A stretch of DNA of 64,000 nt from positions 5,958,501-6,022,500 of the forward strand of contig NZ_JADQDF010000001.1 in the NCBI RefSeq assembly GCF_019263585.2, read 5' to 3'. A program made the position numbers and the translations under genes. The stretch is from Pseudonocardia oceani. GTDB lineage: Bacteria; Actinomycetota; Actinomycetes; Mycobacteriales; Pseudonocardiaceae. Positions 1 through 64,000 of the stretch are shown here, piece after piece (the stretch's first letter is position 1; each line of letters opens with the position of its first letter). The notes under the pieces were generated by a model. The model was not told where the DNA came from, searched no databases, and saw only the letters and a program-made list of their open reading frames with translations.

Positions 1-38
1 ACGCTAGCCGTCGGGACCGCACGGGGGGCTGTCCTCGC

Positions 39-67
39 GGGACAACGGGCGCCGCCCCCGTTGTCCC
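39..67 (-). terminator. Hairpin just downstream of the TetR gene
   Basis: Perfect 11-bp arms GGGACAACGGG (39-49) and CCCGTTGTCCC (57-67) with a 7-nt loop lie 5 nt beyond the stop codon of the TetR gene. There is no clear T-run, as is common in actinomycetes. A terminator is inferred from structure and position only. Confidence 0.55.
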
Positions 68-72
68 GGGCG

Positions 73-615
73 TCACGGCGTCCGCAGTCCGGCGGTGACC
101 ATGTGGACGAGCAGCTCGTAGGTCTCCTCCAGGTCCTCACGGCGCTGGAACGCGCCCTCGATCTCCAGCACCGCGAACCCGTGCACGGCGGCGCGCAGGC
201 AGCGGGCCGCGTGGATCGGGTCGAGGTCGTAGGCGCGCAGGGACGCCACCAGGACGTCGACCAGCCTCTCGCCGGCCTGCGCCCCGATCGGCGAGGGCGC
301 CTGGTCGGCCGCCGCGTAGCGCTGCGGGTGCTCCCGCACGTACCCGCGCCACGCCGTCATCAGGGCGCGAACCGCTTCGTCGCCGGAGCGGCCCTGCACG
401 ACGCCGCCGATGCGCTCGGTCAGCTCATCGACAAGCCGGACCGACAGCAGCGAGCGCAGCTCGGCCAGGTTGCGGACGTGCTTGTAGAGCGACGGCGTGG
501 CGACGCCCGCGCGGGCGGCCACCGCCGCCAGCGTGAGCGCGGCGGCGCCCTCGTCGTCGACCAGGTCCAGGGCGATCTGCACGACCGCGTCCGCGGACAG
601 CGTCGCCCTAGCCAC
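73..615 (-). CDS. TetR/AcrR family transcriptional regulator
   Basis: 180 aa. An N-terminal helix-turn-helix of TetR type (about residues 8-55) is seen, with the recognition segment VATPSLYKHVRNLAEL, followed by an all-helical ligand domain of the WHG type. The GTG start overlaps the end of the upstream hydrolase gene by 8 nt (GTGGCTAG), so the two are cotranscribed and probably translationally coupled. It probably represses the operon through the AT-rich palindromes at 1461-1496 upstream of the hydrolase (inference). The ligand cannot be deduced, but is likely the hydrolase substrate or a product of it. Confidence 0.85.
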   Translation of the reverse strand: MARATLSADAVVQIALDLVDDEGAAALTLAAVAARAGVATPSLYKHVRNLAELRSLLSVRLVDELTERIGGVVQGRSGDEAVRALMTAWRGYVREHPQRYAAADQAPSPIGAQAGERLVDVLVASLRAYDLDPIHAARCLRAAVHGFAVLEIEGAFQRREDLEETYELLVHMVTAGLRTP

Positions 616-1450
616 GGGCGTCGGCCCCGAGGAACGACAGGACGGCCGCCACCACCTCGGCCGGGAACTGCACGTGCGGGTAGTGGCCCGCCCCGTCGAT
701 CACCTCGACGCAGCCCAGTCCCGGTGTCATGGCCGCCACGACGCCCTCGCCCTCGGCGCGCGCGTCGGTCCAGTCGGGGTCCAGCGAGCCCTCGATGATC
801 AGGGTGGGGCAACGCACGTCGCCGAGCAGAGCGCCCGCGTCGGTGGGCGCGGAGGTGCCCATCGCGGCGAGCACCTTCATGCGGCCGGGCCGGCGCAGGT
901 CGTCCTCGACGGCGGCGAGGTGCTCGGCGACACCGGCGGGCCGAGTGCCGGGGTAGGCGTGGTCGAGGTAGCGCATCCACAGCCCGACGCTGCGGAACAG
1001 CCCCGCGCCGACGAGCAGGGACATGCCGGTGCGGTAGCGGGCGTCGGTGACGAGGCCCCGCACATCGATCTTCTGCGCGCGCGTGAACGGGCTGATGCCG
1101 ACGATGGCGGTGACCAGGTCGGGCTCCTGCGCCGCGGCGATGGTGACGGCGCCGCCGGCGAAGGAGTGGCCGACGAGGACGGCCGGGCCCCCGAGGTGCC
1201 GCACGACGGCGAGCAGGTCGGCCGCCGAGTCGGTGCGGGTGTAGGACGCCCAGCCGGTGCTCGACGCGCCGTGCCCGCGCTGATCGACCGACGCGACGCG
1301 GTAGCCGGCACCCGCGAGCGCGGCCGCCATCTCGCCGAAGGCGGCCCGGTTGTCGCCCATGCCGTGGGCCAGGACGACCAGCGGCCCCTCGCCGACAACG
1401 TCGTAGGCGAGCCGGCCGCCGTCGCGCTCCAGGAACTCCGTCATGTCCAT
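608..1450 (-). CDS. Alpha/beta hydrolase
   Basis: 280 aa, usual length for single-domain alpha/beta hydrolases. The oxyanion-hole region HGMGDN (about residue 29), the nucleophile elbow GHSFAGG (Ser at about residue 94), a C-terminal acid (EGSLDPDWTDAR) and the late histidine in DGAGHYPHVQFP form a complete triad. No signal peptide, so cytoplasmic. It is the first gene of a two-gene operon with a TetR regulator and is preceded by a cluster of palindromes. Esterase, lactonase or epoxide-hydrolase-like activity are all possible; the sequence does not fix the substrate. Confidence 0.85.
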   Translation of the reverse strand: MDMTEFLERDGGRLAYDVVGEGPLVVLAHGMGDNRAAFGEMAAALAGAGYRVASVDQRGHGASSTGWASYTRTDSAADLLAVVRHLGGPAVLVGHSFAGGAVTIAAAQEPDLVTAIVGISPFTRAQKIDVRGLVTDARYRTGMSLLVGAGLFRSVGLWMRYLDHAYPGTRPAGVAEHLAAVEDDLRRPGRMKVLAAMGTSAPTDAGALLGDVRCPTLIIEGSLDPDWTDARAEGEGVVAAMTPGLGCVEVIDGAGHYPHVQFPAEVVAAVLSFLGADARG

Positions 1451-1460
1451 CCACTCCTCA

Positions 1461-1496
1461 GCTAACGTCTATAGCTAGAAAGCTAATGACATTAGC
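1461..1496 (-). promoter_or_regulatory. Candidate TetR operator/promoter, clustered GCTA palindromes
   Basis: An AT-rich patch within very GC-rich DNA, just upstream of the hydrolase-tetR operon. It contains GCTAATG-A-CATTAGC (1482-1496, perfect 7-bp arms) and TAGCT-AGAA-AGCTA (about 1473-1486), plus another TAGCT/AGCTA pairing. Overlapping inverted repeats of this size next to an autoregulated tetR gene are the usual form of a TetR operator. Binding is inferred. Confidence 0.6.
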
Positions 1497-1523
1497 CTCA
1501 GGAGTCAAGGCGTTCCCGGGAGG

Positions 1524-1724
1524 TCAGTCGTCGTCGACCGCCGGCTGGTGGCCCTGCGCGGCGGGAACGTCGACCTGCGGGCCTCCCGGCACCTCGGCCA
1601 TCGGCTCGACGCCGGCGGCCAGGTCGTCGGGCGGGGCCGACGGCGGCGAGGCGTGCTGGTCGTCGGCGGCGGCGCGGCGGTCGTCGTCGGTGCGGTCCTG
1701 GGGGTTCGTGTCGTCGGTGGTCAC
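1524..1724 (-). CDS. Small acidic, disordered hypothetical protein
   Basis: 66 aa from a GTG start. It is rich in Asp, Pro and Ala (opening VTTDDTNPQDRTDDD, ending AVDDD), with no cysteine, membrane segment or recognisable domain. The start is chosen because a GGGTAC hexamer lies exactly 9 nt upstream, the spacing seen before many genes in this window. It sits 38 nt after the DDN-like reductase gene on the same strand. Function unknown; it may be a stress-induced hydrophilic protein (inference). Confidence 0.5.
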   Translation of the reverse strand: MTTDDTNPQDRTDDDRRAAADDQHASPPSAPPDDLAAGVEPMAEVPGGPQVDVPAAQGHQPAVDDD

Positions 1725-1733
1725 GGTGCCGGC

Positions 1734-1758
1734 GTACCCACCGGCCCGGGCGGCCACC
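1734..1758 (-). promoter_or_regulatory. Sigma-B-like promoter for the small acidic gene
   Basis: On the minus strand GGGT, 16 nt, GGGTAC (1734-1739 as GTACCC on the plus strand), then 9 nt to the GTG start at 1724. The hexamer fits the general-stress sigma -10 consensus; the -35 is a weak match. Confidence 0.5.
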
Positions 1759-1762
1759 CGCG

Positions 1763-2104
1763 TCAGACCGGATCGAGGCGCACCGCCACGACGGCCCGGC
1801 GCCCGGCGCGGGAGGCGACACCGTGTCCCGCCCGCTCGACGCCCCCGAGCCGGACCGAGAGCGGCGCGCCCTCGCCCGTGAAGTTGCGCCACCACTTCTT
1901 CCGGTCCGGGAGCTCGACCCGGATCGTCACGTCGTCGCCCTCGCGCCGGTAGGCGACCGGGATCGTGAAGGTGCGGCCCGACCGGCGACCGGTGTAGGTG
2001 ACCACCGTCATCGACCCCGCCAGCAGCCGGCCCCAGCGGGGCGAGAGGACGAGCGGCCGGACGACCGCGTTCACCGCGACCGCCATGTTCTGCAACGCGT
2101 TCAT
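1763..2104 (-). CDS. DDN-like F420-dependent nitroreductase/quinone reductase family protein
   Basis: 113 aa, slightly short for the family (about 130-150). The core TYTGRRSGRTFTIPVAYRR, then DVTIRV, then a KKWWRNF segment, is typical of the split-barrel DUF385/DDN family of actinobacterial F420H2-dependent reductases. ATG start with a GGGAGG ribosome site 6 nt upstream. A cytoplasmic or membrane-associated role in quinone or xenobiotic reduction is likely from the family. Some members bind fatty acids instead of F420, so the cofactor is not certain. Confidence 0.7.
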   Translation of the reverse strand: MNALQNMAVAVNAVVRPLVLSPRWGRLLAGSMTVVTYTGRRSGRTFTIPVAYRREGDDVTIRVELPDRKKWWRNFTGEGAPLSVRLGGVERAGHGVASRAGRRAVVAVRLDPV

Positions 2105-2184
2105 GCCGTTCCTCCCGTGGGTTGTGCCTCCGGTCTACCGCACCGGCGACGTCGCGGTGGGCTCGCCGGGGGGCGGCGTCGCTG

Positions 2185-2440
2185 TGCGCGGGGTGGACGG
2201 TGCAGGACGTCGCCGCCCACATGACGTGGGTGACGCGCCTGCACGACGGTCTGGGATCCGCTCGTCGACGTCCTGGTGCACGGCCAGGACATCGCGCGGC
2301 CGCTGGGCCGGGAGCTGGTGATGCCGCTGCGCCCCGTCCTCGGTGCGCTGACCCACGTCTGGTCGACCTCGGGCTACGGGACGCCGAAGCGCTTCGCCGG
2401 GTTGCGGTTCCGGGCCACCGACGCGGCCCGAACGGGGGAG
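2185..2440 (+). pseudogene. Remnant of a maleylpyruvate isomerase / mycothiol-dependent family gene
   Basis: Two pieces of one family occur in different frames. GWTVQDVAAHMTWVTRLHDG (about 2197-2256) is the typical N-terminal metal-binding helix of TIGR03083 proteins. After a frame change the sequence continues WDPLVDVLVHGQDIARPLG and on through an FAGLRFRATD segment. The middle of the protein is missing and no long frame joins the halves, so the gene is decayed by deletion and frameshift. Confidence 0.65.
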
Positions 2441-2444
2441 AACG

Positions 2445-3203
2445 ATGAGCGAGGCGGGGGAGACCGGCGCGGGGAAGACCGGGCCGGAGGAGCTCACGCA
2501 GGCGTGGCGCGACGCCGTGCCGTGGGACCACCCGATGTCGCGGGGCGACAAGGTCCTGGTGTTCGCGACGCTCGGCGTCCTGGTGCTGATGCTGGCGACG
2601 CTGTCGGTGCGGCCGTTCCTGCTGGCCTCGCACCCGGTGGCGCTGAGCGCGGTCACCGGCAGCCTGTCCGCGATCGGCGCCGGGGCGGCGTTCGCGCGGA
2701 TCGGCGAGGGCGAGCTGTGGCCGGTGGTCGTGGCGGGCGTGTTCGGGATGGTCAAGTTCGACTGGCTGTTCTGGCTGGCCGGACGCCGGTGGGGAGCGAA
2801 GGTCATCGAGCTGTGGGCGCCCGGCGACGTCGCGAAGCGGTTCGTCGCGCGGGTCCGGTCGTGGCCCGCGTGGGCGATGCCGCTGGTCGTCATGGCGGCG
2901 GCGCTGCCCGGCGTCCCCGCTCCGGCGGTGTTCGCGCTGGCCGGGCTCGGGGGCACGGGCGTCGTCCGGTTCCTGCTGTTCGACGCGCTCGGCGCCGCGG
3001 TGATCGTGGGCCTCGTCGCGGGCCTGGGGTTCTGGGTGGGGCAGTACGCGGTCGACGTGGTGCTGCTGATCGACGAGTACGCGCTGTGGATCACCCTGGC
3101 GCTGGTCGTGCTCGTGTCGTTGCGGGCCGGGTACCGCGGCTACCGGGAGGACCGCGCGAAGAAGGCGCGGGAGGCGGGCGGGAAAGCGCCCTCGACGCCG
3201 TGA
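2445..3203 (+). CDS. DedA-like integral membrane protein
   Basis: 252 aa with about five hydrophobic segments after a polar N-terminus of about 35 residues. The segment FDWLFWLAGRRWG, followed by a long amphipathic stretch and a PGVPAPAVFALAG helix, resembles the DedA/VTT fold of small membrane transporters involved in lipid and proton homeostasis. ATG start with GGGGGAG upstream. The C-terminus is Lys/Arg-rich and probably cytoplasmic. Substrate unknown; flippase-type function is known only for other family members. Confidence 0.6.
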   Translation: MSEAGETGAGKTGPEELTQAWRDAVPWDHPMSRGDKVLVFATLGVLVLMLATLSVRPFLLASHPVALSAVTGSLSAIGAGAAFARIGEGELWPVVVAGVFGMVKFDWLFWLAGRRWGAKVIELWAPGDVAKRFVARVRSWPAWAMPLVVMAAALPGVPAPAVFALAGLGGTGVVRFLLFDALGAAVIVGLVAGLGFWVGQYAVDVVLLIDEYALWITLALVVLVSLRAGYRGYREDRAKKAREAGGKAPSTP

Positions 3204-3248
3204 CCCGGGTCGGGGCCACGGCCGTCGAGGTCGTCCGACCGGCCGGGC

Positions 3249-3671
3249 TCAGTCGTCGAGCAGCCAGGGCATGAACGGCACCAGCGGCGTCACGTCGGCA
3301 TAGAGCTTCTCGGTGTGCATCCTGTCCCCGTCGAACAGGAACACGCCCATCGAGCGGACCTCGACGACCTGGCCCGTCTGCTGCCCGTCGAACCCGTCGG
3401 GGAACACGGTCAGCACCTCGACGGCCGTCGCGTCGTCGGCGTGGTAGAACGCCTCGCCGATGTGGGTGTTCGGGCCCATCGAGTCGAAGAAGGTCTGCAG
3501 GAACTTGCGCACGTCGTCGCTGCCCCGGACGGTCTTGCCGGCGCTGACGAGGTCGTAGGCGGGCTCGCCGCCGAAGGTCGCGAGAACGGCGTCGACGTCC
3601 TTGGCGCTCTCGCCGTCGAGGTGGGCGGCGAGCACCTGCTCACGGGCGGCGATGATCTCGGGGGTCAGCAT
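3249..3671 (-). CDS. SnoaL/NTF2-like domain protein
   Basis: 140 aa, one NTF2-like cone fold: an N-terminal helix (REQVLAAHLDGESAKDVDAV), then strands with AYDLVSAGKTVRG, a helix with VRKFLQTFFDS, and late strands VVEVRSMGVFLFDGDRMHTEKLY. This is the pattern of SnoaL-like ester cyclase or limonene-1,2-epoxide-hydrolase-like proteins. The inner ATG at 3671 is chosen over one 30 nt upstream because GGAAGGGAAG precedes it. Enzymatic role and substrate are not evident. Confidence 0.7.
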   Translation of the reverse strand: MLTPEIIAAREQVLAAHLDGESAKDVDAVLATFGGEPAYDLVSAGKTVRGSDDVRKFLQTFFDSMGPNTHIGEAFYHADDATAVEVLTVFPDGFDGQQTGQVVEVRSMGVFLFDGDRMHTEKLYADVTPLVPFMPWLLDD

Positions 3672-3755
3672 GGTGGGTGCTTCCCTTCCAGGGTCTGCCA
3701 ACGGTCGACAATCGACGGTCGCGCGTCGTGATCGTAGGTCCTGGGGCCGGTCCGG

Positions 3756-4256
3756 TCAGGCGATCGGGCCGAAGAGATCCGCGGCGGTGAGCTCGTCGTC
3801 GTCGAGGACGCCCAGGGCGTCCAGGACGTCGAGCAGCCGGCGCTCCTCGTAGCGGAAGTGGGTCTGCACGACCGCCTCGATCCCGTCGAGGTGGCGCAGC
3901 TTCACCTCGGTGGACGCCTCCTGCTCGACGGCCCGCTGCAGCTCGCCGATCAGGTGCTCGATCATGTGGTGGTCCTGCACCAGCTGGGCCACGACCGGTG
4001 CGAGGTCGGGACGCCGGTCGACCAGCAGGGGGAACAGGGCCCCGTCCTCGCTGCGATGGTGGCCGGTGAGCGCCGTGCAGAACCCCCAGCAGTACAGCAG
4101 CGGGGTCGCGGCGAGCGGGTCGACGGTGTGCTCGTCCTCGATCGACTCCCGGGCGAGGTCCAGGGCCTCGACCAGCCGCCGGTGCACCCGGCGCATCTCC
4201 TCGCTCCACGCCCGCAGCCGCCCACCCACGCGATCCCCCGCCGTCGGGACGAGCAT
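3756..4256 (-). CDS. Hemerythrin HHE domain protein
   Basis: 166 aa four-helix bundle with the iron-ligand pattern of the HHE family: VHRRLV (helix 1), TGHHRSEDGALF (helix 2), QDHHMIEHLIGEL (helix 3) and HFRYEERRLL (helix 4). Such proteins bind a di-iron centre and sense or buffer O2, NO or iron. It is divergent from the LLM oxidoreductase gene, with 61 nt between starts. Two in-frame start choices exist; the ATG at 4256 is used. Confidence 0.8.
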   Translation of the reverse strand: MLVPTAGDRVGGRLRAWSEEMRRVHRRLVEALDLARESIEDEHTVDPLAATPLLYCWGFCTALTGHHRSEDGALFPLLVDRRPDLAPVVAQLVQDHHMIEHLIGELQRAVEQEASTEVKLRHLDGIEAVVQTHFRYEERRLLDVLDALGVLDDDELTAADLFGPIA

Positions 4257-4317
4257 CCCGGACGTGCGACCCCGTACGGTCGGCAGGTCGCCGGACCAGC
4301 GTCGTGAAGGAGTTCCC

Positions 4318-5448
4318 GTGCGTCTCGAGACCCTGCTTCCCCTGGGCAAGGTGGACCCCGGTCTGCGTGCCCCCGAGGTCCCGCTCGACATCCACTCCGT
4401 CGCGGCCGGGGCCGCGCTGCTGGAGGAGGTCGGGTACGGCGGGCTGGTCGTCGAGGAGACGAAGGACGACCCGTTCACGCTGCTCGCGCTGGCGGCCACC
4501 ACGACCGAGCGGCTGCGCCTGGGCACGGCCGTGACCATCGCCTTCCCGCGCAGCCCGACCGTCATGGCGATGCAGGCCTGGACGCTGCAGAAGCTCTCGC
4601 GCGGCCGGTTCACCCTCGGGATGGGCACGCAGGTCCGGGGCCACATCCAGCGCCGCTACGGCGTGCCGTGGTCTCCGCCCGGGCCGTGGATGCGGGAGTA
4701 CGTGCAGGCCGTGCGCGCGGTGTGGGACTGCTGGCAGAACGGCACCCCGCTCGACGTCCGCGGCGAGCACTACACGCTCGACCTCATGGTCCCGCTGTTC
4801 GACGCCGGGCCGATCGAGCACCCCGACATCCCGGTCCACCTCGCCGCGATCAACCCGAACATGTGCGCGGTCGCGGGGGAGGTGGCCGACGGCGTCCGGC
4901 CGCACCCGGTCTGCACGCCGTCCTACATCGCGGAGGTCATGCTGCCCGCCGTGCGGCGCGGCGCCGCCCGGTCCGGGCGCCCGCTCGACGACTTCCGGGT
5001 GTGCATGAAGCCGCTGGTCGCCTCGGCGCGGACGCAGGAGGAGCTGGTGCCGAAGGTGCGCGACGCACGGGCGCGGATCGCGTTCTACGCCTCGACCCCG
5101 GGCTACCGCGCCGCGTTCGCGCACCTCGGCCTCGGCGACCTCGCCGACGAGGCGAAGCACCTCTCCAAGGCCCAGCGGTGGGAGGAGCTGCCCGTCCTCA
5201 TCGACGACGACGTCCTCGACCTGTTCGCCGTCATCGGCACCTACGACGAGATCGGCGCCCGGCTGCTCGACCGCTTCCGGTCGGTGGTCACCGACGTCGA
5301 GTTCTCGATCCAGGTCCGCGACGACCGCGACCGCGCGACGCTGACCGATCTCGCCCGCCTCGTGCAGTCCGACGACGACGCCCCGGCACGCGCGGCGATC
5401 ACCGGCCGGCAGGGGGCCGGCGACGCCGTGTGGAGGTCGGGGCGGTGA
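4318..5448 (+). CDS. LLM class F420-dependent oxidoreductase
   Basis: 376 aa luciferase-like TIM barrel. Seen: RLRLGTAVTIAFPRSPTVMA, the segment LSRGRFTLGMGTQVRGH that is diagnostic of actinobacterial F420-dependent LLM enzymes, and a late LFAVIGTYDEIGARLLDRF segment (TIGR03617-like). GTG start after GAAGGAG. The protein likely uses reduced F420 rather than FMN, judged from family; the substrate is unknown. It ends 3 nt before the convergent DUF808 gene. Confidence 0.8.
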   Translation: MRLETLLPLGKVDPGLRAPEVPLDIHSVAAGAALLEEVGYGGLVVEETKDDPFTLLALAATTTERLRLGTAVTIAFPRSPTVMAMQAWTLQKLSRGRFTLGMGTQVRGHIQRRYGVPWSPPGPWMREYVQAVRAVWDCWQNGTPLDVRGEHYTLDLMVPLFDAGPIEHPDIPVHLAAINPNMCAVAGEVADGVRPHPVCTPSYIAEVMLPAVRRGAARSGRPLDDFRVCMKPLVASARTQEELVPKVRDARARIAFYASTPGYRAAFAHLGLGDLADEAKHLSKAQRWEELPVLIDDDVLDLFAVIGTYDEIGARLLDRFRSVVTDVEFSIQVRDDRDRATLTDLARLVQSDDDAPARAAITGRQGAGDAVWRSGR

Positions 5449-5451
5449 GGG

Positions 5452-6399
5452 TCAGTGCGCGGCGGCCTTGCGCTTCGGCAGCAGGTGCATCACCGCGACG
5501 ACGATCGCGCCCACGACCAGGCCCAGGATCGCGGAGAAGACCGTGTTGGTGAGCCAGCCGAGGAACCCGCCGAGCGCGCCGGTGGCGTCGTGCACGAGCA
5601 CCTCGACGTGGTGCACGAAGTCGTAGATCGGGTGAAAGCCCAGCTCGTCGATGCCGACGAGCAGGATGTGCCCGCCGACCCAGAGCATCGCCGCGATCCC
5701 CACGGTGGACAGCACCGAGAGCACGATCGGCATCGCCCGGACCAGGCCGCGGCCCAGCCCCGCCACGGCCGGGGAGTCGCGCTGCGCCAGCACCAGGCCG
5801 GCGTCGTCCATCTTCACGATGAGCGCGACCACGCCGTAGACGAGCACCGTGATGGCGATGGCCACGACCAGCAGGATGACCGCCCGCGAGAGCAGGCCCT
5901 CGGACGCGACCTCGTTGAGCGCGATGACCATGATCTCCGCGGACAGGATGAAGTCGGTCCGCACGGCGCCCGAGACGACCTTCTTCTCGTGGGCGGCGGG
6001 TTCGGCGACGGCCGCCTCCTGGGTCTCCTCCGGCGAGGGGTGGTGCCCCGCGACCAGCTCCCAGATCTTCTCCGCGCCCTCGTAGCAGAGGTAGGTGCCG
6101 CCCAGCATGAGGATCGGGGTGAGGGCCCACGGCGCGAACTGGCTCAGCAGCAGCGCGGCCGGAAGGATGAACAGCAGCTTGTTGCGCAGCGAGCCCTTGG
6201 CGATCCGCCCGATGATCGACAGCTCGCGCTTGGGCTCCAGCCCCTGCACGTAGCGCGGGGTGACCGCCGCGTCGTCGACGACGACCCCCGCCGCCTTGAC
6301 CCCCGCCCGCCCGGCGGCGCCCGCGATGTCGTCGAGCGACGCCGCCGTGAGGCGGACGAGCGCGGCGACGTCGTCGAGGAGCGCGAAGAGCCCGCTCAT
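5452..6399 (-). CDS. DUF808 family inner-membrane protein (YedI-like)
   Basis: 315 aa. The opening MSGLFALLDDVAALVRL and the DDAAVTPRYVQG stretch are hallmarks of DUF808/YedI proteins. Membrane segments follow at LLFILPAALLLSQFAPW, the AVILLVVAIAITVLVYG region, IVLSVLSTVGIAAML and near the C-terminus; the motif GGTYLCYEGAEKIWE is conserved. The ATG at 6399 gives the family's usual length. A GGGTAC hexamer 56 nt upstream (about 6455) could serve as promoter. Function unknown for the family. Confidence 0.8.
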   Translation of the reverse strand: MSGLFALLDDVAALVRLTAASLDDIAGAAGRAGVKAAGVVVDDAAVTPRYVQGLEPKRELSIIGRIAKGSLRNKLLFILPAALLLSQFAPWALTPILMLGGTYLCYEGAEKIWELVAGHHPSPEETQEAAVAEPAAHEKKVVSGAVRTDFILSAEIMVIALNEVASEGLLSRAVILLVVAIAITVLVYGVVALIVKMDDAGLVLAQRDSPAVAGLGRGLVRAMPIVLSVLSTVGIAAMLWVGGHILLVGIDELGFHPIYDFVHHVEVLVHDATGALGGFLGWLTNTVFSAILGLVVGAIVVAVMHLLPKRKAAAH

Positions 6400-6797
6400 C
6401 GGGTCGGGTTCCGGGTCGAGGAGGTCTGCGTCGAGGCCGTGTGTCGCACGCGGGGGAGAGTACCCGGGCCACGGGGCCCCGCACCTCCACCGCGTCGGCC
6501 GCCACCGGCGACGCGGCTCCCCGTGCCCATCCCGGTCGCGCTCCACGACCGACGCGACGACGGCCACGACGCTGCGGGCCTGCGCTTCAGCCCCGGTGAC
6601 GAGCGCGGCGTCGACGAGCTCGCCGGATCGGCGCACACCTCCAGACGGACGATCGAGCGCGCGTCGTAGCGGCCCGCGTCGAGCCTGCCGGACCGGGCGA
6701 CACGTGACATCATCGGCCATCAGCTCGGTGACACATCGTGATCGACCGATTCGATGTCGCGTTCCGCCGGGTCGCCGACACCAGGGGAGGCACGACG
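6400..6797. other. Intergenic stretch without a convincing gene
   Basis: This stretch separates the divergent DUF808 and ferredoxin-reductase genes. The minus strand has frames with partly protein-like runs (GELVDAALVTGAEAQARSV) but they are broken by frame changes and lack a ribosome site. The only regulatory-looking element is the minus-strand GGGTAC near 6455. It may hold a decayed small gene. Confidence 0.35.
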
Positions 6798-7895
6798 GTG
6801 CCCACGGAAGCGCGGTTGCCGCGCGGCGCGCGCAGGCTGCGGGCCGCGGCGGCCTGGTTCACCACGCCGCTGCTGCCCGACGACTACCTGACGCTGATCA
6901 GCCCGCTGTGGTCGGCGCGGGAGCTGCGCGGGCGGATCGTCGAGGTGGTGCCGGAGGCGGGCGACGCGGCCACGCTCGTGATCGAGCCCGGCTGGGGGTG
7001 GCCGTTCGACTCGGCGCCGGGGCAGTACATCGGCATCGCGGTGGAGGTCGACGGGCGCTTCCACTGGCGCTCCTACTCCCTGACCTCGCCGCCGACACGC
7101 CGTCAGCGGCACGTGGCGGTGACGGTCAAGGCGATGCCGGAGGGGTTCCTCTCCCAGCACCTGGTGTCCGGCGTCGCCCCCGGCACGGTCGTGCGGCTGG
7201 CCGCGCCGCGCGGGGAGTTCGTGCTGCCCGACCCGCCCCCGCCGCGGATCCTCTTCCTCACCGCGGGCAGCGGCCTCACCCCCGTGATGGCGATGCTGCG
7301 CACCCTCGCGCGCCGCCGCACGCTGCCCGACGTCGTGCTGGTGCACTCCGCGCCCGACGCGGGGGAGGTGCTCTTCGGCGGGGAGATCGACCGGCTGAGT
7401 GCCGAGCACCCCGGGCTGCGGGTGCACGAGCAGCACACCCGCCGCGACGGGCGCCTCGACCTCGCCGCGCTCGACACCGTCTGCGCCGACTGGCGCGAGC
7501 GCGAGGCCTGGGTCTGCGGGCCCAACGCGATGCTCGACGAGGCGGAGCGCGTCTGGGGCGACGCCGGCCTCGCCCGGCGCCTGCACGTCGAGCGCTTCTC
7601 CGCCGACCTCACCGGCGGGGAGGCCGAGGGTGGCACCGTCACGTTCGGCGCGTCCGGGCGCGAGGTGGAGGTCGACGGCGCCACGACCCTGCTGGAGGCG
7701 GGGGAGTCCGCGGGCGTCGCACTGCCCTTCGGCTGCCGCACGGGCATCTGCCACAGCTGCACCGTGCCGCTGCGCTCCGGCGCGGTGCGCGACCTGCGCG
7801 ACGGCACCGAGCACCGCATCGGGCGCGGTGCCCCCGCCGAGAAGGTCCAGACGTGCGTCACGGCCGCGGCCGGTGACTGCGTGCTGGACGCCTGA
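6798..7895 (+). CDS. Ferredoxin reductase with C-terminal 2Fe-2S domain (Rv3230c-like)
   Basis: 365 aa. FAD domain with RSYSLTSPP (about residues 95-103), NAD(P)H domain with [14 protein letters not shown], then a plant-type 2Fe-2S domain with [13 protein letters not shown] and a later Cys ([11 protein letters not shown]). It should pass electrons from NADPH to the desaturase encoded 32 nt downstream, as Rv3230c does for DesA3 in mycobacteria (established knowledge). The GTG at 6798 is preferred to one 60 nt upstream because AGGGGAGG precedes it. Membrane-associated partner, itself soluble. Confidence 0.85.
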
Positions 7896-7927
7896 CCGTC
7901 CTCGACATCCGCGAGAGAGGTACCGCC

Positions 7928-9076
7928 ATGGCCATCGCCGACGTCCGCGAGTTCGCCCACCTCACCGAGGCCGACGTGGAGGCGGTCGGCCGTGAGCTCG
8001 ACGCCGTCTGCGCCGACGTCGAGGACTCGCTCGGGCAGGCCGACGCCGACTACATCCGCCGGGTCATCACCGTGCAGCGGCGCCTGAACGTGGCCGCGCG
8101 GGTGGTGCTGCTCGGGTCGCGCGTGCCACCGCTGTGGGCGGCCGGGACCGCGATGCTCGCCGTGGCCAAGATCCTCGAGAACATGGAGGTCGGCCACAAC
8201 GTCATGCACGGCCAGTGGGACTGGATGAACGACCCGGAGATCCACTCGTCGACGTGGGAGTGGGACACCGTCTGCCCGGCGTCCCAGTGGCGGCACTCGC
8301 ACAACTACCTGCACCACACGTACACGAACGTCATCGGGCGCGGCAAGGACGTCGGCTACGAGATCCTGCGCGTCCGCTCCGACCAGCCCTGGCACCCCTA
8401 CCACCTGACGCAGCCGGTGGTCAACGTGCTGCTGATGCTGCTGTTCGAGTACGGGGTGTCGCTGCACGACCTCGACATCGACGGCCTGGTCAAGGCGCAC
8501 ATCGAGGACCCGGCGGAGTTCCGCAGCAAGATCGCCGAGATCGGCCGCAAGCAGGCCCGCCAGATCAGCAAGGACTACGTGCTGTTCCCGGCACTGACGG
8601 GGCCCGCCTTCCTGTCGACCGCGGCCGCGAACGCCGTGGCCAACGTGGTCCGCAACGTCTGGTCCTACGCGATCATCTTCTGCGGGCACTTCCCCGACGG
8701 CGCCGAGGTCTTCGCCGAGGAGGAGCTCGACGGCGAGACCCGCGGCGAGTGGTACCTGCGCCAGCTCCTGGGCTCGGCGAACTTCCGCGGTGGTCGTCTC
8801 ATGCACGTGATGTCGGGCAGCCTCGGCTACCAGATCGAGCACCACCTGTTCCCGGACCTGCCGTCCAACCGGTACCCCGAGATCGCGGTGCGGGTGCGCG
8901 CCCTGTGCGAGAAGTACGACCTGCCCTACACGACCGGCCCGTTCCCCCGGCAGTTCTGGCAGGCCACCCGCTCGATCTGGCGGCTGTCGCTGCCCCAGCG
9001 CGGACTGGCCGCCCGCGAGCGCCGCCGGCAGGCGCGGGGCCTGCGCCGCCGGGAGGGAGGCAGGATGCGGGGGTGA
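7928..9076 (+). CDS. Membrane fatty acid (acyl-CoA) desaturase, DesA3-like
   Basis: 382 aa with the three histidine boxes of integral-membrane desaturases: HNVMHGQWDW, HSHNYLHHTYTN and IEHHLFPDLPSNRYPE. Hydrophobic stretches lie between the boxes. By homology to DesA3 it would introduce a delta-9 double bond into stearoyl-CoA. Its dedicated reductase is the preceding gene, so the pair forms a two-gene electron-transfer unit. ATG start after GAGAGAGG. The stop overlaps the GTG of the next gene. Confidence 0.88.
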   Translation: MAIADVREFAHLTEADVEAVGRELDAVCADVEDSLGQADADYIRRVITVQRRLNVAARVVLLGSRVPPLWAAGTAMLAVAKILENMEVGHNVMHGQWDWMNDPEIHSSTWEWDTVCPASQWRHSHNYLHHTYTNVIGRGKDVGYEILRVRSDQPWHPYHLTQPVVNVLLMLLFEYGVSLHDLDIDGLVKAHIEDPAEFRSKIAEIGRKQARQISKDYVLFPALTGPAFLSTAAANAVANVVRNVWSYAIIFCGHFPDGAEVFAEEELDGETRGEWYLRQLLGSANFRGGRLMHVMSGSLGYQIEHHLFPDLPSNRYPEIAVRVRALCEKYDLPYTTGPFPRQFWQATRSIWRLSLPQRGLAARERRRQARGLRRREGGRMRG

Positions 9077-10455
9077 CGGTCCTCCTGGAACGCGGCTCCG
9101 ACCTGACCGTCGACGTGGTCCGCCGCGTCGCCCGCGACGGCGAGGCGGTCGAGCTCACGGCGGCGGCGGTCGAGGCCGTCGGGCGGCGGCGCCGGGAGTT
9201 CCTGGACTTCGTCGACGCCCACGGCGAGCGCCATCTCTACGGCATCACGACCCGCCACCACACCGGGGCCACGCACCTGCTCACGCCGCAGGAGCGCGCG
9301 GAGTACGGCAGCCACTTCGTCACGGTCCCCTCCACGACCGGCCCCGGCCTGCCCGGCCGCGTGCTGCGGGCGGTGCTGCTGGCCCGGCTCGCCGACGTCC
9401 TCAACGGCACCGCCGCGGTGCGCCCGGAGACCGCTCTCGCGCTGGTCGGGATGCTCGACGGCCCGCTGCCGCACGTGCCCGAGCGCGGCCACGGCGAGCC
9501 CGGCGACATCATCGCGCTGGGCCACCTGCTGCGGCCGCGGTTCACCGGGCACGTCGAGATCGGCGAGGGGATGGCGCTGATCAACGGCTCGCCCGTGGCG
9601 GCCGGGGTGCTGGCCGACGCCGTCGTCTCGGGCCGCGGGCACCTCGCCGTCGCGGAGGAGGTGGTGGCGCTGGCCGCCGTCGCCGCCGGCTCGCCCGACG
9701 CCCACTACGACGTGCGGCTCGCGGCGCTCTGGGGTGACGAGCACCAGACCGCGGCGCTGGCCCGGCTGCGCGACCTGCTGGCGGGTGGCGGCCGGACGGT
9801 GCTGCCGTACCAGGCGCCGGTGTCGTTCCGCAGCGCGCCGCGGATGCTCGGGTGGCTGCGCCGCTGCCAGGCCCAGGCCGAGGAGTGCGCCGCGATCGCG
9901 CTGTCGGCGTCGTCGAACAACCCGGTGTTCGTCGGTCCGGACGTGAGCCCGCCCCTGGGCGACGTGCTGTCCAACGGCGGCTACCACAACCCGCTCGCCG
10001 CTCCCGTCCTCGACGCCCTGACCCGCGCGTGGGCCGACCTCGGTCAGCTCGTCACCGCCCAGGTCGGGCGGCTGGTGCTGCTGCCCGACGGCATCGCGGC
10101 CACGGAGTCGGAGCCGCGCGTCAGCATGTTCGACATGACCTCCTCGGGCTGGGCGGAGGAGGGGCGGGCGGCGGCGCAGGCGTCGCTGATCGGGCTGGGA
10201 CCGGTCGGGCGCACCGACACGACGACGTCGGAGGTGCTGGCCTGGCGCCGGGCGCGCGACGCCGGTGCGGCGCTGGTGGCGAACCTGGCCGCGCTGGCCG
10301 TGGTCGCCGCCCACACCGTCGCCCGCCGCGGCGCCGCGGTGCCGCCCGGGCTGGCGGAGCTGTCCGGGGCGGTGCTGACGGCCTTCCCCCTCGACACGCA
10401 CCCCGCCGACTTCGGCCCGGCCCTGGTGCGGGTCCAGGAGCACCTGCTGCGCTGA
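9073..10455 (+). CDS. Aromatic amino acid lyase family protein lacking the MIO tripeptide
   Basis: 460 aa, all-helical HAL/PAL fold: YGITTRHHTGA corresponds to the YGxNTGFG loop with the catalytic Tyr, EGMALINGSPVAAG is well conserved, and LSASSNNPVF and NGGYHNPLAAPVLDAL match the later active-site loops. The segment that normally reads VGASGD, whose Ala-Ser-Gly cyclises to the MIO electrophile, reads GEPGD here (about residues 141-145). Canonical ammonia-lyase chemistry is therefore unlikely; it may be a binding, scaffold or differently acting enzyme. The GTG start overlaps the desaturase stop by 4 nt, suggesting a role with lipid desaturation. Confidence 0.75.
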   Translation: MTVLLERGSDLTVDVVRRVARDGEAVELTAAAVEAVGRRRREFLDFVDAHGERHLYGITTRHHTGATHLLTPQERAEYGSHFVTVPSTTGPGLPGRVLRAVLLARLADVLNGTAAVRPETALALVGMLDGPLPHVPERGHGEPGDIIALGHLLRPRFTGHVEIGEGMALINGSPVAAGVLADAVVSGRGHLAVAEEVVALAAVAAGSPDAHYDVRLAALWGDEHQTAALARLRDLLAGGGRTVLPYQAPVSFRSAPRMLGWLRRCQAQAEECAAIALSASSNNPVFVGPDVSPPLGDVLSNGGYHNPLAAPVLDALTRAWADLGQLVTAQVGRLVLLPDGIAATESEPRVSMFDMTSSGWAEEGRAAAQASLIGLGPVGRTDTTTSEVLAWRRARDAGAALVANLAALAVVAAHTVARRGAAVPPGLAELSGAVLTAFPLDTHPADFGPALVRVQEHLLR

Positions 10456-10460
10456 GGGGC

Positions 10461-10529
10461 TCGCACACACCGCCGGGTGCTCGCACACAGGTCCGGCCCT
10501 GTGTGCGGGCCCCGCGGCCTGTGTGCCAG
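10461..10529. repeat. Intergenic CGCACACA/TGTGTGCG palindromic repeat cluster
   Basis: Four copies of the CGCACACA motif (two direct, two inverted) fill the gap after the lyase gene. The central pair CGCACACAGG (10482-10491) and CCTGTGTGCG (10498-10507) forms a perfect 10-bp hairpin with a 6-nt loop. It may act as a terminator or be a REP-like mobile palindrome. Confidence 0.6.
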
Positions 10530-10578
10530 CCCGCCCGTTGCGTCGGAATGGGGTCCGGACGCGACCCGTTGACCAGGT

Positions 10579-11703
10579 GTGTCGAGTTCGCCCGCGACGG
10601 CCGACGCCGTCACCCCTCCCGAGACCCCCACCACCAGCACCGCCGCCGACCGCCTGCTGCGCATCGGCACCGTCTACGCCGAGCCCGAGGCGCGCGACTC
10701 CGAGCGCGGGCAGCAGATCCTGTCCCGCTTCCCGGGCGCCGAGGTGATCGAGGTCCCCTCGCACTGGCAGATCCCCGAGCTGCACGGCAACGAGGGCAAC
10801 GTCGAGCGCTGGGTGCGCGTCAAGTCCGGGACGCTCGTGCTCGGCGTCAAGAAGTCGCTGTCGGCCCGGCCCAACGGGCGGTCGTCGGACTTCATCGCGC
10901 CGTCGACGTCCAACGGCTGCGCCATGGCGTGCGCCTACTGCTACGTCCCGCGCCGCAAGGGCTACGCCAACCCGATCACGGTCTTCACCAACATCGACAA
11001 GATCACCCGCTACCTGCGCGGGCACGTGCGCCGGCAGGGCGTGAAGCCCGAACCCGACCAGGTCGACCCGCACGCCTGGGTCTACGACATCGGCGAGAAC
11101 AGCGACTGCTCGGTCGATGCGCTGGTGAGCGACAACGTGGCCGACCTCGTCGCCACCTTCCGCGAGCTGCCGACGGCCAAGGCCAGCTTCGCGACGAAGT
11201 TCGTCAACCGCGAGCTGCTCGACCTCGACCCGCAGGGCCGCACCCGCGTGCGCTTCTCGCTGATGCCCGAGAACGACGCCAAGCTCCTCGACATCCGCAC
11301 GAGCCCGGTTCCCGAGCGGATCGCCGCGATCGACGACTTCGTCGCCGCCGGCTACGAGGTGCACCTCAACTTCTCGCCCATCGTGCTGCGCGAGGGCTGG
11401 GAGCGCGACTGGGCCGAGCTGCTGACCCGCCTCGACGACGAGGTCGGCGCCGCGGCCAAGGAGCAGGCCGCCGCGGAGATCATCATGCTCACCCACAACC
11501 GCGACCTGCACGAGGTCAACCTCGGCTGGCACCCCAAGGCCGAGGACCTGCTGTGGCGGCCCGACATCCAGCAGCCCAAGCGCTCGCAGTCGGGGATGTG
11601 GAACGTGCGCTACCGCAACGCGCCCAAGCGCGAGGCCGTGGCTCGGGTGCAGGACCTGATCGCCGCGCACGCCCCGTGGATCCGGGTGCGGTACGCCTTC
11701 TGA
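10579..11703 (+). CDS. Spore photoproduct lyase family radical SAM protein
   Basis: 374 aa. The radical-SAM cluster motif is CAMACAYCYVPRR (Cys-x3-Cys-x2-Cys at about residues 114-121), the spacing used by SplB-type enzymes. Further on are WVYDIGENSDCSVDAL, KASFATKFVNRELL, RFSLMPE and YEVHLNFSPIV, as in the actinobacterial SPL family. It likely performs radical chemistry on a nucleic-acid or similar substrate. Repair of spore photoproduct is known only for endospore formers, so thymine-dimer repair is not proven here. Start chosen at the GTG after ACCAGG; the N-terminal 25 residues are low-complexity. Confidence 0.7.
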   Translation: MSSSPATADAVTPPETPTTSTAADRLLRIGTVYAEPEARDSERGQQILSRFPGAEVIEVPSHWQIPELHGNEGNVERWVRVKSGTLVLGVKKSLSARPNGRSSDFIAPSTSNGCAMACAYCYVPRRKGYANPITVFTNIDKITRYLRGHVRRQGVKPEPDQVDPHAWVYDIGENSDCSVDALVSDNVADLVATFRELPTAKASFATKFVNRELLDLDPQGRTRVRFSLMPENDAKLLDIRTSPVPERIAAIDDFVAAGYEVHLNFSPIVLREGWERDWAELLTRLDDEVGAAAKEQAAAEIIMLTHNRDLHEVNLGWHPKAEDLLWRPDIQQPKRSQSGMWNVRYRNAPKREAVARVQDLIAAHAPWIRVRYAF

Positions 11704-11796
11704 CGGCGCGCCCCGCGTTCCGCGGGACGCTCACCGGCCGTGACCGCGCACGATCGAGACCGGCCCGCCGACTCTGGACGGTCGTACAGTGGCGTC

Positions 11797-12258
11797 ATGT
11801 CGAGCAGCCCCCGGTCGGAGTTCGTCCTCGACGAGCAGCTCTGCTTCGCGCTGTACACGGCGTCCCGGGCGATGACCGGCGCCTACCGCGACGGGCTCGC
11901 GCGCCTGGGGCTCACCTACACCCAGTACCTCGTGCTCCTGCTGCTGTGGGAGCACGGCTCGCTGCCCATGGGGCACCTCTGCGAGCGGCTGCACCTCGAC
12001 AGCGCCACCCTGTCCCCGCTGCTCAAGCGGCTGGCGGGGGAGGGGCTGATCACGCGGGAGCGGTCGCGCGTCGACGAGCGGGTCGTCGACATCACCTGCA
12101 CCGCCGAGGGCCACGCGCTGCGCGATCGCGCGCACGAGGTCCAGTGCGACGTCGAGGACGCCGCCGGGCTCACGGCCGAGGAGCTCGCGACGATGCGCGC
12201 CGACCTGCACCGCATGGCCGAGCGCCTGCGCGAGCACCCGGCAGTCCACCGGTCGTGA
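11797..12258 (+). CDS. ohrR: OhrR-type MarR family organic peroxide sensor
   Basis: 153 aa winged helix. The N-terminal segment LDEQLCFALYTASRAMT carries the reactive cysteine of OhrR proteins, followed by LGLTYTQYLVLLLLWEHG and the recognition helix DSATLSPLLKRLAGEGLITRER. Oxidation of that Cys by organic hydroperoxides releases DNA in the family. No ohr peroxidase gene lies next to it, so its target is elsewhere or it regulates itself. TACAGT lies 6 nt before the ATG, suggesting a leaderless transcript. Confidence 0.85.
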   Translation: MSSSPRSEFVLDEQLCFALYTASRAMTGAYRDGLARLGLTYTQYLVLLLLWEHGSLPMGHLCERLHLDSATLSPLLKRLAGEGLITRERSRVDERVVDITCTAEGHALRDRAHEVQCDVEDAAGLTAEELATMRADLHRMAERLREHPAVHRS

Positions 12259-12301
12259 GAGGAGCCGGGGAGCTGCTGTAACTCCGGCCCGGTGGCGGGC
12301 G

Positions 12302-12351
12302 TCCTCCTGGGTGCACGGGCCATCCGGCCCCGCCACCGCAGCCCAGGAGGA
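12302..12351 (+). promoter_or_regulatory. Shine-Dalgarno-masking hairpin
   Basis: TCCTCCTGGG (12302-12311) is perfectly complementary to CCCAGGAGGA (12342-12351), and the 3' arm contains the AGGAGG ribosome site of the gene starting at 12356. Pairing in the mRNA would hide the ribosome site, so translation should depend on melting of the stem or on a binding factor. The 30-nt loop is GC-rich. Seen in sequence; the regulatory role is inferred. Confidence 0.6.
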
Positions 12352-12355
12352 TCCG

Positions 12356-12829
12356 ATGTCCGAGTGCTACGCCCCCGAGCCCCTGATCGAGACCGGCAAC
12401 GACGGCGCCATCCACCCCGGCTCCGGCGACGGGACCTCCGGGTCGTACGAGAGCCACGAGGTCTCCGAGACCTACGAGCCCTCCGAGACCTACGAGGGCC
12501 ACCAGAGCTACGAGTACGTCGACCTCGACGGTGACGGCGACGAGGAGACGACGCTGGTCGACTCCAACGGCGACGGCGAGATCGACACCGTGCTCTCCGA
12601 CGTCGACGGCGACTACCACGACGACATGGCCCTGTTCGAGAACGTCCCCGGCGACGCCCCGTTCGTGCCGGACGTCGTCGCGCTGGCCCTCGACGCCGAC
12701 GGCCTGGCCGACGTCGTCCTCGACGACACCGACCTCGACGGGCTCTTCGACGCCATCACGCCCGGCAACGACGAGCCGCTCGCCTACGCCAACCCGTACG
12801 AGATCCCCGCCGGCGTGCCGGGCGCGTGA
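12356..12829 (+). CDS. Acidic protein with Asp-rich calcium-binding-like repeats
   Basis: 157 aa, strongly acidic. A low-complexity N-terminal third contains repeated SETYEP/ETYEGHQSYE units. The central part carries successive D-x-D-G-D or D-x-N-G-D loops (VDLDGDGDEE, DSNGDGEID, DVDGDYHDD, DADGLAD, DTDLDG), like thrombospondin-3, dockerin or EF-hand-type Ca-binding loops. No signal peptide or membrane segment is visible. The ATG follows AGGAGG, which is held in a hairpin. No enzyme motif. Similar actinobacterial proteins are annotated as hypothetical; a Ca-binding or stress role is inference. Confidence 0.7.
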   Translation: MSECYAPEPLIETGNDGAIHPGSGDGTSGSYESHEVSETYEPSETYEGHQSYEYVDLDGDGDEETTLVDSNGDGEIDTVLSDVDGDYHDDMALFENVPGDAPFVPDVVALALDADGLADVVLDDTDLDGLFDAITPGNDEPLAYANPYEIPAGVPGA

Positions 12830-12854
12830 CCGCCGGGGTGCAGCAGGATGCCTC

Positions 12855-13301
12855 ATGGAGCCGGTGGGCAGCGGGATCCCGTCGCGAGGGCGGCGGGATC
12901 CCGACCGCAAGGCCCGCATCCTCGAGGCCGCGGGCGCGCTCATCGTGCGCTCGGGCTACCACCGGGTCGCGATGGCCGACATCGGCGCCGTCGGGATCGT
13001 CGGCTCCGGGATCTACCGGCACTTCGACAGCAAGGCCGCGATCCTCGCCGCGCTGCTGCAGGAGGTCCTGGACGAGCTGGAGCGCTCGGTGCGCTCGTCC
13101 GCAACCACGTCGAGATCGCCGTGACCGACCGGCGGGTCCTGCAGGTCTACCACCGCGAGGCCCACAACCTGCCCGAGTAGCCGCTGCGCCGGCTGCGGCG
13201 GGCGTCCGGTAGCGCTCGTCCGGAGGCGCACAACGCGCCCGCCCGGCCGGGTCCTCAAGTACCGGCTCCGCGAGCGGCACCGCGACCTCGACGCCGGCTG
13301 A
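12855..13301 (+). pseudogene. Frameshifted TetR-family regulator
   Basis: The first about 80 codons give a normal TetR DNA-binding domain (RKARILEAAGALIVRSGYHR, then IYRHFDSKAAILAALLQEVL). Around 13085-13110 the frame changes: the following frame reads LVRNHVEIAVTDRRVLQVYH and REAHNLPE, typical of the ligand domain of fatty-acid-type TetR proteins, and then hits a stop at 13180. Beyond that only scattered remnants remain to about 13301. The regulator is inactivated. Confidence 0.7.
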
Positions 13302-13310
13302 GCGGCTCCT

Positions 13311-14090
13311 TCACAGAGGCCGCACCGTCACCGCCACCGCCCGGTGGTCGCCGAACACCAGTCGCCACGCCCGGGCGTCGCCGCCGCGCAGGTCGCCGAG
13401 GGCGAGCACGTGGTCGAGCTGCACGCGCGGGTCGTGGGCCGGGAAGGTCGGCGTGCGCACGAGCCGGGTGCCACCGCTGACGAGTTCGGGCACCGGCCCC
13501 ACCAGGTTGAGGTCGCCCGCCACGACGACCGGCCCCGGCAGCCCGCGCACCCAGTCGCGGATCCGCGCGAGCTGGCGCCCCGCGGTGACCGGGGCGAACG
13601 ACAGGTGCGTGCCGACGACCGTGAGCCCGTCGAGCTCCGCGGCGACGGCGGCGCGGGGCTCGTCGGGCACCCAGACCAGGCGCGGGGACTCCCGGCCCGT
13701 CGGCACCGGCAGCCGGCCGCGCCCGGTGCCCAGATCGAGCACGTGCCAGCGTCGTACCGGGTGCCGGGAGAACAGCGCGACGCCGTAGTGCGGGCCCGCC
13801 GGGCCGTCGCCGGGGCCGTGCAGGGCGAGCGGCTCGGCGGCCCGCCAGGTGTGCTGCGGCCCGGGCGTGCCCGTCACCGTCGGCGCCCAGCGCCAGTCGA
13901 CCGCGCCCAGCGCCCGCGCCACGACGGCGGGCTGGTCGACCCCGTGCGAGCGGGGCTGGTCGCGGTCGACCTCCTGCACGGCGACGACGTCGGCCCCGAC
14001 CCCGTCGAGCGCCGCCTCCAGCGTGGCGGCGTCGAGGGATCGTCCCGTGGCGTCGCGCCCCGAGGCGAGGTTCAGCGTCGCGACCCGCAC
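13311..14090 (-). CDS. Endonuclease/exonuclease/phosphatase family protein
   Basis: 259 aa. EEP fold motifs: RVATLNLASG at the N-terminus, VVAVQEVDRDQPRS with the metal-binding Glu, GTHLSFAP, VVVAGDLNLVGP and the C-terminal LDHVLA and GDHRAVAV (catalytic Asp-His). A metal-dependent phosphodiesterase is expected; substrates in the family range from DNA to phospholipids. No signal peptide. The GTG start directly follows the TAG of the upstream SDR gene, so both form one operon. Confidence 0.8.
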   Translation of the reverse strand: MRVATLNLASGRDATGRSLDAATLEAALDGVGADVVAVQEVDRDQPRSHGVDQPAVVARALGAVDWRWAPTVTGTPGPQHTWRAAEPLALHGPGDGPAGPHYGVALFSRHPVRRWHVLDLGTGRGRLPVPTGRESPRLVWVPDEPRAAVAAELDGLTVVGTHLSFAPVTAGRQLARIRDWVRGLPGPVVVAGDLNLVGPVPELVSGGTRLVRTPTFPAHDPRVQLDHVLALGDLRGGDARAWRLVFGDHRAVAVTVRPL

Positions 14091-14861
14091 CTACTTCGGG
14101 GGCATCCGGATCGCGCCGTCGAGGCGGACGGTCTCGCCGTTCATGTAGTCGTTGGTGAGGATCTCGACGGCCATCGACGCGTACTCCTCGGCCGACCCGA
14201 GCCGGTTGGGGTACACGACGCTCTGCCCGAGCTGGGCCTTGAACGCCTCGGCCTGCTCGCCGGTGCCGTAGATCGGGGTGTCGATCAGGCCGGGGGCGAT
14301 GGTGTTGACGCGGATGCCGTGGCGGGCGAGGTCGCGGGCCATCGGTAGCGTCATGCCGACGACGCCGCCCTTCGACGCCGAGTACGGCGTCTGCCCGATC
14401 TGGCCGTCGAACGCGGCGGCCGAGGCGGTGTGCAGGATCGCGCCGCGCGAGGTGCCGTCGGCCAGCGGCTCGGTGGCGGCCATCGCCGACGCGGCGAGGC
14501 GCGAGCAGTTGTAGGTGCCGACCAGGTTGACGCGCAGCACGAACTCGAACTGCTCCAGCGGGATGGGCGACAGGTCCCGCCCGATGATCCGCCCGGCACG
14601 GCCCAGGCCGGCGCTGTTGACGAGCACGCGCAGCGGCCCCAGCTCCGACGCGGCCTCGACGGCGGCGCGCACCTGCTCCTCGTCGGCGACGTCGGCCTTC
14701 GCGAACACCCCGCCGATCTCGGCCGCGACGGCGCTGCCCAGCTCCTCCTGCACGTCCAGGACGACGACGTGCGCTCCGCGCTCCGCGAGCAGGCGCGCCG
14801 TGGCCGCGCCCAGCCCGGACGCACCCCCGGTGACGACGGCCGACGCTCCGCTGATCTCCAT
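14091..14861 (-). CDS. SDR family 3-hydroxyacyl-CoA dehydrogenase-like
   Basis: 256 aa classical short-chain dehydrogenase. NAD site VVTGGASGLGAA at residues 8-19, NSAGLGRAG, catalytic Ser in HTASAAAFDGQ, YSASKGG with catalytic Tyr and Lys, and RVNTIAPGLIDTP. The sequence resembles type-2 3-hydroxyacyl-CoA dehydrogenases (HSD17B10-like). Such enzymes oxidise short 2-methyl-3-hydroxyacyl-CoA or steroid substrates with NAD. GAGGAG precedes the ATG. It is followed without a gap by the EEP gene. Confidence 0.8.
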   Translation of the reverse strand: MEISGASAVVTGGASGLGAATARLLAERGAHVVVLDVQEELGSAVAAEIGGVFAKADVADEEQVRAAVEAASELGPLRVLVNSAGLGRAGRIIGRDLSPIPLEQFEFVLRVNLVGTYNCSRLAASAMAATEPLADGTSRGAILHTASAAAFDGQIGQTPYSASKGGVVGMTLPMARDLARHGIRVNTIAPGLIDTPIYGTGEQAEAFKAQLGQSVVYPNRLGSAEEYASMAVEILTNDYMNGETVRLDGAIRMPPK

Positions 14862-14926
14862 GTACCCGTGCTCCTCACGATCGACTGGTCCGGCGGAGTC
14901 TCGCAGACCGGCGTTAGCGTGGCCCG

Positions 14927-15691
14927 GTGACGCAGACCCCCTCCGCCCCCGGCGTGCGCGCCGCCTGGGCCGCCGGCCGCGCGGCCCGCAACGGCTGGAT
15001 CACCGTGCCGGACCCGCACCTGGTCGAGGTCGTGGCGTCGCGCGGCGTCCTCGACGCGGTGACGCTCGACCTGCAGCACGGCCTGTTCGACCGCGCCTCC
15101 ACCGCCGCCGCGGTGCGGGCCGCCACCCTGCACGGGACGGCGGTGCTGGTCCGGCTGACCGCGGTCGACGCCGCCGAGGCCGGGTTCGTGCTCGACCTCG
15201 GGGTGCAGGGCGTCATCGCGCCGATGGTCGACGACGTCGCCACGGCGCGGGCGCTGGTCGACGCGTGCCGGCTACCCCCGCTCGGGCGCCGCTCCTACGG
15301 CCCGATCCGCACGGCCTTCGGCGGTGCCGACCCCGTCGCCGCCGCGGAGCAGGCGCTCGTGTTCGCGATGGTCGAGACCGCGGGCGCGCTGGAGAGGGCC
15401 GGCGAGATCGCCGCCGTCGAGGGGCTGGACGGGCTGTTCGTGGGTCCCGGCGACCTCGGCGTCGCCCTCGGGCTGGGGGCGGCGCAGAACCGCGAGGAGC
15501 CCGAGGTCCTCGACGCGTTCGCCCGCGTCCTCGCCGCGTGTCAGGCCGCGGGCGCCCGGGCCGGGGTGCACGCCACCAGCGCTTCCTACGCGAGGGCCCG
15601 GGCCGACGACGGGTTCGGGCTGGTGACGGTGTGGTCCGACCTGCCGGCGCTGGCGGCGTCGGTGGACGCTTCGGCGTGGCCGCGCCCGTGA
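14927..15691 (+). CDS. HpcH/HpaI aldolase family protein
   Basis: 254 aa TIM barrel of the class II pyruvate aldolase family: TLDLQHGLFDR (like the DxEH metal-site region), VLVRLTAVDAAEAGFVLDLGVQGVIAPMV, FAMVETAGALE (metal-binding Glu) and GLFVGPGDLGVALG. It should cleave or form a 2-keto-3-deoxy-type acid with pyruvate and a metal ion. The substrate aldehyde is not deducible. GTG start lies very close to the promoter region, possibly leaderless. Confidence 0.8.
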   Translation: MTQTPSAPGVRAAWAAGRAARNGWITVPDPHLVEVVASRGVLDAVTLDLQHGLFDRASTAAAVRAATLHGTAVLVRLTAVDAAEAGFVLDLGVQGVIAPMVDDVATARALVDACRLPPLGRRSYGPIRTAFGGADPVAAAEQALVFAMVETAGALERAGEIAAVEGLDGLFVGPGDLGVALGLGAAQNREEPEVLDAFARVLAACQAAGARAGVHATSASYARARADDGFGLVTVWSDLPALAASVDASAWPRP

Positions 15692-15716
15692 GCGCAAACC
15701 AGTGCCAGAGCACTCG

Positions 15717-15799
15717 TCGCCACTCACGGGTGCCGGAGGCGCCCGCCCGGTGACGGTCGTGAGTGGCGATCGTGGCCCTGGCGACGTTCGCCACTCACG
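15717..15799. repeat. TCGCCACTCACGGG repeat/palindrome cluster
   Basis: Three copies of CGCCACTCAC occur in 83 nt: direct copies at 15717-15730 and 15788-15799 and an inverted copy at 15758-15769. The last two form a perfect 12-bp stem with an 18-nt loop. Each direct copy is followed by GTGCCGGAGGCGC or a near variant. It looks like a REP-type intergenic element of actinomycetes. Confidence 0.6.
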
Positions 15800-15835
15800 G
15801 GCGCCGAAGGCGCATGCACGGAGCTCTGCTCGAAC

Positions 15836-16143
15836 CGTGACCGCTGGGGCGCCGACGACGTCCTGGGCACCCTGAACTCCCTCGACGAGGCCAAGCGCCG
15901 CGAGGGCGCCGCGGTCGTGCGGCGAGGGACGAGCTCCTCCCTCGTCCAGTCCGTCGACGGCAACGGCCCGCAGGAGGACTGGCGCCGCCGGACCACTACG
16001 GTGCACACGGTGCTCGACACCGGCGTCGACGGCTTCGCGATCACCGTCGAGCAGGTCGCCGCGGGCGTCGCCGTCCGCACGCACCTACGAGCACGCCGGG
16101 TCGTGCATCGCCGACCGGGTGGCGGCGCGGTTCGCCGGGCGCT
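15836..16143 (+). pseudogene. Remnant of a cyclase family protein gene
   Basis: An open stretch without a start of its own reads SNRDRWGADDVLGTLNSLDE, then GAAVVRRGTSSSLVQSV and TTVHTVLDTGVDGF, close to the N-terminal part of metal-dependent cyclase (kynurenine-formamidase-like) proteins. It then loses similarity, and a second frame ends in TYEHAGSCIADRVAARFAGR before a stop. The metal-binding core is absent. I take it as a truncated, rearranged pseudogene. Confidence 0.5.
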
Positions 16144-16158
16144 GACGAGCGGCGCGGC

Positions 16159-16329
16159 TCAGTGCGGCGAGGTGCGGCTCGGATCAGCGGTCGACAGAGC
16201 GCCGACCGCGACGTACAGCGCGGTCGTCAGCGGCAGCACCCCGAGCGCGGCGAGGCCGATGAGGACCAGCGGGCCGACGGCGGCGGTGAGCAGGGGCGGT
16301 GGGGGATTCGGACGGCGTCGCGTCGCCAC
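16159..16329 (-). CDS. Small hydrophobic membrane protein
   Basis: 56 aa from a GTG start: a basic N-terminus (VATRRRPNPPPP) followed by a long hydrophobic stretch LLTAAVGPLVLIGLAALG and a second LTTALYVAVGAL, then a polar tail. It looks like one hairpin of two short membrane segments. It is divergent from the DUF2795 gene, with 42 nt between starts. No family recognised. The coding call rests on composition only. Confidence 0.4.
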   Translation of the reverse strand: MATRRRPNPPPPLLTAAVGPLVLIGLAALGVLPLTTALYVAVGALSTADPSRTSPH

Positions 16330-16337
16330 TACGGGGG

Positions 16338-16362
16338 GCGTAGGGCGCAGCGACCCGGGTAC
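16338..16362 (+). promoter_or_regulatory. Sigma-B-like promoter for the DUF2795 gene
   Basis: GCGTA (16338-16342), 14 nt, GGGTAC (16357-16362), then exactly 9 nt to the ATG at 16372. Fits GNNT-N15-GGGTAC. Transcription would start at or just before the start codon. Confidence 0.6.
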
Positions 16363-16371
16363 GCCACCGCC

Positions 16372-16569
16372 ATGAGCTTCCAGGTGACCGAAGTGCAGAA
16401 GGCCCTCAAGGGCGCGGACTACCCGATGGACGGGGCGGCCATGGCCGACCTCGCCGAGTCCAACGGGGCCGACAAGGAGCTGGTGGACGCGCTGCGACCG
16501 ATGCGGGAGGTGGACGGACCGAACGGGGTGATGAAGGAGCTGAAGGGGCAGCTCGGGGGCGACGCGTGA
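16372..16569 (+). CDS. DUF2795 domain protein
   Basis: 65 aa. The sequence VQKALKGADYPMDGAAMADL, then AESNGADKELVDALRPM, is the DUF2795 signature, found in many small actinobacterial proteins thought to be stress-associated. No ribosome site is needed if the transcript is leaderless as its promoter suggests. The stop overlaps the GTG of the next gene by 4 nt. Function unknown. Confidence 0.8.
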   Translation: MSFQVTEVQKALKGADYPMDGAAMADLAESNGADKELVDALRPMREVDGPNGVMKELKGQLGGDA

Positions 16570-17543
16570 CGTCCTCGGCGCGCGGGTTCGCTCGCGGCCT
16601 GGCCGCGGGGGCCGTCGGCACGACGGTCCTCAACGCGGTGACCCAGCTCGACATGGCCGTGCGCGCACGGCCGGCGAGCGAGGCGCCCCAGGAGGTCGCG
16701 GCGGCGCTGACCGACCGGCTCGGCGTGCGTCTGCCCGGCGGCCGGCGGGCCCGCGGCCGTCGCCTGGCCGGGCTCGGCCCGCTCGGCGGGACCGCGGTCG
16801 GGGTGATCGTCGGCGGGCTCGGCGGGGTGCTGCGCTCCGCCGGCCTGTGGCTGCCCGCCCCGGTCGGCGGCGCCCTGCTCGGCGCGGCCGCGATGCTCGC
16901 CACCGACGGGCCGATCGCCGCGCTCGGCGTCGACGACCCGCACCGGTGGAGCGCCGCGACGTGGGCGACCGACGCCGTGCCGCACCTGGCCTACGGCCTC
17001 GCGACGCACGCGGCGCTGGTCGCGGCGATCCCCGAGCGGGAGGCCGCGACGCGCCGCCCGCCGCCCGCGGTGCTGCTGCGCGCGGCGGCGCTCGGGGCGG
17101 CCACCGGATCGCGCAGCTCGGCGGGGATGACGGGGCTCGCGCTCGCATCGTCCGGGCGCCGGGGCGCGGTGGCGGGGGCGCTGGCCGGGACGGAGCTGCT
17201 GCTGGACAAGAGCCCGGTGGTCCCGCCCCGCACCGGCGCACCCGGGCTCGCGCCGCGCGTCGCGCTCGGGGCGGCGTCGGCGGCCACGCTCGCGCACCGG
17301 GAGGGGGTCGACCCCGTCCTGCCCGGCGCGATCGGGCTGACGGCCGCGCTGGCGTCGTCGGTGCTCGGGCAGTGGGGGCGCTCGGTCGCCGCCCGCCGGC
17401 TCGGGTCCGACCTCCCCGGCGCGATCGCCGAGGACGTCCTCACCGCGGCGCTCGCCTGGGCCGGGGCGCGCCGCGCGCCCGAGCGGCCCGTGCCCGAGAG
17501 GTTCGCGCCCGCGGTCGACGCGTCGGCGGGGGCGCTCACGTAG
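16566..17543 (+). CDS. Multi-pass membrane protein with DUF4126-like C-terminal half
   Basis: 325 aa. Hydrophobic, glycine/alanine-rich segments throughout. The N-terminal half contains a Gly-rich pair LGGTAVGVIVGGLGGVL. The C-terminal half starts with ALGAATGSRSSAGMTGLAL, resembling DUF4126 proteins, and continues with repeated Ala-rich helices. Overlap with DUF2795 (GTGA) indicates a shared operon and therefore the same stress-type promoter. It may be a fusion of two small membrane domains. Function unknown. Confidence 0.6.
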   Translation: MTSSARGFARGLAAGAVGTTVLNAVTQLDMAVRARPASEAPQEVAAALTDRLGVRLPGGRRARGRRLAGLGPLGGTAVGVIVGGLGGVLRSAGLWLPAPVGGALLGAAAMLATDGPIAALGVDDPHRWSAATWATDAVPHLAYGLATHAALVAAIPEREAATRRPPPAVLLRAAALGAATGSRSSAGMTGLALASSGRRGAVAGALAGTELLLDKSPVVPPRTGAPGLAPRVALGAASAATLAHREGVDPVLPGAIGLTAALASSVLGQWGRSVAARRLGSDLPGAIAEDVLTAALAWAGARRAPERPVPERFAPAVDASAGALT

Positions 17544-17561
17544 CCGCTCGCCCCCAGGGGT

Positions 17562-17897
17562 CTACCCCTTGAGCGGGTCGTGGCCCCAGTTCATCAGCGA
17601 GTACCGCCACTTCGTGTCCGTGACGTCGCCCTTCGGGCGCTGCGCGAGGTGGCGGTGCACGTACCCGACGACCTTGCGCATCCGCGCGAGGTCGTCGTCG
17701 GTGAGGTCGCCCGCCTTCGTGCCCTGCAGCTCCACGATGTGGCGGCCCATCTCGTGGCCGACGGCCTCGCCACCGTCCTTGTGGTCGCCGACCGCCTTCG
17801 AGTCGTCGGTCCCGAGCCACTCGCGCAGCTCCTTGCCCGACATGTTCACGGCGTCGGAGAAGTCGGCGCGGATCTGCTTCGCCTCGTCGTCGTCCAT
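17562..17897 (-). CDS. DUF3140 domain protein
   Basis: 111 aa, highly charged. Opens MDDDEAKQIRADFSDAVNMS and carries SGKELREWLGTDDSKAVG, RMRKVVGYVHRHLAQRP and TKWRYSLMNWGHDP, the typical DUF3140 pattern of actinobacterial and cyanobacterial small proteins thought to bind DNA. The ATG lies 9 nt after GGGTAC. Its 5' part overlaps the 3' end of the mannosyltransferase gene on the same strand by about 50 nt, so it has its own promoter inside that gene. Function unknown. Confidence 0.8.
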   Translation of the reverse strand: MDDDEAKQIRADFSDAVNMSGKELREWLGTDDSKAVGDHKDGGEAVGHEMGRHIVELQGTKAGDLTDDDLARMRKVVGYVHRHLAQRPKGDVTDTKWRYSLMNWGHDPLKG

Positions 17898-19378
17898 GCC
17901 GGGCGGGTACCCCGTCCGGCCGCGCGGATGCTGCGTTCGGACGGCCGGTACCACCGGTCGGCCCCCCAGACGGAGCAGGTGACGATCAGCAGCGCGGCAC
18001 CGAGGGCCAGCGCCGGTTGGAACCCGTGGAACGGGAACAGCCCGCCCGTCGGGGCCAGGACCAGCGCCAGCGGCACCGAGACCGCGAGCAGCGCCCGGCG
18101 CAGCCGCGGCAGCGCCGGCGTCGCGACCAGCGGGACCAGGACCCAGAGCAGGTACCACGGCTGCCCGGCCGGACCGAGCAGCACGACGGCCGCCAGCGAG
18201 GCCCCCAGCCCGGCGACCGGGTCGAGCCGCCCGCGGTGCACGGCGAGCAGCGTCGCCCCCACCACGGCGACGCCCGCGACGAGACCCACCGCCCGCACGA
18301 GCGCGACGGCCGTGGCGGTGTGGTCACCGAGCCCGGCGAGCACGCCCAGCGCGCCGGCCGCGTAGCCGATGTCGGTGGTGGGGGAGAAGGGGCTGTCGAT
18401 CGAGCCCGGCACGCCGAGCGCGCCCAGCCAGCCCGGGCCGACGCCGGTGACGGCGGTGCACGCGGCCAGGCCGGCCACCGCGACGGCGGCCGGCACCGCC
18501 GCCTGCGCCGCGACGGCCCGCCACCCGCCGCCGCGGGCCCGGGCCACGCCCAGCACCCCGAGCGCGACGAGCGCGGGCAGCTTCACCGCCGACGCCGCGA
18601 CGACCAGCACCGCGCCGCCCAGCAGCCGCGGGTCGAGCAGCCGCTCGCCCGCCCGCAGGCCCAGCTCCAGGCCGGCCAGCACCAGGCCGAGCATGAGGGC
18701 GTCGTTGTGCACGCCGCCGACCAGGTGGAACAGCACCAGGGGGTGCGCGGCGCCGCACCACAGCGCGTACCGGGGGTCGACGCCGCAGCGCCGCGCCAGC
18801 GCGGGCAGGACGGCGACGACCAGCGCGAGCCCGGCGAGCGCGAGCGCGCGGTGGACGAGGACGCCGAGCGCGACGTCGTCCCCGGCCACGTGCACGACGC
18901 CGCGGGCCAGCGCCAGGAACAGCGGACCGTAGGGCGACGGCGTGTCGCGCCACATCGCCGGGATGCTGCGCACCAGCGGGTCGTCCATGCCCAGCGCCTG
19001 CGCGGGCCCGAGCGCGTACGGGTCGAGCCCCTGCGCGAGGACCGCACCCTGCGCGAGGTAGCTGTAGACGTCGCGCGAGAACACGGGCGGGGCCACCGCG
19101 AGCGGCAGCGCCCAGAGCAGCGCGGTCCGGCCGAGCTCGGCCCGTCCGGGCGCGAGGGGGCCGCCCGCGCGTACGCGGCGCGACACCTGCAGCCACGCCA
19201 GCACCAGCAGCGCGGCCCCCGCCCACGCGAGGGCGAGCGACAGCGTCGCGGTGCGGGCGGGCAGCCCGAGCAGGCGCAGCCCGGCCAGCGGGTGCGGCAC
19301 CGGCAGCGCGCCGGCACCCAGGGCGCCCAGCGCCACGAGCAGTGCGCCGGTCGTCCCGAGCAGGCGGGCACGCACCAT
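17846..19378 (-). CDS. mptB: MptB-like polyprenol-phosphomannose-dependent mannosyltransferase (GT-C)
   Basis: 510 aa with about 12 hydrophobic segments. The motif FSRDVYSYLAQG (first periplasmic loop with the GT-C acidic residue), PSPYGPLFLALARG, GVHNDALMLGL and GPAGQPWYLLWVLVPL are characteristic of the alpha-1,6-mannosyltransferase MptB group, which extends the mannan core of lipomannan from polyprenyl-phosphomannose. Start uncertain: the ATG at 19378 has no strong ribosome site and a GTG about 50 nt upstream is possible. The C-terminal about 25 residues are read through the DUF3140 promoter and start, so they may be poorly conserved. Confidence 0.75.
   Translation of the reverse strand: MVRARLLGTTGALLVALGALGAGALPVPHPLAGLRLLGLPARTATLSLALAWAGAALLVLAWLQVSRRVRAGGPLAPGRAELGRTALLWALPLAVAPPVFSRDVYSYLAQGAVLAQGLDPYALGPAQALGMDDPLVRSIPAMWRDTPSPYGPLFLALARGVVHVAGDDVALGVLVHRALALAGLALVVAVLPALARRCGVDPRYALWCGAAHPLVLFHLVGGVHNDALMLGLVLAGLELGLRAGERLLDPRLLGGAVLVVAASAVKLPALVALGVLGVARARGGGWRAVAAQAAVPAAVAVAGLAACTAVTGVGPGWLGALGVPGSIDSPFSPTTDIGYAAGALGVLAGLGDHTATAVALVRAVGLVAGVAVVGATLLAVHRGRLDPVAGLGASLAAVVLLGPAGQPWYLLWVLVPLVATPALPRLRRALLAVSVPLALVLAPTGGLFPFHGFQPALALGAALLIVTCSVWGADRWYRPSERSIRAAGRGTRPAWTTTRRSRSAPTSPTP
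17907..17931 (-). promoter_or_regulatory. Sigma-B-like promoter for DUF3140, inside mptB
   Basis: On the minus strand GCATC, 14 nt, GGGTAC (plus-strand GTACCC at 17907-17912), then 9 nt to the ATG at 17897. The whole element lies within the last codons of the mannosyltransferase gene. Confidence 0.6.
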
Positions 19379-19572
19379 CCCGTCGGCGGCCGGCCCCGTC
19401 ACGGGCCACGTCACGAGGCCTGTCACGGGCGCCGCGCCGCGCGTCGAGCCGTCATCGGTCCTCCGGTCCACCCGCCGCGGCCCGGTCGGCCGCCTGCCGG
19501 AGGTGCCACGCAGGCGCCGTGTCGAAACCGCCGGGGACGAGGCGTGCACCACCCGGCGGCGCGGGGGCGGGT

Positions 19573-19755
19573 TCAGGCCGCCGGCCGCTGCCCGGTCCGG
19601 CGCACCGCGGCGCGCCGGCGGTCGGTCGACCGGGCCAGGCGCACGGCGTCGCGCAGTCGGCGCCGCACCGCGACAGGGTCGTAGGGCGTCGCACAGCGGC
19701 ACGGCGCCTGCGGAAGGATCGCGTCGCCGCAGCGCTCGCACAGCCAGTCGTGCAT
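19573..19755 (-). CDS. Small zinc-ribbon-like protein
   Basis: 60 aa. The opening MHDWLCERCGDAILP followed by APCRCATPYD gives a C-x2-C ... C-x-C set that could bind one zinc. The rest is Arg-rich (VAVRRRLRDAVRLARS). The start is well supported by AGGAGGT 6 nt upstream of the ATG. It is alone between divergent units. No family named; a nucleic-acid-binding or adaptor role is only a guess. Confidence 0.6.
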   Translation of the reverse strand: MHDWLCERCGDAILPQAPCRCATPYDPVAVRRRLRDAVRLARSTDRRRAAVRRTGQRPAA

Positions 19756-19820
19756 CGGGTACCTCCTGGTCGTCCCGGTCCGTCGCGGGGGAGTGCCCCG
19801 GATCACAGGGGTCAATCACG

Positions 19821-19860
19821 CGGATCGCCGCGGATCTGCACGGATCTGCACGGATCTGCA
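19821..19860. repeat. Tandem 10-bp repeat CGGATCTGCA
   Basis: Three exact copies of CGGATCTGCA (19831-19860), preceded by a diverged copy CGGATCGCCG at 19821. The array lies about 5 nt upstream of the stress-type promoter of the DUF6328 gene, so it could be a regulator-binding array as well as a simple repeat. Confidence 0.7.
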
Positions 19861-19864
19861 CCGG

Positions 19865-19889
19865 GTGTCGACCGGGGCCCCGGGGGTAC
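19865..19889 (+). promoter_or_regulatory. Sigma-B-like promoter for the DUF6328 gene
   Basis: GTGTC (19865-19869), 14 nt, GGGTAC (19884-19889). Here a 54-nt leader with an AAGGAG ribosome site precedes the GTG start, unlike the leaderless cases in this window. Confidence 0.55.
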
Positions 19890-19943
19890 CCCCCCTCCTG
19901 CGCCGTCGGGAGGATCCCGGCGCCGGGAGCAGAAGGAGCAGGC

Positions 19944-20468
19944 GTGTCGATCAGGGAGGGAGCGGTGCGGGCGCCCGGCTGCCGCGACGACGCGTGGAAC
20001 GCCCGGGAGCGCGCGGAGGGGCCGCTGCAGCGGGCCGACCGCAACTTCGCCGAGCTGCTCCAGGAGCTGCGCGTCGTCCTCACCGGGGTGCAGATCCTGT
20101 TCGGCTTCCTGCTGACGCTGTCGTTCAGCGCCCGCTTCGACGCCCTCGACGGCGTGCAGCACGCGGTGTTCGTCGTGACGCTGTCGGCGGCCGCGCTGTC
20201 CTCGACGCTGCTGGTCGCCCCCGTCGCGGCCCACCGCCTGCTGTTCCAGCGCGGGCGCAAGCGCGAGCTCGTCCGGTGCGGCCACCGGATGGCGCTGGCC
20301 GGGCTCACCGCGCTGGCCGTGACGCTGTCGGCGGGGCTGTTCCTCGTGCTCGACCTCGCGGTCGGCCGGGCCACCGCCGCGGCGATGACGGGCGGGCTGC
20401 TGCTGGTCACCGCCGTGCTGTGGGTCGGCGTGCCGCTGCGGATGCGCGGCACGCCGACCCCCCGCTGA
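19944..20468 (+). CDS. DUF6328 family membrane protein
   Basis: 174 aa. A polar N-terminus leads to LLQELRVVLTGVQILFGFLLTLSFSARF, the diagnostic part of DUF6328, then three more hydrophobic segments (VFVVTLSAAALSSTLLVAP, ALAGLTALAVTLSAGLFLVL, GGLLLVTAVLWVGVPL). Four-pass inner-membrane protein of unknown function. GTG start after AAGGAG. It converges on the Clp ATPase gene with 7 nt between stops. Confidence 0.75.
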   Translation: MSIREGAVRAPGCRDDAWNARERAEGPLQRADRNFAELLQELRVVLTGVQILFGFLLTLSFSARFDALDGVQHAVFVVTLSAAALSSTLLVAPVAAHRLLFQRGRKRELVRCGHRMALAGLTALAVTLSAGLFLVLDLAVGRATAAAMTGGLLLVTAVLWVGVPLRMRGTPTPR

Positions 20469-20475
20469 CCCTCCG

Positions 20476-23025
<2,550 letters not shown>

Positions 23026-23094
23026 GGGAGCACCTCTCGTCGTCGGCAGGGATCCCGGTCGGCGTTCCCGGTGTGGCCCGGCGGAAACGCTCGC

Positions 23095-23883
23095 TCAGCG
23101 CCGCACGTCGTGCGCGCCCAGCCGGTCGGCCAGCCCCGCCCCGGCGTCCTCGCCCACCGGCGACAGCGCGGTCAGCGTCGGGTGCCCGGCCGCGAGCAGC
23201 GCGGTGTCGGTGCCGGGGTCGGGCGTGCCGTCGCCCTCGACCTCCTGGAGCTGCCAGTGGTCGCTCGCGGCGGAGTCGACGCGGGTCTGCACGGCGCCGA
23301 ACGGGGCCAGCGCGGCGTGCCGCAGCGGCCCGCACTCCGACGGCGGGCGGTCGGGGGCGTTGAGCGAGAGCACCGTGCCCTCGGGCAGGTCGGCCAGCAG
23401 CGCCAGCACCTCGGGCAGCAGGGAGGTGGCGCTGTCCCAGTGCCGGCCGCCGCTGCCGTCGGGGTGCAGGGCGACGTCGAGCGACACCGCCAGCGCCTTC
23501 ACGCCGTGCACGCCCGCCGTCAGCGCGGCGCCCACCGTGCCCGAGTGCAGGACGACCCGGCCGGTGTTGGCGCCGTGGTTGATGCCGGAGAGCACGAGGT
23601 CGGGCACCGGGTCGAGCCAGCCGACGACCGCGGCCAGCACGATGTGCGCGGGCTGCGCCGACACGGCGTAGGCGGGGACGCCGTCGAGGCCGTCGACGGT
23701 GACCTCGCGGACCGGCGTCCGGCCCTCCTCCCGCTCGGCGGTGATCGCCGCGCTCGCGCCGCTGGACTGTTCGGCGGGCGCGGCGATGACGACGTCGAGG
23801 CCCGCGTCCACCGCCGCGCGGGCCAGCGCGGCGATGCCGGGGGCGTCGATGCCGTCGTCGTTGGTGACCAGCACGCGCGTCAC
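23095..23883 (-). CDS. surE: 5'/3'-nucleotidase SurE
   Basis: 262 aa. N-terminal VLVTNDDGIDAPGIAAL with the metal-binding Asp pair, AAPAEQSSGASAAIT (conserved Ser/Asn loop region) and LVLSGINHGANTG with metal-binding Asn are SurE hallmarks. SurE removes phosphate from nucleoside 5' or 3' monophosphates and helps stationary-phase survival. The GTG start overlaps the stop of the upstream PfkB kinase by 4 nt, so the two are translationally coupled. Confidence 0.9.
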   Translation of the reverse strand: MTRVLVTNDDGIDAPGIAALARAAVDAGLDVVIAAPAEQSSGASAAITAEREEGRTPVREVTVDGLDGVPAYAVSAQPAHIVLAAVVGWLDPVPDLVLSGINHGANTGRVVLHSGTVGAALTAGVHGVKALAVSLDVALHPDGSGGRHWDSATSLLPEVLALLADLPEGTVLSLNAPDRPPSECGPLRHAALAPFGAVQTRVDSAASDHWQLQEVEGDGTPDPGTDTALLAAGHPTLTALSPVGEDAGAGLADRLGAHDVRR

Positions 23884-24821
23884 GAGCGCTCCGTCCCGTC
23901 GTCGTTGCGCCGCACGATCTCGATCCGGTCGGCGAGGGCCTGCACCGCCTCGGAGCTGCCGGTGCCCAGCCCCTGGCGCACCACGTTCAGCGCGCCGCAC
24001 GCCGCGCCGGTGCGCAGCGCCTCGACGGGGGAGCGGCCCTGCACGAGCGCGGCCATCATGCCCGCGGTCATGGAGTCGCCCGCCCCCTTCGGCTCGGCGG
24101 TGCGCAGCGGAGGCAGGTGGATCGCCAGCACCTCGCCGTCGACGAGGGCGAAGGCGGGCTCGGCCGCCCGCGAGACGACGACGATCCCGGCGCCCTGCTC
24201 GTGCAGCTCGCGCATGGCGGTGACGAGGTCGACGGGGTCCTCGGACTCGGCCCGCCCGTCCTCGACGAGCTCCTCGTGGCTGACCTTCACCAGGTCCGGC
24301 CCGCCCCCGAGCGCCGCGGTGAGGCGCTCGCCCGACAGGTCGACGGCCACACGGCACCCGTTGGACTGCAGGTCGGCTGTGAGGCGGCCGTAGAGCTCGG
24401 CGGGGACGACGCGGTCCTCGTGCGGGCCCGACAGCAGCGCCGCGCCGTGCTCGAGGCCCAGGGAGAGGGCGAGCTCGTAGAGGGCGTCGTGCTCGTGGCG
24501 GTCGAGCGCGCCGCCGGGGGAGTGGGCCACGACGGTGCGGTCGCCGTCGCGGCGGTCGTGGACGTAGCCGCCGTTGCGGCTGCTCAGCTTCACGGTCCGC
24601 AGCTCGACGCCCTCCTGCGGGATCAGGTGCAAGAGCACCGATCCCGTCTCGCCGCCGAGCCCGGCGCAGAGGACGACCCGCACGCCGAGCGAGGCGAGCA
24701 TGCGGGCCTGCCAGACGCCCTGCCCCCCCGCGTGGACGTGGATGTCGGGTTCCCCGGCGCGGTCCTCGATGGTGACCGTGAGCAGGGGCGAGGGCGCGAG
24801 CACGACGACGGTGGCGGACAC
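23880..24821 (-). CDS. PfkB family sugar kinase (1-phosphofructokinase-like)
   Basis: 313 aa ribokinase fold. VVVLAPSPLLTVTIE at the N-terminus and HVHAGGQGVWQARMLASLG resemble the fructose-1-phosphate and tagatose-6-phosphate kinase branch. The C-terminal PKGAGDSMTAGMMAAL holds the catalytic Asp and anion hole. The acceptor sugar is not clear. Coupled to surE, which suggests phosphate or nucleotide salvage in the same process. Divergent from the CinA gene, with 75 nt between starts. Confidence 0.8.
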   Translation of the reverse strand: MSATVVVLAPSPLLTVTIEDRAGEPDIHVHAGGQGVWQARMLASLGVRVVLCAGLGGETGSVLLHLIPQEGVELRTVKLSSRNGGYVHDRRDGDRTVVAHSPGGALDRHEHDALYELALSLGLEHGAALLSGPHEDRVVPAELYGRLTADLQSNGCRVAVDLSGERLTAALGGGPDLVKVSHEELVEDGRAESEDPVDLVTAMRELHEQGAGIVVVSRAAEPAFALVDGEVLAIHLPPLRTAEPKGAGDSMTAGMMAALVQGRSPVEALRTGAACGALNVVRQGLGTGSSEAVQALADRIEIVRRNDDGTERS

Positions 24822-24862
24822 GGAGCAGGAACTACCCGAACCGGTCGTCGGTCATTCGCCGG

Positions 24863-24887
24863 GCATGGGATCACGTCCCCGGGGTAC
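24863..24887 (+). promoter_or_regulatory. Sigma-B-like promoter for the CinA-domain gene
   Basis: GCATG (24863-24867), 14 nt, GGGTAC (24882-24887), 9 nt to the GTG at 24897. Fits GNNT-N15-GGGTAC. Confidence 0.6.
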
Positions 24888-24896
24888 GCGGCGCCG

Positions 24897-25406
24897 GTGA
24901 CCCCATCTCCCGAGGACCTCCGCGCCGCCGCGGCGGACGCGGTGTCGAGCCGGTGCCGCGACGAAGGCCGCACCGTCGCCGTCGCCGAGTCGCTGACCGG
25001 CGGCATGGTCAGTCAGGCGCTCGCCGTCGCGCAGGGCTCCGCGCAGTGGTTCCGCGGCGGGCTCGTCGCCTACAGCTCCGACGTCAAGCACGAGGTGCTC
25101 GGCGTGCCCGAGGGGCCGGTCGTCAGCGCCGCGGCGGCCGTCGCGATGGCCCGGGGCGTCCGCTCGCTGCTGCGCGCGGACGTGGCCGTCGCCGCCACGG
25201 GGGCGGGCGGGCCCGACCCCCAGGACGGCCGCGAGCCCGGCACGGTGTTCCTCGCCGCCGTCGACGGGGGCGGGGTGGTGGTGCAGGAGCACCGCTTCCC
25301 CGGAGAGCCGGCGGAGGTGTGCGCCGCCACGGCCCAGGCGGCGCTGAGCCTGCTGCAGGACCGTGTCTGCACCCCCCAGCCCGCCGACGTGACGACCGGC
25401 CCCTAG
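24897..25406 (+). CDS. CinA family nicotinamide-nucleotide amidohydrolase
   Basis: 169 aa, the stand-alone C-terminal CinA domain. RTVAVAESLTGGMVSQALA with the catalytic Ser, FRGGLVAYSSDVKHEVLGVP and VAATGAGGPDPQDGREPGTV (normally TGIAGPxGGxxxKPVGTV) are seen. The domain deamidates NMN to nicotinate mononucleotide in NAD recycling. The start is fixed by the stress-type hexamer 9 nt upstream, implying a leaderless message. Confidence 0.85.
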   Translation: MTPSPEDLRAAAADAVSSRCRDEGRTVAVAESLTGGMVSQALAVAQGSAQWFRGGLVAYSSDVKHEVLGVPEGPVVSAAAAVAMARGVRSLLRADVAVAATGAGGPDPQDGREPGTVFLAAVDGGGVVVQEHRFPGEPAEVCAATAQAALSLLQDRVCTPQPADVTTGP

Positions 25407-25455
25407 CCCCCGCGAGTTCGCCCCTCTCGCCCGGCGAGTTCGCCGCCGCCGCCCC

Positions 25456-25580
25456 GCGAGTTGTCCGGGCAGGTCCGGCCCGTCCGCACCCGCCCGGACA
25501 ACTCGCCGAGCATCGACGGCAGACTCGCCGGGTGTATTGGCAGACTCGCCGGGGGTGTCGGCGGACTCGCCGCGGGTGTG
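25456..25580. repeat. GCGAGTTGTCCGGGC palindrome and 21-bp tandem repeats
   Basis: Two structures lie between cinA and the ALDH gene. First, a perfect 15-bp inverted repeat: GCGAGTTGTCCGGGC (25456-25470) and its complement (25492-25506) with a 21-nt loop. Second, three tandem 21-bp units beginning GGCAGACTCGCCGGGTG (25518-25538, 25539-25559, 25560-25580). All share the core ACTCGCC/GGCGAGT. The last unit provides the -35 of the ALDH promoter. Confidence 0.65.
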
Positions 25581-25600
25581 GGTGCTCGTGCTCGGGGTAC
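25576..25600 (+). promoter_or_regulatory. Sigma-B-like promoter for the aldehyde dehydrogenase gene
   Basis: GTGTG (25576-25580), 14 nt, GGGTAC (25595-25600), 9 nt to the ATG at 25610. The -35 falls in the third copy of the 21-bp repeat. Confidence 0.65.
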
Positions 25601-25609
25601 TGGCGGGGG

Positions 25610-27013
25610 ATGACTTCACTGCTCTCCGCCCCCACCACCGCCCCACCCGCCGATCCGCTCGTCGTGCTCGACCCCCGGACCGGGGAGGTCGTGAGCACGA
25701 TCAGGGTGACGACGGAGGCGGAGTGCGCGGAGGCCGTCGAGCGGGCCCGCGCCACCGCCCGGGGCTGGGCGCGCACCCCGGCCGCCGAGCGGGGGGCGGC
25801 GCTGCGGGCCGCCGCCGACGCCGTGCGGGCCGTCGCCGACGAGCTGGCCGAGCTCACGACCCGCGAGACCGGCAAGCCCGTGGACGACGCCCGCGGCGGC
25901 GTCGACGCCGGTATCGGGACCCTGGAGCAGTACGCCGAGCTCGGCCCGGTGCACGGCGGCCGGACCCTGAACGGCGGCTGGTCCGCGCTGGACGTGATGG
26001 TGCCGCAGCCGCGCGGGGTGGCCGTCGTCCTCACGCCGTGGAACGACCCGGTGGCCGTCGCCGCCGGGCTGCTCGGCGCCGCGCTGGTCACCGGCAACAC
26101 CGTCGTGCACAAGCCGAGCGAGCGCTGCCCGGCCACCGGGCGCCGCTTCGCCGAGCTCCTCGCCGCGCAGCTCCCCGACGGCGTCCTGCAGATCCTCGAC
26201 GGCGACGCCACCACCGGGGCCGCGCTGGCCGCCGCGCCCGTCGACGTCGTCGCGCACGTCGGCAGCACCGCGACCGGCCGGCTGATCGCGCTGGCCTGCG
26301 CGCGCAGCGGGGCCAAGGCGCTGCTGGAGAACGGAGGGAACGACCCGCTCGTCGTGGACGAGGGCGTCGACCCGGGATGGGCCGCCGAGCAGGCCGCGCT
26401 CGGCGCGTTCGCCAACGCCGGGCAGATCTGCGTGTCCGTCGAGCGGATCTACGTCCACGCCGCCGTCGCCGAGCCCTTCCTCGCCGCACTCACGGACCGG
26501 GCGCGCGAGTGGGGCGAGCGGATCGGGCCGCTGGTCGACCGGCGCCACCGCGACCACGTCGACGGCCACGTACGGGCCGCGCTCGCCGCCGGCGCGCAGG
26601 TGCTCACCGGCGGGACGGTGCCCGAGGGGCCCGGCGCCTTCTACCCGCCGACGGTCCTCGCCGGGTGCGGGCCGCGGATGGCGGTGCTGCGGGAGGAGAC
26701 GTTCGGGCCGGTCGCGCCGGTGCGGGTGGTGCCCGACTTCGCGACCGCCCTGGCCGAGGCGTCCGACGACGCCTACGGCCTCGCCGCCACCGTGCTCACC
26801 CGCGACATGGGGCACGCGCAGGAGGCCTGGCGGGAGCTGCCGGTGGGCGCGGTGAAGGTGAACGACGTGTTCGGCGGCGCGCCCGGCGGGGCCTCGCACC
26901 CGCGCGGTGCCAGCGGTCAGGGCTTCGGCTACGGCCCCGAGCTGCTCGACGAGATGACCGCGACGAAGCTCGTGCACCTGGGCCAGGCTCCCGACCCCGG
27001 CCGGGGCGCGTGA
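25610..27013 (+). CDS. Aldehyde dehydrogenase family protein
   Basis: 467 aa. NAD-binding part with VVLTPWNDPVAVAAG, VVHKPSERCP and the GSTATGRLIA loop; catalytic Glu in ALLENGGNDP and catalytic Cys in GQICVSVERIYV; C-terminal EETFGPVAPVRVV. It oxidises an aldehyde to an acid with NAD(P). The ELGG motif of most ALDHs is LENGG here, a small deviation. First gene of a likely operon with a small membrane protein and UdgX, all with 1-4 nt overlaps, under a stress-type promoter. Detoxification of reactive aldehydes would fit (inference). Confidence 0.85.
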   Translation: MTSLLSAPTTAPPADPLVVLDPRTGEVVSTIRVTTEAECAEAVERARATARGWARTPAAERGAALRAAADAVRAVADELAELTTRETGKPVDDARGGVDAGIGTLEQYAELGPVHGGRTLNGGWSALDVMVPQPRGVAVVLTPWNDPVAVAAGLLGAALVTGNTVVHKPSERCPATGRRFAELLAAQLPDGVLQILDGDATTGAALAAAPVDVVAHVGSTATGRLIALACARSGAKALLENGGNDPLVVDEGVDPGWAAEQAALGAFANAGQICVSVERIYVHAAVAEPFLAALTDRAREWGERIGPLVDRRHRDHVDGHVRAALAAGAQVLTGGTVPEGPGAFYPPTVLAGCGPRMAVLREETFGPVAPVRVVPDFATALAEASDDAYGLAATVLTRDMGHAQEAWRELPVGAVKVNDVFGGAPGGASHPRGASGQGFGYGPELLDEMTATKLVHLGQAPDPGRGA

Positions 27014-27294
27014 TGGCCGAGCGCCGCCGCCGCACCCGCGCGGACTACGAGAAGGGCCTGCCCGGCTACCACGACCCCACCGCCGGCGTCGGCGGTTCGA
27101 CGCCCGCGCTCAGCGCCCTGACCCTGCGCGCCGTGCTGGCCGCGTTCGGCCTCGTCGTCTCGGCGGTCGGCGCGGTGCTCGCGCTGCGCGCCGGGCTGCC
27201 GCTGTTCGCGATCCTGCTCGGCGTCGTCGCGCTCGTCGCACTGGTGGACCTGGCGTGGGTGCTCTACCGCAAGTACCGCGGGGAGCCCGGATGA
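27013..27294 (+). CDS. Small two-pass membrane protein (DUF6343-like)
   Basis: 93 aa. A basic, polar N-terminus with RTRADYEKGLPGYHDP, then ALTLRAVLAAFGLVVSAVGAVLAL and LPLFAILLGVVALVALVDLAWVL, two membrane segments with a short loop, and a basic tail. The pattern resembles DUF6343-type actinobacterial proteins, with modest certainty. Its ATG overlaps the ALDH stop (TGATG) and its own stop overlaps the udgX start (ATGA). Confidence 0.6.
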   Translation: MAERRRRTRADYEKGLPGYHDPTAGVGGSTPALSALTLRAVLAAFGLVVSAVGAVLALRAGLPLFAILLGVVALVALVDLAWVLYRKYRGEPG

Positions 27295-27872
27295 GTGACC
27301 TCGACGAGCTGCGCGAGGCCGCCGCGAGCTGCACCGCGTGCGAGCTGTACGAGCCCGCCACGCAGACCGTGTTCGGCGCCGGACCGCCGTCGGCGTGGCT
27401 GATGCTCGTCGGCGAGCAGCCCGGCGACCGGGAGGACCTCGACGGCGCGCCGTTCGTCGGCCCGGCCGGGCGCCTGCTCGACACGGCGCTGCAGCGCGCG
27501 GGCATCGACCGCACCGAGGTGTACGTGACCAACGCCGTCAAGCACTTCCGGTTCGAGGCCTCGGGCAACCGGCGGCTGCACAAGACGCCCGGCGTCACGC
27601 ACGTCCGGGCCTGCCGGCCCTGGCTCGACGGGGAGCTGGCCGCGGTCGGGCCCGCCGTCGTCGCCACGCTGGGAGCAACCGCCGGCAAGGCGCTGCTCGG
27701 CTCGGCGTTCCGGATCACCGCCGAGCGCGGGAGGCCGCGCCCGTGGGAGGACCGGACGCTGGTGCCGACCACGCACCCGTCGGCGATCCTGCGCACCCCG
27801 CCCGAGCAGCGCGACGAGGCGCTGGACGCGCTCGTCGCCGATCTCCGCGTGGTCGCGGAGCTGCGTCCCTGA
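27291..27872 (+). CDS. udgX: UdgX family uracil-DNA glycosylase
   Basis: 193 aa. MLVGEQPGDREDLDGAPFVGPAG is motif A of family 4-like glycosylases with the GEQPG variant typical of UdgX. NAVKHFRFE and the insert NRRLHKTPG carry the histidine that, in mycobacterial UdgX, bonds covalently to the abasic site after uracil removal. TTHPSAILR is the second catalytic loop. Cysteines at ASCTACELY and the RACRPW region would hold a 4Fe-4S cluster. The KRRIH loop of the type protein reads NRRLH here. In a stress-type operon with ALDH. Confidence 0.9.
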   Translation: MSDLDELREAAASCTACELYEPATQTVFGAGPPSAWLMLVGEQPGDREDLDGAPFVGPAGRLLDTALQRAGIDRTEVYVTNAVKHFRFEASGNRRLHKTPGVTHVRACRPWLDGELAAVGPAVVATLGATAGKALLGSAFRITAERGRPRPWEDRTLVPTTHPSAILRTPPEQRDEALDALVADLRVVAELRP

Positions 27873-27960
27873 GCTGCGTCCCTGACCGGTTGCGCCGCCC
27901 GCGATCGGGTACCGCTGCGTCGAGACCCCGACCGAACGACCAGCGGAGGACACCCCACGC

Positions 27961-29154
27961 ATGCGAGCAGTCACCTGGCACGGCAAGCGCGACGTCCGCG
28001 TCGACACCGTCCCCGATCCGCGCGTCGAGGACGCCACCGACGTCATCGTGCGGATCACCTCGACCGGCCTGTGCGGCTCGGACCTGCACCTCTACGAGGT
28101 CCTCGGGCCGTTCCTCGACGTCGGCGACATCCTCGGGCACGAGCCGATGGGGATCGTCGAGGAGGTCGGGCCGGGCGTCACCGAGCTGCGGGCCGGCGAC
28201 CGCGTCGTCGTGCCGTTCAACGTCTCCTGCGGCACCTGCTTCCTGTGCTCGCAGGGCCTGCACTCCCAGTGCGAGACCACCCAGGTCCGCGAACAGGGCA
28301 GCGGCGCCGCCCTGTTCGGCTACACGAAGCTCTACGGCCAGGTGCCCGGCGGGCAGGCCGAGTACCTGCGGGTCCCGTTCGGCAACACCCTGCCGATCAA
28401 GGTCCCCGAGGGCCCGTCCGACGACCGGTTCGTCTACCTCTCCGACGTGCTGCCGACCGCGTGGCAGGCCGTCGCCTACGCCGACGTGCCCGCGGGCGGC
28501 AGCCTGGCCGTGCTCGGGCTCGGACCGGTCGGGGACATGTGCACCCGGATCGCGCGGTACCGCGGCGTCGAGAACGTCATTGGGATCGACCTGGTGCCCG
28601 AGCGGCTGGAGCGCGCGCGGGCCCGCGGCACCACCACGGTCGACCTGCGCGCCCACGGCAACGAGCTCGGCGACGTGATCCGCGGCCTGACCAACGGGCG
28701 CGGCGCCGACTCGGTGATCGACGCCGTCGGCATGGAGGCGCACGGCTCGCCCGCCGGGAAGATCGCGCAGCAGCTCGTCGGCCTGCTCCCGGACGCCGTG
28801 GCGGCGCCGGTGATGAAGACCGCCGGGCTCGACCGCCTCGGCGCGCTCTACTCCGCGGTCGACATCGTGCGCCGCGGCGGCACCATCTCGCTGTCGGGCG
28901 TCTACGGCGGCACGGCCGACCCGATGGACATGCTGCGGCTGTTCGACAAGCAGATCCAGATGCGGATGGGCCAGGCCAACGTGCACCGCTGGGTGCCCGA
29001 CATCCTGCCGCTGCTCACCGACGACGACCCGCTGGGCGTCGACGGCTTCGCCACCCACCGCCTGCCGCTGGAGCAGGCGCCGCAGGCCTACGCGACGTTC
29101 CAGAAGAAGGAGGACGGGATGGTCAAGACGCTGCTCAGGCCGGGGGCGGCGTGA
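27961..29154 (+). CDS. Zinc-dependent alcohol dehydrogenase, formaldehyde-dehydrogenase-like
   Basis: 397 aa medium-chain dehydrogenase. Catalytic zinc ligands in GLCGSDLHLYE and GHEPMGIVEEVG; structural-zinc cysteines in SCGTCFLCSQGLHSQC; NAD fold AVLGLGPVGDMCTRIARY. The long form with the GALYSAVDIVRRGG region matches the FDH-like subfamily (glutathione-independent formaldehyde dehydrogenase and relatives). Cofactor thiol use is not implied. GGAGG lies upstream of the ATG. Followed by a 32-codon gene that overlaps its stop. Confidence 0.85.
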   Translation: MRAVTWHGKRDVRVDTVPDPRVEDATDVIVRITSTGLCGSDLHLYEVLGPFLDVGDILGHEPMGIVEEVGPGVTELRAGDRVVVPFNVSCGTCFLCSQGLHSQCETTQVREQGSGAALFGYTKLYGQVPGGQAEYLRVPFGNTLPIKVPEGPSDDRFVYLSDVLPTAWQAVAYADVPAGGSLAVLGLGPVGDMCTRIARYRGVENVIGIDLVPERLERARARGTTTVDLRAHGNELGDVIRGLTNGRGADSVIDAVGMEAHGSPAGKIAQQLVGLLPDAVAAPVMKTAGLDRLGALYSAVDIVRRGGTISLSGVYGGTADPMDMLRLFDKQIQMRMGQANVHRWVPDILPLLTDDDPLGVDGFATHRLPLEQAPQAYATFQKKEDGMVKTLLRPGAA

Positions 29155-29249
29155 TCGCCCTGTTCTCCAGCCGGCTGGGCTGCCTGGGCTCGCTGCTGGT
29201 GTCGCTGGTCCTGACCGCGGTGCTGCTGGTGGTGCTGTTGCTCCTGTAG
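29151..29249 (+). CDS. Very small single-pass membrane protein
   Basis: 32 aa: VIALFSSRLGCLGSL followed by VSLVLTAVLLVVLLLL. One hydrophobic helix with an N-terminal Arg. GTG overlaps the dehydrogenase stop (GTGA), so it is translated by coupling. It ends immediately before a strong terminator hairpin, which supports it as the last gene of the unit. Confidence 0.5.
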   Translation: MIALFSSRLGCLGSLLVSLVLTAVLLVVLLLL

Positions 29250-29285
29250 CCCTCACCCCGCCCGGTCCTCCGGGCGGGGTGAGGG
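29250..29285. terminator. Strong hairpin between convergent genes
   Basis: Perfect 16-bp stem: CCCTCACCCCGCCCGG (29250-29265), loop TCCT, and its complement (29270-29285). It directly follows the stop codon of the small membrane gene and is 9 nt from the end of the convergent SDR gene, so it can stop both transcripts. Confidence 0.9.
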
Positions 29286-29294
29286 CCGGGCGCC

Positions 29295-30101
29295 TCAGGA
29301 CTCCGCTGACCCCGGCTCCGCCATCAGCCGGTGCATCTGGGCCTTCGCCGCGTCCGGCAGCACCGCGTTCGCCACCCCCGACGCCTTCGTCGACACCGAC
29401 CCCGCGATCACCTTCGCGTCGCCGTTCAGCATGGCCTGGAAGCCCTGCTCGGCGACCTGCGCCGGGTCGTCCTTGCTCGAGGCGCCCACGCGGGTGTCAT
29501 CCATGTCGGCGCGGTGGAAGAAGTCGGTCTCCGTCGGCCCGGGCGTGAGCGAGGTGATCGTGACCCCGCTGTCCTTCAGCTCGTTCTGCAGCGCCTCGGT
29601 GAACGACTGCAGGAACGACTTCGAGGCGTTGTAGACGGCCTGGAACGAGCCCGGCATCGTCGACGCGATCGACGACGTCACGAGCACGCGGCCCGCGCCG
29701 CGCCCCACCATGTCGCGCAGCACCAGCTTGGCCAGGTGCACTGTGGAGGAGATGTTGAGGTCGATGATCTCCTGCTCGTCGTCGAGGTCGGTCTCGACGA
29801 ACGCGCCGCCCCGGCCGACCCCGGCGTTGAGCGCGGCGGCGGCGAGCGGGCGGCCGGTGGCGGTCACGGCCTCGAACAGCGTCTCCACGCTCTCGGGCCG
29901 GCGCAGGTCCGCCCGGACGGGCGTCACGGTGCCGCCGGACGCCTGGCCGAGGACCTCGGCGGCGCGGTCCAGGCGCTCGTCCTCGGCGGCGACGACGAGG
30001 TCGTAGCCGTGACCCACGAAGAGCTTGGCCAGCTCGTAGCCGATGCCGCTCGAGGCGCCGGTGACGAGGGCGAGGGGACGGTCCTTCTCGGGTGCGGTCA
30101 T
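29295..30101 (-). CDS. SDR family oxidoreductase
   Basis: 268 aa. NAD(P) motif LVTGASSGIGYELAKL, ALNAGVGRGG, catalytic Ser in VTSSIAST, YNASKSFLQSF with Tyr and Lys, and TSLTPGPTETDFF. Similar to DltE/YqjQ-like SDRs of unknown substrate. The ATG lies 9 nt after GGGTAC, inside the end of the upstream GT9 gene, whose stop overlaps this start (ATGA). It therefore has both read-through and its own stress-type promoter. Confidence 0.8.
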   Translation of the reverse strand: MTAPEKDRPLALVTGASSGIGYELAKLFVGHGYDLVVAAEDERLDRAAEVLGQASGGTVTPVRADLRRPESVETLFEAVTATGRPLAAAALNAGVGRGGAFVETDLDDEQEIIDLNISSTVHLAKLVLRDMVGRGAGRVLVTSSIASTMPGSFQAVYNASKSFLQSFTEALQNELKDSGVTITSLTPGPTETDFFHRADMDDTRVGASSKDDPAQVAEQGFQAMLNGDAKVIAGSVSTKASGVANAVLPDAAKAQMHRLMAEPGSAES

Positions 30102-31210
30102 CCCCGCGACGTACCCGCGGCCGTCGTCGCCATGCCCAGGAGGTCCCGCGCCTCCTCGAGGACCTCGGCGACCGGGATCTGGTCCAGGAACGACGGACGG
30201 TGGTCGCAGCCGTCGCCGGGGCGGTGCGGGTGGCCCGCCGGGGTGCAGTCGACGCCGCACTCGGGGCAGTGCACGGTCCAGCTCAGCAGCGGGCGCGAGG
30301 TGGCGCGGCGCGGGGCGGCGGCGTTGATCGCATTGCCGCACCAGTAGAGGCCGACGGTCGGTGTCCCGACGGCGTGCGCGAGGTGCAGCGGCCCGCTGTC
30401 GTCGGCGATCACCAGCGCACAGCGCGCGAGCACCCCCGCGAGCGTGCCGAGGTCGGTGCGGCCGGTGAGGTCGGGCAGGGGACGGCGGGCGGCGGCGCGC
30501 ACGGCGGCGGCGACGGGCTGCTCGCCCGCGGCCCCGACGAGGACCGGCCGCGCGCCGTCGTCGGTGAGCCGGTCGGCGACCGCGGCGAACCGCTCGGGGG
30601 GCCAGCGGCGCCGGGGGTCGGTCGCACCGGGGTGCAGCGCGATCCACGGCCCCGCGCCGGGGAGCAGCTCCGCGGCGCGCGCGTGCTCGTCGTCGAGGAC
30701 GGCCAGGCGCGGCGTCGCGGACGGGCCGTCGGCGCCGACCAGCGCCGTGACCTCCAGGAACCGCTCCACCTCGGGCTGGTAGTAGCGGTAGGGCACCCAG
30801 CGGTCGAGCTCCGGGGCGCCCTCGGCGCGCAGCCCCACCGCGCAGGCCGCGCCGAACGCCCGCACCAGCGGGTTGGAGGTGGCGCCGCCGCCGTGCAGCT
30901 GCAGGGCGAGGTCGAACCGGCGCTCCCGCAGCCCGGCGAGGAACCCGTCGAGCTCCGACGCCGGCGGCGCGCCCGGAGGCTGCCCGGCCAGGCCCGCGAC
31001 CTCGGGCAGCACCGCCACCTCGTCGACGGGGCCGGGCCGGCCGGTGAGGAACGCCGCGTGCCAGCGCGCACCGACGAGCACGATGTGCGCGTCCGGGTAG
31101 GTGCGGCGCAGGGCGTCGAGCGCGGGGGTGGCCATGAGGTGGTCGCCGAGGGCGTTGGCGCGCAGGACGGCGATCCGGGTGACGCCGTGCAGCGGGTCGG
31201 GAGCGGGCAC
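30098..31210 (-). CDS. Glycosyltransferase family 9 (heptosyltransferase-like)
   Basis: 370 aa GT-B fold. The opening IAVLRANALGDHLMATPALDAL, ALHPGATDPRRRWPPERFAAV and IADDSGPLHLAHAVGTPTVGLY are the standard GT9 motifs; the acceptor-side D/E is in the ELDGF region. A Cys-rich loop near the C-terminus (HCPECGVDCTP) may hold a metal or disulfide. ADP-heptose is the donor for known GT9 enzymes, and the ADP-heptose pathway is encoded nearby. The GTG start lies 9 nt after GGGTAC. Acceptor unknown. Confidence 0.8.
   Translation of the reverse strand: MPAPDPLHGVTRIAVLRANALGDHLMATPALDALRRTYPDAHIVLVGARWHAAFLTGRPGPVDEVAVLPEVAGLAGQPPGAPPASELDGFLAGLRERRFDLALQLHGGGATSNPLVRAFGAACAVGLRAEGAPELDRWVPYRYYQPEVERFLEVTALVGADGPSATPRLAVLDDEHARAAELLPGAGPWIALHPGATDPRRRWPPERFAAVADRLTDDGARPVLVGAAGEQPVAAAVRAAARRPLPDLTGRTDLGTLAGVLARCALVIADDSGPLHLAHAVGTPTVGLYWCGNAINAAAPRRATSRPLLSWTVHCPECGVDCTPAGHPHRPGDGCDHRPSFLDQIPVAEVLEEARDLLGMATTAAGTSRG
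30111..30135 (-). promoter_or_regulatory. Sigma-B-like promoter for the SDR gene
   Basis: Minus strand GCATG, 14 nt, GGGTAC (plus-strand GTACCC at 30111-30116), 9 nt to the ATG at 30101. Located within the 3' end of the GT9 gene. Confidence 0.6.
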
Positions 31211-31217
31211 GTCGGGC

Positions 31218-31244
31218 GCGTACCCGGGGCCCGCCCGGGTAACC
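31218..31244. promoter_or_regulatory. Interlocked divergent sigma-B-like promoters
   Basis: For the minus-strand gene: GGTTA (31240-31244), 14 nt, GGGTAC (31220-31225), 9 nt to the GTG at 31210. For the plus-strand gene: GCGTA (31218-31222), 14 nt, GGGTAA (31237-31242), 9 nt to the GTG at 31252. The -35 of each promoter overlaps the -10 of the other, giving a near-palindromic 27-bp element. Confidence 0.65.
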
Positions 31245-31251
31245 GCCGCAG

Positions 31252-32328
31252 GTGCCCATCGACGACCGACCCGTCCAGCTCGTCCTGCGCGCGCTCCACC
31301 TGGGCGACCTGCTCGTGGCCGTCCCGGCGCTGCGCGGCCTGCGCCGTGCGCGCCCGGACCACCGGCTGGTGCTCGCCGCGCCCGCCGAGCTGGCCCCGCT
31401 CGTCGCGCTGACCGGCGCCGTCGACGACCTGCTGCCGACCCCGGCCCCCGACGCGCTGCGCTGGGACGGCCCGCCGCCGGACGTCGCCGTCAACCTGCAC
31501 GGCTCCGGCCCGGAGAGCCACCGCGCGCTCGACGCCACCGGTCCGCGGGTGCGCATCGGCTACGCCGCGTCCGGCTGGCCGGGCCCGGAGTGGGACGGCC
31601 CGCGCGAGGACCCTCTCGGTCTCACCGACCTCGCCAGCGGCGATCTGGCCGCCGCCGAGCTCGACTCGGGTCACCTCGGCGACGACGAGCTCGGCCTGCG
31701 TGCGCTGGTCACCGACCCGGCGCGCCCCGAGCGGCACGAGCGCGAGCGCTGGTGCGGGATGCTGGCGGCGTTCGACGTCCCCGCCGACCCCGACGACCTG
31801 CTGCTCGCGCCCCCGCCCGCCGTCACCGCCGGCACCCCGCCCACGGTCGTGCACCCCGGCGCCGCCTACGGCTCCAAGCGCTGGCCCGCGGAGCGGTTCG
31901 CGGAGGTGGCCGCGGTGCTGCACGGCGCGGGGCACCGGGTGGTGCTCACCGGCTCGGCGGAGGAGCGGGAGCCGGCGACGCGGGTCGCGGCGCTCGCCGG
32001 CCTGCCGGACACCGCGGTCCTCGCCGGGCGCACCGACCTCGCCCAGCTGGCGTCGCTGGTGGCGGGCGCGGCGCTGGTGGTCAGCGGCGACACCGGCATC
32101 GCCCACCTCGCCTCGGCGTTCCGGACGCCGTCGGTGGTGCTGTTCGGACCGGTCCCGCCGGAGCGGTGGGGTCCACCCGCCACCGGCCCGCACGTGGTGC
32201 TGACCGACGCCGACCGGCGCCGGGGCGAGCCGTTCGCCGACGACCCCGACCCGGCGCTGCTGGCCGTCGAGGTGCCAGACGTGCTGGCGGCGGTGGGGTC
32301 GGTGGTGGGGGCGCGGGCCGGCCGCTGA
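31252..32328 (+). CDS. Glycosyltransferase family 9 (heptosyltransferase-like)
   Basis: 358 aa. QLVLRALHLGDLLVAVPALRGL, VVHPGAAYGSKRWPAERFAEV and VVSGDTGIAHLASAFRTPSVVLFGP match GT9. The middle contains an odd stretch of repeated Asp/Leu units (TDLASGDLAAAELDSGHLGDDELG, split here as about residues 123-146) where other members have a short linker. GTG start 9 nt after GGGTAA. Divergent from another GT9 gene and convergent, 12 nt apart, with the RfaE-like kinase. Acceptor unknown. Confidence 0.8.
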   Translation: MPIDDRPVQLVLRALHLGDLLVAVPALRGLRRARPDHRLVLAAPAELAPLVALTGAVDDLLPTPAPDALRWDGPPPDVAVNLHGSGPESHRALDATGPRVRIGYAASGWPGPEWDGPREDPLGLTDLASGDLAAAELDSGHLGDDELGLRALVTDPARPERHERERWCGMLAAFDVPADPDDLLLAPPPAVTAGTPPTVVHPGAAYGSKRWPAERFAEVAAVLHGAGHRVVLTGSAEEREPATRVAALAGLPDTAVLAGRTDLAQLASLVAGAALVVSGDTGIAHLASAFRTPSVVLFGPVPPERWGPPATGPHVVLTDADRRRGEPFADDPDPALLAVEVPDVLAAVGSVVGARAGR

Positions 32329-32340
32329 CGGCGCGCGGCC

Positions 32341-33303
32341 CTACGCCCCGGCCGACCGCACCGACCGGGAGGGGGCGCTGTCGGGCTGGCCCCACCCCCG
32401 GGCCGTGCGCCGCACCGCGCCCGCACCCCCGGCCGCGACGAAGGCCGACGCGGCCGTCACCCCGCGCTCCACGGCCCGCCGCAGGGACGCGCCGGTGCCC
32501 AGGGCCGCGGCGAGCTCACCGGCGAAGCGGTCGCCCGCGCCGCAGGGGTCGCCGTCGACAGCCGGGGGAGCCGGGACGACGGCGCCGCCGCTGCCGCCCT
32601 GCAGGGCGGCGCCGCGCGACCCGAGCGTCACCACGACCGCCCCCACCCGCCAGCGCTCGCGCAGCGCGTCGGCCAGGCGCAGCACGGCCTCGTCGTCGTC
32701 GGGGGCGGGGGCGGGGACGCCGAGGACCGCGCACGCCTCGGACAGGTTCGGCGTGACGACCGACGTGCCGGGCACCGGATCGCCCCCACGGGGGTGGGGG
32801 TCCCAGACGACCGGTCGGCGGGTGGCGCGCAGGGCGGCCCGCACGCGCGGGTCGGCCGCGACCCCGCGCCCGTAGTCGGAGACCAGGACCGAGCCCCCGC
32901 TGGGGGAGGGCCGCAGCGCCCCGCGCAGGGCCGGGCCCAGCGCCCGCCCGAACCCCGGCGCCGCGCGCCCGGCGCCGCGGTCGGCGCGCAGCAGCACCCG
33001 GCCGTCGGCGCGCAGGCGCGTCTTCACCGCGGTGCCGCCGGTCCCGGGCCCCGCGACGAGCTCGACGCACCCGGCCAGCAGCCCGCGCAGCCGCCGGGCC
33101 GCGTCGTCCTCGTCGAGCGCGGCGACGAGCCGCACGGGCACCGACGCCGCCAGCAGCACCGCGGCCAGCCCCGCGCCGCCGGGCCGGTCGCGCTCCGCGT
33201 CGACGTCCAGGACCGGCGCGGGCGCGTCCGGGCACAGCCGCTCGGCCCGCCCGTCGACGTCCTCGTCGAGCAGCAGGTCCCCGACCACGACGACGCCGGT
33301 CAC
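32341..33303 (-). CDS. RfaE/HldA-like PfkB sugar kinase
   Basis: 320 aa ribokinase fold. VVVVGDLLLDEDVDG followed by CPDAPAPVLDVD is the pattern of heptose-7-phosphate kinases (RfaE domain I). DPCGAGDRFAGELAAAL has the catalytic Asp, VLVSDYGRGV and VVTPNLSEA are also kept. No adenylyltransferase domain. A full bifunctional HldE lies 8 kb away, so this is a second, kinase-only copy. The GTG start overlaps neither end but its gene follows the GT2 gene's strand order, with GTGA overlap at 33300-33303. Confidence 0.7.
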   Translation of the reverse strand: MTGVVVVGDLLLDEDVDGRAERLCPDAPAPVLDVDAERDRPGGAGLAAVLLAASVPVRLVAALDEDDAARRLRGLLAGCVELVAGPGTGGTAVKTRLRADGRVLLRADRGAGRAAPGFGRALGPALRGALRPSPSGGSVLVSDYGRGVAADPRVRAALRATRRPVVWDPHPRGGDPVPGTSVVTPNLSEACAVLGVPAPAPDDDEAVLRLADALRERWRVGAVVVTLGSRGAALQGGSGGAVVPAPPAVDGDPCGAGDRFAGELAAALGTGASLRRAVERGVTAASAFVAAGGAGAVRRTARGWGQPDSAPSRSVRSAGA

Positions 33304-34142
33304 GAGCGCACCACCTCCCGCGCCTCGACGCGCCGGTCGGGCACGGTCGTCGGCGACTCCAGGTGCACCGCGCCCGAGGGCAGGATCCCGGCGCCGCCGA
33401 ACCCGGCGAGGACCCGCAGCTGCGCCAGGACGTCCTCACCGCAGTGCACCGGGGGCAGCTCGGTCCAGAAGTCGAACCCGCCGACGGCGTCGAGCGCGCG
33501 GCGGTCGTAGAGCACGCACCCGCCGACCCAGGCGATCTTGTAGGCGACCCACCGCTCCCCGGGGCCGACGTGCAGGTCCGCGAGGTGGGTGGGGTTGGCC
33601 GCGTTGTGCAGCGTCCAGCGCCGCCACTCCGGGCCGTCGGGGCTGATCCGCTCCGGCTCGGGCCGCCCGTCCCACCGCTCGAACGGGGCCAGCTCGTGCG
33701 GGCGGTGGTCGGCCAGGTGCGACAGCCCCTGCACCGCGGCGCCGACGAGCCCGCAGCGCAGCTCGCCGATGGCCTCGCGCAGGCGGGCGACGGTGCCGGG
33801 CTCCAGCCACACGTCGTCGTCGAGGAACAGCACGTACCGCGCCGGCGACGCCTCCACCAGCGACGCGCGGTGCTCGGCCAGCCCGCGCCGCGGGAGGTGG
33901 CGCCGCGTGCGGACCCGGCGGCCCTGGCGGCGCAGCGCGCGCAGCATCGCCCGGGCCGGGGCCGTCTCGAAGGACGGGGCGCCCGAGGACTGGTCGCTCA
34001 CCAGCACGTCGAACGGGTGGTCCTGACCGGCGAGCCCGGCGAGGGTCGTGGCCAGCTCGACGGGGCGGTCGCAGGTCGGCACGAGCACCTCGAGATCGGG
34101 CGCGAGGTCGGGCGCGGGGTCGAGAGAGTCGGTCGTGTCCAC
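33300..34142 (-). CDS. Glycosyltransferase family 2
   Basis: 280 aa GT-A fold. LEVLVPTCDRPVELATTLAGL, RYVLFLDDDVWLEPGTV (the metal-binding DxD) and the later HCGEDVLAQLRVL acidic pair are seen. No membrane segment. The stretch KIAWVGGCVLYDRRALDAVGGFDFW is typical of GT2 acceptor regions. The N-terminal 18 residues are Asp/Pro-rich. GTG start overlaps nothing upstream; it precedes the RfaE-like kinase gene with a 4-nt overlap, so kinase and transferase are one unit. Sugar donor unknown. Confidence 0.75.
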   Translation of the reverse strand: MDTTDSLDPAPDLAPDLEVLVPTCDRPVELATTLAGLAGQDHPFDVLVSDQSSGAPSFETAPARAMLRALRRQGRRVRTRRHLPRRGLAEHRASLVEASPARYVLFLDDDVWLEPGTVARLREAIGELRCGLVGAAVQGLSHLADHRPHELAPFERWDGRPEPERISPDGPEWRRWTLHNAANPTHLADLHVGPGERWVAYKIAWVGGCVLYDRRALDAVGGFDFWTELPPVHCGEDVLAQLRVLAGFGGAGILPSGAVHLESPTTVPDRRVEAREVVRS

Positions 34143-34162
34143 ATCGGTGAGATCGCCGCTGG

Positions 34163-34181
34163 GGAGCGGTCTAAACGCTCC
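34163..34181 (-). terminator. Short hairpin between the BON-methyltransferase and GT2 genes
   Basis: GGAGCG (34163-34168), 7-nt loop, CGCTCC (34176-34181), in the 88-nt gap. Only 6 bp long. It could be an attenuator or a weak terminator. Confidence 0.3.
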
Positions 34182-34230
34182 GCAGCCAACTGCTACTCCC
34201 CGTGTCGACTCCTGACCCTCGGTGGAGAGG

Positions 34231-34947
34231 TCAGTCGAAGAACCGCGCCGACCGCGTCGCCGGCACCTCGTGGTCGGCCGCGACGGGCGTGAGGTCGGCG
34301 AACACCGTGGCGCCGTCGTTGCCGACGTGCAGCGGTGACCAGCGCCGCGGCGACCCGGCCCGCGCGCAGATCCCCTTGACCGTCTGCGTGTCGAGCATCC
34401 GCACGTGCGTCGGGTCGGCCACGGCGTTGACGTGGCGCCACCAGGGCGTGAGCACGTGCAGCACGCCTCCGGGGCGCAGCACGCGGTGGCACTCGTCGAC
34501 CAGCGCCAGGAAGTCGAGCAGGTGCTCCAGGACGTGGACGGCGAAGATGCGGTCGGCGCAGCCGTCGCGGAAGGGCAGCGCGCGGGAGAGGTCGGCCTGC
34601 ACGGCCACCGCACCGGTGCGGCGCAGATCGACGCCCAGGTTGGTCGGGTACTGCGGCTGGTCGCCGCAGCCGAGGTCGAGCACCACGGGCTCGCGCCCGC
34701 CGACCCGCACCCGGTCCCACACGGCGTGCACCCCGGCGAGCCTCCCGATCACCTCGCGCACCCGGGCCAGGTCGGCGCCGTCGTCGACGTCGCCGGTGAG
34801 GTGGACGACGCCGCCGTCGGCCTCGCCCTTCACCTCGATGCCCCGCAGGCGGTCGTCGTGGGTGAAGAGGTCCCCCACCGCCGCGGTGAGGTCCTCGTCG
34901 CAGAGCGCGCTGCGGCGCGCCGACATCGGCGCGGCCCCGATCCGCAC
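34231..34947 (-). CDS. BON domain-methyltransferase fusion
   Basis: 238 aa. Residues about 15-85 form a BON domain (GGVVHLTGDVDDGADLARVR, then VIGRLAGVHAVWDRVRV). It is followed directly by a SAM-dependent methyltransferase of type 11: VVLDLGCGDQPQYPTN (SAM site), LPFRDGCADRIFAVHVLEHL and HRVLRPGGVLHVLTP. BON domains usually bind membranes or polysaccharide in periplasmic or envelope proteins, so fusion to a cytoplasmic-type methyltransferase is unusual. Likely methylates a glycan or lipid intermediate of this cluster (inference). GTG start after GGGAG; a perfect GTTTC-N14-GGGTAC promoter lies upstream. Confidence 0.8.
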   Translation of the reverse strand: MRIGAAPMSARRSALCDEDLTAAVGDLFTHDDRLRGIEVKGEADGGVVHLTGDVDDGADLARVREVIGRLAGVHAVWDRVRVGGREPVVLDLGCGDQPQYPTNLGVDLRRTGAVAVQADLSRALPFRDGCADRIFAVHVLEHLLDFLALVDECHRVLRPGGVLHVLTPWWRHVNAVADPTHVRMLDTQTVKGICARAGSPRRWSPLHVGNDGATVFADLTPVAADHEVPATRSARFFD

Positions 34948-34981
34948 GGCGGTCTCCCTTCGTCGGTCCCGAACCCGGCCC

Positions 34982-35006
34982 GTACCCGGCGATCGGGAGG
35001 AGAAAC
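34982..35006 (-). promoter_or_regulatory. Sigma-B-like promoter for the BON-methyltransferase
   Basis: Minus strand GTTTC (35002-35006), 14 nt, GGGTAC (34982-34987). This is the best match to the classic GTTT/GGGTAC stress-sigma consensus in the window. The leader is about 35 nt with a GGGAG ribosome site. Confidence 0.75.
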
Positions 35007-35090
35007 CGCTACTGAACGTAGTAGTGGTGACGGTGAGTAGTAGTAGCGGTGATCGTGTTTAGGTACGGGTGCTCCGGTGACCTCTCCACG

Positions 35091-35666
35091 GTGAGCATCA
35101 GCGCAGACCGCCCGGCCGTCCCGGCCGCCGTGCTGTTCGACCGGGACGGCACGCTCGTCGTGGACGTCCCCTACAACGGCGACCCCTCCCGGGTCCGCCC
35201 CGTGCCCTCCGCCGCTCCCGCCGTCGCCCTCCTGCGTGCCGCGGGGATACCCGTCGGCGTCGTCACCAACCAGTCCGGCATCGCCCGCGGGATCCTCACC
35301 GCCGCGCAGGCCGACGCCGTCAACCGGCGGGTCGACGACCTGCTCGGCCCGTTCGACGTGTGGGAGGTCTGCCCGCACGGCCCGGACGACGGCTGCGGGT
35401 GCCGCAAGCCCGCCCCCGGCATGGTCCTGTCGGCCGCGTCCCGCCTCGGCGTCGCGCCGGAGCGGGTGGCCGTGATCGGTGACATCGGCGCGGACGTGGG
35501 CGCCGCGGAGGCGGCCGGCGCCGTCGGCGTGCTGGTGCCGACGCCCGTGACGCGCCCCGAGGAGGTCCGCGCCGCCCGCCTGGTGCGCGCCGACCTCGTC
35601 GAGGCCGTCCGCACGCTGCTGGGCGAGGCCCCCGGTGTCCCCGATTCCCCTGGGGCCGCCGCGTGA
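35091..35666 (+). CDS. gmhB: D-glycero-D-manno-heptose 1,7-bisphosphate phosphatase (GmhB-like)
   Basis: 191 aa HAD phosphatase of the HisB/GmhB type. LFDRDGTLVVDVPYN holds the nucleophile and acid-base Asp pair, GVVTNQSGIARG is motif II, CPHGPDDGCGCRKPAPGM provides the zinc ligands and motif III Lys, and VIGDIGADVGAAEAAG is motif IV. It should remove the 7-phosphate in ADP-heptose synthesis. Start uncertain: the GTG at 35091 gives the usual length, while a GTG at 35049 is open. It heads a run of seven plus-strand genes ending with hldE. Confidence 0.85.
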   Translation: MSISADRPAVPAAVLFDRDGTLVVDVPYNGDPSRVRPVPSAAPAVALLRAAGIPVGVVTNQSGIARGILTAAQADAVNRRVDDLLGPFDVWEVCPHGPDDGCGCRKPAPGMVLSAASRLGVAPERVAVIGDIGADVGAAEAAGAVGVLVPTPVTRPEEVRAARLVRADLVEAVRTLLGEAPGVPDSPGAAA

Positions 35667-36742
35667 GGCGGGTCCTGGTGGTCCGCCTCGACGGCGCGGG
35701 TGACGTCCTGCTCGCCGGGCCCGCGGTGCGCGCGATCGCCCGCGACGCGCAGGTGACGATGCTGTGCGGCCCGGCGGGCGCCCCTGCCGCGCGGCTGCTC
35801 CCCGGCGTCGGTGACGTGCTGGAGTTCGCCGCGCCCTGGGTGCTGGCCGACCCGCCGCCGGTGACGACCGCCGGCACGGCCGCGCTGATCGGCGCGCTCG
35901 CCGCGCGCCGCTTCGACGCCGCCGTCGTCCTCACCTCGTTCCACCAGTCGCCGCTGCCGATCGCGCTCGTGCTGCGCCTGGCCGGGGTGCCGTTCGTCGG
36001 TGGGGCGTCGGTCGACCACGCGGGCGCCCTGCTCGACGTCCGGCTGCGCCCGGGCGAGGACCTCGACGAGGACCTCCCCGAGTCCGAGCGCGCGCTGGCG
36101 ATCGCGGCGGCGTCCGGGTTCCCCGCCGATCCCGCCGACGACGGGCGCCTCGCCCTCCGCACCACCTCGCCGCCCGCCGTCCTGCGCCTGGCCGCCGGCT
36201 GGACGGGCCCGCCCTACGTCGTCGTTCACCCCGGTGCCGCCGTCGGCGCCCGCCGCTGGCCCGCCGGGCACCACGCGGAGGCCGTCCGCCTGCTCGCCGC
36301 CGCCGGGTGGCGGGTCGTCGTGACCGGAGGGCCGGGGGAGTGCGACCTCACCGCGCAGGTCGCCGGCGACGACGCCCTCGACCTCGGTGGCCGCACCGAC
36401 CTCGCCGGGCTCGCGGGCGTGCTCGCCGGCGCCGAGGCGCTGGTCGTCGGCAACACCGGCGCCGCCCACCTCGCCGCCGCCGTCGGGACGCCGGTCGTGT
36501 CGCTGTTCGCCCCCGTCGTCCCGGCCGTGCGCTGGCGCCCCCACGGGGTGCCGCACGTGCTGCTGGGCGACCAGCGTGCCGCCTGCCGCGACTCCCGCGC
36601 CCGCGACTGCCCCGTCGCCGGTCACCCCTGCCTGGCCGGCGTGACCCCCGCCGAGGTCGCCGCCGCCGTCGAGCGGCTCACCACCCGCAACCCCGACCCG
36701 CACCGCTTCGTCCCCGCCGACGAGGGAGGCATCCCCGCGTGA
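35663..36742 (+). CDS. Glycosyltransferase family 9 (heptosyltransferase-like)
   Basis: 359 aa. RVLVVRLDGAGDVLLAGPAVRAI, VVHPGAAVGARRWPAGHHAEAV and VVGNTGAAHLAAAVGTPVVSLF are GT9 motifs, with the C-terminal cysteine set CRDSRARDC plus CLAG seen in many GT9 proteins. The segment VLTSFHQSPLPIAL resembles the fourth GT9 in this island, so the two may be paralogues. GTG start overlaps the gmhB stop (GTGA); its stop overlaps the next start. Acts in the cytoplasm on a lipid- or protein-linked acceptor, by analogy. Confidence 0.8.
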   Translation: MRRVLVVRLDGAGDVLLAGPAVRAIARDAQVTMLCGPAGAPAARLLPGVGDVLEFAAPWVLADPPPVTTAGTAALIGALAARRFDAAVVLTSFHQSPLPIALVLRLAGVPFVGGASVDHAGALLDVRLRPGEDLDEDLPESERALAIAAASGFPADPADDGRLALRTTSPPAVLRLAAGWTGPPYVVVHPGAAVGARRWPAGHHAEAVRLLAAAGWRVVVTGGPGECDLTAQVAGDDALDLGGRTDLAGLAGVLAGAEALVVGNTGAAHLAAAVGTPVVSLFAPVVPAVRWRPHGVPHVLLGDQRAACRDSRARDCPVAGHPCLAGVTPAEVAAAVERLTTRNPDPHRFVPADEGGIPA

Positions 36743-37752
36743 ACATCCTCGTGTGGCACGTGCACGGCTCCTGGACGACGTCGTTCGTGCAGGGCCGCCA
36801 CCGCTACCTCCTCCCGACGCTGCCCGAGCGCGGCCCGTGGGGCGGCGGCCGCCCCGCGGCGTGGGAGTGGCCCGCCGACGCCGTCGAGGTGCCGCCCGAC
36901 CGGCTCGCCGACGAGCCCGTGGACCTCGTCGTGCTCCAGCGCCCCGAGGAGCTCGACCTCGCCGCCGCGTGGCTGCGCCGCACCCCCGGCCGCGACGTCG
37001 CCGCCGTGTACCTGGAGCACAACACGCCCAAGGGGCCCGCGGTCACGACGCGGCACCCGGTGGCCGACCGCCCCGAGCTGCCGCTCGTGCACGTCACGCA
37101 CTTCAACGACCTGGTCTGGGACGCGGGCGACGCCCGCACGACCGTGATCGAGCACGGCATCGTCGACCCGGGCCGCCGCTACACCGGCGAGCTCGCCGCG
37201 GCCGCGGTCGTCGTCAACGAACCGCTGCGGCGCGGGCGCGTCACCGGCACCGACCTGCTGCCCGGGCTGTCGGAGACGGCCCCGCTCGACGTGTTCGGCA
37301 TGGGCACCGACGGCCTGGGGGACGCGCTCGGCCGCCCGGCGACCATCCGGGGCATCGGTGACCTGCCGCAGGACCTGATGCACGCCGAGATGGCTCGCAG
37401 ACGGGTGTACCTGCACCCCATCCGCTGGACGTCCCTGGGACTGGCGCTTGTCGAGGCCATGCACCTGGGTATGCCGGTGGTGGCCCTGGCCACCACGGAG
37501 GCGGTCGAGGCCGTCCCACCCGGCACCGGGTACTGCGGCACCGACCCGGCGCGGCTGGCCGGAGCGCTGCGCGAGCTCGTGGCGGAGCCGGAGCTGGCCC
37601 GCCGGCGCGGCGCCGCGGCCCGCGCCCACGCACTGCAGCGCTACGGCCTGGACCGCTTCCTGGCCGACTGGGACGTGGTGCTCGACCGCACGGTCGAACG
37701 ACACCAGGAGCACGTGCGGGCCCGCGGGCCCGTGACGAGAGGAAGGACGTGA
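36739..37752 (+). CDS. GT-B glycosyltransferase (GT4-like)
   Basis: 337 aa. The N-terminal part (ILVWHVHGSWTTSFVQGRHRY) and the C-terminal LHPIRWTSLGLALVEAMHLGMPVVALATTEAVEAVP match the nucleotide-sugar domain of GT4-like enzymes: the E of ALVEAM is the donor-binding Glu. The N-terminal domain holds YLEHNTPKGPAVTTRHP. Shorter than most GT4 proteins (about 380). Both ends overlap neighbours by 4 nt within the heptose operon. Donor and acceptor unknown. Confidence 0.75.
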   Translation: MNILVWHVHGSWTTSFVQGRHRYLLPTLPERGPWGGGRPAAWEWPADAVEVPPDRLADEPVDLVVLQRPEELDLAAAWLRRTPGRDVAAVYLEHNTPKGPAVTTRHPVADRPELPLVHVTHFNDLVWDAGDARTTVIEHGIVDPGRRYTGELAAAAVVVNEPLRRGRVTGTDLLPGLSETAPLDVFGMGTDGLGDALGRPATIRGIGDLPQDLMHAEMARRRVYLHPIRWTSLGLALVEAMHLGMPVVALATTEAVEAVPPGTGYCGTDPARLAGALRELVAEPELARRRGAAARAHALQRYGLDRFLADWDVVLDRTVERHQEHVRARGPVTRGRT

Positions 37753-38996
37753 GGCACATGCGCATCGACATGGTCTCCGAGCACGCGAGCCCACTCGCGC
37801 GGCCCGGCGGTCCCGACTCGGGCGGTCAGAACGTCCACGTCGCCGAGCTGAGCCGCGCGCTGGGCGCGCAGGGCCACGAGGTGGTGGTCTGGACGCGGCG
37901 CGACGACCCCGCCGCGCCCGCCGCGGTCCCGTTCGCGCCCGGCGTGACGGTGCGGCACATGGACGCCGGGCCCGCCGCGCCCGTGCCGAAGGACCACCTG
38001 GTGCCGCACGTGCCGGCGATGGCCGCGGTGCTGGAGCGGGCGTGGGCGCAGGACCCGCCCGACGTCGCGCACGGGCACTTCTGGATGTCCGGGCTCGCCG
38101 TGGTCGCCGCGGCCGGGCGCGTCGGCGTGCCGGCGGTGCAGACCTTCCACGCCCTCGGGGTGGTGAAGCGGCGCCACCAGGGTCGCGGGGACACCAGTCC
38201 GGCAGGGCGGGTCGCGGCCGAGCAGGCCGTCGCCGCCCGCGTGGACCAGGTCGTCGCGACCTGCAGCGACGAGGCGTTCGAGCTCGTCCGGATGGGCGTG
38301 CGGCGCAACCGGATCTCGGTCGTGCCGTGCGGTGTCGACACCGAGCGCTTCCACCCCGACGGCCCGGCCGCCGAGTGCGACCCGGAGGTGCCGCGGCTGG
38401 TCTCGATCGGGCGGCTGGTGCGGCGCAAGGGCGTGGACGAGGCCGTGAAGGCGCTGAGCCGCGTGCCCGGCGCCGAGCTCGTGGTGGCCGGCGGGCCCGC
38501 CGCGGGCGAGCTGGACGACGACCCCGACATCCAGCGGTTGCGCGCGGTCGCCGAGCAGGTGGGCGTGACCGACCGCGTCCGGTTCGTCGGGGCCGTGGCC
38601 CGCGACGACGTGCCCGCGCTGATGCGCTCGGCCGACGTCGTCGTGTGCGTGCCCTGGTACGAGCCGTTCGGCATGGTGCCGCTGGAGGCGATGGCGTCGG
38701 GGCGGCCCGTGGTGGCCGCCGCCGTCGGCGGGCTCACCGACACCGTCGTCGACGGCGTGACGGGTGTGCACGTGCCGCCGAAGCGACCCGACAGGCTCGC
38801 CGTCGCCCTGCGCCGGATGCTCGCCCAGCCCGCCCTGCTCGAGGGCCTCGGCGTGGCCGGTCGCGACCGCGCCACGTCGTGCTACGGCTGGTCGCGCGTC
38901 GCCGAGTCGACCGCGCACGCCTACGAGCGCGCGATCGGGCAGCGCCGCCGGTCCGCCGTCGACGTCGCCGGCGGCGCCGACGACGTGGCCCACTGA
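37749..38996 (+). CDS. Glycosyltransferase family 4 (MshA/sucrose-synthase-like clade)
   Basis: 415 aa. RPGGPDSGGQNVHVAELSRAL (Gly-rich loop), HGHFWMSGL, VVPCGVDTERFHP, SIGRLVRRKGVDEAVKAL and CVPWYEPFGMVPLEAMASG (E-x7-E motif) are complete for a retaining GT4 enzyme. The DSGGQNVHV loop is shared with MshA and sucrose-phosphate-synthase-like proteins. The GTG at 37749 is used because it overlaps the previous stop as elsewhere in this operon; an ATG at 37758 is an alternative. Confidence 0.8.
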   Translation: MRHMRIDMVSEHASPLARPGGPDSGGQNVHVAELSRALGAQGHEVVVWTRRDDPAAPAAVPFAPGVTVRHMDAGPAAPVPKDHLVPHVPAMAAVLERAWAQDPPDVAHGHFWMSGLAVVAAAGRVGVPAVQTFHALGVVKRRHQGRGDTSPAGRVAAEQAVAARVDQVVATCSDEAFELVRMGVRRNRISVVPCGVDTERFHPDGPAAECDPEVPRLVSIGRLVRRKGVDEAVKALSRVPGAELVVAGGPAAGELDDDPDIQRLRAVAEQVGVTDRVRFVGAVARDDVPALMRSADVVVCVPWYEPFGMVPLEAMASGRPVVAAAVGGLTDTVVDGVTGVHVPPKRPDRLAVALRRMLAQPALLEGLGVAGRDRATSCYGWSRVAESTAHAYERAIGQRRRSAVDVAGGADDVAH

Positions 38997-39033
38997 GCCA
39001 CACCCCACCCGCTCCCCCGACGGAAGGACACGC

Positions 39034-39837
39034 ATGACCGCCGACACCCAGCCCGCCGACACCCAGCCCGCCGACACCCGGCCCGCCGACACCCGGCCCG
39101 CACCCGCCCCCGACACCCGCGGCGACGGCCCCGGCACCGTCCTGGTCACCGGCGCGGCGTCGGGCCTGGGCCGCGCGGTCGCCTCCGCCGTCGCCGCGGC
39201 GGGCGGACGGCCGCTGCTGCTCGACCGCGTCGACCCCCGCGTCGACGCCGGTGACGCGCACCCGGCACTGGGCGACGCGCCCACCGCGGTCGTCGACCTG
39301 TCCGACACCCGCGCCGCCGAGCAGGCCGTCGCCGAGCTCGCCGCCCGCGCCGGGACGCTCGACGCCGTCGTCACCGCGGCGGGCACCGACCGCTGCGGCA
39401 CGCTGCAGGAGGTGCCGGGGGAGGAGTGGGACCGGGTCGTCATCGTCAACCTGCTCGGCACGGCCGCGGTGATCCGCGGCGCGCTGCCCCGCCTGCGGGA
39501 GAGCCACGGGCGGATCGTCACCGTCGCCTCCACCCTCGGGCTGCGCGCGCTGTCGGACGCGAGCGCGTACTGCGCGTCGAAGTTCGGGGTCATCGGGCTG
39601 AGCCGGGCGCTGGCCACGGAGCTCGCCGGCGAGGTCGGCCTCACGACGCTGATCCCCGGCGGCATGGACACCGCCTTCTTCGACGGCCGTCCCGAGCAGT
39701 ACCGCCCCGGCCCGGACGCGAAGCTCAACGACCCCCGCAACGTCGCCGACGCCGTGCTGTTCGCGCTGACCCGCCCGCCCGGCTGCGAGGTCCGCGAGCT
39801 CGTGGTGTGCGCGGCCACCGAGCCGTCGTGGCCCTGA
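39034..39837 (+). CDS. SDR family oxidoreductase with repeat-bearing N-terminus
   Basis: 267 aa. After ATG come four tandem five-residue units ADTQP, ADTQP, ADTRP, ADTRP encoded by 15-bp repeats, then a standard SDR: VLVTGAASGLGRAVAS, TAAGTDRCG, VTVASTLGLRAL, YCASKFGVIG and LIPGGMDTAFF. The repeat makes a flexible, Pro-rich tail and could vary in copy number between strains. AAGGA precedes the ATG. In the heptose operon it could reduce or epimerise a sugar intermediate (inference). Confidence 0.75.
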   Translation: MTADTQPADTQPADTRPADTRPAPAPDTRGDGPGTVLVTGAASGLGRAVASAVAAAGGRPLLLDRVDPRVDAGDAHPALGDAPTAVVDLSDTRAAEQAVAELAARAGTLDAVVTAAGTDRCGTLQEVPGEEWDRVVIVNLLGTAAVIRGALPRLRESHGRIVTVASTLGLRALSDASAYCASKFGVIGLSRALATELAGEVGLTTLIPGGMDTAFFDGRPEQYRPGPDAKLNDPRNVADAVLFALTRPPGCEVRELVVCAATEPSWP

Positions 39838-40964
39838 GCCCGCCCGAGGTCCCGGGTCACCACCCCGGGGCCGACCGCGGGCAGCCGCTCGACCCCGACG
39901 CCGTGCGGCGGGTGCTGGTGGTCCGCGCCGACAACGCGGGCGACGTCGTCATGGCGGGGCCGGTGGTGCGGGCGCTGCGGGCGTTCGCCCCGCACGCCGT
40001 GATCGACCTGCTCGCCTCGCCCGCCGGCACGCCGGTCGGGCCGCTGTTGCCCGGCGTCGACGAGGTGGTGACGGTGTCGCCCAGCTGGCAGCAGCTCACC
40101 CCACGCCGGGAACCGGCCCGCGAGGAGGCCGCTCGCGAGCGGCGCCTCGTGGAGGGCCTGCGGGCCCGCTGCTACGACACGATGATCGTGCTGACCTCGT
40201 TCTCCCAGTCGCCGTGGCCCGCCGCGCACGTCGGGCTGCTGGCCGGGATCCGCCGCCGGGTGGTGCACTCGCGCGAGTTCGGCGGGGCCGTCGCCACGCA
40301 CTGGGTGACCCCACCCCCCGACACCACCCACCAGGTCGACCGCGGCCTGCACCTGCTCGGCGCGGTCGGGGTCCCGCCGCGGGGCGCCACCCCCGCACTG
40401 GCCCTGCCCCCGACCGCCGTGCGCACCGCGGGGGAGGTGCTCGACCGCCGCGGCGACGGCCCGTTCGCCGTGCTCGCCCCCGGGGCGTCGGCGCCGTCGC
40501 GGCGCTACCCCGCCGCCGCGTTCGGCCGGGTCGCCGCCCGGGTGGCCGCGTCGGGGCTGCCCGTGCTCGTCGCCGGCACCCCGGCCGAGGCCGCGCTGGT
40601 CGGCGACGTCGTCGACACCGCCGCGCACCCCGACGTCACCGCGCTGGACCCGGCCGGGCTGCCCGCCTTCGCCGCGGTGCTGGCCCGCGCGTCGGTCGCG
40701 ATCACGAACAACTCCGGCGGCATGCACCTCGCCGCGGCGCTGGGCACACCGGTCGCGGTGGCCTATGCCGGCACCGAGCGGACCGGGGACATGCGCCCCC
40801 GGGGCGCGCCCTCGGCCCTGCTCGGCGCGCCCGTGCCGTGCTCACCGTGCCGGCTGCTGCGCTGCCCGTTCGACCGGCAGTGCCTCGACGTCGAACCCGA
40901 CCGGCTCGCCGGGGCCGCCCTGCGCCTGGCCGGACGCGCCCGCACCCCCGCGCCCGCGGGCTGA
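39828..40964 (+). CDS. Glycosyltransferase family 9 (heptosyltransferase-like)
   Basis: 378 aa. RRVLVVRADNAGDVVMAGPVVRAL, VLAPGASAPSRRYPAAAFGRV and ITNNSGGMHLAAALGTPVAVAY are the GT9 signatures, and CSPCRLLRCPFDRQC near the end is the cysteine pattern of bona fide heptosyltransferases. Shares VLTSFSQSPWPAAH with the GT9 at 35.7 kb. GTG start overlaps the SDR stop by 10 nt. Fourth GT9 gene in 11 kb; its product likely adds one heptose of a multi-heptose glycan (inference). Confidence 0.82.
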   Translation: MALSPPEVPGHHPGADRGQPLDPDAVRRVLVVRADNAGDVVMAGPVVRALRAFAPHAVIDLLASPAGTPVGPLLPGVDEVVTVSPSWQQLTPRREPAREEAARERRLVEGLRARCYDTMIVLTSFSQSPWPAAHVGLLAGIRRRVVHSREFGGAVATHWVTPPPDTTHQVDRGLHLLGAVGVPPRGATPALALPPTAVRTAGEVLDRRGDGPFAVLAPGASAPSRRYPAAAFGRVAARVAASGLPVLVAGTPAEAALVGDVVDTAAHPDVTALDPAGLPAFAAVLARASVAITNNSGGMHLAAALGTPVAVAYAGTERTGDMRPRGAPSALLGAPVPCSPCRLLRCPFDRQCLDVEPDRLAGAALRLAGRARTPAPAG

Positions 40965-41039
40965 CCCCGTGCTCCCCGTCCGTGCCGCCGGCCGCGCCGA
41001 CCCCGCCGGCCCCACCCCGACCCGTTCCGAGGAGGACCG

Positions 41040-42560
41040 GTGACCCCCACGACCACTCCCCGCACGACCTCCGGCGTCCCGGTCGTCGCGCCCGCCCCGG
41101 CGGGTCTCGTCGGCACCGTCCGCGACCGCGCGCCGCGCGTGCTCGTCCTGGGCGACGCCCTGCTCGACGGCTGGGTGTCCGGCCCGGTGCGCCGCATCGG
41201 CCGCGACGCCCCGGTGCCGGTGGTGGAGCCCGACTCGGCGAGCACCGCGCCCGGCGGCGCCGCGAACGTCGCGGCCAACCTGGCCGCGCTGGGCGCCGAC
41301 GTCACGCTCGTCGCGGTCTTCGGCGACGACGCCGACGGCCGTTCCCTGCGCGCCGCGCTGCTCGACCTCGGCGTGGGCCTGGACCGCTCCGTCGTCGAGC
41401 TCGGGCGGGCCACCAGCGCCAAGCACCGCGTGCTCGCGGCGGGCCAGCCGGTGGCGCGCTACGACACCGGGCCGGACGGGCCGCCCCGCCGCTCCACCGA
41501 CCTCGCCGTGGCCGACGCGCTGAGCGAGGCCGTCGCGGCGGGCGTCGACGCGGTCGTCGTGGCCGACTACGGGCTCGGCACGCCGGGCCCGCGCGCGCGG
41601 CGGCGCCTGGAGCGGCTGCGGTCGCGGCTGCCGCTGCTCGTCGTCGACGCCCACGACCCGGGCCGCTGGGCCTGCCTGCACCCCGACGTCGTGACGCCGA
41701 GCGCCGCCGAGGCCGCCGCCCTGCTCGGGGAGGCGCCGCCCACCGGCGATCGCGCGGCGTGGGGCGTCGAGCGGGCCGCGGCGCTGCACGCCGCCACCGG
41801 GGCCGCGGAGGTCCTGCTCACCCTCGACGTCGACGGGGCGGTGCGGCTGCCGGTCTCCGGCGAGCCGGGGCGCCGGCCCGCCGAGCGGCCCGCCGTCGAG
41901 TCGATGGCCTGCGGCGCGGGCGACACGTTCACCGCGGCGTGGACCGCCGTGCGCTGCGCCGGCGCCGGTGCGGACGCCGCGCTGGCCTGCGCGCAGTCGG
42001 CCGCGGACGTGGTCGTCGCCCGGCCGGGCACGGTCGTCTGCTCGGCCGACGCGCTCACCGCGCGCCTGGCCGCGGGCGACCGGGGCACGGTGCTCGAGCA
42101 CCGCGACCTGCTCCGCGCGCTGGACGAGCACCGCCGGGCCGGGCACCGGATCGTGTTCACCAACGGCTGCTTCGACGTCCTGCACCGCGGCCACGTCGCC
42201 TACCTGCGCCAGGCCCGCGCGCTCGGCGACGTCCTGGTGGTGGCGCTCAACGCCGACGAGAGCGTCGCCCGGCTCAAGGGCCCCGAGCGCCCGGTCAACC
42301 CGCTGGTCGACCGCGCGGGGGTGGTGGGCGCCGTCGACGCCGTCGACCTCGTCACCGCCTTCGACGCCGACACCCCCGTCGACCTCATCGCACAGGTCCG
42401 GCCCGACGTCTACGCCAAGGGCGGCGACTACACCGCGCAGATGCTCCCGGAGACGCCGGTGGTGGAGCGCCTGGGCGGCGAGGTGCACGTGCTCAGCTAC
42501 CTCTCCGACCACTCGACGACGGCGATCGTCGCGCGGATCCGGGCGGACACCGCGACCTGA
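41040..42560 (+). CDS. hldE: Bifunctional heptose 7-phosphate kinase / heptose 1-phosphate adenylyltransferase HldE
   Basis: 506 aa. Domain I (about 30-335) is a PfkB kinase: VLVLGDALLDGWVSGPVRRI then DAPVPVVE, VVVADYGLGTPG and MACGAGDTFTAAW. Domain II (about 360-506) is a nucleotidyltransferase: IVFTNGCFDVLHRGHVAYL with the HxGH motif, then VALNADESVARLKGPERP and KGGDYT. It makes ADP-D-glycero-beta-D-manno-heptose from the 7-phosphate together with GmhB. GTG start after GAGGAGGA. Last gene of the gmhB-to-hldE run. The epimerase HldD is not evident nearby. Confidence 0.92.
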   Translation: MTPTTTPRTTSGVPVVAPAPAGLVGTVRDRAPRVLVLGDALLDGWVSGPVRRIGRDAPVPVVEPDSASTAPGGAANVAANLAALGADVTLVAVFGDDADGRSLRAALLDLGVGLDRSVVELGRATSAKHRVLAAGQPVARYDTGPDGPPRRSTDLAVADALSEAVAAGVDAVVVADYGLGTPGPRARRRLERLRSRLPLLVVDAHDPGRWACLHPDVVTPSAAEAAALLGEAPPTGDRAAWGVERAAALHAATGAAEVLLTLDVDGAVRLPVSGEPGRRPAERPAVESMACGAGDTFTAAWTAVRCAGAGADAALACAQSAADVVVARPGTVVCSADALTARLAAGDRGTVLEHRDLLRALDEHRRAGHRIVFTNGCFDVLHRGHVAYLRQARALGDVLVVALNADESVARLKGPERPVNPLVDRAGVVGAVDAVDLVTAFDADTPVDLIAQVRPDVYAKGGDYTAQMLPETPVVERLGGEVHVLSYLSDHSTTAIVARIRADTAT

Positions 42561-42579
42561 GGACGGGCGGGCAGGCGGC

Positions 42580-42604
42580 GGTTGGCTGCGATCACCACGG
42601 GTAG
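42580..42604 (+). promoter_or_regulatory. Sigma-B-like promoter for the NAD epimerase gene
   Basis: GGTTG (42580-42584), 14 nt, GGGTAG (42599-42604), 9 nt to the ATG at 42614. A leaderless transcript is expected. Confidence 0.68.
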
Positions 42605-42613
42605 CCGCTCCCC

Positions 42614-43663
42614 ATGGCACCCCCCACGGCACCGGGCAGGCTCGTCGTCACCGGAGCGTCGGGCAACGTCGGCACCGGAGTGCTCCGCGCGCTCGCGGAC
42701 CGGCTGCCCGACACCCACGTCGTGGGGGTGTGCCGGCGCCCGCCCCGGCTCGTCCCGCCCTACGACCGGGTGGAGTGGCACGTCGTGGACCTCGGCGGCC
42801 CCGACGCCGCCGACGCCCTGGAGCCCGCGGTGCGCGGCGCCGACGCGGTGGTCCACCTGGCCTGGGCGATCCAGCCGGTGCGCGCCGAGCAGGAGCTGCG
42901 CCGCACCAACGTCGGCGGGACGCGCGCGGTGCTGCGCGCCGCGACCGCGGCGGGCGTCGACCGGATCGTCTACGCGTCCTCGCTCGGGGTGTACGCACCG
43001 GGCGCGACGGAGCCCGTCGACGAGCGGTGGCCCGACTCGGGGCAGCGCACCTCGGCCTACAGCCGCCACAAGGTGGAGGTGGAGCGGCTGCTCGACCAGT
43101 ACGAGCGGGAGAACCCCGGCGTCGCGGTCGCCCGGATCCGGCCGACGCTGGTGGTGCAGCGCGCCGCCGCCACCGAGGTCCGCTCGCTGTTCCTCGGGCC
43201 CCTGGTGACGCGCCCGGTGCTCGGGCTCCTGCGCGACCGGCGTCTGCCCGTGGTCCCGGTGCCACCGGGGCTCGCCCTGCAGTTCGTGCACGCGGACGAC
43301 GTGGGCGACGCCGTCGTGCGGATCCTGCAGCGGCGCGCGTCCGGGGCCTACAACATCGCGGCCGACGCGCTGGAGGCCGACGCATTGGCCGGCGTGCTGG
43401 GGGCGCGGGCCGTGCCGGTGCCGCGGAGCGCGGTGCGCGCGGTCGTCGCGGGGCTGTACACGGCGCGGGCGGTGCCCGTCTCGCCGGGCTGGTTCGACGT
43501 CGCGCTGAACACCCCGGTCATGGACACCACGCGCGCCCGGACCGACCTGGACTGGACGCCGTCGCGCTCCTCGGTCGAGGGCGCCCGCGAGCTGCTCGAC
43601 GGCCTCGCCGAGGGCGCGGTCGGCGCCAGCCCCGCGCTGGGCGGCCCCGGATCGGCGGGCTGA
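42614..43663 (+). CDS. NAD-dependent epimerase/dehydratase family protein
   Basis: 349 aa extended SDR. LVVTGASGNVGTGVLRAL binds NAD; HLAWAIQPV, VYASSLGVYAPG, the catalytic YSRHK, RIRPTLVV and LQFVHADDVGDAV follow. These fit the epimerase/dehydratase family, near actinobacterial members annotated only as NAD-dependent epimerases. It is adjacent to hldE but does not carry recognisable HldD features, and has its own stress-type promoter, so a heptose role is not implied. Substrate unknown. Confidence 0.78.
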   Translation: MAPPTAPGRLVVTGASGNVGTGVLRALADRLPDTHVVGVCRRPPRLVPPYDRVEWHVVDLGGPDAADALEPAVRGADAVVHLAWAIQPVRAEQELRRTNVGGTRAVLRAATAAGVDRIVYASSLGVYAPGATEPVDERWPDSGQRTSAYSRHKVEVERLLDQYERENPGVAVARIRPTLVVQRAAATEVRSLFLGPLVTRPVLGLLRDRRLPVVPVPPGLALQFVHADDVGDAVVRILQRRASGAYNIAADALEADALAGVLGARAVPVPRSAVRAVVAGLYTARAVPVSPGWFDVALNTPVMDTTRARTDLDWTPSRSSVEGARELLDGLAEGAVGASPALGGPGSAG

Positions 43664-43667
43664 CGCC

Positions 43668-44018
43668 GTGCCGGGCACCCTCGACCGTGTCCACGACGCC
43701 AGCCTCGCGGCGTGGTCGGCGCTGGCGCTCGCCCGGGCGCTGGGGCGGGGCCGCGCCGGCGTCCCCGACGCGCTCGCCGTGGCCGTCAACCTGGCCAGCG
43801 GCACGCCCGCGGCGCTGGCCCGGCTGCGCGCCCGGCGCCGCGACGCGGTCGCGCTGCTCGCCCCGCCCGCGGTCGCCGCCGCCGTCCTGGTCACCGCGAC
43901 GGCCGCCGGGACCTGGCGCCCGGTGGCCGCCACGGCCGTCCTGCAGGTGCTGACCGCCCTCGAGCGCCGCCCGGGCCGGTGGTTGCCCCCGGCCCGGGCG
44001 GGTACGCCGCGATCATGA
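43668..44018 (+). CDS. Hypothetical Ala/Arg-rich protein with hydrophobic centre
   Basis: 116 aa from GTG. One hydrophobic stretch (LLAPPAVAAAVLVTATAAG) among Ala/Leu/Arg-rich helices. No recognised domain. It lies 4 nt after the epimerase gene and its last codons run through the next gene's promoter, so coding is plausible mainly from position and composition. Confidence 0.4.
   Translation: MPGTLDRVHDASLAAWSALALARALGRGRAGVPDALAVAVNLASGTPAALARLRARRRDAVALLAPPAVAAAVLVTATAAGTWRPVAATAVLQVLTALERRPGRWLPPARAGTPRS
43981..44005 (+). promoter_or_regulatory. Sigma-B-like promoter for the flavin reductase gene
   Basis: GGTTG (43981-43985), 14 nt, GGGTAC (44000-44005), 9 nt to the ATG at 44015. Confidence 0.7.
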
Positions 44019-44635
44019 CGACAACCGGAGTACCGCTGACCGCGCTCGTCCTCAACTGCACGCTCAAGCCCTCCCCGGAGGAGTCGAGCACCGACCTGCT
44101 CGCGGGCCAGGTGCTCGACGCGCTGGGGAAGCACGGCGTCACCGGCGAGACCATCCGGCTCGTGGACCGGGACGTGAAGCCGGGTGTGCTCGCCGACATG
44201 GGCGAGGGCGACGAGTGGCCGCAGGTCCGCGAGCGGATCCTGGCCGCCGACATCCTCGTCGTGGCCACCCCGACCTGGGTCGGATCGATGAGCTCGGTGG
44301 CCAACCGCGCCCTGGAGCGCCTCGACGCGGAGCTCTCCTACACCGACGACGAGGGCCGGCTGGAGACGTTCGGCAAGGTGGCCGTCGCGGTCGTCGTCGG
44401 GAACGAGGACGGCGCGCACAAGATCACCGGCGACCTGTTCCAGGCGCTGGACGACATCGGCTTCACGGTGCCGGCGAACGGCGCCGTCTACTGGAACGGC
44501 GAGGCCATGAGCGGCACCGACTACAAGGACCTCGAGGAGACCCCGGAGGCCGTCGCGTCGACGACGGCGACGCTGGCGGCCAACGCCGCGCACCTGGCGT
44601 CGGTGCTGCGCGGGAGCCCCTACCCGCCGGCCTGA
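44015..44635 (+). CDS. Flavodoxin-fold NAD(P)H:FMN reductase family protein
   Basis: 206 aa. ALVLNCTLKPSPEESSTD is the FMN phosphate loop of NADPH-dependent FMN reductases, ADILVVATPTWVGSMSSV binds the flavin ring, and KVAVAVVVGNEDGAHK follows, as in the WrbA/flavodoxin-like family. It probably reduces flavin or quinones. Leaderless by promoter position. It overlaps the convergent GAF-ANTAR gene by 16 nt at the 3' ends. Confidence 0.78.
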   Translation: MTTTGVPLTALVLNCTLKPSPEESSTDLLAGQVLDALGKHGVTGETIRLVDRDVKPGVLADMGEGDEWPQVRERILAADILVVATPTWVGSMSSVANRALERLDAELSYTDDEGRLETFGKVAVAVVVGNEDGAHKITGDLFQALDDIGFTVPANGAVYWNGEAMSGTDYKDLEETPEAVASTTATLAANAAHLASVLRGSPYPPA

Positions 44636-45414
44636 CGGTCGGCGACCTCCCGCACCATCGCCCCGCGCGTGCGGGAGGGCGCGTCGACCTCGGGTTGCTC
44701 CCCGCCGAGGACCCCGGCCGCGATCTCCCCGACGGTGCGGCGGCTGCTGCGGGCGGCCCGGCGCAGGACGTCGAAGGCGCCGACCGCGTCGATGTCGCGC
44801 TGCGCCATGAGGAACCCGATGGCCCGCTCCACGACGACGCGCTTGTCCAGCGCGTGCTGGAGCTGGCGGGTCAGGGCATCGCTGCGCCGCGCCCACACCA
44901 GCGCACCGAACGCGCTGCCCAGCACCCGGGCGAAGGCGCGCAGCGCGTGGATCTCGTCGTCGGGCCAGTCGTGGGGGCGGTCCTGGTAGACGTTGAGCGT
45001 GCCGACCGCGATACCGGCGACCTCCACCGGCACGCCGAGCACGGCCCGCACGCCCAGCGGGCCGACGATCGCGCCGACGGAGCGGTAGCGCCCGTCGGTG
45101 GTGAGGTCTCGGGTGTGGACGACCTCGCGCAGCACCAGGCTGTCCAGGCAGGGTCCCTCGCCGAGCTGCTCCTGGGCGCTCTCCAGCGCGCGGATGGCGT
45201 CGTCGGAGGCGGCGACGTAGCGCAGGGCGTCGTCCTCGTCGAGAAACATCAGCCCGACGCCCGACAGCGCGAAGAGCGCGTCGGCCGACGCCACGACGGT
45301 GTCGACGAAACCCGCGGGGTCGGGCACCCCGGTGGGGGAGCCGTCGCCCGTGATCTCGGTGGCGCGTTCCAGCCGGGCGATGCTGGCGGCCAGAGCGGCC
45401 GGGTCGATCGCCAC
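44620..45414 (-). CDS. GAF-ANTAR domain protein
   Basis: 264 aa. A GAF domain (about 35-180: ALSGVGLMFLDEDDALRYVA, EGPCLDSLVLREVVHTRDL, GVPVEVAGIAVGTLNVYQD) is followed by an ANTAR domain (about 185-245: LQHALDKRVVVERAIGFLMA, FDVLRRAARSSRRTVGEIA). ANTAR domains bind paired RNA hairpins and prevent transcription termination. The GAF signal is not known. The start at GTG 45414 is chosen for its GGGAGG; an upstream start at 45450 is open. Last in the partner-switching block. Confidence 0.85.
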   Translation of the reverse strand: MAIDPAALAASIARLERATEITGDGSPTGVPDPAGFVDTVVASADALFALSGVGLMFLDEDDALRYVAASDDAIRALESAQEQLGEGPCLDSLVLREVVHTRDLTTDGRYRSVGAIVGPLGVRAVLGVPVEVAGIAVGTLNVYQDRPHDWPDDEIHALRAFARVLGSAFGALVWARRSDALTRQLQHALDKRVVVERAIGFLMAQRDIDAVGAFDVLRRAARSSRRTVGEIAAGVLGGEQPEVDAPSRTRGAMVREVADRQAGG

Positions 45415-45446
45415 GGGGGGCCTCCCGGGTGCCGGATGCGGAGCCC

Positions 45447-45845
45447 TCACCCTAGGGGCGACGCGGCGCGGACGCCGATCGTGCGGGTGGGCAGGATCTC
45501 CATGCCCGGGTCGTCGTCCTCGCCGGGCACGTCACCCGCGAGGGGCCACGGCCGCCACGGCACGTGCAGCAGCCGGACGAGCGTGCTGACCGCCGGCGGG
45601 CAGTGCACCACCACGAACCGCCCGCCGCGGGCCGCGGTGTGGGCGGCCGCCTCGACGAGCACGTGCATGCCGCGGGCCCCGCAGAACAGGACGCCGCCGA
45701 GGTCGACGACCGTGAGCGGGACGTCGACGAGCGCGGCCAGCGCGGCCCGCAGATCGGTGGCGGTCGCGATGTCGAGGTCGCCCGTCAGCTCGATCCTGCC
45801 GACGTCCCCGTCCACCTGCGCGACCGATTGCAACCCCTGCGCCAC
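45447..45845 (-). CDS. STAS domain protein without the usual phospho-serine
   Basis: 132 aa. VGRIELTGDLDIATATDLRA and PLTVVDLGGVLFCGARGMHVLVEAA give a STAS fold as in anti-anti-sigma factors. The helix start that normally reads D-S-S-G reads CGARG, so the serine phosphorylated by the anti-sigma kinase is absent. It may be constitutively active, or a scaffold. The C-terminal about 35 residues are a Pro/Asp-rich tail. GTG start. Confidence 0.75.
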   Translation of the reverse strand: MAQGLQSVAQVDGDVGRIELTGDLDIATATDLRAALAALVDVPLTVVDLGGVLFCGARGMHVLVEAAAHTAARGGRFVVVHCPPAVSTLVRLLHVPWRPWPLAGDVPGEDDDPGMEILPTRTIGVRAASPLG

Positions 45846-45966
45846 GAGACCCCCACGAACGCGCTGCTGGAGCCGCCCGCGGGGTCAGGGGGAGCGACGG
45901 AAGGTCCGACAGTAGCACCGTGTGCACGGCGCGGCCCCCCGAGCGGGCGCGCCCCGGGAACCGGAG

Positions 45967-46347
45967 TCAGTCGCGCAGTGCGGACAGGGCGTCGCGGCAC
46001 GCGCGGGCGGCGGCCTCGCGGTCGGGCAGGCACGGCGCGACCGAGGACAGGCCGCAGATCCGCAGGATGGTGCGCACCCCGGGACCGGTCACGACGGTCA
46101 TCGGGCGGTCGGGCAGGTGGTCGGCGCAGGCGTCGAACAGCGCGCGGATGCCGGCGGAGGCGAAGAAGTGGACGAGGCTCAGGTCGACGACCACGGCGCG
46201 CCCGCGCGCGAACGCGTCGGCGAGACCGGTGTGCAGCTCGGCGACGTTGCTGACGTCGATCTCGCCGCGGACCTCGCACACGACCACGTCATCGGCGTCC
46301 GGGTCGCCGACCCGGACGGTGTGCAGTGGAACGGTGGAGGGGTCCAA
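45967..46347 (-). CDS. STAS domain anti-anti-sigma factor
   Basis: 126 aa. VVCEVRGEIDVSNVAELHTG and AVVVDLSLVHFFASAGIRALFDAC are STAS motifs, with the regulatory serine kept in FASAGI. Unphosphorylated, such proteins bind the anti-sigma kinase and free the sigma factor. It opens with a TTG codon preceded by GGAG; no ATG or GTG gives a full STAS domain. Located between the large phosphatase/kinase fusion and the serine-less STAS gene on the same strand. Confidence 0.8.
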   Translation of the reverse strand: MDPSTVPLHTVRVGDPDADDVVVCEVRGEIDVSNVAELHTGLADAFARGRAVVVDLSLVHFFASAGIRALFDACADHLPDRPMTVVTGPGVRTILRICGLSSVAPCLPDREAAARACRDALSALRD

Positions 46348-46413
46348 GCGCTCCGCATCCCCTTCGGAGCCGACGGTGCGGACCGCCCCACCGTACGCCC
46401 GCTCGCGGGCGGG

Positions 46414-48264
46414 TCAAGTGCGGACACCGGGTCGGCCTCCCGTGTCGGTCGGACGGGTGAACCGGGTCATCCGCAGGACCTCACCGGACGGCGTACCGCC
46501 CGGCGCGACGACGAGCGGCGGCACCGGGAATCCGGTGGTCTCGTGCAGCAGGCGCACCCCGGCGCTGGACAGGACGGTGGCGGCGGTGAGGTCCACGACC
46601 ACCGGGCGCGTGCCTCCCGCCGACACCCGCAGCACGGCCGCGCGCAGCTGGGCGACGGTCGCGGTGTCGACCGGGCCGGTCACCACCACGGCCGGCGGTG
46701 TGCCGGGCCGGTCGTGCAACGTGAGCGGGTCACCGACGATCCGCAGGGCCGGCACGGCGCCGCGGCTGACGACGGCGGGGCGGCGCGCCGCGCAGACCGC
46801 CGTGACCCGCGTGCCGGACGGCCCGGTGTCGATGGCGACGGTGCGGGCGAGCTCGTGCACGACGACGAGGCCCAGCCCGCCCGCGTGCCGGTCGGGGTCG
46901 GGGCCCGGGTCGGGGCGCCAGTGCCCGTCGTCCTCGACGACCACGCGGACGTCGCCGGTGCGGTCGAGCACGACGCTCACCCTGACCTCACCGGGCGCAT
47001 CGGCGCCGGCGTAGGCGTGCTCCACCGCGTTGCTGGCCAGCTCGGTGACGACGAGCGGGAGCGCGGTGAGCGTCTCGACGGCGACGTCCAGGGAGTCGAG
47101 CCACGCGCTGAGCCGCTCGCGCAGGTCGCCCAGCAGACCGACGTCGGCGGGCAGTGCCAGCCGGATGTCCTCGACGGGTGCCTGGCGGCGGTGCGCGGCG
47201 AGCAGGGCGACGTCCCCGTCGAGCGGGCGGGCCAGCATCGCGCCCAGCAGGGCGTCGGACACGGCGTCGGCCGGGCCCGCCGAACGCAGGCCGTGCGCGC
47301 CGGGGGCGGGCACGGGCAGGGCGGCGGGCAGCGCGCCCGCCCGTGCGAGGAGGCCGCGGGTGTGCAGCAGGAGCGTCTCCCCGGGCTCCAGCCGGTCGTG
47401 GGCGACGAGGGGCGCCGCGGCGCCGAGGCCCAGCGGCGGGGTGCCCCCGTCGTCGAGCAGGCGCAGGGCGCCGCCGGGGGAGCGCACGGCCGGGACCGGG
47501 TGCCCGCAGCGCGCGTGGGTGAACGCGCCGGTGTCCGGGTCGAGCACGACGACGCAGACGGCGGCGCCGCGACCGTCGACGTCCCGGGCGGCGGCGCGGT
47601 CGAGCAGGGCCAGTGCGGCGGAGAGCTCCGCGCCCTCGGCGAGCGCGGTGCGCAGGACCGCGCGCAGCGACGCCATCGCGGCGGCCGCGGCCGGGCCGTC
47701 GCCCACGACGTCGCCGGTGTGCAGCACGACGTCGCCGCCGTCGGTCACGACCACGTCGAACCAGTCGCCGCCGGTCGCCACGGCGCCGGGGACGTAGCGG
47801 CCCGCCAGCTCGAAGCCGGGCAGGACGGGGAGGGTCCCGGGCAGCAGCGCCTGCTGCGCGGTGCGGGTGGCCGCGCGGTCGGAGCCCGGGCCGTCGACCT
47901 CCCGGGCCTGCACCAGGACGCCGGGCCCGTGCGGGCCCGGACGGTCGACCCGCACCAGATCGGCCTCCAGCACCGCGCGGCGCCCGTCGAGGTCGATCGC
48001 CCAGACCACGCGCTCGGGTGCCCCGCCCGCGCGCACGGCCGCGACGCGGGCGAGCGCGTCGGCGTCGAGGCCGGGCAGCGCCCGGTGCAGCGGACGCCCC
48101 AGCGGGGTGGGGCCGCCCACGAGCCCGCGGGCGGCGCGGTTGGCCGCGCGGACCCGGTGGTCGGGACCCGCGGTCTCCCAGACCGGGGTCGGCAGGTCCT
48201 CGAACACGGCCGCGCCGGACGGGTCGGGCGCGGGTGCCGCGGAGGACACCGGGGGTCGGGTCAC
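46414..48264 (-). CDS. PAS-PP2C(SpoIIE)-HATPase-STAS fusion, stress sigma partner-switch protein
   Basis: 616 aa with four modules. A PAS domain (about 20-115, VWETAGPDHRVRAANRAARGL). A SpoIIE/PP2C phosphatase (about 130-345: ATGGDWFDVVV, LHTGDVVGDGPAAAAAM, DGDVALLAAH with metal Asp residues). An RsbW-type HATPase (about 365-480: ELASNAVEHAY N-box, VVEDDGHW, HAGGLGLVVVHELA). A C-terminal STAS domain (about 510-600: TVLSSAGVRLL with the serine). This puts phosphatase, kinase/anti-sigma and antagonist in one chain. The GTG at 48264 is chosen as the start; further upstream codons are open. Confidence 0.85.
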   Translation of the reverse strand: MTRPPVSSAAPAPDPSGAAVFEDLPTPVWETAGPDHRVRAANRAARGLVGGPTPLGRPLHRALPGLDADALARVAAVRAGGAPERVVWAIDLDGRRAVLEADLVRVDRPGPHGPGVLVQAREVDGPGSDRAATRTAQQALLPGTLPVLPGFELAGRYVPGAVATGGDWFDVVVTDGGDVVLHTGDVVGDGPAAAAAMASLRAVLRTALAEGAELSAALALLDRAAARDVDGRGAAVCVVVLDPDTGAFTHARCGHPVPAVRSPGGALRLLDDGGTPPLGLGAAAPLVAHDRLEPGETLLLHTRGLLARAGALPAALPVPAPGAHGLRSAGPADAVSDALLGAMLARPLDGDVALLAAHRRQAPVEDIRLALPADVGLLGDLRERLSAWLDSLDVAVETLTALPLVVTELASNAVEHAYAGADAPGEVRVSVVLDRTGDVRVVVEDDGHWRPDPGPDPDRHAGGLGLVVVHELARTVAIDTGPSGTRVTAVCAARRPAVVSRGAVPALRIVGDPLTLHDRPGTPPAVVVTGPVDTATVAQLRAAVLRVSAGGTRPVVVDLTAATVLSSAGVRLLHETTGFPVPPLVVAPGGTPSGEVLRMTRFTRPTDTGGRPGVRT

Positions 48265-48373
48265 CGCCGCCGTCCTCGCACGGGTCGACCGTACGGGCTC
48301 GGCGGTGCGCCCGCGCACCCCGGTCGGTCCCGTCGGGACCTTCCTCCTCGAGGACTCGGCCCCGCCCGAGGAC

Positions 48374-49024
48374 TCAGCGCATCCCGCTGACGACCACGAG
48401 CTCCTCGAACCGCTCGCCCTCGGCGATCAGGCCCCGCTGCTCCAGCATCGCCGCGCGGCCCTGCATGACCGGACCGAACGGGATGGTGACGCGCGAGAGG
48501 ACCGACGGCACGAAGCCGGCGTCGCCCAGCGCGTCGACGGTCGCCTGTGTTCCGCACAGCGCGGAGTGCACGAGCAGGATCTGCCCGTCGGGGGTGAGCA
48601 CGTCGGCCGCGCCCGCGCAGATCCGGTCGATCAACGTGCGGCCGTCGACGCCGGCGTCCCAGCAGCGGGCCCGGGTGTGGCGGGGGAGGCGGTCGGTGGC
48701 GGCGGGCACGTAGGGCGGGTTGCTCACCACGAGGTCGAAGCGCCGCCCGGTCAGGGGCGCGAACAGGTCGCCGCGCCGGATGTCGATGTCGAGCCCGGCG
48801 AGGCGGGCGTTGAGGCGCGCGGCGGCGACGGACCGGGCGGACAGGTCCACGGCCGTCACCGACGCGGCCCCGGCCCTGGCGGCCGCGAGGGCGATGGCAC
48901 CGGACCCGGTGCCGACGTCGAGCACGTGGCGTCCTTCGGCGTAGCCGCCGCGCTGCATCACGTCGATGAGGACCTCGGTGTCGCTCTGGGCCCGGTACAC
49001 GCCGGGGGCCCGATTCAGCATCAT
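48374..49024 (-). CDS. HemK2/MTQ2-type methyltransferase
   Basis: 216 aa. HVLDVGTGSGAIALAAARAG is the SAM site, and LVVSNPPYVPA with the NPPY motif marks an N6-adenine or glutamine methyltransferase; the short form without N-terminal helices resembles the HemK2/MTQ2 group. Substrates there are release-factor Gln or small molecules. Two adjacent ATG codons begin the frame; the first is used. It follows the small DUF gene on the minus strand. Confidence 0.75.
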   Translation of the reverse strand: MMLNRAPGVYRAQSDTEVLIDVMQRGGYAEGRHVLDVGTGSGAIALAAARAGAASVTAVDLSARSVAAARLNARLAGLDIDIRRGDLFAPLTGRRFDLVVSNPPYVPAATDRLPRHTRARCWDAGVDGRTLIDRICAGAADVLTPDGQILLVHSALCGTQATVDALGDAGFVPSVLSRVTIPFGPVMQGRAAMLEQRGLIAEGERFEELVVVSGMR

Positions 49025-49095
49025 GACCTTCAGATGCCCCGTGGGCGACAGATCAAACTCCTGCTGCTGGTCCTGCTCCCGCCGCGCCGGACGGC

Positions 49096-49443
49096 TCAGC
49101 GGCCCCGGATGTCGCGGTTCGGCGTCTGACCGGCGACGCCGTGGCGCAGCGGCTGGTTGTTCACCTGCGCCCCCGCCCCGCTCACCTCCGAGCCGCCGTC
49201 CGGTGCCGGCGCCTGCTCGGGGCGCGCCGCGGCGGGGTCGCCGGCCGAGAGCGGGGCGCCGTCCTCGACGTCGGCGAGCCGGGCGCGCAGCACCTCCAGC
49301 ACCGGCAGGCGGTTGCCGTGCGCCTCCTCGTGCGCGATCAGCTCGCGCAGCGGCGCGGCGGGCAGCGTGCGCACCCGGCCGGCGAGGTCGCCGGTGGTGA
49401 GGTGGTCGTAGTCGGGCAGGGGCAGGTCGGTGCGCTCGGACAC
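49096..49443 (-). CDS. Conserved small actinobacterial protein, DUF8129-like
   Basis: 115 aa. The first about 60 residues (LPLPDYDHLTTGDLAGRVR, then LIAHEEAHGNRLPVLEVLRARL) match a small domain common in actinobacteria, often next to membrane stress genes; I believe it is the DUF8129 type. The rest is disordered, Ala/Pro-rich. GTG start after AGAGGAG. 38 nt downstream of ctaD, so likely in its operon. Function unknown. Confidence 0.65.
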   Translation of the reverse strand: MSERTDLPLPDYDHLTTGDLAGRVRTLPAAPLRELIAHEEAHGNRLPVLEVLRARLADVEDGAPLSAGDPAAARPEQAPAPDGGSEVSGAGAQVNNQPLRHGVAGQTPNRDIRGR

Positions 49444-49481
49444 GGCGCTCCTCTCGGGTCGGCGAGTGTCGGACGTGCGCG

Positions 49482-51227
49482 TCACCGCGACGCGGGGTCG
49501 TCGTCGGGCTGCTCCTCGCGGCCCACGCCCTGGGCCGCGCGCTCGGCGGGCGTCGCGCGGCTGACATGGGCCTCGCGGCGGTAGCGCTCGACCAGGTGCG
49601 GGTAGTGCAGCTCGAAGGCGGGACGCTCGGAGCGGATGCGCGGGAGCTCGTGGAAGTTGTGCCGCGGCGGCGGGCTCGACGTCGCCCACTCCAGGGAGTT
49701 GCCGAAGCCCCAGGGGTCGTCGGCGGTGGTGCGGCGGCCGTGGCGGTAGCTGCGGGCGACGTTCCACAGGAACGGCAGCGTCGAGATCCCCAGCAGGAAC
49801 GCCCCGACCGAGGAGATCGTGTTGAGCACCGTGAAGCCGTCCTGGGGCTGGTAGTCGACGTAGCGGCGCGGCATGCCCTGCGGACCCAGCCAGTGGTGCA
49901 CCAGGAACGTCATGTGGAAGCCGATGAACATCGTCCAGAAGTGCACCCGGCCCAGCCGCTCGTCCATGAACCGGCCGGTCATCTTCGGGAACCAGAAGTA
50001 GATGCCGGCGAAGACGGAGAACACGATCGTGCCGAACAGCACGTAGTGGAAGTGCCCGACGACGAAGTACGTGTCGTTGAGGTGGAAGTCCAGCGGGGGC
50101 GAGCCGAGGAGGACACCGGTGAGCCCGCCGAAGAGGAACGTCACCAGGAACCCGACGGCGAACAGCATCGGGGTCTCGAAGGTGATCTTCCCCTTCCACA
50201 TCGTGCCGATCCAGTTGACGAACTTGATGCCGGTCGGGATCGCGATGAGGAAGGTCGTGAAGGAGAAGAACGCCAGCAGCACCGCGCCGGTGGCGAACAT
50301 GTGGTGCGCCCACACGGCCACGGACAGGACCGTGATCGCGATCGTCGCGAACACCATCGTCTTGTAGCCGAACAGCGGCTTGCGGCTGAACACCGGGATG
50401 ATCTCGGTGATGATCCCGAAGAACGGCAGCGCCACGATGTAGACCTCGGGATGGCCGAAGAACCAGAACATGTGCTGCCACAGCACCGCGCCGCCGTGCT
50501 CGGGGTCGAAGACGTGGGCGCCGAGGTGGTGGTCGGCGAGCTGGCCGAACAGGGCCGCGGTGAGGATCGGGAACGCGACCAGGATGAGGATCGAGGTGAC
50601 CAGGATGTTCCAGCAGAAGATCGGCATCCGGAACATCGTCATGCCGGGCGCGCGCAGGCAGACCACCGTCGTCACCATGTTGACCGCGCCCAGGATCGTG
50701 CCGAGCCCCGACACGATCAGGCCGGAGAACCACAGCGTCGCCCCGGGGCCGGGGGAGTAGGTCGGCCCGGACAGCGGGGCGTAGGCGTACCAGCCGAAGT
50801 CGGCGGCGCCGCCCGGGGTGAGGAACCCCGCGAGCACGATCAGCGAACCGAACAGGAACAGCCAGTAGGAGAAGGCGTTCAGCCGCGGGAAGGCGACGTC
50901 CGGCGCCCCGATCTGCAGCGGCAGGATGTAGTTCGCGAAGCCGAACAGGATCGGCGTCGCGTAGAGCAGCAGCATGACCGTGCCGTGCATCGTGACGAGC
51001 TGGTTGTACTGCTCGCCGGAGAGGAACTGCTGCCCCGGCACGGCCAGCTCCCCGCGCATCAGCAGCGCCATCGCGCCGCCGACGAGGAAGAACGTGAACG
51101 CGGTGACCAGGTAGAGCACCCCGATGTCCTTGGGATCGGTGGTGCGCAGCAGGTGGGTGATCCGCGAGCCGCGCCCCGGGCGGACCGGGGCGGTCACCGG
51201 TTCCGGCCGGACGGGGGTGGTGGTCAT
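49482..51227 (-). CDS. ctaD: Cytochrome c oxidase subunit I
   Basis: 581 aa with 12 membrane helices. Haem and Cu ligands: TMHGTVM (haem a), FFGHPEVYI (Cu-B His and the cross-linked Tyr), WAHHMF (Cu-B) and [11 protein letters not shown] (haem a3 and a). It is the catalytic subunit of the aa3 oxidase. No ctaC, ctaE or ctaF genes lie beside it, so this is a stand-alone or second copy. GGGTAC lies 10 nt before the ATG. Divergent from phosphoketolase. Confidence 0.92.
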
Positions 51228-51237
51228 GACCGCCCGC

Positions 51238-51262
51238 GTACCCCGCCACGAGCGGCTCACAC
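51238..51262 (-). promoter_or_regulatory. Sigma-B-like promoter for ctaD
   Basis: Minus strand GTGTG (51258-51262), 14 nt, GGGTAC (plus-strand GTACCC at 51238-51243), 10 nt to the ATG at 51227. Confidence 0.6.
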
Positions 51263-51277
51263 GCCGGCGGCGGCAAC

Positions 51278-51302
51278 GGATGAGCGGACGGTGGGCGGGT
51301 AG
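51278..51302 (+). promoter_or_regulatory. Sigma-B-like promoter for phosphoketolase
   Basis: GGATG (51278-51282), 14 nt, GGGTAG (51297-51302), 9 nt to the ATG at 51312. Confidence 0.6.
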
Positions 51303-51311
51303 CCCTTGTCC

Positions 51312-53732
51312 ATGGCCGCCCCCGCGACGACGTCCACCCCCGCCGGCCTCCAGGTGCTCGACGCCTGGTGGCGGGCCGCCAACTACCTCTCCGTCGGGCA
51401 GATCTACCTGATGGACAACCCGCTGCTGCGCGAGCCGCTCGCCCCCGAGCACGTCAAGCCGCGGCTGCTCGGGCACTGGGGCACCACCCCGGGCCTGACG
51501 TTCCTGTGGGCCCACCTCAACCGCGTGATCGGCCGCGACGGGTGGAACGACGGGAAGGGCGACGCGCTGTTCGTCACCGGCCCCGGGCACGGCGGCCCCG
51601 CCGTCGTCGCGACGGCGTGGCTGGAGGGCACCTACTCCGAGCGCTACTCTCACGTGCCGCGCGACGCGGAGGGGATGAAGGCGCTGTTCGGGCAGTTCTC
51701 CTTCCCCGGAGGCATCCCGTCGCACGCGGCGCCGGAGACGCCGGGATCGATCCACGAGGGCGGCGAGCTGGGCTACGCGCTGGCGCACGCCTACGGCGCC
51801 GCGTTCGACAACCCCGACCTCCTCGTCGCCTGCGTCATCGGCGACGGCGAGTTCGAGACCGGTGCCCTGGCCGGGAGCTGGCAGGCCAACAAGTTCGCGC
51901 ACCCCGTCCACGACGGCACGGTGCTACCGATCCTGCACCTCAACGGCTACAAGATCGCCAACTCGACGGTCGCCGCGCGGATCCCGGAGTCCGAGCTGCT
52001 CGACCAGCTCCGCGGCCACGGCCACCGCCCGTACGTGCTGGAGGGGGGTTTCGACGGAGAAGACCCCGCCGCGGTCCACGTGCGGATGGCCGGCGTGATG
52101 GACGAGATCGTCGACGAGATCGTGCGGCTGCGGGCGCGGGCGGCCGAGCAGCTCGCCGCGGGGGAGGAGGTCGAGCGCCCGGCGTGGCCGGTGCTGGTGC
52201 TGCGCACGCCGAAGGGCTGGACGGGGCCGAGGGAGGTCGACGGCAAGCAGGTCGAGGGCAGCTTCCGCGCCCACCAGGTGCCGCTGGCCGAGACCCGCAC
52301 GAACGACGGGCACCGCGCCCAGCTGGAGCAGTGGATGCGCTCCTACCGGCCCGAGGAGCTGTTCGACGAGGACGGCGGGCTGCGCCCGGAGATCGCCGAG
52401 TTCGCGCCGCGCGGCACGAAGCGGATGAGTGCGACCCCGCACGCCAACGGCGGCGAGCTGCTGCGCGACCTGCGCCTGCCCGATTTCACCGCGTTCGGCG
52501 TCGACGTCCCCGAGCCCGGCTCCGGGCCGGTCGGCGCCACCGCGGTGCTCGGCCGCTGGCTCGCCGAGGTCGTGCGCCGCAACCCGCACGACTTCCGGAT
52601 CATGGGCCCGGACGAGACCGCGTCCAACCGGCTCCAGGACGTCTTCGACGCCACCGACCGGCAGTTCACCGGCGAGATCCGCGAGGGTGACGAGCACACC
52701 GCGCGCGCCGGGCGCGTGCTCGAGGTCCTCAACGAGCAGCTGTGCCAGGGCTGGCTGGAGGGCTACCTGCTCACCGGCCGCCACGGGCTGTTCAACTGCT
52801 ACGAGGCGTTCATCCACATCGTCGACTCGATGTTCAACCAGCACGCCAAGTGGCTCGCCGCGTGCCGCCACATCCCGTGGCGCCGGCCGATCGCGTCGCT
52901 GAACTACCTGCTCACCAGCCACGTCTGGCGCCAGGACCACAACGGGTTCTCCCACCAGGACCCCGGCTTCGTCGACCACGTGCTCAACAAGAAGCCCGAG
53001 ATCGTGCGCGTCTACCTGCCGCCGGACGCCAACACCCTGCTCTCCACCTACGACCACTGCCTGCGCACCCGCGACTACGTCAACGTCGTCGTCGCGGGCA
53101 AGAACCCCGGCCCGCAGTGGCTGACGATGGACGAGGCCGTGGCGCACTGCACGCGCGGCATCGGGATCTGGCCGTGGGCGTCGAACGCCGACGGGGAGGA
53201 ACCCGACGTCGTGCTGGGCTGCGCGGGCGACGTGCCGACGCTGGAGGCCGTCGCCGCGGTCTCGCTGCTGCGCGAGCACCTGCCCGAGCTGAAGGTGCGG
53301 CTGGTCAACGTCGTCGACCTCATGCGGCTGCAGGACGAGCGCGAGCACCCGCACGGGCTGTCCGACCGCGAGTTCGACGGCCTGTTCACCACCGACCGGC
53401 CCGTCGTCTTCGCCTACCACGGCTACCCGTGGCTGATCCACCGCCTGACCTACCGGCGCACCAACCACCGCAACATCCATGTGCGCGGCTACAAGGAGGA
53501 GGGCACCACGACGACGCCCTTCGACATGGTGATGCTCAACGACCTCGACCGCTTCCACCTCGTCGTCGACGTCATCGACCGCGTGCCCGGGCTCGCCGTG
53601 CGCCACAGCGCGCTGCGCCAGTTCATGCTCGACGAGCGGCTGCGCTGCCGGCGCCACACCCGCCTGCACGGCGAGGACGCGCCCGACGTGCGCGGCTGGG
53701 TCTGGCCGGAACCGAGCGGCCCCCGCCCGTGA
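51312..53732 (+). CDS. xfp: Xylulose-5-phosphate/fructose-6-phosphate phosphoketolase
   Basis: 806 aa, full length. [44 protein letters not shown] and the TPP site [14 protein letters not shown] occur in the first domain; [20 protein letters not shown] and [15 protein letters not shown] in the Pyr domain; a C-terminal domain follows. It splits xylulose 5-phosphate (or fructose 6-phosphate) with phosphate into acetyl phosphate and a smaller sugar phosphate. The next gene, acetate kinase, converts acetyl phosphate to acetate with ATP gain. Stress-type promoter, leaderless. Confidence 0.92.
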
Positions 53733-54847
53733 CGCGGGTCCTGGTCGTCAACGCCGGGTCGTCGTCGGTGAAGCTGTCGCTGGTCGACGGCGACCGGACC
53801 GTGTGGAGCGAGTCGGTCGACCCCGCCGACGCCGGGGACGCCGTGGAGCGCCGGGCCGCGGAGGGCGGTGCCGAGTGGGGTGGTGCCGAGGGGGGTGGCA
53901 TCGACGCCGTCGGGCACCGCATCGTGCACGGTGGCACCCGCTTCACCGGGCCCGCGCTCGTCGACGACGCCGTGCTCGACGCGATCGCGGCGCTCGCCGA
54001 CCTCGCGCCGCTGCACCAGGGCCCCGCCGTCGACGCCCTGCGCCGCACCCGGGCCGCGCTGCCGGGCGTCGCGCAGGTGGCGTGCTTCGACACCGCCTTC
54101 CACCGCAGCCTGCCCGCCGCCGCGCACACCTACGCCGTGCCCGACCGCTGGCGCCACGGCCTCGGGGTGCGCCGCTACGGCTTCCACGGCCTCGCCCACG
54201 AGTGGTCGGCGCGCCGGGCCGCGGAGATCGTCGGACGGCCGGTGGGGGAGCTTCGGACCGTCACCGCGCACCTGGGCTCGGGCGCGTCGCTGTGCGCGGT
54301 GGACCGCGGCCGGTCGGTCGACACGACGATGGGCTTCACCCCGACCGCCGGGCTGGTGATGGGGACCCGCTGCGGTGACCTCGACCCGTCGGTGCCCCCG
54401 TACCTGCAGCGCCGCGGCGTGCCGGCCGACGAGGTGGGCCGGGCGCTGGACCGCGAGAGCGGGCTGCTCGCGTTGGCCGGGAGCTCCGACGTGCGCGACG
54501 TCGTCGGCCTGGCCGCCACCGGGGACGACGACGCGCTCATCGCGCTCGACGTCTGGGCCCACCGCGCCCGCGCCCTGGTCGCGGCCATGACCGCCGCGCT
54601 GGGCGGGATCGACGTGCTGGCCTTCAGCGGCGGGGTGGGGGAGCACCAGCCCGTCCTGCGGGCCCGGGTCGTCGACGGGCTCGGCTTCCTCGGCCTCGCG
54701 CTGGACCCTGCGGCCAACGAGGCGGCCGGCGGCGACGCCGACGTCACGGCCCCCGGCGCACCGGCCCGGGCGGTGGTGGTGACCGCCCGGGAGGACCTGG
54801 TGGTGGCGGAGCAGGTGCGGGCGCTCGTGCCGGCCGCGCGGACCTGA
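53729..54847 (+). CDS. ackA: Acetate kinase
   Basis: 372 aa, slightly short (about 400 usual). [19 protein letters not shown] (N-terminal phosphate site), [50 protein letters not shown] and [13 protein letters not shown] are complete. The GTG start overlaps the phosphoketolase stop (GTGA). The pair makes ATP and acetate from pentose phosphate. The stop codon lies inside the first copy of a 14-bp tandem repeat. Confidence 0.92.
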
Positions 54848-54924
54848 TCACGCGGACCTGATCACGCGGACCTGATCACGCGGACCTGATCACGCGGGGC
54901 TGATCACGCGGGGCCGATCACGCT
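54841..54924. repeat. 14-bp tandem repeat carrying TGATCA stops on both strands
   Basis: Six units of period 14: GACCTGATCACGCG at 54841, 54855, 54869 and 54883, then GGGCTGATCACGCG (54897) and GGGCCGATCACGCT (54911). Five contain TGATCA, a stop on each strand. The first unit holds the ackA stop; the last overlaps the stop of the convergent permease gene. Confidence 0.9.
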
Positions 54925-56258
54925 TCCCGCTGCGCCGACCGCTCCGTCCCGCGCTTCCGCAGCCGCTCGGCCCCGTACAGCAGCACGCCGAGCCCGAGCA
55001 GCAGGGCGGCGCGGAGCCAGACCGCGCCGGACTGCTGGGCCATCAGCGCCACGCAGGACAGGGCGCCGAGGATCGGGAGCACCAGCGGCACGCGGAAGTG
55101 GTCGGCCTCGCCGTCGTCGCGGCGGCGCAGGACGAGCACGGCGATGTTGGTGCTGAGGAAGCTCACCAGCAGGAGCAGGACGACGGTGTCGGCGAGCTCG
55201 GCCAGGTCGCCGGTGAGCGCCAGGGCCAGGGCCAGCGCGGTCGTCGCGACGATCGCGACCCACGGCGTGCGGCGCCCGGGCAGGACTCGCGCGAGCACCG
55301 GGGGCAGCAGCCCGTCCTCGGCCATCCCGTAGGCGAGGCGGCTGCTGAAGATGCCGGTGAGCAGGGCCGTGTTGGTCACCGCGACCAGCGCGATCACCGA
55401 GAACAGCCACAGCGGGACGCCGACGTCGGCGATCCGGACGACCTCCAGCAGCGGTCCGGTGGATCCGGCGAGCTGGTCGAGGGGGACGGTCAGCGTCACC
55501 GTGAGCCCGACCAGGACGTAGAGCGCCCCGGCGAGCAGCAGCCCGCCGAACAGCGCGCGCGGGAACGTGCGGCGCGGGTCGACCGTCTCCTCGACCATGT
55601 TGGCCGAGGTCTCGAACCCGACGAAGGAGTAGAACGCCAGTGCCGCCGCGGCGACGACGGCCGCGGCCACCCCGCCCGCGCCCTCGCCGGGCACCTGCGA
55701 CAGCTGCGCCGGGTCGGCCTGCCCGCGGCCCACGAGTACCGCCCCGAGCACGACGACCAGCACCAGCCCGGCCGACTCCAGCAGCGTCATCACGACGTTG
55801 GCGCGCATCGACTCGGTGATGCCACGCGCGTTGAGCAGGGCGAGCACCACCAGGAACCCGACGGCGACGGGCACGGGCGGCAGCGCGACCAGCGCGGCGA
55901 GGTACTCCCCGCCGAACGCGACCGCCAGCGCCCCGACGCTGGTGACCCCCGCCGCGATCCCGCAGAAGCCGACGAGGAACGCGACGCCCTCGCTGCGGAA
56001 GGCCCGGCGCGCGAACACCGCGGCGCCGCCCGCCCGCGGGAAGCGCGTGACGAGCTCGGCGTAGGACGCGGCCGTGAGCAGCGCGAGGCCGAGGGCCACG
56101 GCCAGCGCGAGCCACAGCGCCCCGCCCGCGCGGCCCGCGGCCTCGCCGACGAGGGTGTAGATGCCGGCGCCGAGGACGTCGCCGACGACGAACAGCGTCA
56201 GCAGGCGGCCGTCGAGGGCGCGGCGCAGCGGCGCGTCGTCCTGGGTGCGGGAGACCAT
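54918..56258 (-). CDS. APC family amino acid permease
   Basis: 446 aa with about 12 membrane helices. VVGDVLGAGIYTLVGEAAG (helix 1 with the Gly-rich unwound stretch), AELVTRFPRAGGAAVFARRAF, FYSFVGFETSANMVEETVDPRR (helix 6 region) and SSRLAYGMAEDGLLP are typical of APC superfamily transporters. Exchange of an amino acid or polyamine across the cytoplasmic membrane is expected; substrate not deducible. Its 3' end lies in the 14-bp repeat array shared with ackA. Confidence 0.85.
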   Translation of the reverse strand: MVSRTQDDAPLRRALDGRLLTLFVVGDVLGAGIYTLVGEAAGRAGGALWLALAVALGLALLTAASYAELVTRFPRAGGAAVFARRAFRSEGVAFLVGFCGIAAGVTSVGALAVAFGGEYLAALVALPPVPVAVGFLVVLALLNARGITESMRANVVMTLLESAGLVLVVVLGAVLVGRGQADPAQLSQVPGEGAGGVAAAVVAAAALAFYSFVGFETSANMVEETVDPRRTFPRALFGGLLLAGALYVLVGLTVTLTVPLDQLAGSTGPLLEVVRIADVGVPLWLFSVIALVAVTNTALLTGIFSSRLAYGMAEDGLLPPVLARVLPGRRTPWVAIVATTALALALALTGDLAELADTVVLLLLVSFLSTNIAVLVLRRRDDGEADHFRVPLVLPILGALSCVALMAQQSGAVWLRAALLLGLGVLLYGAERLRKRGTERSAQREA

Positions 56259-56298
56259 GGCGGCGGATTCCCCCGTCCCCGGCGGTACATGCGGGCCG

Positions 56299-56323
56299 GT
56301 TTCGGCGCCCTCCCGGCGGGCAC
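56299..56323 (+). promoter_or_regulatory. Sigma-B-like promoter (GGGCAC variant) for the MBL hydrolase
   Basis: GTTTC (56299-56303), 14 nt, GGGCAC (56318-56323), 9 nt to the ATG at 56333. The -35 is ideal while the -10 has T to C at its fourth base. Confidence 0.5.
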
Positions 56324-56332
56324 CCGGCCCCG

Positions 56333-57142
56333 ATGACCGGACCCGACGACCCGCCCGGCTCCCTGACCTTCGGCGGGACCGCCACGACGCTGCTGCGCCT
56401 GGGCGGGTTCACGCTGCTCACCGACCCGAACTTCCTGCACCGGGGCCGGCGGGTGCACCTGGGCTACGGCCTGACCTCGCGGCGCCGCACCGAGCCCGCG
56501 CTGGGCCCCGAGGACCTGCCGCTGCTCGACGGCGTGCTGCTCTCGCACCTGCACGGCGACCACTTCGACCGGATCGCCCGCGACCGCCTCGCCCCCGACC
56601 TGCCCGTCGTCACCACCCCGCACGCCGCCCGGCGCCTGCGCCGCTGGGGCTTCGAGGCGGCGACGGGCCTGCAGACGTGGGAGAGCCGGGAGATCCACCG
56701 CGACGGGGAGACGCTGCGGGTCACCGCGGTGCCCGGGCAGCACGGCCCGGCGGTCGTGCACCGCGCCCTGCCGCCGGTGATGGGCAGCGTCGTCGACCTC
56801 GAGCGCGGCGGGCGGCGGGTGCTGCGCGTCTACGTCACCGGGGACACGCTGCGGCGGCCCTGGCTGCGCTCGGTGCGCGAGCGTTTCCCCGACATCGACG
56901 TGATGGTCGCCCACCTCGGCGGCACGCGCGTGCTCGGCGTGCTCGTCACCATGGACGGCGAGCAGGGCGCCGACCTCGCGTCGTTGATCGACCCCGGCAC
57001 GACGGTGCCCGTGCACTTCGACGATTACCCGGTGTTCCGTTCGCCGCGCTCGGACTTCGTGGCCCGCATGGCGGCCCGGGGGACGGGCTCGCGGGTGCTG
57101 CTCGTGGACCGCGGCGGAACCGTCCCGCTCACGGCCCGCTGA
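56333..57142 (+). CDS. MBL fold metallo-hydrolase (UlaG-like)
   Basis: 269 aa. SLTFGGTATTLLRLGGFTLLTDP at the N-terminus, then the zinc-binding LLSHLHGDHFDR, VPGQHGPAV, VTGDTLRRPWL (metal-bridging Asp) and VPVHFDDYPVF (last His). This is the L-ascorbate-6-phosphate-lactonase-like clade of metallo-beta-lactamase-fold enzymes. Soluble, two zinc ions or manganese expected. Substrate unknown. It precedes the topoisomerase gene by 38 nt on the same strand, though that gene has its own promoter. Confidence 0.82.
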   Translation: MTGPDDPPGSLTFGGTATTLLRLGGFTLLTDPNFLHRGRRVHLGYGLTSRRRTEPALGPEDLPLLDGVLLSHLHGDHFDRIARDRLAPDLPVVTTPHAARRLRRWGFEAATGLQTWESREIHRDGETLRVTAVPGQHGPAVVHRALPPVMGSVVDLERGGRRVLRVYVTGDTLRRPWLRSVRERFPDIDVMVAHLGGTRVLGVLVTMDGEQGADLASLIDPGTTVPVHFDDYPVFRSPRSDFVARMAARGTGSRVLLVDRGGTVPLTAR

Positions 57143-57146
57143 GTGC

Positions 57147-57171
57147 GTATGCCGCGGGGCGGAAGGGGTAT
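57147..57171 (+). promoter_or_regulatory. Sigma-B-like promoter for topoisomerase IB
   Basis: GTATG (57147-57151), 14 nt, GGGTAT (57166-57171), 9 nt to the GTG at 57181. GGGTAT is the mycobacterial sigma-F -10 form. Confidence 0.65.
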
Positions 57172-57180
57172 CTGGGCACC

Positions 57181-58230
57181 GTGGACGACGCGATGCCCGA
57201 GGGGCTCGTACGCAGTGACCCCTCCGGTCCCGGTTTCTCCCGGCGCCGCCGCGGGCGCGGGTTCGGCTACGTCGACGCCTCGGGCGCGACGCTGACCGAT
57301 CCCGAGCACCTGGCGCGGGCCAAGGGGCTGGTGATCCCGCCGGCGTGGCAGGACGTGTGGATCAGCCCGGACCCGGCCGGGCACATCCAGGCCGTCGGCA
57401 CAGACGCGGCCGGGCGCCGCCAGTACCGCTACCACGACGTCTGGAACCAGGCCCGCGCCGCGGTGAAGTACGACCGCGTCCTGACGCTGGGCAAGCGGAT
57501 GCCGACGGTGCGGGAGGAGATCGCCGTGCGGCTGTCCCGCACCGGGCTCGACCGCGACCGCGTGCTGGCCGGCGCGGTGCGGATGCTCGACGTCGGCGTG
57601 TTCCGCGCGGGCGGCGAGGAGTACGCACCGGGGGAGGACGACGACGAGGAGGGCACGTTCGGCCTCGCCACCCTGCGCCGCGACCACGTCCGGCTGCGGC
57701 GCGGCGCCGTCGAGGTGCGCTACCTCGCGAAGGGCGGCATCGAGCGGACGGTCGCCCTGCGCGACCCGCTGCTGCACCGCTTCGTGGGCGGGCTGCTGCG
57801 CCGCCGCGGCGGCGGCGAGGACCTGCTGGCCCACCGCGTCGGGCGCGGCTGGCACGACGTGCGGGCCGAGGACCTCAACGCCGGGGTCAAGGAGCTCGTC
57901 GGCGGCGTCTACACCTGCAAGGACCTCCGCACCTGGAACGCCACCGTGCTCGCCGCCGCCACCCTGGCCGCAGCCGCGCCCGACGGCCCGCCCACCGCGG
58001 AGCGGACCCGCAAGCGGCTGCTGAAGGCCGCGGTCACCGAGGTGGCCGAGCACCTGGGCAACACCCCGACCGTCGCCCGCGCGTCCTACGTGGACCCCCG
58101 GGTGATCCAGCGGTTCGAGGAGGGCGTCACGATCGCCTCGGCCCTGCGCCGCGCCGGCGCCCCCGCCCCCTCCGACGACGCCGGACGTGCGGTGCTGGAG
58201 CGTGCGGTGGTGCGGCTGATCGAGGACTAG
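57181..58230 (+). CDS. Poxvirus-type DNA topoisomerase IB
   Basis: 349 aa. KGLVIPPAWQDVWISPDPAGHIQA, the motif AGRRQYRYHDVWN and KYDRVLTLGKRMPTVRE form the N-terminal DNA clamp. The catalytic domain contains TFGLATLRRDHV, KGGIERTV, YTCKDLRTWNATV (catalytic Arg and His region) and VARASYVDPRVIQRFEEG with the active-site Tyr. Such bacterial type IB enzymes relax supercoils via a 3'-phosphotyrosine without ATP. The start is set by the promoter 9 nt upstream. Confidence 0.92.
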   Translation: MDDAMPEGLVRSDPSGPGFSRRRRGRGFGYVDASGATLTDPEHLARAKGLVIPPAWQDVWISPDPAGHIQAVGTDAAGRRQYRYHDVWNQARAAVKYDRVLTLGKRMPTVREEIAVRLSRTGLDRDRVLAGAVRMLDVGVFRAGGEEYAPGEDDDEEGTFGLATLRRDHVRLRRGAVEVRYLAKGGIERTVALRDPLLHRFVGGLLRRRGGGEDLLAHRVGRGWHDVRAEDLNAGVKELVGGVYTCKDLRTWNATVLAAATLAAAAPDGPPTAERTRKRLLKAAVTEVAEHLGNTPTVARASYVDPRVIQRFEEGVTIASALRRAGAPAPSDDAGRAVLERAVVRLIED

Positions 58231-58258
58231 CGCCGCCTCCGGCCCCGGGCCCCGCCCC

Positions 58259-58281
58259 CTCCGCGCCGCGCGGGCGCGGAG
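58259..58281. terminator. Hairpin between convergent topoisomerase and FUSC genes
   Basis: CTCCGCGCC (58259-58267), loop GCGCG, GGCGCGGAG (58273-58281). It sits in the 59-nt gap between the two stop codons and can terminate both transcripts. Confidence 0.7.
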
Positions 58282-58289
58282 GAGGGTGG

Positions 58290-59366
58290 TCAGCGGTGCA
58301 GGTCGTCGAGGGCGTCGGACAGGGTCATCACGCACGCGGCCCGTACGTGCGACGCCACGTCCTCCACCCGCTCGCGCGGCCGCTCGCCGGTTCCGGCGCC
58401 CGTCCCGCCGCCCGACCCGCCGCCCTGCTCGTCCACCGATGGATCCGGGGCCCGCAGGGCGTCGACGGAGTCCGCCAGGCGCTCCACCAGGTCGGCCAGC
58501 GCGCCGTCGGGCGGGTGCTCGGGGCCGTCGGCGGGGTCGGCGAGCAGCACGGCCACCTGCACCGCGCGCTCGGCGACGCGGTCCAGGCGCAGCACGGTCT
58601 CCGGGGCGGCGAGCGGGGAGTCCACCTTCCCGATGCGGCGGCGCCGCGGGTTCCAGCGCATGCTGTCCCGCCCCTCCCACGCGGCGTCGTGGGCCTGGCG
58701 GACGGTGACGCGGGTGGCGCGGGCGCGCCCGACCCAGCGCTCCGCCTCGGCGGTGTCGCGTCCGTCGCGCACGCCCGCGGCCATCTCCCGCAGCAGCCCG
58801 CCGATCTCGCCGGCCAGGGCGTCGACCGCGGCCCGGGCGTCCTGCAGGTGCACCGGCGGCAGGACGAGCGTGTTGACGGTGGCGCCCAGCACCGAGCCGG
58901 CCGCACTGAACAGCACCCAGGCCACGAGCCCGTCGGGCTGCTCGGCGCTGCCGTTGACCAGCAGCAGCAGCGCGGTGACCGCGACCCAGTACCCGTCCTC
59001 GCCGAAGTGGCGCCAGCGCCCGGCGAGCAGCCCGGCGAGCACGACCAGCGGCACCGCGACCACCTGCTCCGGCACCAGCCGCCCGACGACGCCCGCGAGC
59101 AGCACCCCGACCAGCACCATCCCCGCCTGCCTCGCCGCCCCCGACCACGACCGCCGCACGGTGGTCGTGACGGCCAGGACCGCGGCGTAGGGGGCGAGGA
59201 AGGCCTGGGCGCGGCCGGCCTCGCCGGTCCACCGCAGCAGCAGCAGTGCCAGCGCTGCGGCCGCGGCGGCCTTGGCCGCCTGCACGAGCCCTTCGCGCTC
59301 CCGCCCGCGGCGCCGCAGCACCCTGGTGACGGCCTCGGGCAGGCCCGCCACCACCCGCCGGCCCAC
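58290..59366 (-). CDS. FUSC family membrane protein (aromatic acid exporter-like)
   Basis: 358 aa. An N-terminal half with about six hydrophobic segments ([61 protein letters not shown]) and a soluble C-terminal half with helical Ala/Arg-rich sequence, ending in a Gly-rich linker and a last helix. The [14 protein letters not shown] motif is the FUSC signature near the aromatic-acid-exporter AaeB type. Start is GTG at 59366. Substrate unknown. Confidence 0.75.
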
Positions 59367-59459
59367 TAGCCGCCCGCGACGGCCGCCGCGTCGCGCCGGG
59401 CCCCCACCGTGAACGGGTGCAGGCGCCCGGCGGCGGCGACCGAGGCGGTGGCCGGCGCA

Positions 59460-60473
59460 TCACCCACCGTCGGCCACCGTATCCGCGGCCTGCGCGCGCC
59501 GCTCGCCCATCGGCACCGGCTCCCCGCGCGTGGTGTCGCGGCGGGTCTGGCGCTCGGACTCGGCGTTGATCTCGGCACCGAGCAGCACGATGTAGCTGGT
59601 GAGGTAGAGCCACAGCATCAGCACGACGACGCCGGCCAGTGCGCCGTAGGTGGCGTTGTACTTGCCGAAGTTGTTGACGTACAGGCTGAACGCCACGCTC
59701 CCGAGCACCCACAGCAGCGTCGCGACGACCGCGCCGGGGCTCGTCCAGCGGAACTTCGGGGCGTCGCGATCGGGCGCCACGCGGTACACCACGGCCAGCG
59801 CGACGACGACGACCCCGACCAGCAGCACCCAGCGCACCACCTGCGCCACCACGGTGCCGACGACGCCGAGCTGCAGCGCGTCGAGCACCGGCGGCACGAC
59901 GGCGACGAGGGTCAGGGCGACCAGCACGAACACGATCGCGCCGAGGGTCAGCGCGAGAGCGGTCCCGCGCAGGCGCAGGAACCCGCGGGTCTCGTCCTCG
60001 TCGTAGGCGAGGTTGATCGCCGACATGAGGTTGCTCGTGCCGCCCGACGCGCTCCACAGCGCGGCGAGGACCGACACGACCAGCCCGATCCCCAGTGCGC
60101 TGCCGCCCGGGGCGGTGAGGGACTGCAGCTGCCCCGCCACCAGCGGTTGGGTGTCCTGGGGCAGACCTGCGGCGAGGTCCTGCACCTGCCGGGCCACGGT
60201 CTCCGGGTCGGCGACCAGCCCGTACAGGGTGAGCGCGGCGATCAGGGCGGGGAACAGGGCGAGGAAGGCGAAGAAGGCGACGCCCCCGGCCAGTATCGAG
60301 ACGTTGTCGGCCTTGCCCTCGGCGAAGGCACGGCGCACCACCTGCCACCACCCCTTCGGCGGGATGGCGGCCGGGGTCTCGGCCCGCGATCCGGGCGGGG
60401 CGTGCTGCGAGCCGGCGTCACCGCGGCCGGCGTCACCGCGGCCGGCGTCCCCTCGGTGGGCGGTCGTGCTCAT
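59460..60473 (-). CDS. YihY/virulence factor BrkB family membrane protein
   Basis: 337 aa with six membrane helices. ADNVSILAGGVAFFAFLALFPALIA, SASGGTSNLMSAINLAYDEDE and SPGAVVATLLWVLGSVAFSLYV, then YGALAGVVVLMLWLYLTSYIVLLGAEIN, are the YihY/BrkB signature. A polar N-terminal tail carries a repeated GRGDAG unit encoded by a 15-bp repeat. Function in the family is not settled. GGAG lies upstream of the ATG. Confidence 0.85.
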   Translation of the reverse strand: MSTTAHRGDAGRGDAGRGDAGSQHAPPGSRAETPAAIPPKGWWQVVRRAFAEGKADNVSILAGGVAFFAFLALFPALIAALTLYGLVADPETVARQVQDLAAGLPQDTQPLVAGQLQSLTAPGGSALGIGLVVSVLAALWSASGGTSNLMSAINLAYDEDETRGFLRLRGTALALTLGAIVFVLVALTLVAVVPPVLDALQLGVVGTVVAQVVRWVLLVGVVVVALAVVYRVAPDRDAPKFRWTSPGAVVATLLWVLGSVAFSLYVNNFGKYNATYGALAGVVVLMLWLYLTSYIVLLGAEINAESERQTRRDTTRGEPVPMGERRAQAADTVADGG

Positions 60474-60560
60474 GTCGGGTCTCCTCGTCGTGCGCTCATC
60501 CGGGCAGGGATCCCCGCACCACGGGCTCTCACACCCGCCGGACGGCCGATCCCGGCTCGT

Positions 60561-60585
60561 GGTTCGAGCGTCCGGACCGGGGTAC
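60561..60585 (+). promoter_or_regulatory. Sigma-B-like promoter for DUF4267-gmhA
   Basis: GGTTC (60561-60565), 14 nt, GGGTAC (60580-60585). A 52-nt leader with GGAGAGGAG precedes the GTG at 60638. Confidence 0.62.
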
Positions 60586-60637
60586 CCGCCGCTCCGACCG
60601 GCCGACCCGGCCGCAACCGCCCCCGGAGAGGAGCACC

Positions 60638-61051
60638 GTGCACCTGCTTCCGCGCGTACTCGGCGCGATCACCGCCGCCTACAGCATCGTGATCACCGTC
60701 CGGCCCGAGGTGCTCGCCCGGCCCTGCGGGCTCACGGGCCCGACGGGGGAGGCGTCGGCCGCTGTCCGCACCCTGATCGGCGGCATCGGCGCGCGGGACA
60801 CCGCGATCGGCGCAGCCATGGTGCTCGCGCCCTACGGCCCGGCGCTGCGTGCGGCCGTCGCCGCCCGGGTCTTCTCCGACGCCGCCGACGTCGTGGTGTT
60901 CGGCCTGCAGCTCCCCGACGTGTCGCGGCGCCCGCGGATCGCCGGGTTCGCGCTGTTCTGGGCGGCGCTGTGCGCGTGGAGCGGGCGGTGGGCGTCGGGC
61001 CCGGGCACTCCGGGAGCCGCCGGACCCCTGCCGACGGCGGTGGCCCGGTGA
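60638..61051 (+). CDS. DUF4267-like small membrane protein
   Basis: 137 aa with four short hydrophobic segments: LLPRVLGAITAAYSIVITVRPEVLARP, LIGGIGARDTAIGAAMVLAP, AVAARVFSDAADVVVFGL and RIAGFALFWAALCAW. The GIGARDTAIG motif is typical of DUF4267 proteins. GTG start after GAGAGGAG. Its stop overlaps the gmhA start by 4 nt, so the isomerase is translated by coupling. Confidence 0.7.
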   Translation: MHLLPRVLGAITAAYSIVITVRPEVLARPCGLTGPTGEASAAVRTLIGGIGARDTAIGAAMVLAPYGPALRAAVAARVFSDAADVVVFGLQLPDVSRRPRIAGFALFWAALCAWSGRWASGPGTPGAAGPLPTAVAR

Positions 61052-61677
61052 CCGGCGTGCTCGACACGGGAACCGTCACCGGCACGGCCGGTGCGGAGGG
61101 CCGCGCGCTCGCCGAGCGCGAGCTGCAGGACCACGTGCGCCGCCTCGACGAGGCGCTGCCGGTGCTGCGCGCCGCCGTGCCGCGGTTGGCCCGCTGGGGC
61201 GAGGTGCTGGCCGAGCGCCTCGGCGGGGGCGCACGGTTGCTCGTCGGCGGCAACGGCGGCAGCGCCGCCGAGGCCCAGCACCTCACCGCCGAGCTCGTCG
61301 GGCGCTTCGACCGCGAGCGCAGCCCGGTGTCGGCGCTGGCCCTGCACGCCGAGACCTCGACGCTCACCGCCGTCGGCAACGACTACGGCTACACCGAGGT
61401 CTACGCCCGCCAGGTCCGCGCCCACGCCCGCGAGGGCGACGTCGTGCTTCTGCTGTCCACCAGCGGCGCCAGCGAGAACCTGCTGGCCGCCGCGCGCGCC
61501 GGGCACGACCGCGGCGCCGACGTGTGGGCGCTCACCGGCCCCCGCCCCAACCCGCTGGCCCGTCTCAGCCACGACGCCGTGTGCTTGGCGGGGGACACCG
61601 CGACCGTGCAGGAGGGCCACCTCGTGGCCCTGCACATGGTGTGCCGGGCGTTCGAGGCGGCGTTCGCGCGGCGGTAG
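61048..61677 (+). CDS. gmhA: SIS domain phosphoheptose isomerase (GmhA-like)
   Basis: 209 aa. LLVGGNGGSAAEAQHLTAELVGRFDRERSP is close to the GmhA active-site loop (with its catalytic Glu), LSTSGASENLLAAARAG is the SIS phosphate loop, and VQEGHLVALHMVCRAFE carries the second catalytic His. It converts sedoheptulose 7-phosphate to D-glycero-D-manno-heptose 7-phosphate, the substrate of HldE. Located 18 kb from hldE and gmhB. GTG start overlaps the DUF4267 stop. DiaA-like SIS proteins are an alternative, though the GGSAAEAQH loop favours GmhA. Confidence 0.82.
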   Translation: MTGVLDTGTVTGTAGAEGRALAERELQDHVRRLDEALPVLRAAVPRLARWGEVLAERLGGGARLLVGGNGGSAAEAQHLTAELVGRFDRERSPVSALALHAETSTLTAVGNDYGYTEVYARQVRAHAREGDVVLLLSTSGASENLLAAARAGHDRGADVWALTGPRPNPLARLSHDAVCLAGDTATVQEGHLVALHMVCRAFEAAFARR

Positions 61678-61712
61678 GCCGGGTTCCCCCTGTCCGGTGC
61701 CTCACCGCAGGT

Positions 61713-61736
61713 GTGTCGCGGCGGTCGGCCGGGTAG
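61713..61736 (+). promoter_or_regulatory. Sigma-B-like promoter for the holin-like/DUF3618 operon
   Basis: GTGT (61713-61716), 14 nt, GGGTAG (61731-61736), 9 nt to the ATG at 61746. Confidence 0.6.
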
Positions 61737-61745
61737 CCGGGTCCC

Positions 61746-62183
61746 ATGACCGCTGACACCACGAACGACCCCCGGGCGCAGGCCGCGCCACCGGGTCCCT
61801 CCGACCTCTCGACCGGTGATCTGGTCACCCGCCTCGCCGGACAGGTGAGCGAGCTCGTGCGCGGCGAGCTGGAGCTCGCCCGGACCGAGCTGGCGAACAA
61901 GGGCAAGCGCGCCGGAGCGGGCGCGGGCCTCGCCGGTGCGGGCGGTGTGGTCGCGCTCTACGGCGGTGGCGCGCTCGTCGCGGCTGCCGTCGCCGGCGTG
62001 GCGACCGTGCTCGACGTGTGGCTCGCCGCGCTCGTCGTCGGCATCGTGCTGCTCGTCGTCGCCGGCGTGCTGGCGCTGCTGGGCCGCAGCCAGATCCGCA
62101 AGGCGCTGCCCCCGGTGCCGGAGAAGGCCGTCGACAACGTCGGCCGCGACGTCGACGCCGTGAAGCAGGCGGTGCACCGATGA
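61746..62183 (+). CDS. Phage holin family protein (actinobacterial superfamily III holin-like)
   Basis: 145 aa. A helical N-terminus (LSTGDLVTRLAGQVSELVRGELELARTEL) leads to two membrane segments, GVVALYGGGALVAAAVAGVA and LAALVVGIVLLVVAGVLALLG, and a polar tail. This layout is DUF1469, called phage holin superfamily III by analogy, but it is a chromosomal envelope protein usually beside DUF3618. Overlaps the next gene by 4 nt. Leaderless, stress-type promoter. Confidence 0.85.
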   Translation: MTADTTNDPRAQAAPPGPSDLSTGDLVTRLAGQVSELVRGELELARTELANKGKRAGAGAGLAGAGGVVALYGGGALVAAAVAGVATVLDVWLAALVVGIVLLVVAGVLALLGRSQIRKALPPVPEKAVDNVGRDVDAVKQAVHR

Positions 62184-62551
62184 GCCACGCCGCCGGTGGG
62201 ACCGCCGGGGACACACCGGTCGACCCGAAGCGCCCCGTCGTCGACGGCCGCGCCGAGGAGCGCTCCACCCCCGAGCTCCGCGCCGACCTCGACGAGCTGC
62301 GCGCCGACCTCGGCGAGACCGTCGAGGAGCTGGCCCACCGCGTCGACGTCCCGGCACGGGTGAAGGAGCGTCGCGACGAGACCGTCGCCGTGGTCAGGGA
62401 GCGCGCCGGGCAGGCGCGGGCGGTCGTCGACGACAAGGCGCCCGCGGTGGGCGCGCTGATCCGCGACCGCCCGGCCGTCGCGGCCGGCGGCGCCGCGGCG
62501 TTCCTCGTCGTGCTGCTGCTGATCCTGCGCTCCGGCCGGCGGAACCGGTGA
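62180..62551 (+). CDS. DUF3618 domain protein
   Basis: 123 aa. STPELRADLDELRADLGETVEELAHRVDVPARVKERRDE is the DUF3618 core (long amphipathic helix), followed by RDRPAVAAGGAAAFLVVLLLILRS, a single membrane helix with a basic tail. Such proteins pair with the holin-like protein and are thought to be envelope-stress associated. ATG overlaps the previous stop. Confidence 0.85.
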   Translation: MSHAAGGTAGDTPVDPKRPVVDGRAEERSTPELRADLDELRADLGETVEELAHRVDVPARVKERRDETVAVVRERAGQARAVVDDKAPAVGALIRDRPAVAAGGAAAFLVVLLLILRSGRRNR

Positions 62552-62757
62552 GCCGTGCGTCGCGCCCGCGCCGGATCGTGCTCGGCGCCGTGGCCGCCGC
62601 CGCGCTCGTGCTCACCGGCGCCGGCTCGTGCGACGGCGGCCCGGGGGTCCCCGAGCAGGGCGAGCAGGGCGACGGCTTCGGCAACGGCGGCGACGCCGGC
62701 GACGAGACCGCGCCCGGCGAGGGTGGCGCGGGCGACGAGGTCGGCGGGGGCGGCTGA
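62548..62757 (+). CDS. Small secreted or lipoprotein-like Gly/Asp/Glu-rich protein
   Basis: 69 aa. Signal-peptide-like start (RRIVLGAVAAAALVLTGAGSC) with a Cys in an imperfect lipobox (AGSC), then an acidic Gly-rich disordered tail ending GGGG. It may be a tiny lipoprotein anchored outside the membrane. GTG overlaps the DUF3618 stop, so it belongs to the same operon. No known family. Confidence 0.5.
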   Translation: MSRASRPRRIVLGAVAAAALVLTGAGSCDGGPGVPEQGEQGDGFGNGGDAGDETAPGEGGAGDEVGGGG

Positions 62758-62785
62758 CGCCGCACCCCGGACAGGCGGGCGCGGA

Positions 62786-62824
62786 ACACGGCCCCCGTGC
62801 ACCTCGGGTGCACGGGGGCCGTGT
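62786..62824. terminator. Strong hairpin between convergent operons
   Basis: Perfect 18-bp stem: ACACGGCCCCCGTGCACC (62786-62803), loop TCG, and its complement (62807-62824), continuing with further pairing after a 2-nt bulge. It lies in the 100-nt gap between the acidic small gene and the haem-oxygenase-like gene. Confidence 0.9.
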
Positions 62825-62857
62825 GTTCCACGGTATCCCCGCCGGTGGACGACCGGG

Positions 62858-63883
62858 TCAGGCCGCGGGGGCCTCGGGCATCCCGGGCAGCGGCACGCGC
62901 AGCGCGCCGTGTCCGGCGGTCCAGCTCTCCAGGAGGAGCTCGTCGGTGCGGTCGGCGAGCAGGCACGACGCCCGGATGCCGAACACGACGTCGGCGGCGA
63001 GCTCCGGCTCCGCCGCCACCATCGGGGCGACGACCCCGCGCCGCACGAGCTGCTCGTGCACCGCGTCGGCCTCCACGTGCTCGGAGTAGAACTCGACGGC
63101 GGCGTCGGGCAGGCCGAGGCGGCGCATGGCGCGCACCAGGCGGTCCGAACCCGGCGACGACGTCAGCTCGACGGTCGCGAACTGCCCGACCAGCGCACCG
63201 CGCAGCCGCCGGTGCAGCCCGCACAGCGACATGAGGTTGACCTCGGCCAGCACCGGCGCCGGAACGGCGTCGAGGTAGGCGCCGTAGCGGTCGTCGAGCC
63301 CGAGCGAGGCCATCATGTCGGCGAACAGCCGGGCGTGCATGCGCACCGGGTCGCCCGCGCCGTACTCGTCGTGCTCGACGGTCACCAGCGCCGCCTTGAC
63401 CTCGCCGTCCAGCCGCGGGATCACCCACGCCTGCGGGTCGGCCTCCTTCAGGTGGTAGAGCGAGCGGTGCACGACGTACTCGCGCACCTGCCACTCCTCG
63501 CCGTCGCGGCGCAGGTGGTGCGAGACGCCGTGGGCCGTCACCGGCTCCACGAGCAGGCCGGCGAGGACCTCGTCGAGGTCGCTGCCGTCCGACGCCGGGA
63601 CCGCGGCGCGCAGCGCGTCGAGGAACACCCGCTCCATCGCGCGGCGCAGGCCGAGCACGGAGGGGTCCCACTCGAGATCGTCGGCGGCAGGGTCGTCGGA
63701 CACGCCGTCGAAGCCGCGGTAGTGCAGCTCGTAGGCGCAGTACAGGGCCAGCTGGAGGTCCTCGCCGAACGGGTCGGCGCCGTCGACGACGGCGGGGTCC
63801 AGCGTGGACGGTCCGGCGCCGCCGCGCAGCACCGCGAGCAGGGCGTCGCCGATCGGGCCGCGGGAGGAGGGCAGCTCAGGCAC
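62858..63883 (-). CDS. Iron-containing redox enzyme family protein (haem-oxygenase-like di-iron fold)
   Basis: 341 aa. LYCAYELHYRGFDG, VREYVVHRSLYHLKEADPQ, HDEYGAGDPVRMHARLFADMM (Glu, His ligands) and YSEHVEADAVHEQLV are the ligand-bearing helices of haem-oxygenase-like diiron oxidases (HDO). Members perform N-oxygenation or C-C cleavage; no substrate can be named. The GTG start lies 8 nt inside the end of the upstream CDGSH gene, so the pair is cotranscribed and the Fe-S protein is probably its electron donor (inference). Confidence 0.8.
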   Translation of the reverse strand: MPELPSSRGPIGDALLAVLRGGAGPSTLDPAVVDGADPFGEDLQLALYCAYELHYRGFDGVSDDPAADDLEWDPSVLGLRRAMERVFLDALRAAVPASDGSDLDEVLAGLLVEPVTAHGVSHHLRRDGEEWQVREYVVHRSLYHLKEADPQAWVIPRLDGEVKAALVTVEHDEYGAGDPVRMHARLFADMMASLGLDDRYGAYLDAVPAPVLAEVNLMSLCGLHRRLRGALVGQFATVELTSSPGSDRLVRAMRRLGLPDAAVEFYSEHVEADAVHEQLVRRGVVAPMVAAEPELAADVVFGIRASCLLADRTDELLLESWTAGHGALRVPLPGMPEAPAA

Positions 63884-64000
63884 GCCCGGCCTCCCCCTCG
63901 TCGCGGACCCTCTCGTCGCGGACCTTGCGCCGGTGACTGGTGTCGCAGAACGGGGGGCGCCGGGTGCGCCGGCACAGGCACAGCGCGGAGACGGGGCGTT
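63876..64000 (-). CDS. CDGSH iron-sulfur domain protein (partial)
   Basis: The C-terminal 40 codons are visible; the N-terminus is beyond the window end. RPVSALCLCRRTRRPPFCDTSHRR gives the CDGSH pattern C-x-C-x8-C-x3-H (one short of many, with CDTSH in place of CDGSH), binding a 2Fe-2S cluster with three Cys and one His. The tail is Arg/Glu-rich. It overlaps the haem-oxygenase-like gene by 8 nt. Confidence 0.75.
   Translation of the reverse strand, partial: RPVSALCLCRRTRRPPFCDTSHRRKVRDERVRDEGEAGRA

Follow-up and report, generated by a model that had tools for sequence, protein, structure and literature searches.

The cwg operon of Streptomyces coelicolor (SCO6179-6190, cwgA-L) is a sigma-E/vancomycin-induced "cell wall glycan" locus, the description of which is traced by later papers, in their accessible parts, to Hong et al. 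2002. In the available part of PMC6767563 it is named as one of the two targets first described for the Streptomyces envelope-stress sigma factor. The published annotation is cell wall glycan synthesis, with cwgH as a phosphoheptose isomerase and cwgE as a putative heptosyl transferase; the product figures in the available literature as a predicted cell wall glycan, and no heptose in it is reported in the accessible cwg literature. The accessible part of a 2008 survey covering solved bacterial glycans restricts L-glycero-D-manno-heptose to Gram-negatives, a statement which concerns the L,D form. A Rhodococcus ruber mutant in the heptose-activating gmhD is reported, at second hand, to lose its capsule and thus provides, via the GDP route, a precedent for heptose-dependent surface material in an actinomycete.

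Among 392 genomes belonging to a Streptomyces-like genus, one contains the published cwg promoter as an exact 29/29 match. Behind this match lies a 12-gene block (L149) holding gmhB, GT9, GT4, GT4, gmhA, HldE and GT9, which was employed throughout as a promoter-anchored stand-in for the S. coelicolor cwg proteins. Promoter matches occur in nine genomes; of six stretches examined, the block is present in four (with some genes of L150 matched as two fragments), L151 retains a remnant, and L153 shows none of it within 20 kb.

The window, i.e. the whole analysed stretch of 64,000 nucleotides of Pseudonocardia oceani (contig NZ_JADQDF010000001.1, positions 5,958,501 to 6,022,500), contains the following genes:

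25664..27013, plus strand: aldehyde dehydrogenase, possible extended member (PF00171)
29295-30101, minus strand: SDR
30098..31210, minus strand: GT9a, heptosyltransferase-like (PF01075, 106.6 bits)
31252..32328, plus strand: GT9b, cwgJ relative (PF01075, 112.8 bits)
32341..33303, minus strand: kinB, kinase half of a cwg-type HldE1 (cwgI) (RfaE domain I, 125 bits, below cut-off)
33300..34142, minus strand: GT2, accessory gene often adjoining HldE2 (PF00535)
34231..34947, minus strand: BON and SAM-methyltransferase protein (PF04972, PF08241)
35049..35666, plus strand: GmhB-like heptose-bisphosphate phosphatase, cwgD relative (PRK08942 as best family, 113.7 bits, below cut-off)
35663..36742, plus strand: GT9c, cwgE relative (PF01075, 82.4 bits)
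36739..37752, plus strand: GT4a, cwgF relative, conserved GT4 (63% identity to L149)
37749..38996, plus strand: GT4b, cwgG relative, sucrose-phosphate-synthase/MshA-like GT4 (MshA model, 244.6 bits, below cut-off)
39034..39837, plus strand: SDRb, short-chain dehydrogenase (PF00106)
39807..40964, plus strand: GT9d, accessory paralogue of the cwgE clade (PF01075, 76.2 bits)
41040..42560, plus strand: HldE2, second-lineage kinase-nucleotidyltransferase (TIGR02199, 189.5 bits, above cut-off)
42614..43663, plus strand: NAD-dependent epimerase-like protein, possible member (PF01370)
61048..61677, plus strand: GmhA, cwgH relative, displaced by about 18 kb (TIGR00441, 135.5 bits, below cut-off)

All genes named in an earlier note on this DNA are present, at exactly or very nearly the positions given there. 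Each of the four GT9 proteins scores above the Pfam cut-off (Glyco_transf_9), and since four of the five GT9 matches of the genome lie within 11 kb and the 61-kb gmhA is by far the better of two genomic matches (136 versus 62 bits), the arrangement is more than chance. The kinase, GmhB and GmhA fall below the NCBIfam equivalog cut-offs, so that their names are given by best-family score and context, and only the HldE nucleotidyltransferase domain exceeds its cut-off. At the margins, the aldehyde dehydrogenase shares 59-67% identity with the one inside Arthrobacter-type loci, the cluster of which is found in 37 of 100 loci, and the epimerase-like protein 42-48% with a family clustered in 8 of the 100. 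The island GT2 is 51-76% identical to GT2 hits at other loci. SDRb is a frequent core partner (cluster in 61 of 100 loci) that does not occur in the Streptomyces 12-gene version; the BON-methyltransferase protein, located inside the island, does not figure in the hit lists of the 100 loci and was not recognised as a conserved partner.

The gmhB-GT9(cwgE)-GT4-GT4 run of the window is collinear with and homologous to the L149 block, with identities of 68% (gmhB), 63% (GT9c), 63% (GT4a) and 54% (GT4b). Homologues of gmhA (61%), HldE (40% for HldE2) and the GT9 at the cwgJ place (GT9b, 49%) are all found near the core, HldE1 as a kinase half only and gmhA at 61 kb. Representatives of the cwgA, B, C, K and L families gave no match (E 1e-10) between 23.5 and 63.5 kb of the window, and a scan of four places, the regions preceding gmhB, GT9b, SDRb and HldE2, found no sigma-E-like AAC-N17-20-GTC element; the locus is therefore a variant and not a canonical 12-gene cwg operon. 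A carbamoyltransferase encoded about 210 kb before the window, the one match of the genome, was considered as a displaced cwgB and rejected at 34-37% identity. Upstream of cwgA-type genes in 31 loci the cwg promoter has at best 7 mismatches (L044) and otherwise 10-15, which limits promoter similarity to close relatives. Taken together, the island is likely to be a rearranged and expanded relative of the actinobacterial cwg locus that feeds NDP-heptose to envelope-glycan GT9 enzymes.

Relatives of this core are spread over many actinomycete families. In a class-wide sample of 296 genomes the cwgE-type GT9 is present in 71 and the HldE nucleotidyltransferase in 69, both together in 67, GT9c alone in four, HldE alone in two and neither in 223 (Fisher 7e-59, with relatedness among genomes ignored); in 17 of 20 stretches examined (18 genomes) the core lies beside HldE. 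The novelty implied by the suggestion of the earlier note that the glycan might be of a kind not yet described is not supported, given this frequency and a cwg relative that is already annotated. Fused open frames point in the same direction as the co-occurrence: among 112 stretches, GT2-GmhB fusions occur in 26 and GT4b-GmhA fusions in two cases, and a GmhB-GT9c fusion is found in three stretches of two genomes. Owing to the cwg kinship, the co-occurrence and these fusions of GmhB and GmhA to glycosyltransferases, the NDP-heptose made at the locus is probably consumed by these enzymes. As to the samples, the locus of one genome is represented twice, as L038 and L059, and L156 and L157 likewise share a genome; set A1 comprises the window and 15 of 18 hits (L033, L041 and L048 left out), set A2 the window and 31 of 61 proteins. 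The shared-family labels UDP-sugar dehydrogenase and LysR were assigned by eye, and one family is without a Pfam match.

Among the 21 families common to at least eight loci no flippase, polymerase or exporter was recognised, so that a surface location stays inferred. The absence of a recognised exporter or ligase among the shared families would suit a heptose route serving a small secreted natural product rather than an envelope glycan, and three further observations lean that way: septacidin, a Streptomyces product, uses NDP-heptose (accessible part of PMC11461863), L043 carries an isomerase-kinase-nucleotidyltransferase fusion without a surrounding cwg core, and the Streptomyces cwgB-type protein resembles antibiotic O-carbamoyltransferases. 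However, the same 21 families include no recognised PKS or NRPS, and a secondary-metabolite island is disfavored by the wide spread of the core together with the control of the Streptomyces version by sigma-E as an envelope-stress target; we consider a septacidin-like product quite unlikely.

The envelope-glycan reading is refined by the HldE step, for which the window offers two proteins. In a tree of 58 rows of at least 250 aa (a subset chosen by hand for spread) kinB falls into the core HldE1 clade with Pseudonocardia (support 97/83 and 99/94) and HldE2 into the HldE2 clade, likewise with Pseudonocardia (100/96). KinB retains the NLSE and GAGD motifs, its nucleotidyltransferase domain is gone, and the next gene follows at 12 bp. 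The nucleotidyltransferase of HldE2 passes the curated TIGR02199 cut-off of 181.5 bits, while its kinase domain (164.4 versus 345 bits) and the whole protein (313.6 versus 521) remain below the equivalog cut-offs. HldE1 lacks the nucleotidyltransferase in seven of 98 loci, always in the vicinity of a second copy (7 of 46 stretches that have a second HldE copy versus 0 of 52 without), and in two of the seven the second copy is a lone nucleotidyltransferase; second copies were judged inside the examined stretch, and the contig-end kinases L115 and L122 stand outside the 98. What is new here, as read from the sequences, is the divided HldE step: of the cwg-type HldE only the kinase is left, and the nucleotidyltransferase is predicted to be supplied by a second HldE lineage. 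The same data might be taken to mean that there is a second, separate pathway, made up of HldE2, GT9a, GT9d and GT2 and leading to a heptose product of its own, and that kinB is a dying remnant, as L035 and L048 carry HldE2, GT2 and a GT9 away from the core and GT9a and GT9d lie in clades of their own. This is unlikely in view of the preserved kinB motifs and of domain loss confined to loci with a second copy; moreover, L058 and L073 pair a kinase-only HldE1 with a nucleotidyltransferase-only second copy, complementary halves that together make one pathway.

The motifs of HldE2 bear on its substrate and on the nucleotide transferred. The protein contains CFDVLHRGH and DHSTT, and its kinase NxxE motif reads SAAE. 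In nine of 75 core HldE1 rows, each from a Streptomyces-type locus, A, S or C stands in place of the asparagine, and in 39 other HldE2 rows the position is S in three (L035, L051, L057) and N in 36; the idea that the HldE2 kinase is dead because of SAAE was not kept, since core HldE1 proteins vary likewise. According to the published STTR5 rule, nucleotidyltransferases that carry (F/L)XXGRSTT form CDP- and UDP-heptose as well. The STTR5 place is R in 53 of 69 core HldE1 rows and H in the window HldE2 and in 16 of 38 other HldE2 rows; with H at this place and without the preceding motif glycine, the window HldE2 lies outside the rule. Of the earlier proposal of a route from sedoheptulose 7-phosphate to ADP-heptose beside heptosyltransferase-like enzymes, the NDP-heptose route is supported, whereas the identification of the nucleotide as ADP from the HldE type needs care.

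That HldE2, kinB and the GT9 enzymes work on another sugar and no heptose is formed would be in keeping with the missed equivalog cut-offs of kinase, GmhB and GmhA, with SAAE and the lacking motif glycine, and with GT9 not being restricted to heptose, the family including N-acetylglucosaminyltransferase activity according to the accessible part of the source. Some GT9 members may therefore use other sugars. Nevertheless we hold a route entirely free of heptose to be very improbable: the nucleotidyltransferase exceeds its equivalog cut-off, all four enzyme types of the route are present in the genome, HldE goes with GT9c across genomes, GmhB and GmhA are tied to glycosyltransferases by fusions, and the departure from NxxE recurs in core HldE1 proteins.

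Returning to heptose as the sugar, the four GT9 proteins are putative NDP-heptose users, a role assigned by homology and, for GT9c, by fold. In a GT9 tree of 65 rows, hand-picked for spread, GT9c groups with cwgE (support 100/99), GT9b lies inside the cwgJ clade (100/100) and GT9d in a sister group of the cwgE clade (100/98). GT9a, an accessory type that often accompanies HldE2, forms a separate clade (100/100) together with its counterparts in Pseudonocardia kunmingensis, Arthrobacter and Curtobacterium. The predicted model of GT9c matches best E. coli WaaF, a Veillonella GT9 and E. coli WaaC. GT4a is predicted with a pLDDT of 95.3 to adopt a GT4 fold with no single close match, and the nearest solved chains to GT4b are Tll1590 (219 bits) and 3c48 (160 bits); as to the acceptors of both, fold and sequence searches gave nothing beyond general GT4 relatives.

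From what was observed, namely gene content, cwg-block homology, co-occurrence, fusions and an HldE1 nucleotidyltransferase that is lost only beside a second copy, the following reactions, nucleotide, acceptor and location are proposed. GmhA would convert sedoheptulose 7-phosphate to heptose 7-phosphate, kinB, the HldE2 kinase or both would yield heptose 1,7-bisphosphate, and GmhB would remove the 7-phosphate. The HldE2 nucleotidyltransferase would then form NDP-D-glycero-D-manno-heptose, most probably as the ADP form and with no 6-epimerase involved. The GT4 and GT2 enzymes may start a short oligosaccharide on an envelope acceptor, to which the cwgE- and cwgJ-type GT9 and the two extra GT9s may add heptoses. 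More generally, and with slightly less than even confidence, we propose that actinomycete NDP-heptose serves mainly the cwg glycan, which would correspond in Gram-positives to the LPS inner core and be a short heptose oligosaccharide that is induced by wall-acting antibiotics and, in Streptomyces, O-carbamoylated, with the supply in Pseudonocardia-like loci split between a kinase-only HldE1 and a second HldE. Co-occurrence, fusions and domain loss predict heptose in the cwg product. If true, Gram-positive actinomycetes would produce the sort of heptose glycan that has mostly been linked to LPS until now, and they would contain NDP-heptoses, agonists of the ALPK1 immune pathway according to the accessible part of PMC11461863.

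In order to place the locus among known systems, it was compared with four of them. The LPS inner-core pathway (GmhA, HldE, GmhB, HldD, WaaC/WaaF) employs the same enzyme families, and the GT9c model matches its transferases. In line with the statement of the earlier note that the organism lacks LPS, however, neither LpxC (PF03331) nor Kdo-transferase (PF04413) is matched in the genome, both searches recovering E. coli among the controls, and no HldD exceeds the cut-off. An LPS-like pathway is therefore rejected, and the acceptor must be a different one. The actinobacterial tridomain synthetases (Tang et al. 2022) likewise serve NDP-heptose synthesis in actinomycetes, but fuse isomerase, kinase and nucleotidyltransferase (PMC11573728, accessible part), whereas the window encodes its isomerase and one of its kinases as separate proteins. 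The cwg operon shares the order of gmhB, GT9 (cwgE), GT4 and GT4 and relatives of gmhA, HldE and the cwgJ-type GT9; unlike it, the window has gmhA and the kinase-only HldE1 displaced from the run, adds an SDR, two extra GT9s, another GT2 and HldE2, and is without cwgA, B, C, K and L homologues or a sigma-E-like promoter at the four places. The double-HldE cwg-type loci of Arthrobacter, Curtobacterium, Pseudonocardia and relatives have the same core, many of them with SDRb, GT9a, HldE2, GT2 and the aldehyde dehydrogenase. Compared with these, the gene order of the window is different and gmhA lies about 18 kb away, while Pseudonocardia halophobica and P. oroxyli possess a kinase-only HldE1, like the window.

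Gene calling together with Pfam and NCBIfam scans recovered every gene named in the earlier note. The following are referred to below, with bracketed names taken from the cell wall glycan operon of Streptomyces coelicolor (cwgA-L, SCO6179-6190):

30098-31210, minus strand: GT9a, family 9 glycosyltransferase
31252-32328, plus strand: GT9b, relative of cwgJ
32341-33303, minus strand: kinB, kinase half of the cwg-type HldE1 (cwgI)
35049-35666, plus strand: gmhB (cwgD)
35663-36742, plus strand: GT9c, relative of cwgE
39034-39837, plus strand: SDRb
39807-40964, plus strand: GT9d
41040-42560, plus strand: HldE2, second-lineage kinase-nucleotidyltransferase
61048-61677, plus strand: gmhA (cwgH)

Four of the five GT9 matches in the genome lie within the window, and the fifth, outside it, is a relative of GT9b. 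Of two gmhA matches the 61-kb copy is the stronger; its counterpart, on a different contig, matches far less well. In the NCBIfam scan of the window heptose genes only the HldE nucleotidyltransferase domain reached its curated cut-off. Phosphoketolase and acetate kinase genes, which use related sugar phosphates, are adjacent at 51312-54847, between the island and gmhA, and a bacterial type IB DNA topoisomerase gene is found at 57181-58230.

In a survey of the phylum the HldE nucleotidyltransferase exceeded the cut-off in 47 of 396 genomes. Around such matches 20 stretches were fetched, drawn from 18 genomes that belong mostly to the class of the window, and 17 of the stretches share a core of gmhB, GT9c, GT4b (cwgG), gmhA and an HldE-type kinase, usually accompanied by GT4a (cwgF), SDRb and GT9b. 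A GT9c profile scan of named genomes yielded at least 501 relatives among the candidates, of which 80 were kept; the matches listed include Pseudonocardia (best, 73%), Arthrobacter, Streptomyces, Curtobacterium, Geodermatophilaceae, Nocardia and others. Pseudonocardia proteins are the nearest tree rows of kinB, of HldE2 and of all four window GT9s, so that the genome probably belongs to the Pseudonocardiaceae.

The Streptomyces loci of the scan (e.g. L084, L105, L116) exhibit a twelve-gene order of epimerase/dehydratase, carbamoyltransferase, GT2, gmhB, GT9c, GT4a, GT4b, gmhA, HldE1, GT9b, GT2 and GT2. The published cwg promoter occurs with up to three mismatches in 9 of 392 genomes of one genus, probably Streptomyces, given that its cwg blocks mostly share 72-89% identity with the S. 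echinoruber block. The match is exact in a single genome, G631, and is followed there by the same twelve genes; promoter and gene order link the SCO numbers to G631, whose proteins stand in for those of S. coelicolor. The window proteins are 68% (gmhB), 63% (GT9c), 63% (GT4a), 54% (GT4b), 61% (gmhA), 40% (HldE2) and 49% (GT9b) identical to this block. In the GT9 tree GT9c groups with cwgE (100/99) and GT9b with cwgJ (100/100), GT9d belongs to a group sister to the cwgE clade and GT9a forms a separate clade. Another of the nine promoter-bearing genomes (L151) carries the promoter with one mismatch and only pieces of the operon downstream, apparently a decayed cwg locus.

In one set of 296 genomes from the class, 71 carry GT9c (E up to 1e-30), 69 the HldE nucleotidyltransferase (E up to 1e-40) and 67 both, leaving four with GT9c alone and two with HldE alone. 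One of these two, G352 of the Streptomyces-like genus, has isomerase, kinase and nucleotidyltransferase fused in a stretch (L043) that lacks the cwg core. Across 112 stretches, open frames fuse GT2 with GmhB in 26, GmhB with GT9c in three (from two genomes), GT4b with GmhA in two and GmhA with the kinase in one. The GT9c model (mean pLDDT 85.8) has E. coli WaaF as its best match, ahead of a GT9 from Veillonella and of E. coli WaaC. Taken together, co-occurrence, fusions and model matches link the supply of the sugar to these glycosyltransferases. The GT9 family also includes N-acetylglucosaminyl transfer, according to the accessible part of PMC12113805.

The earlier note had derived ADP-heptose from the HldE type, and judged by sequence this product is likely rather than certain. 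In the Tang et al. 2024 commentaries (PMC11461863; accessible part of PMC11573728) the arginine of (F/L)XXGRSTT marks nucleotidyltransferases that also accept CTP and UTP; the window HldE2 reads YLSDHSTT. At the arginine position the 69 core HldE1 rows contain R (53), Y (8) or H (8), and the 38 other HldE2 rows R in 20 and H in 16, none of these HldE2 rows having the motif's glycine; Tyr is commoner than Phe or Leu as first residue. No HldD in the genome exceeds the cut-off (best 112.8 versus 274.6 bits), therefore the D,D form of the heptose is expected.

Within 21 families common to at least eight loci, one of them without a Pfam match, no flippase, polymerase or exporter was recognised, which counts against a long polymer; the product may instead be a short glycan attached to a lipid or to some other acceptor. 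For Streptomyces, though not for the window, a carbamoylated sugar is likely, given the similarity of the carbamoyltransferase there to O-carbamoyltransferases like TobZ and the novobiocin enzyme. A literature search returned no paper containing all three whole words cwg, heptose and Streptomyces, and none of the titles listed for heptose or heptosyltransferase together with actinomycetes or Gram-positive walls concerns a heptose glycan in an actinomycete wall. The accessible part of a 2008 survey of solved bacterial glycans places L-glycero-D-manno-heptose in Gram-negatives only (PMC2543016). Excerpts of PMC12298843 and PMC12786566 report at second hand that deletion of Rhodococcus ruber gmhD (heptose 1-phosphate guanosyltransferase) abolishes the capsule, and as far as these go this is a precedent, via the GDP route, for heptose-dependent surface material in an actinomycete.

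A sigma-70 family gene is located near 25 of 100 cwg-type loci (L052, L067, L078, L109, L057 and 20 others), roughly half of which are Arthrobacter-type, a hint that stress control may extend beyond Streptomyces; the member scanned (L109) comprises regions 2, 3 and 4. Downstream of the island, at 44620-48207, a GAF-ANTAR protein, two STAS proteins and a SpoIIE phosphatase/kinase protein form a partner-switching stress set, with no sigma factor among the window proteins scanned around it. Salt raises an ADP-heptose:LPS heptosyltransferase gene in Frankia (PMC5563000) and cwgA in S. coelicolor (PMC13011467), according to the accessible parts of these papers.

The kinase-domain tree separates HldE1 and HldE2 cleanly, placing kinB with Pseudonocardia HldE1 (97/83, 99/94) and the window HldE with Pseudonocardia HldE2 (100/96). 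Domain mapping of 112 stretches gave 98 usable HldE1 kinases, seven of which lack the nucleotidyltransferase (L051, L055, L057, L058, L073, L080 and the window). All seven belong to the 46 stretches with a second HldE copy and none to the 52 without; by relatedness they represent about three separate events (the Pseudonocardia group; Kibdelosporangium and Actinosynnema; Humibacter), therefore these counts are non-independent. L058 and L073 have as second copy a stand-alone nucleotidyltransferase that shares 59% identity with that of the window HldE2; in L060 the reduced copy is the other one, and P. kunmingensis (L054) has an HldE1 with degenerate nucleotidyltransferase motifs. Most simply read, the two copies serve a single pathway, and the window is midway through dividing the work between them. 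In the window HldE2 kinase SAAE stands in place of the NxxE motif, possibly weakening it; core HldE1 rows of Streptomyces type likewise have A, S or C at this place, so the motif is uninformative.

The window locus is a cwg variant and not the canonical operon, since the own-genome stretches spanning 23.5 to 63.5 kb contain no homologues of cwgA, B, C, K or L and no sigma-E-like motif precedes the four plus-strand genes scanned. Whereas in many other cwg-type loci gmhA and HldE1 lie between GT4b and SDRb, in the window SDRb follows GT4b after 37 bp, gmhA is displaced to 61 kb, and HldE1 persists at 32-33 kb as kinB, without its nucleotidyltransferase and ending 12 bp from the next gene.
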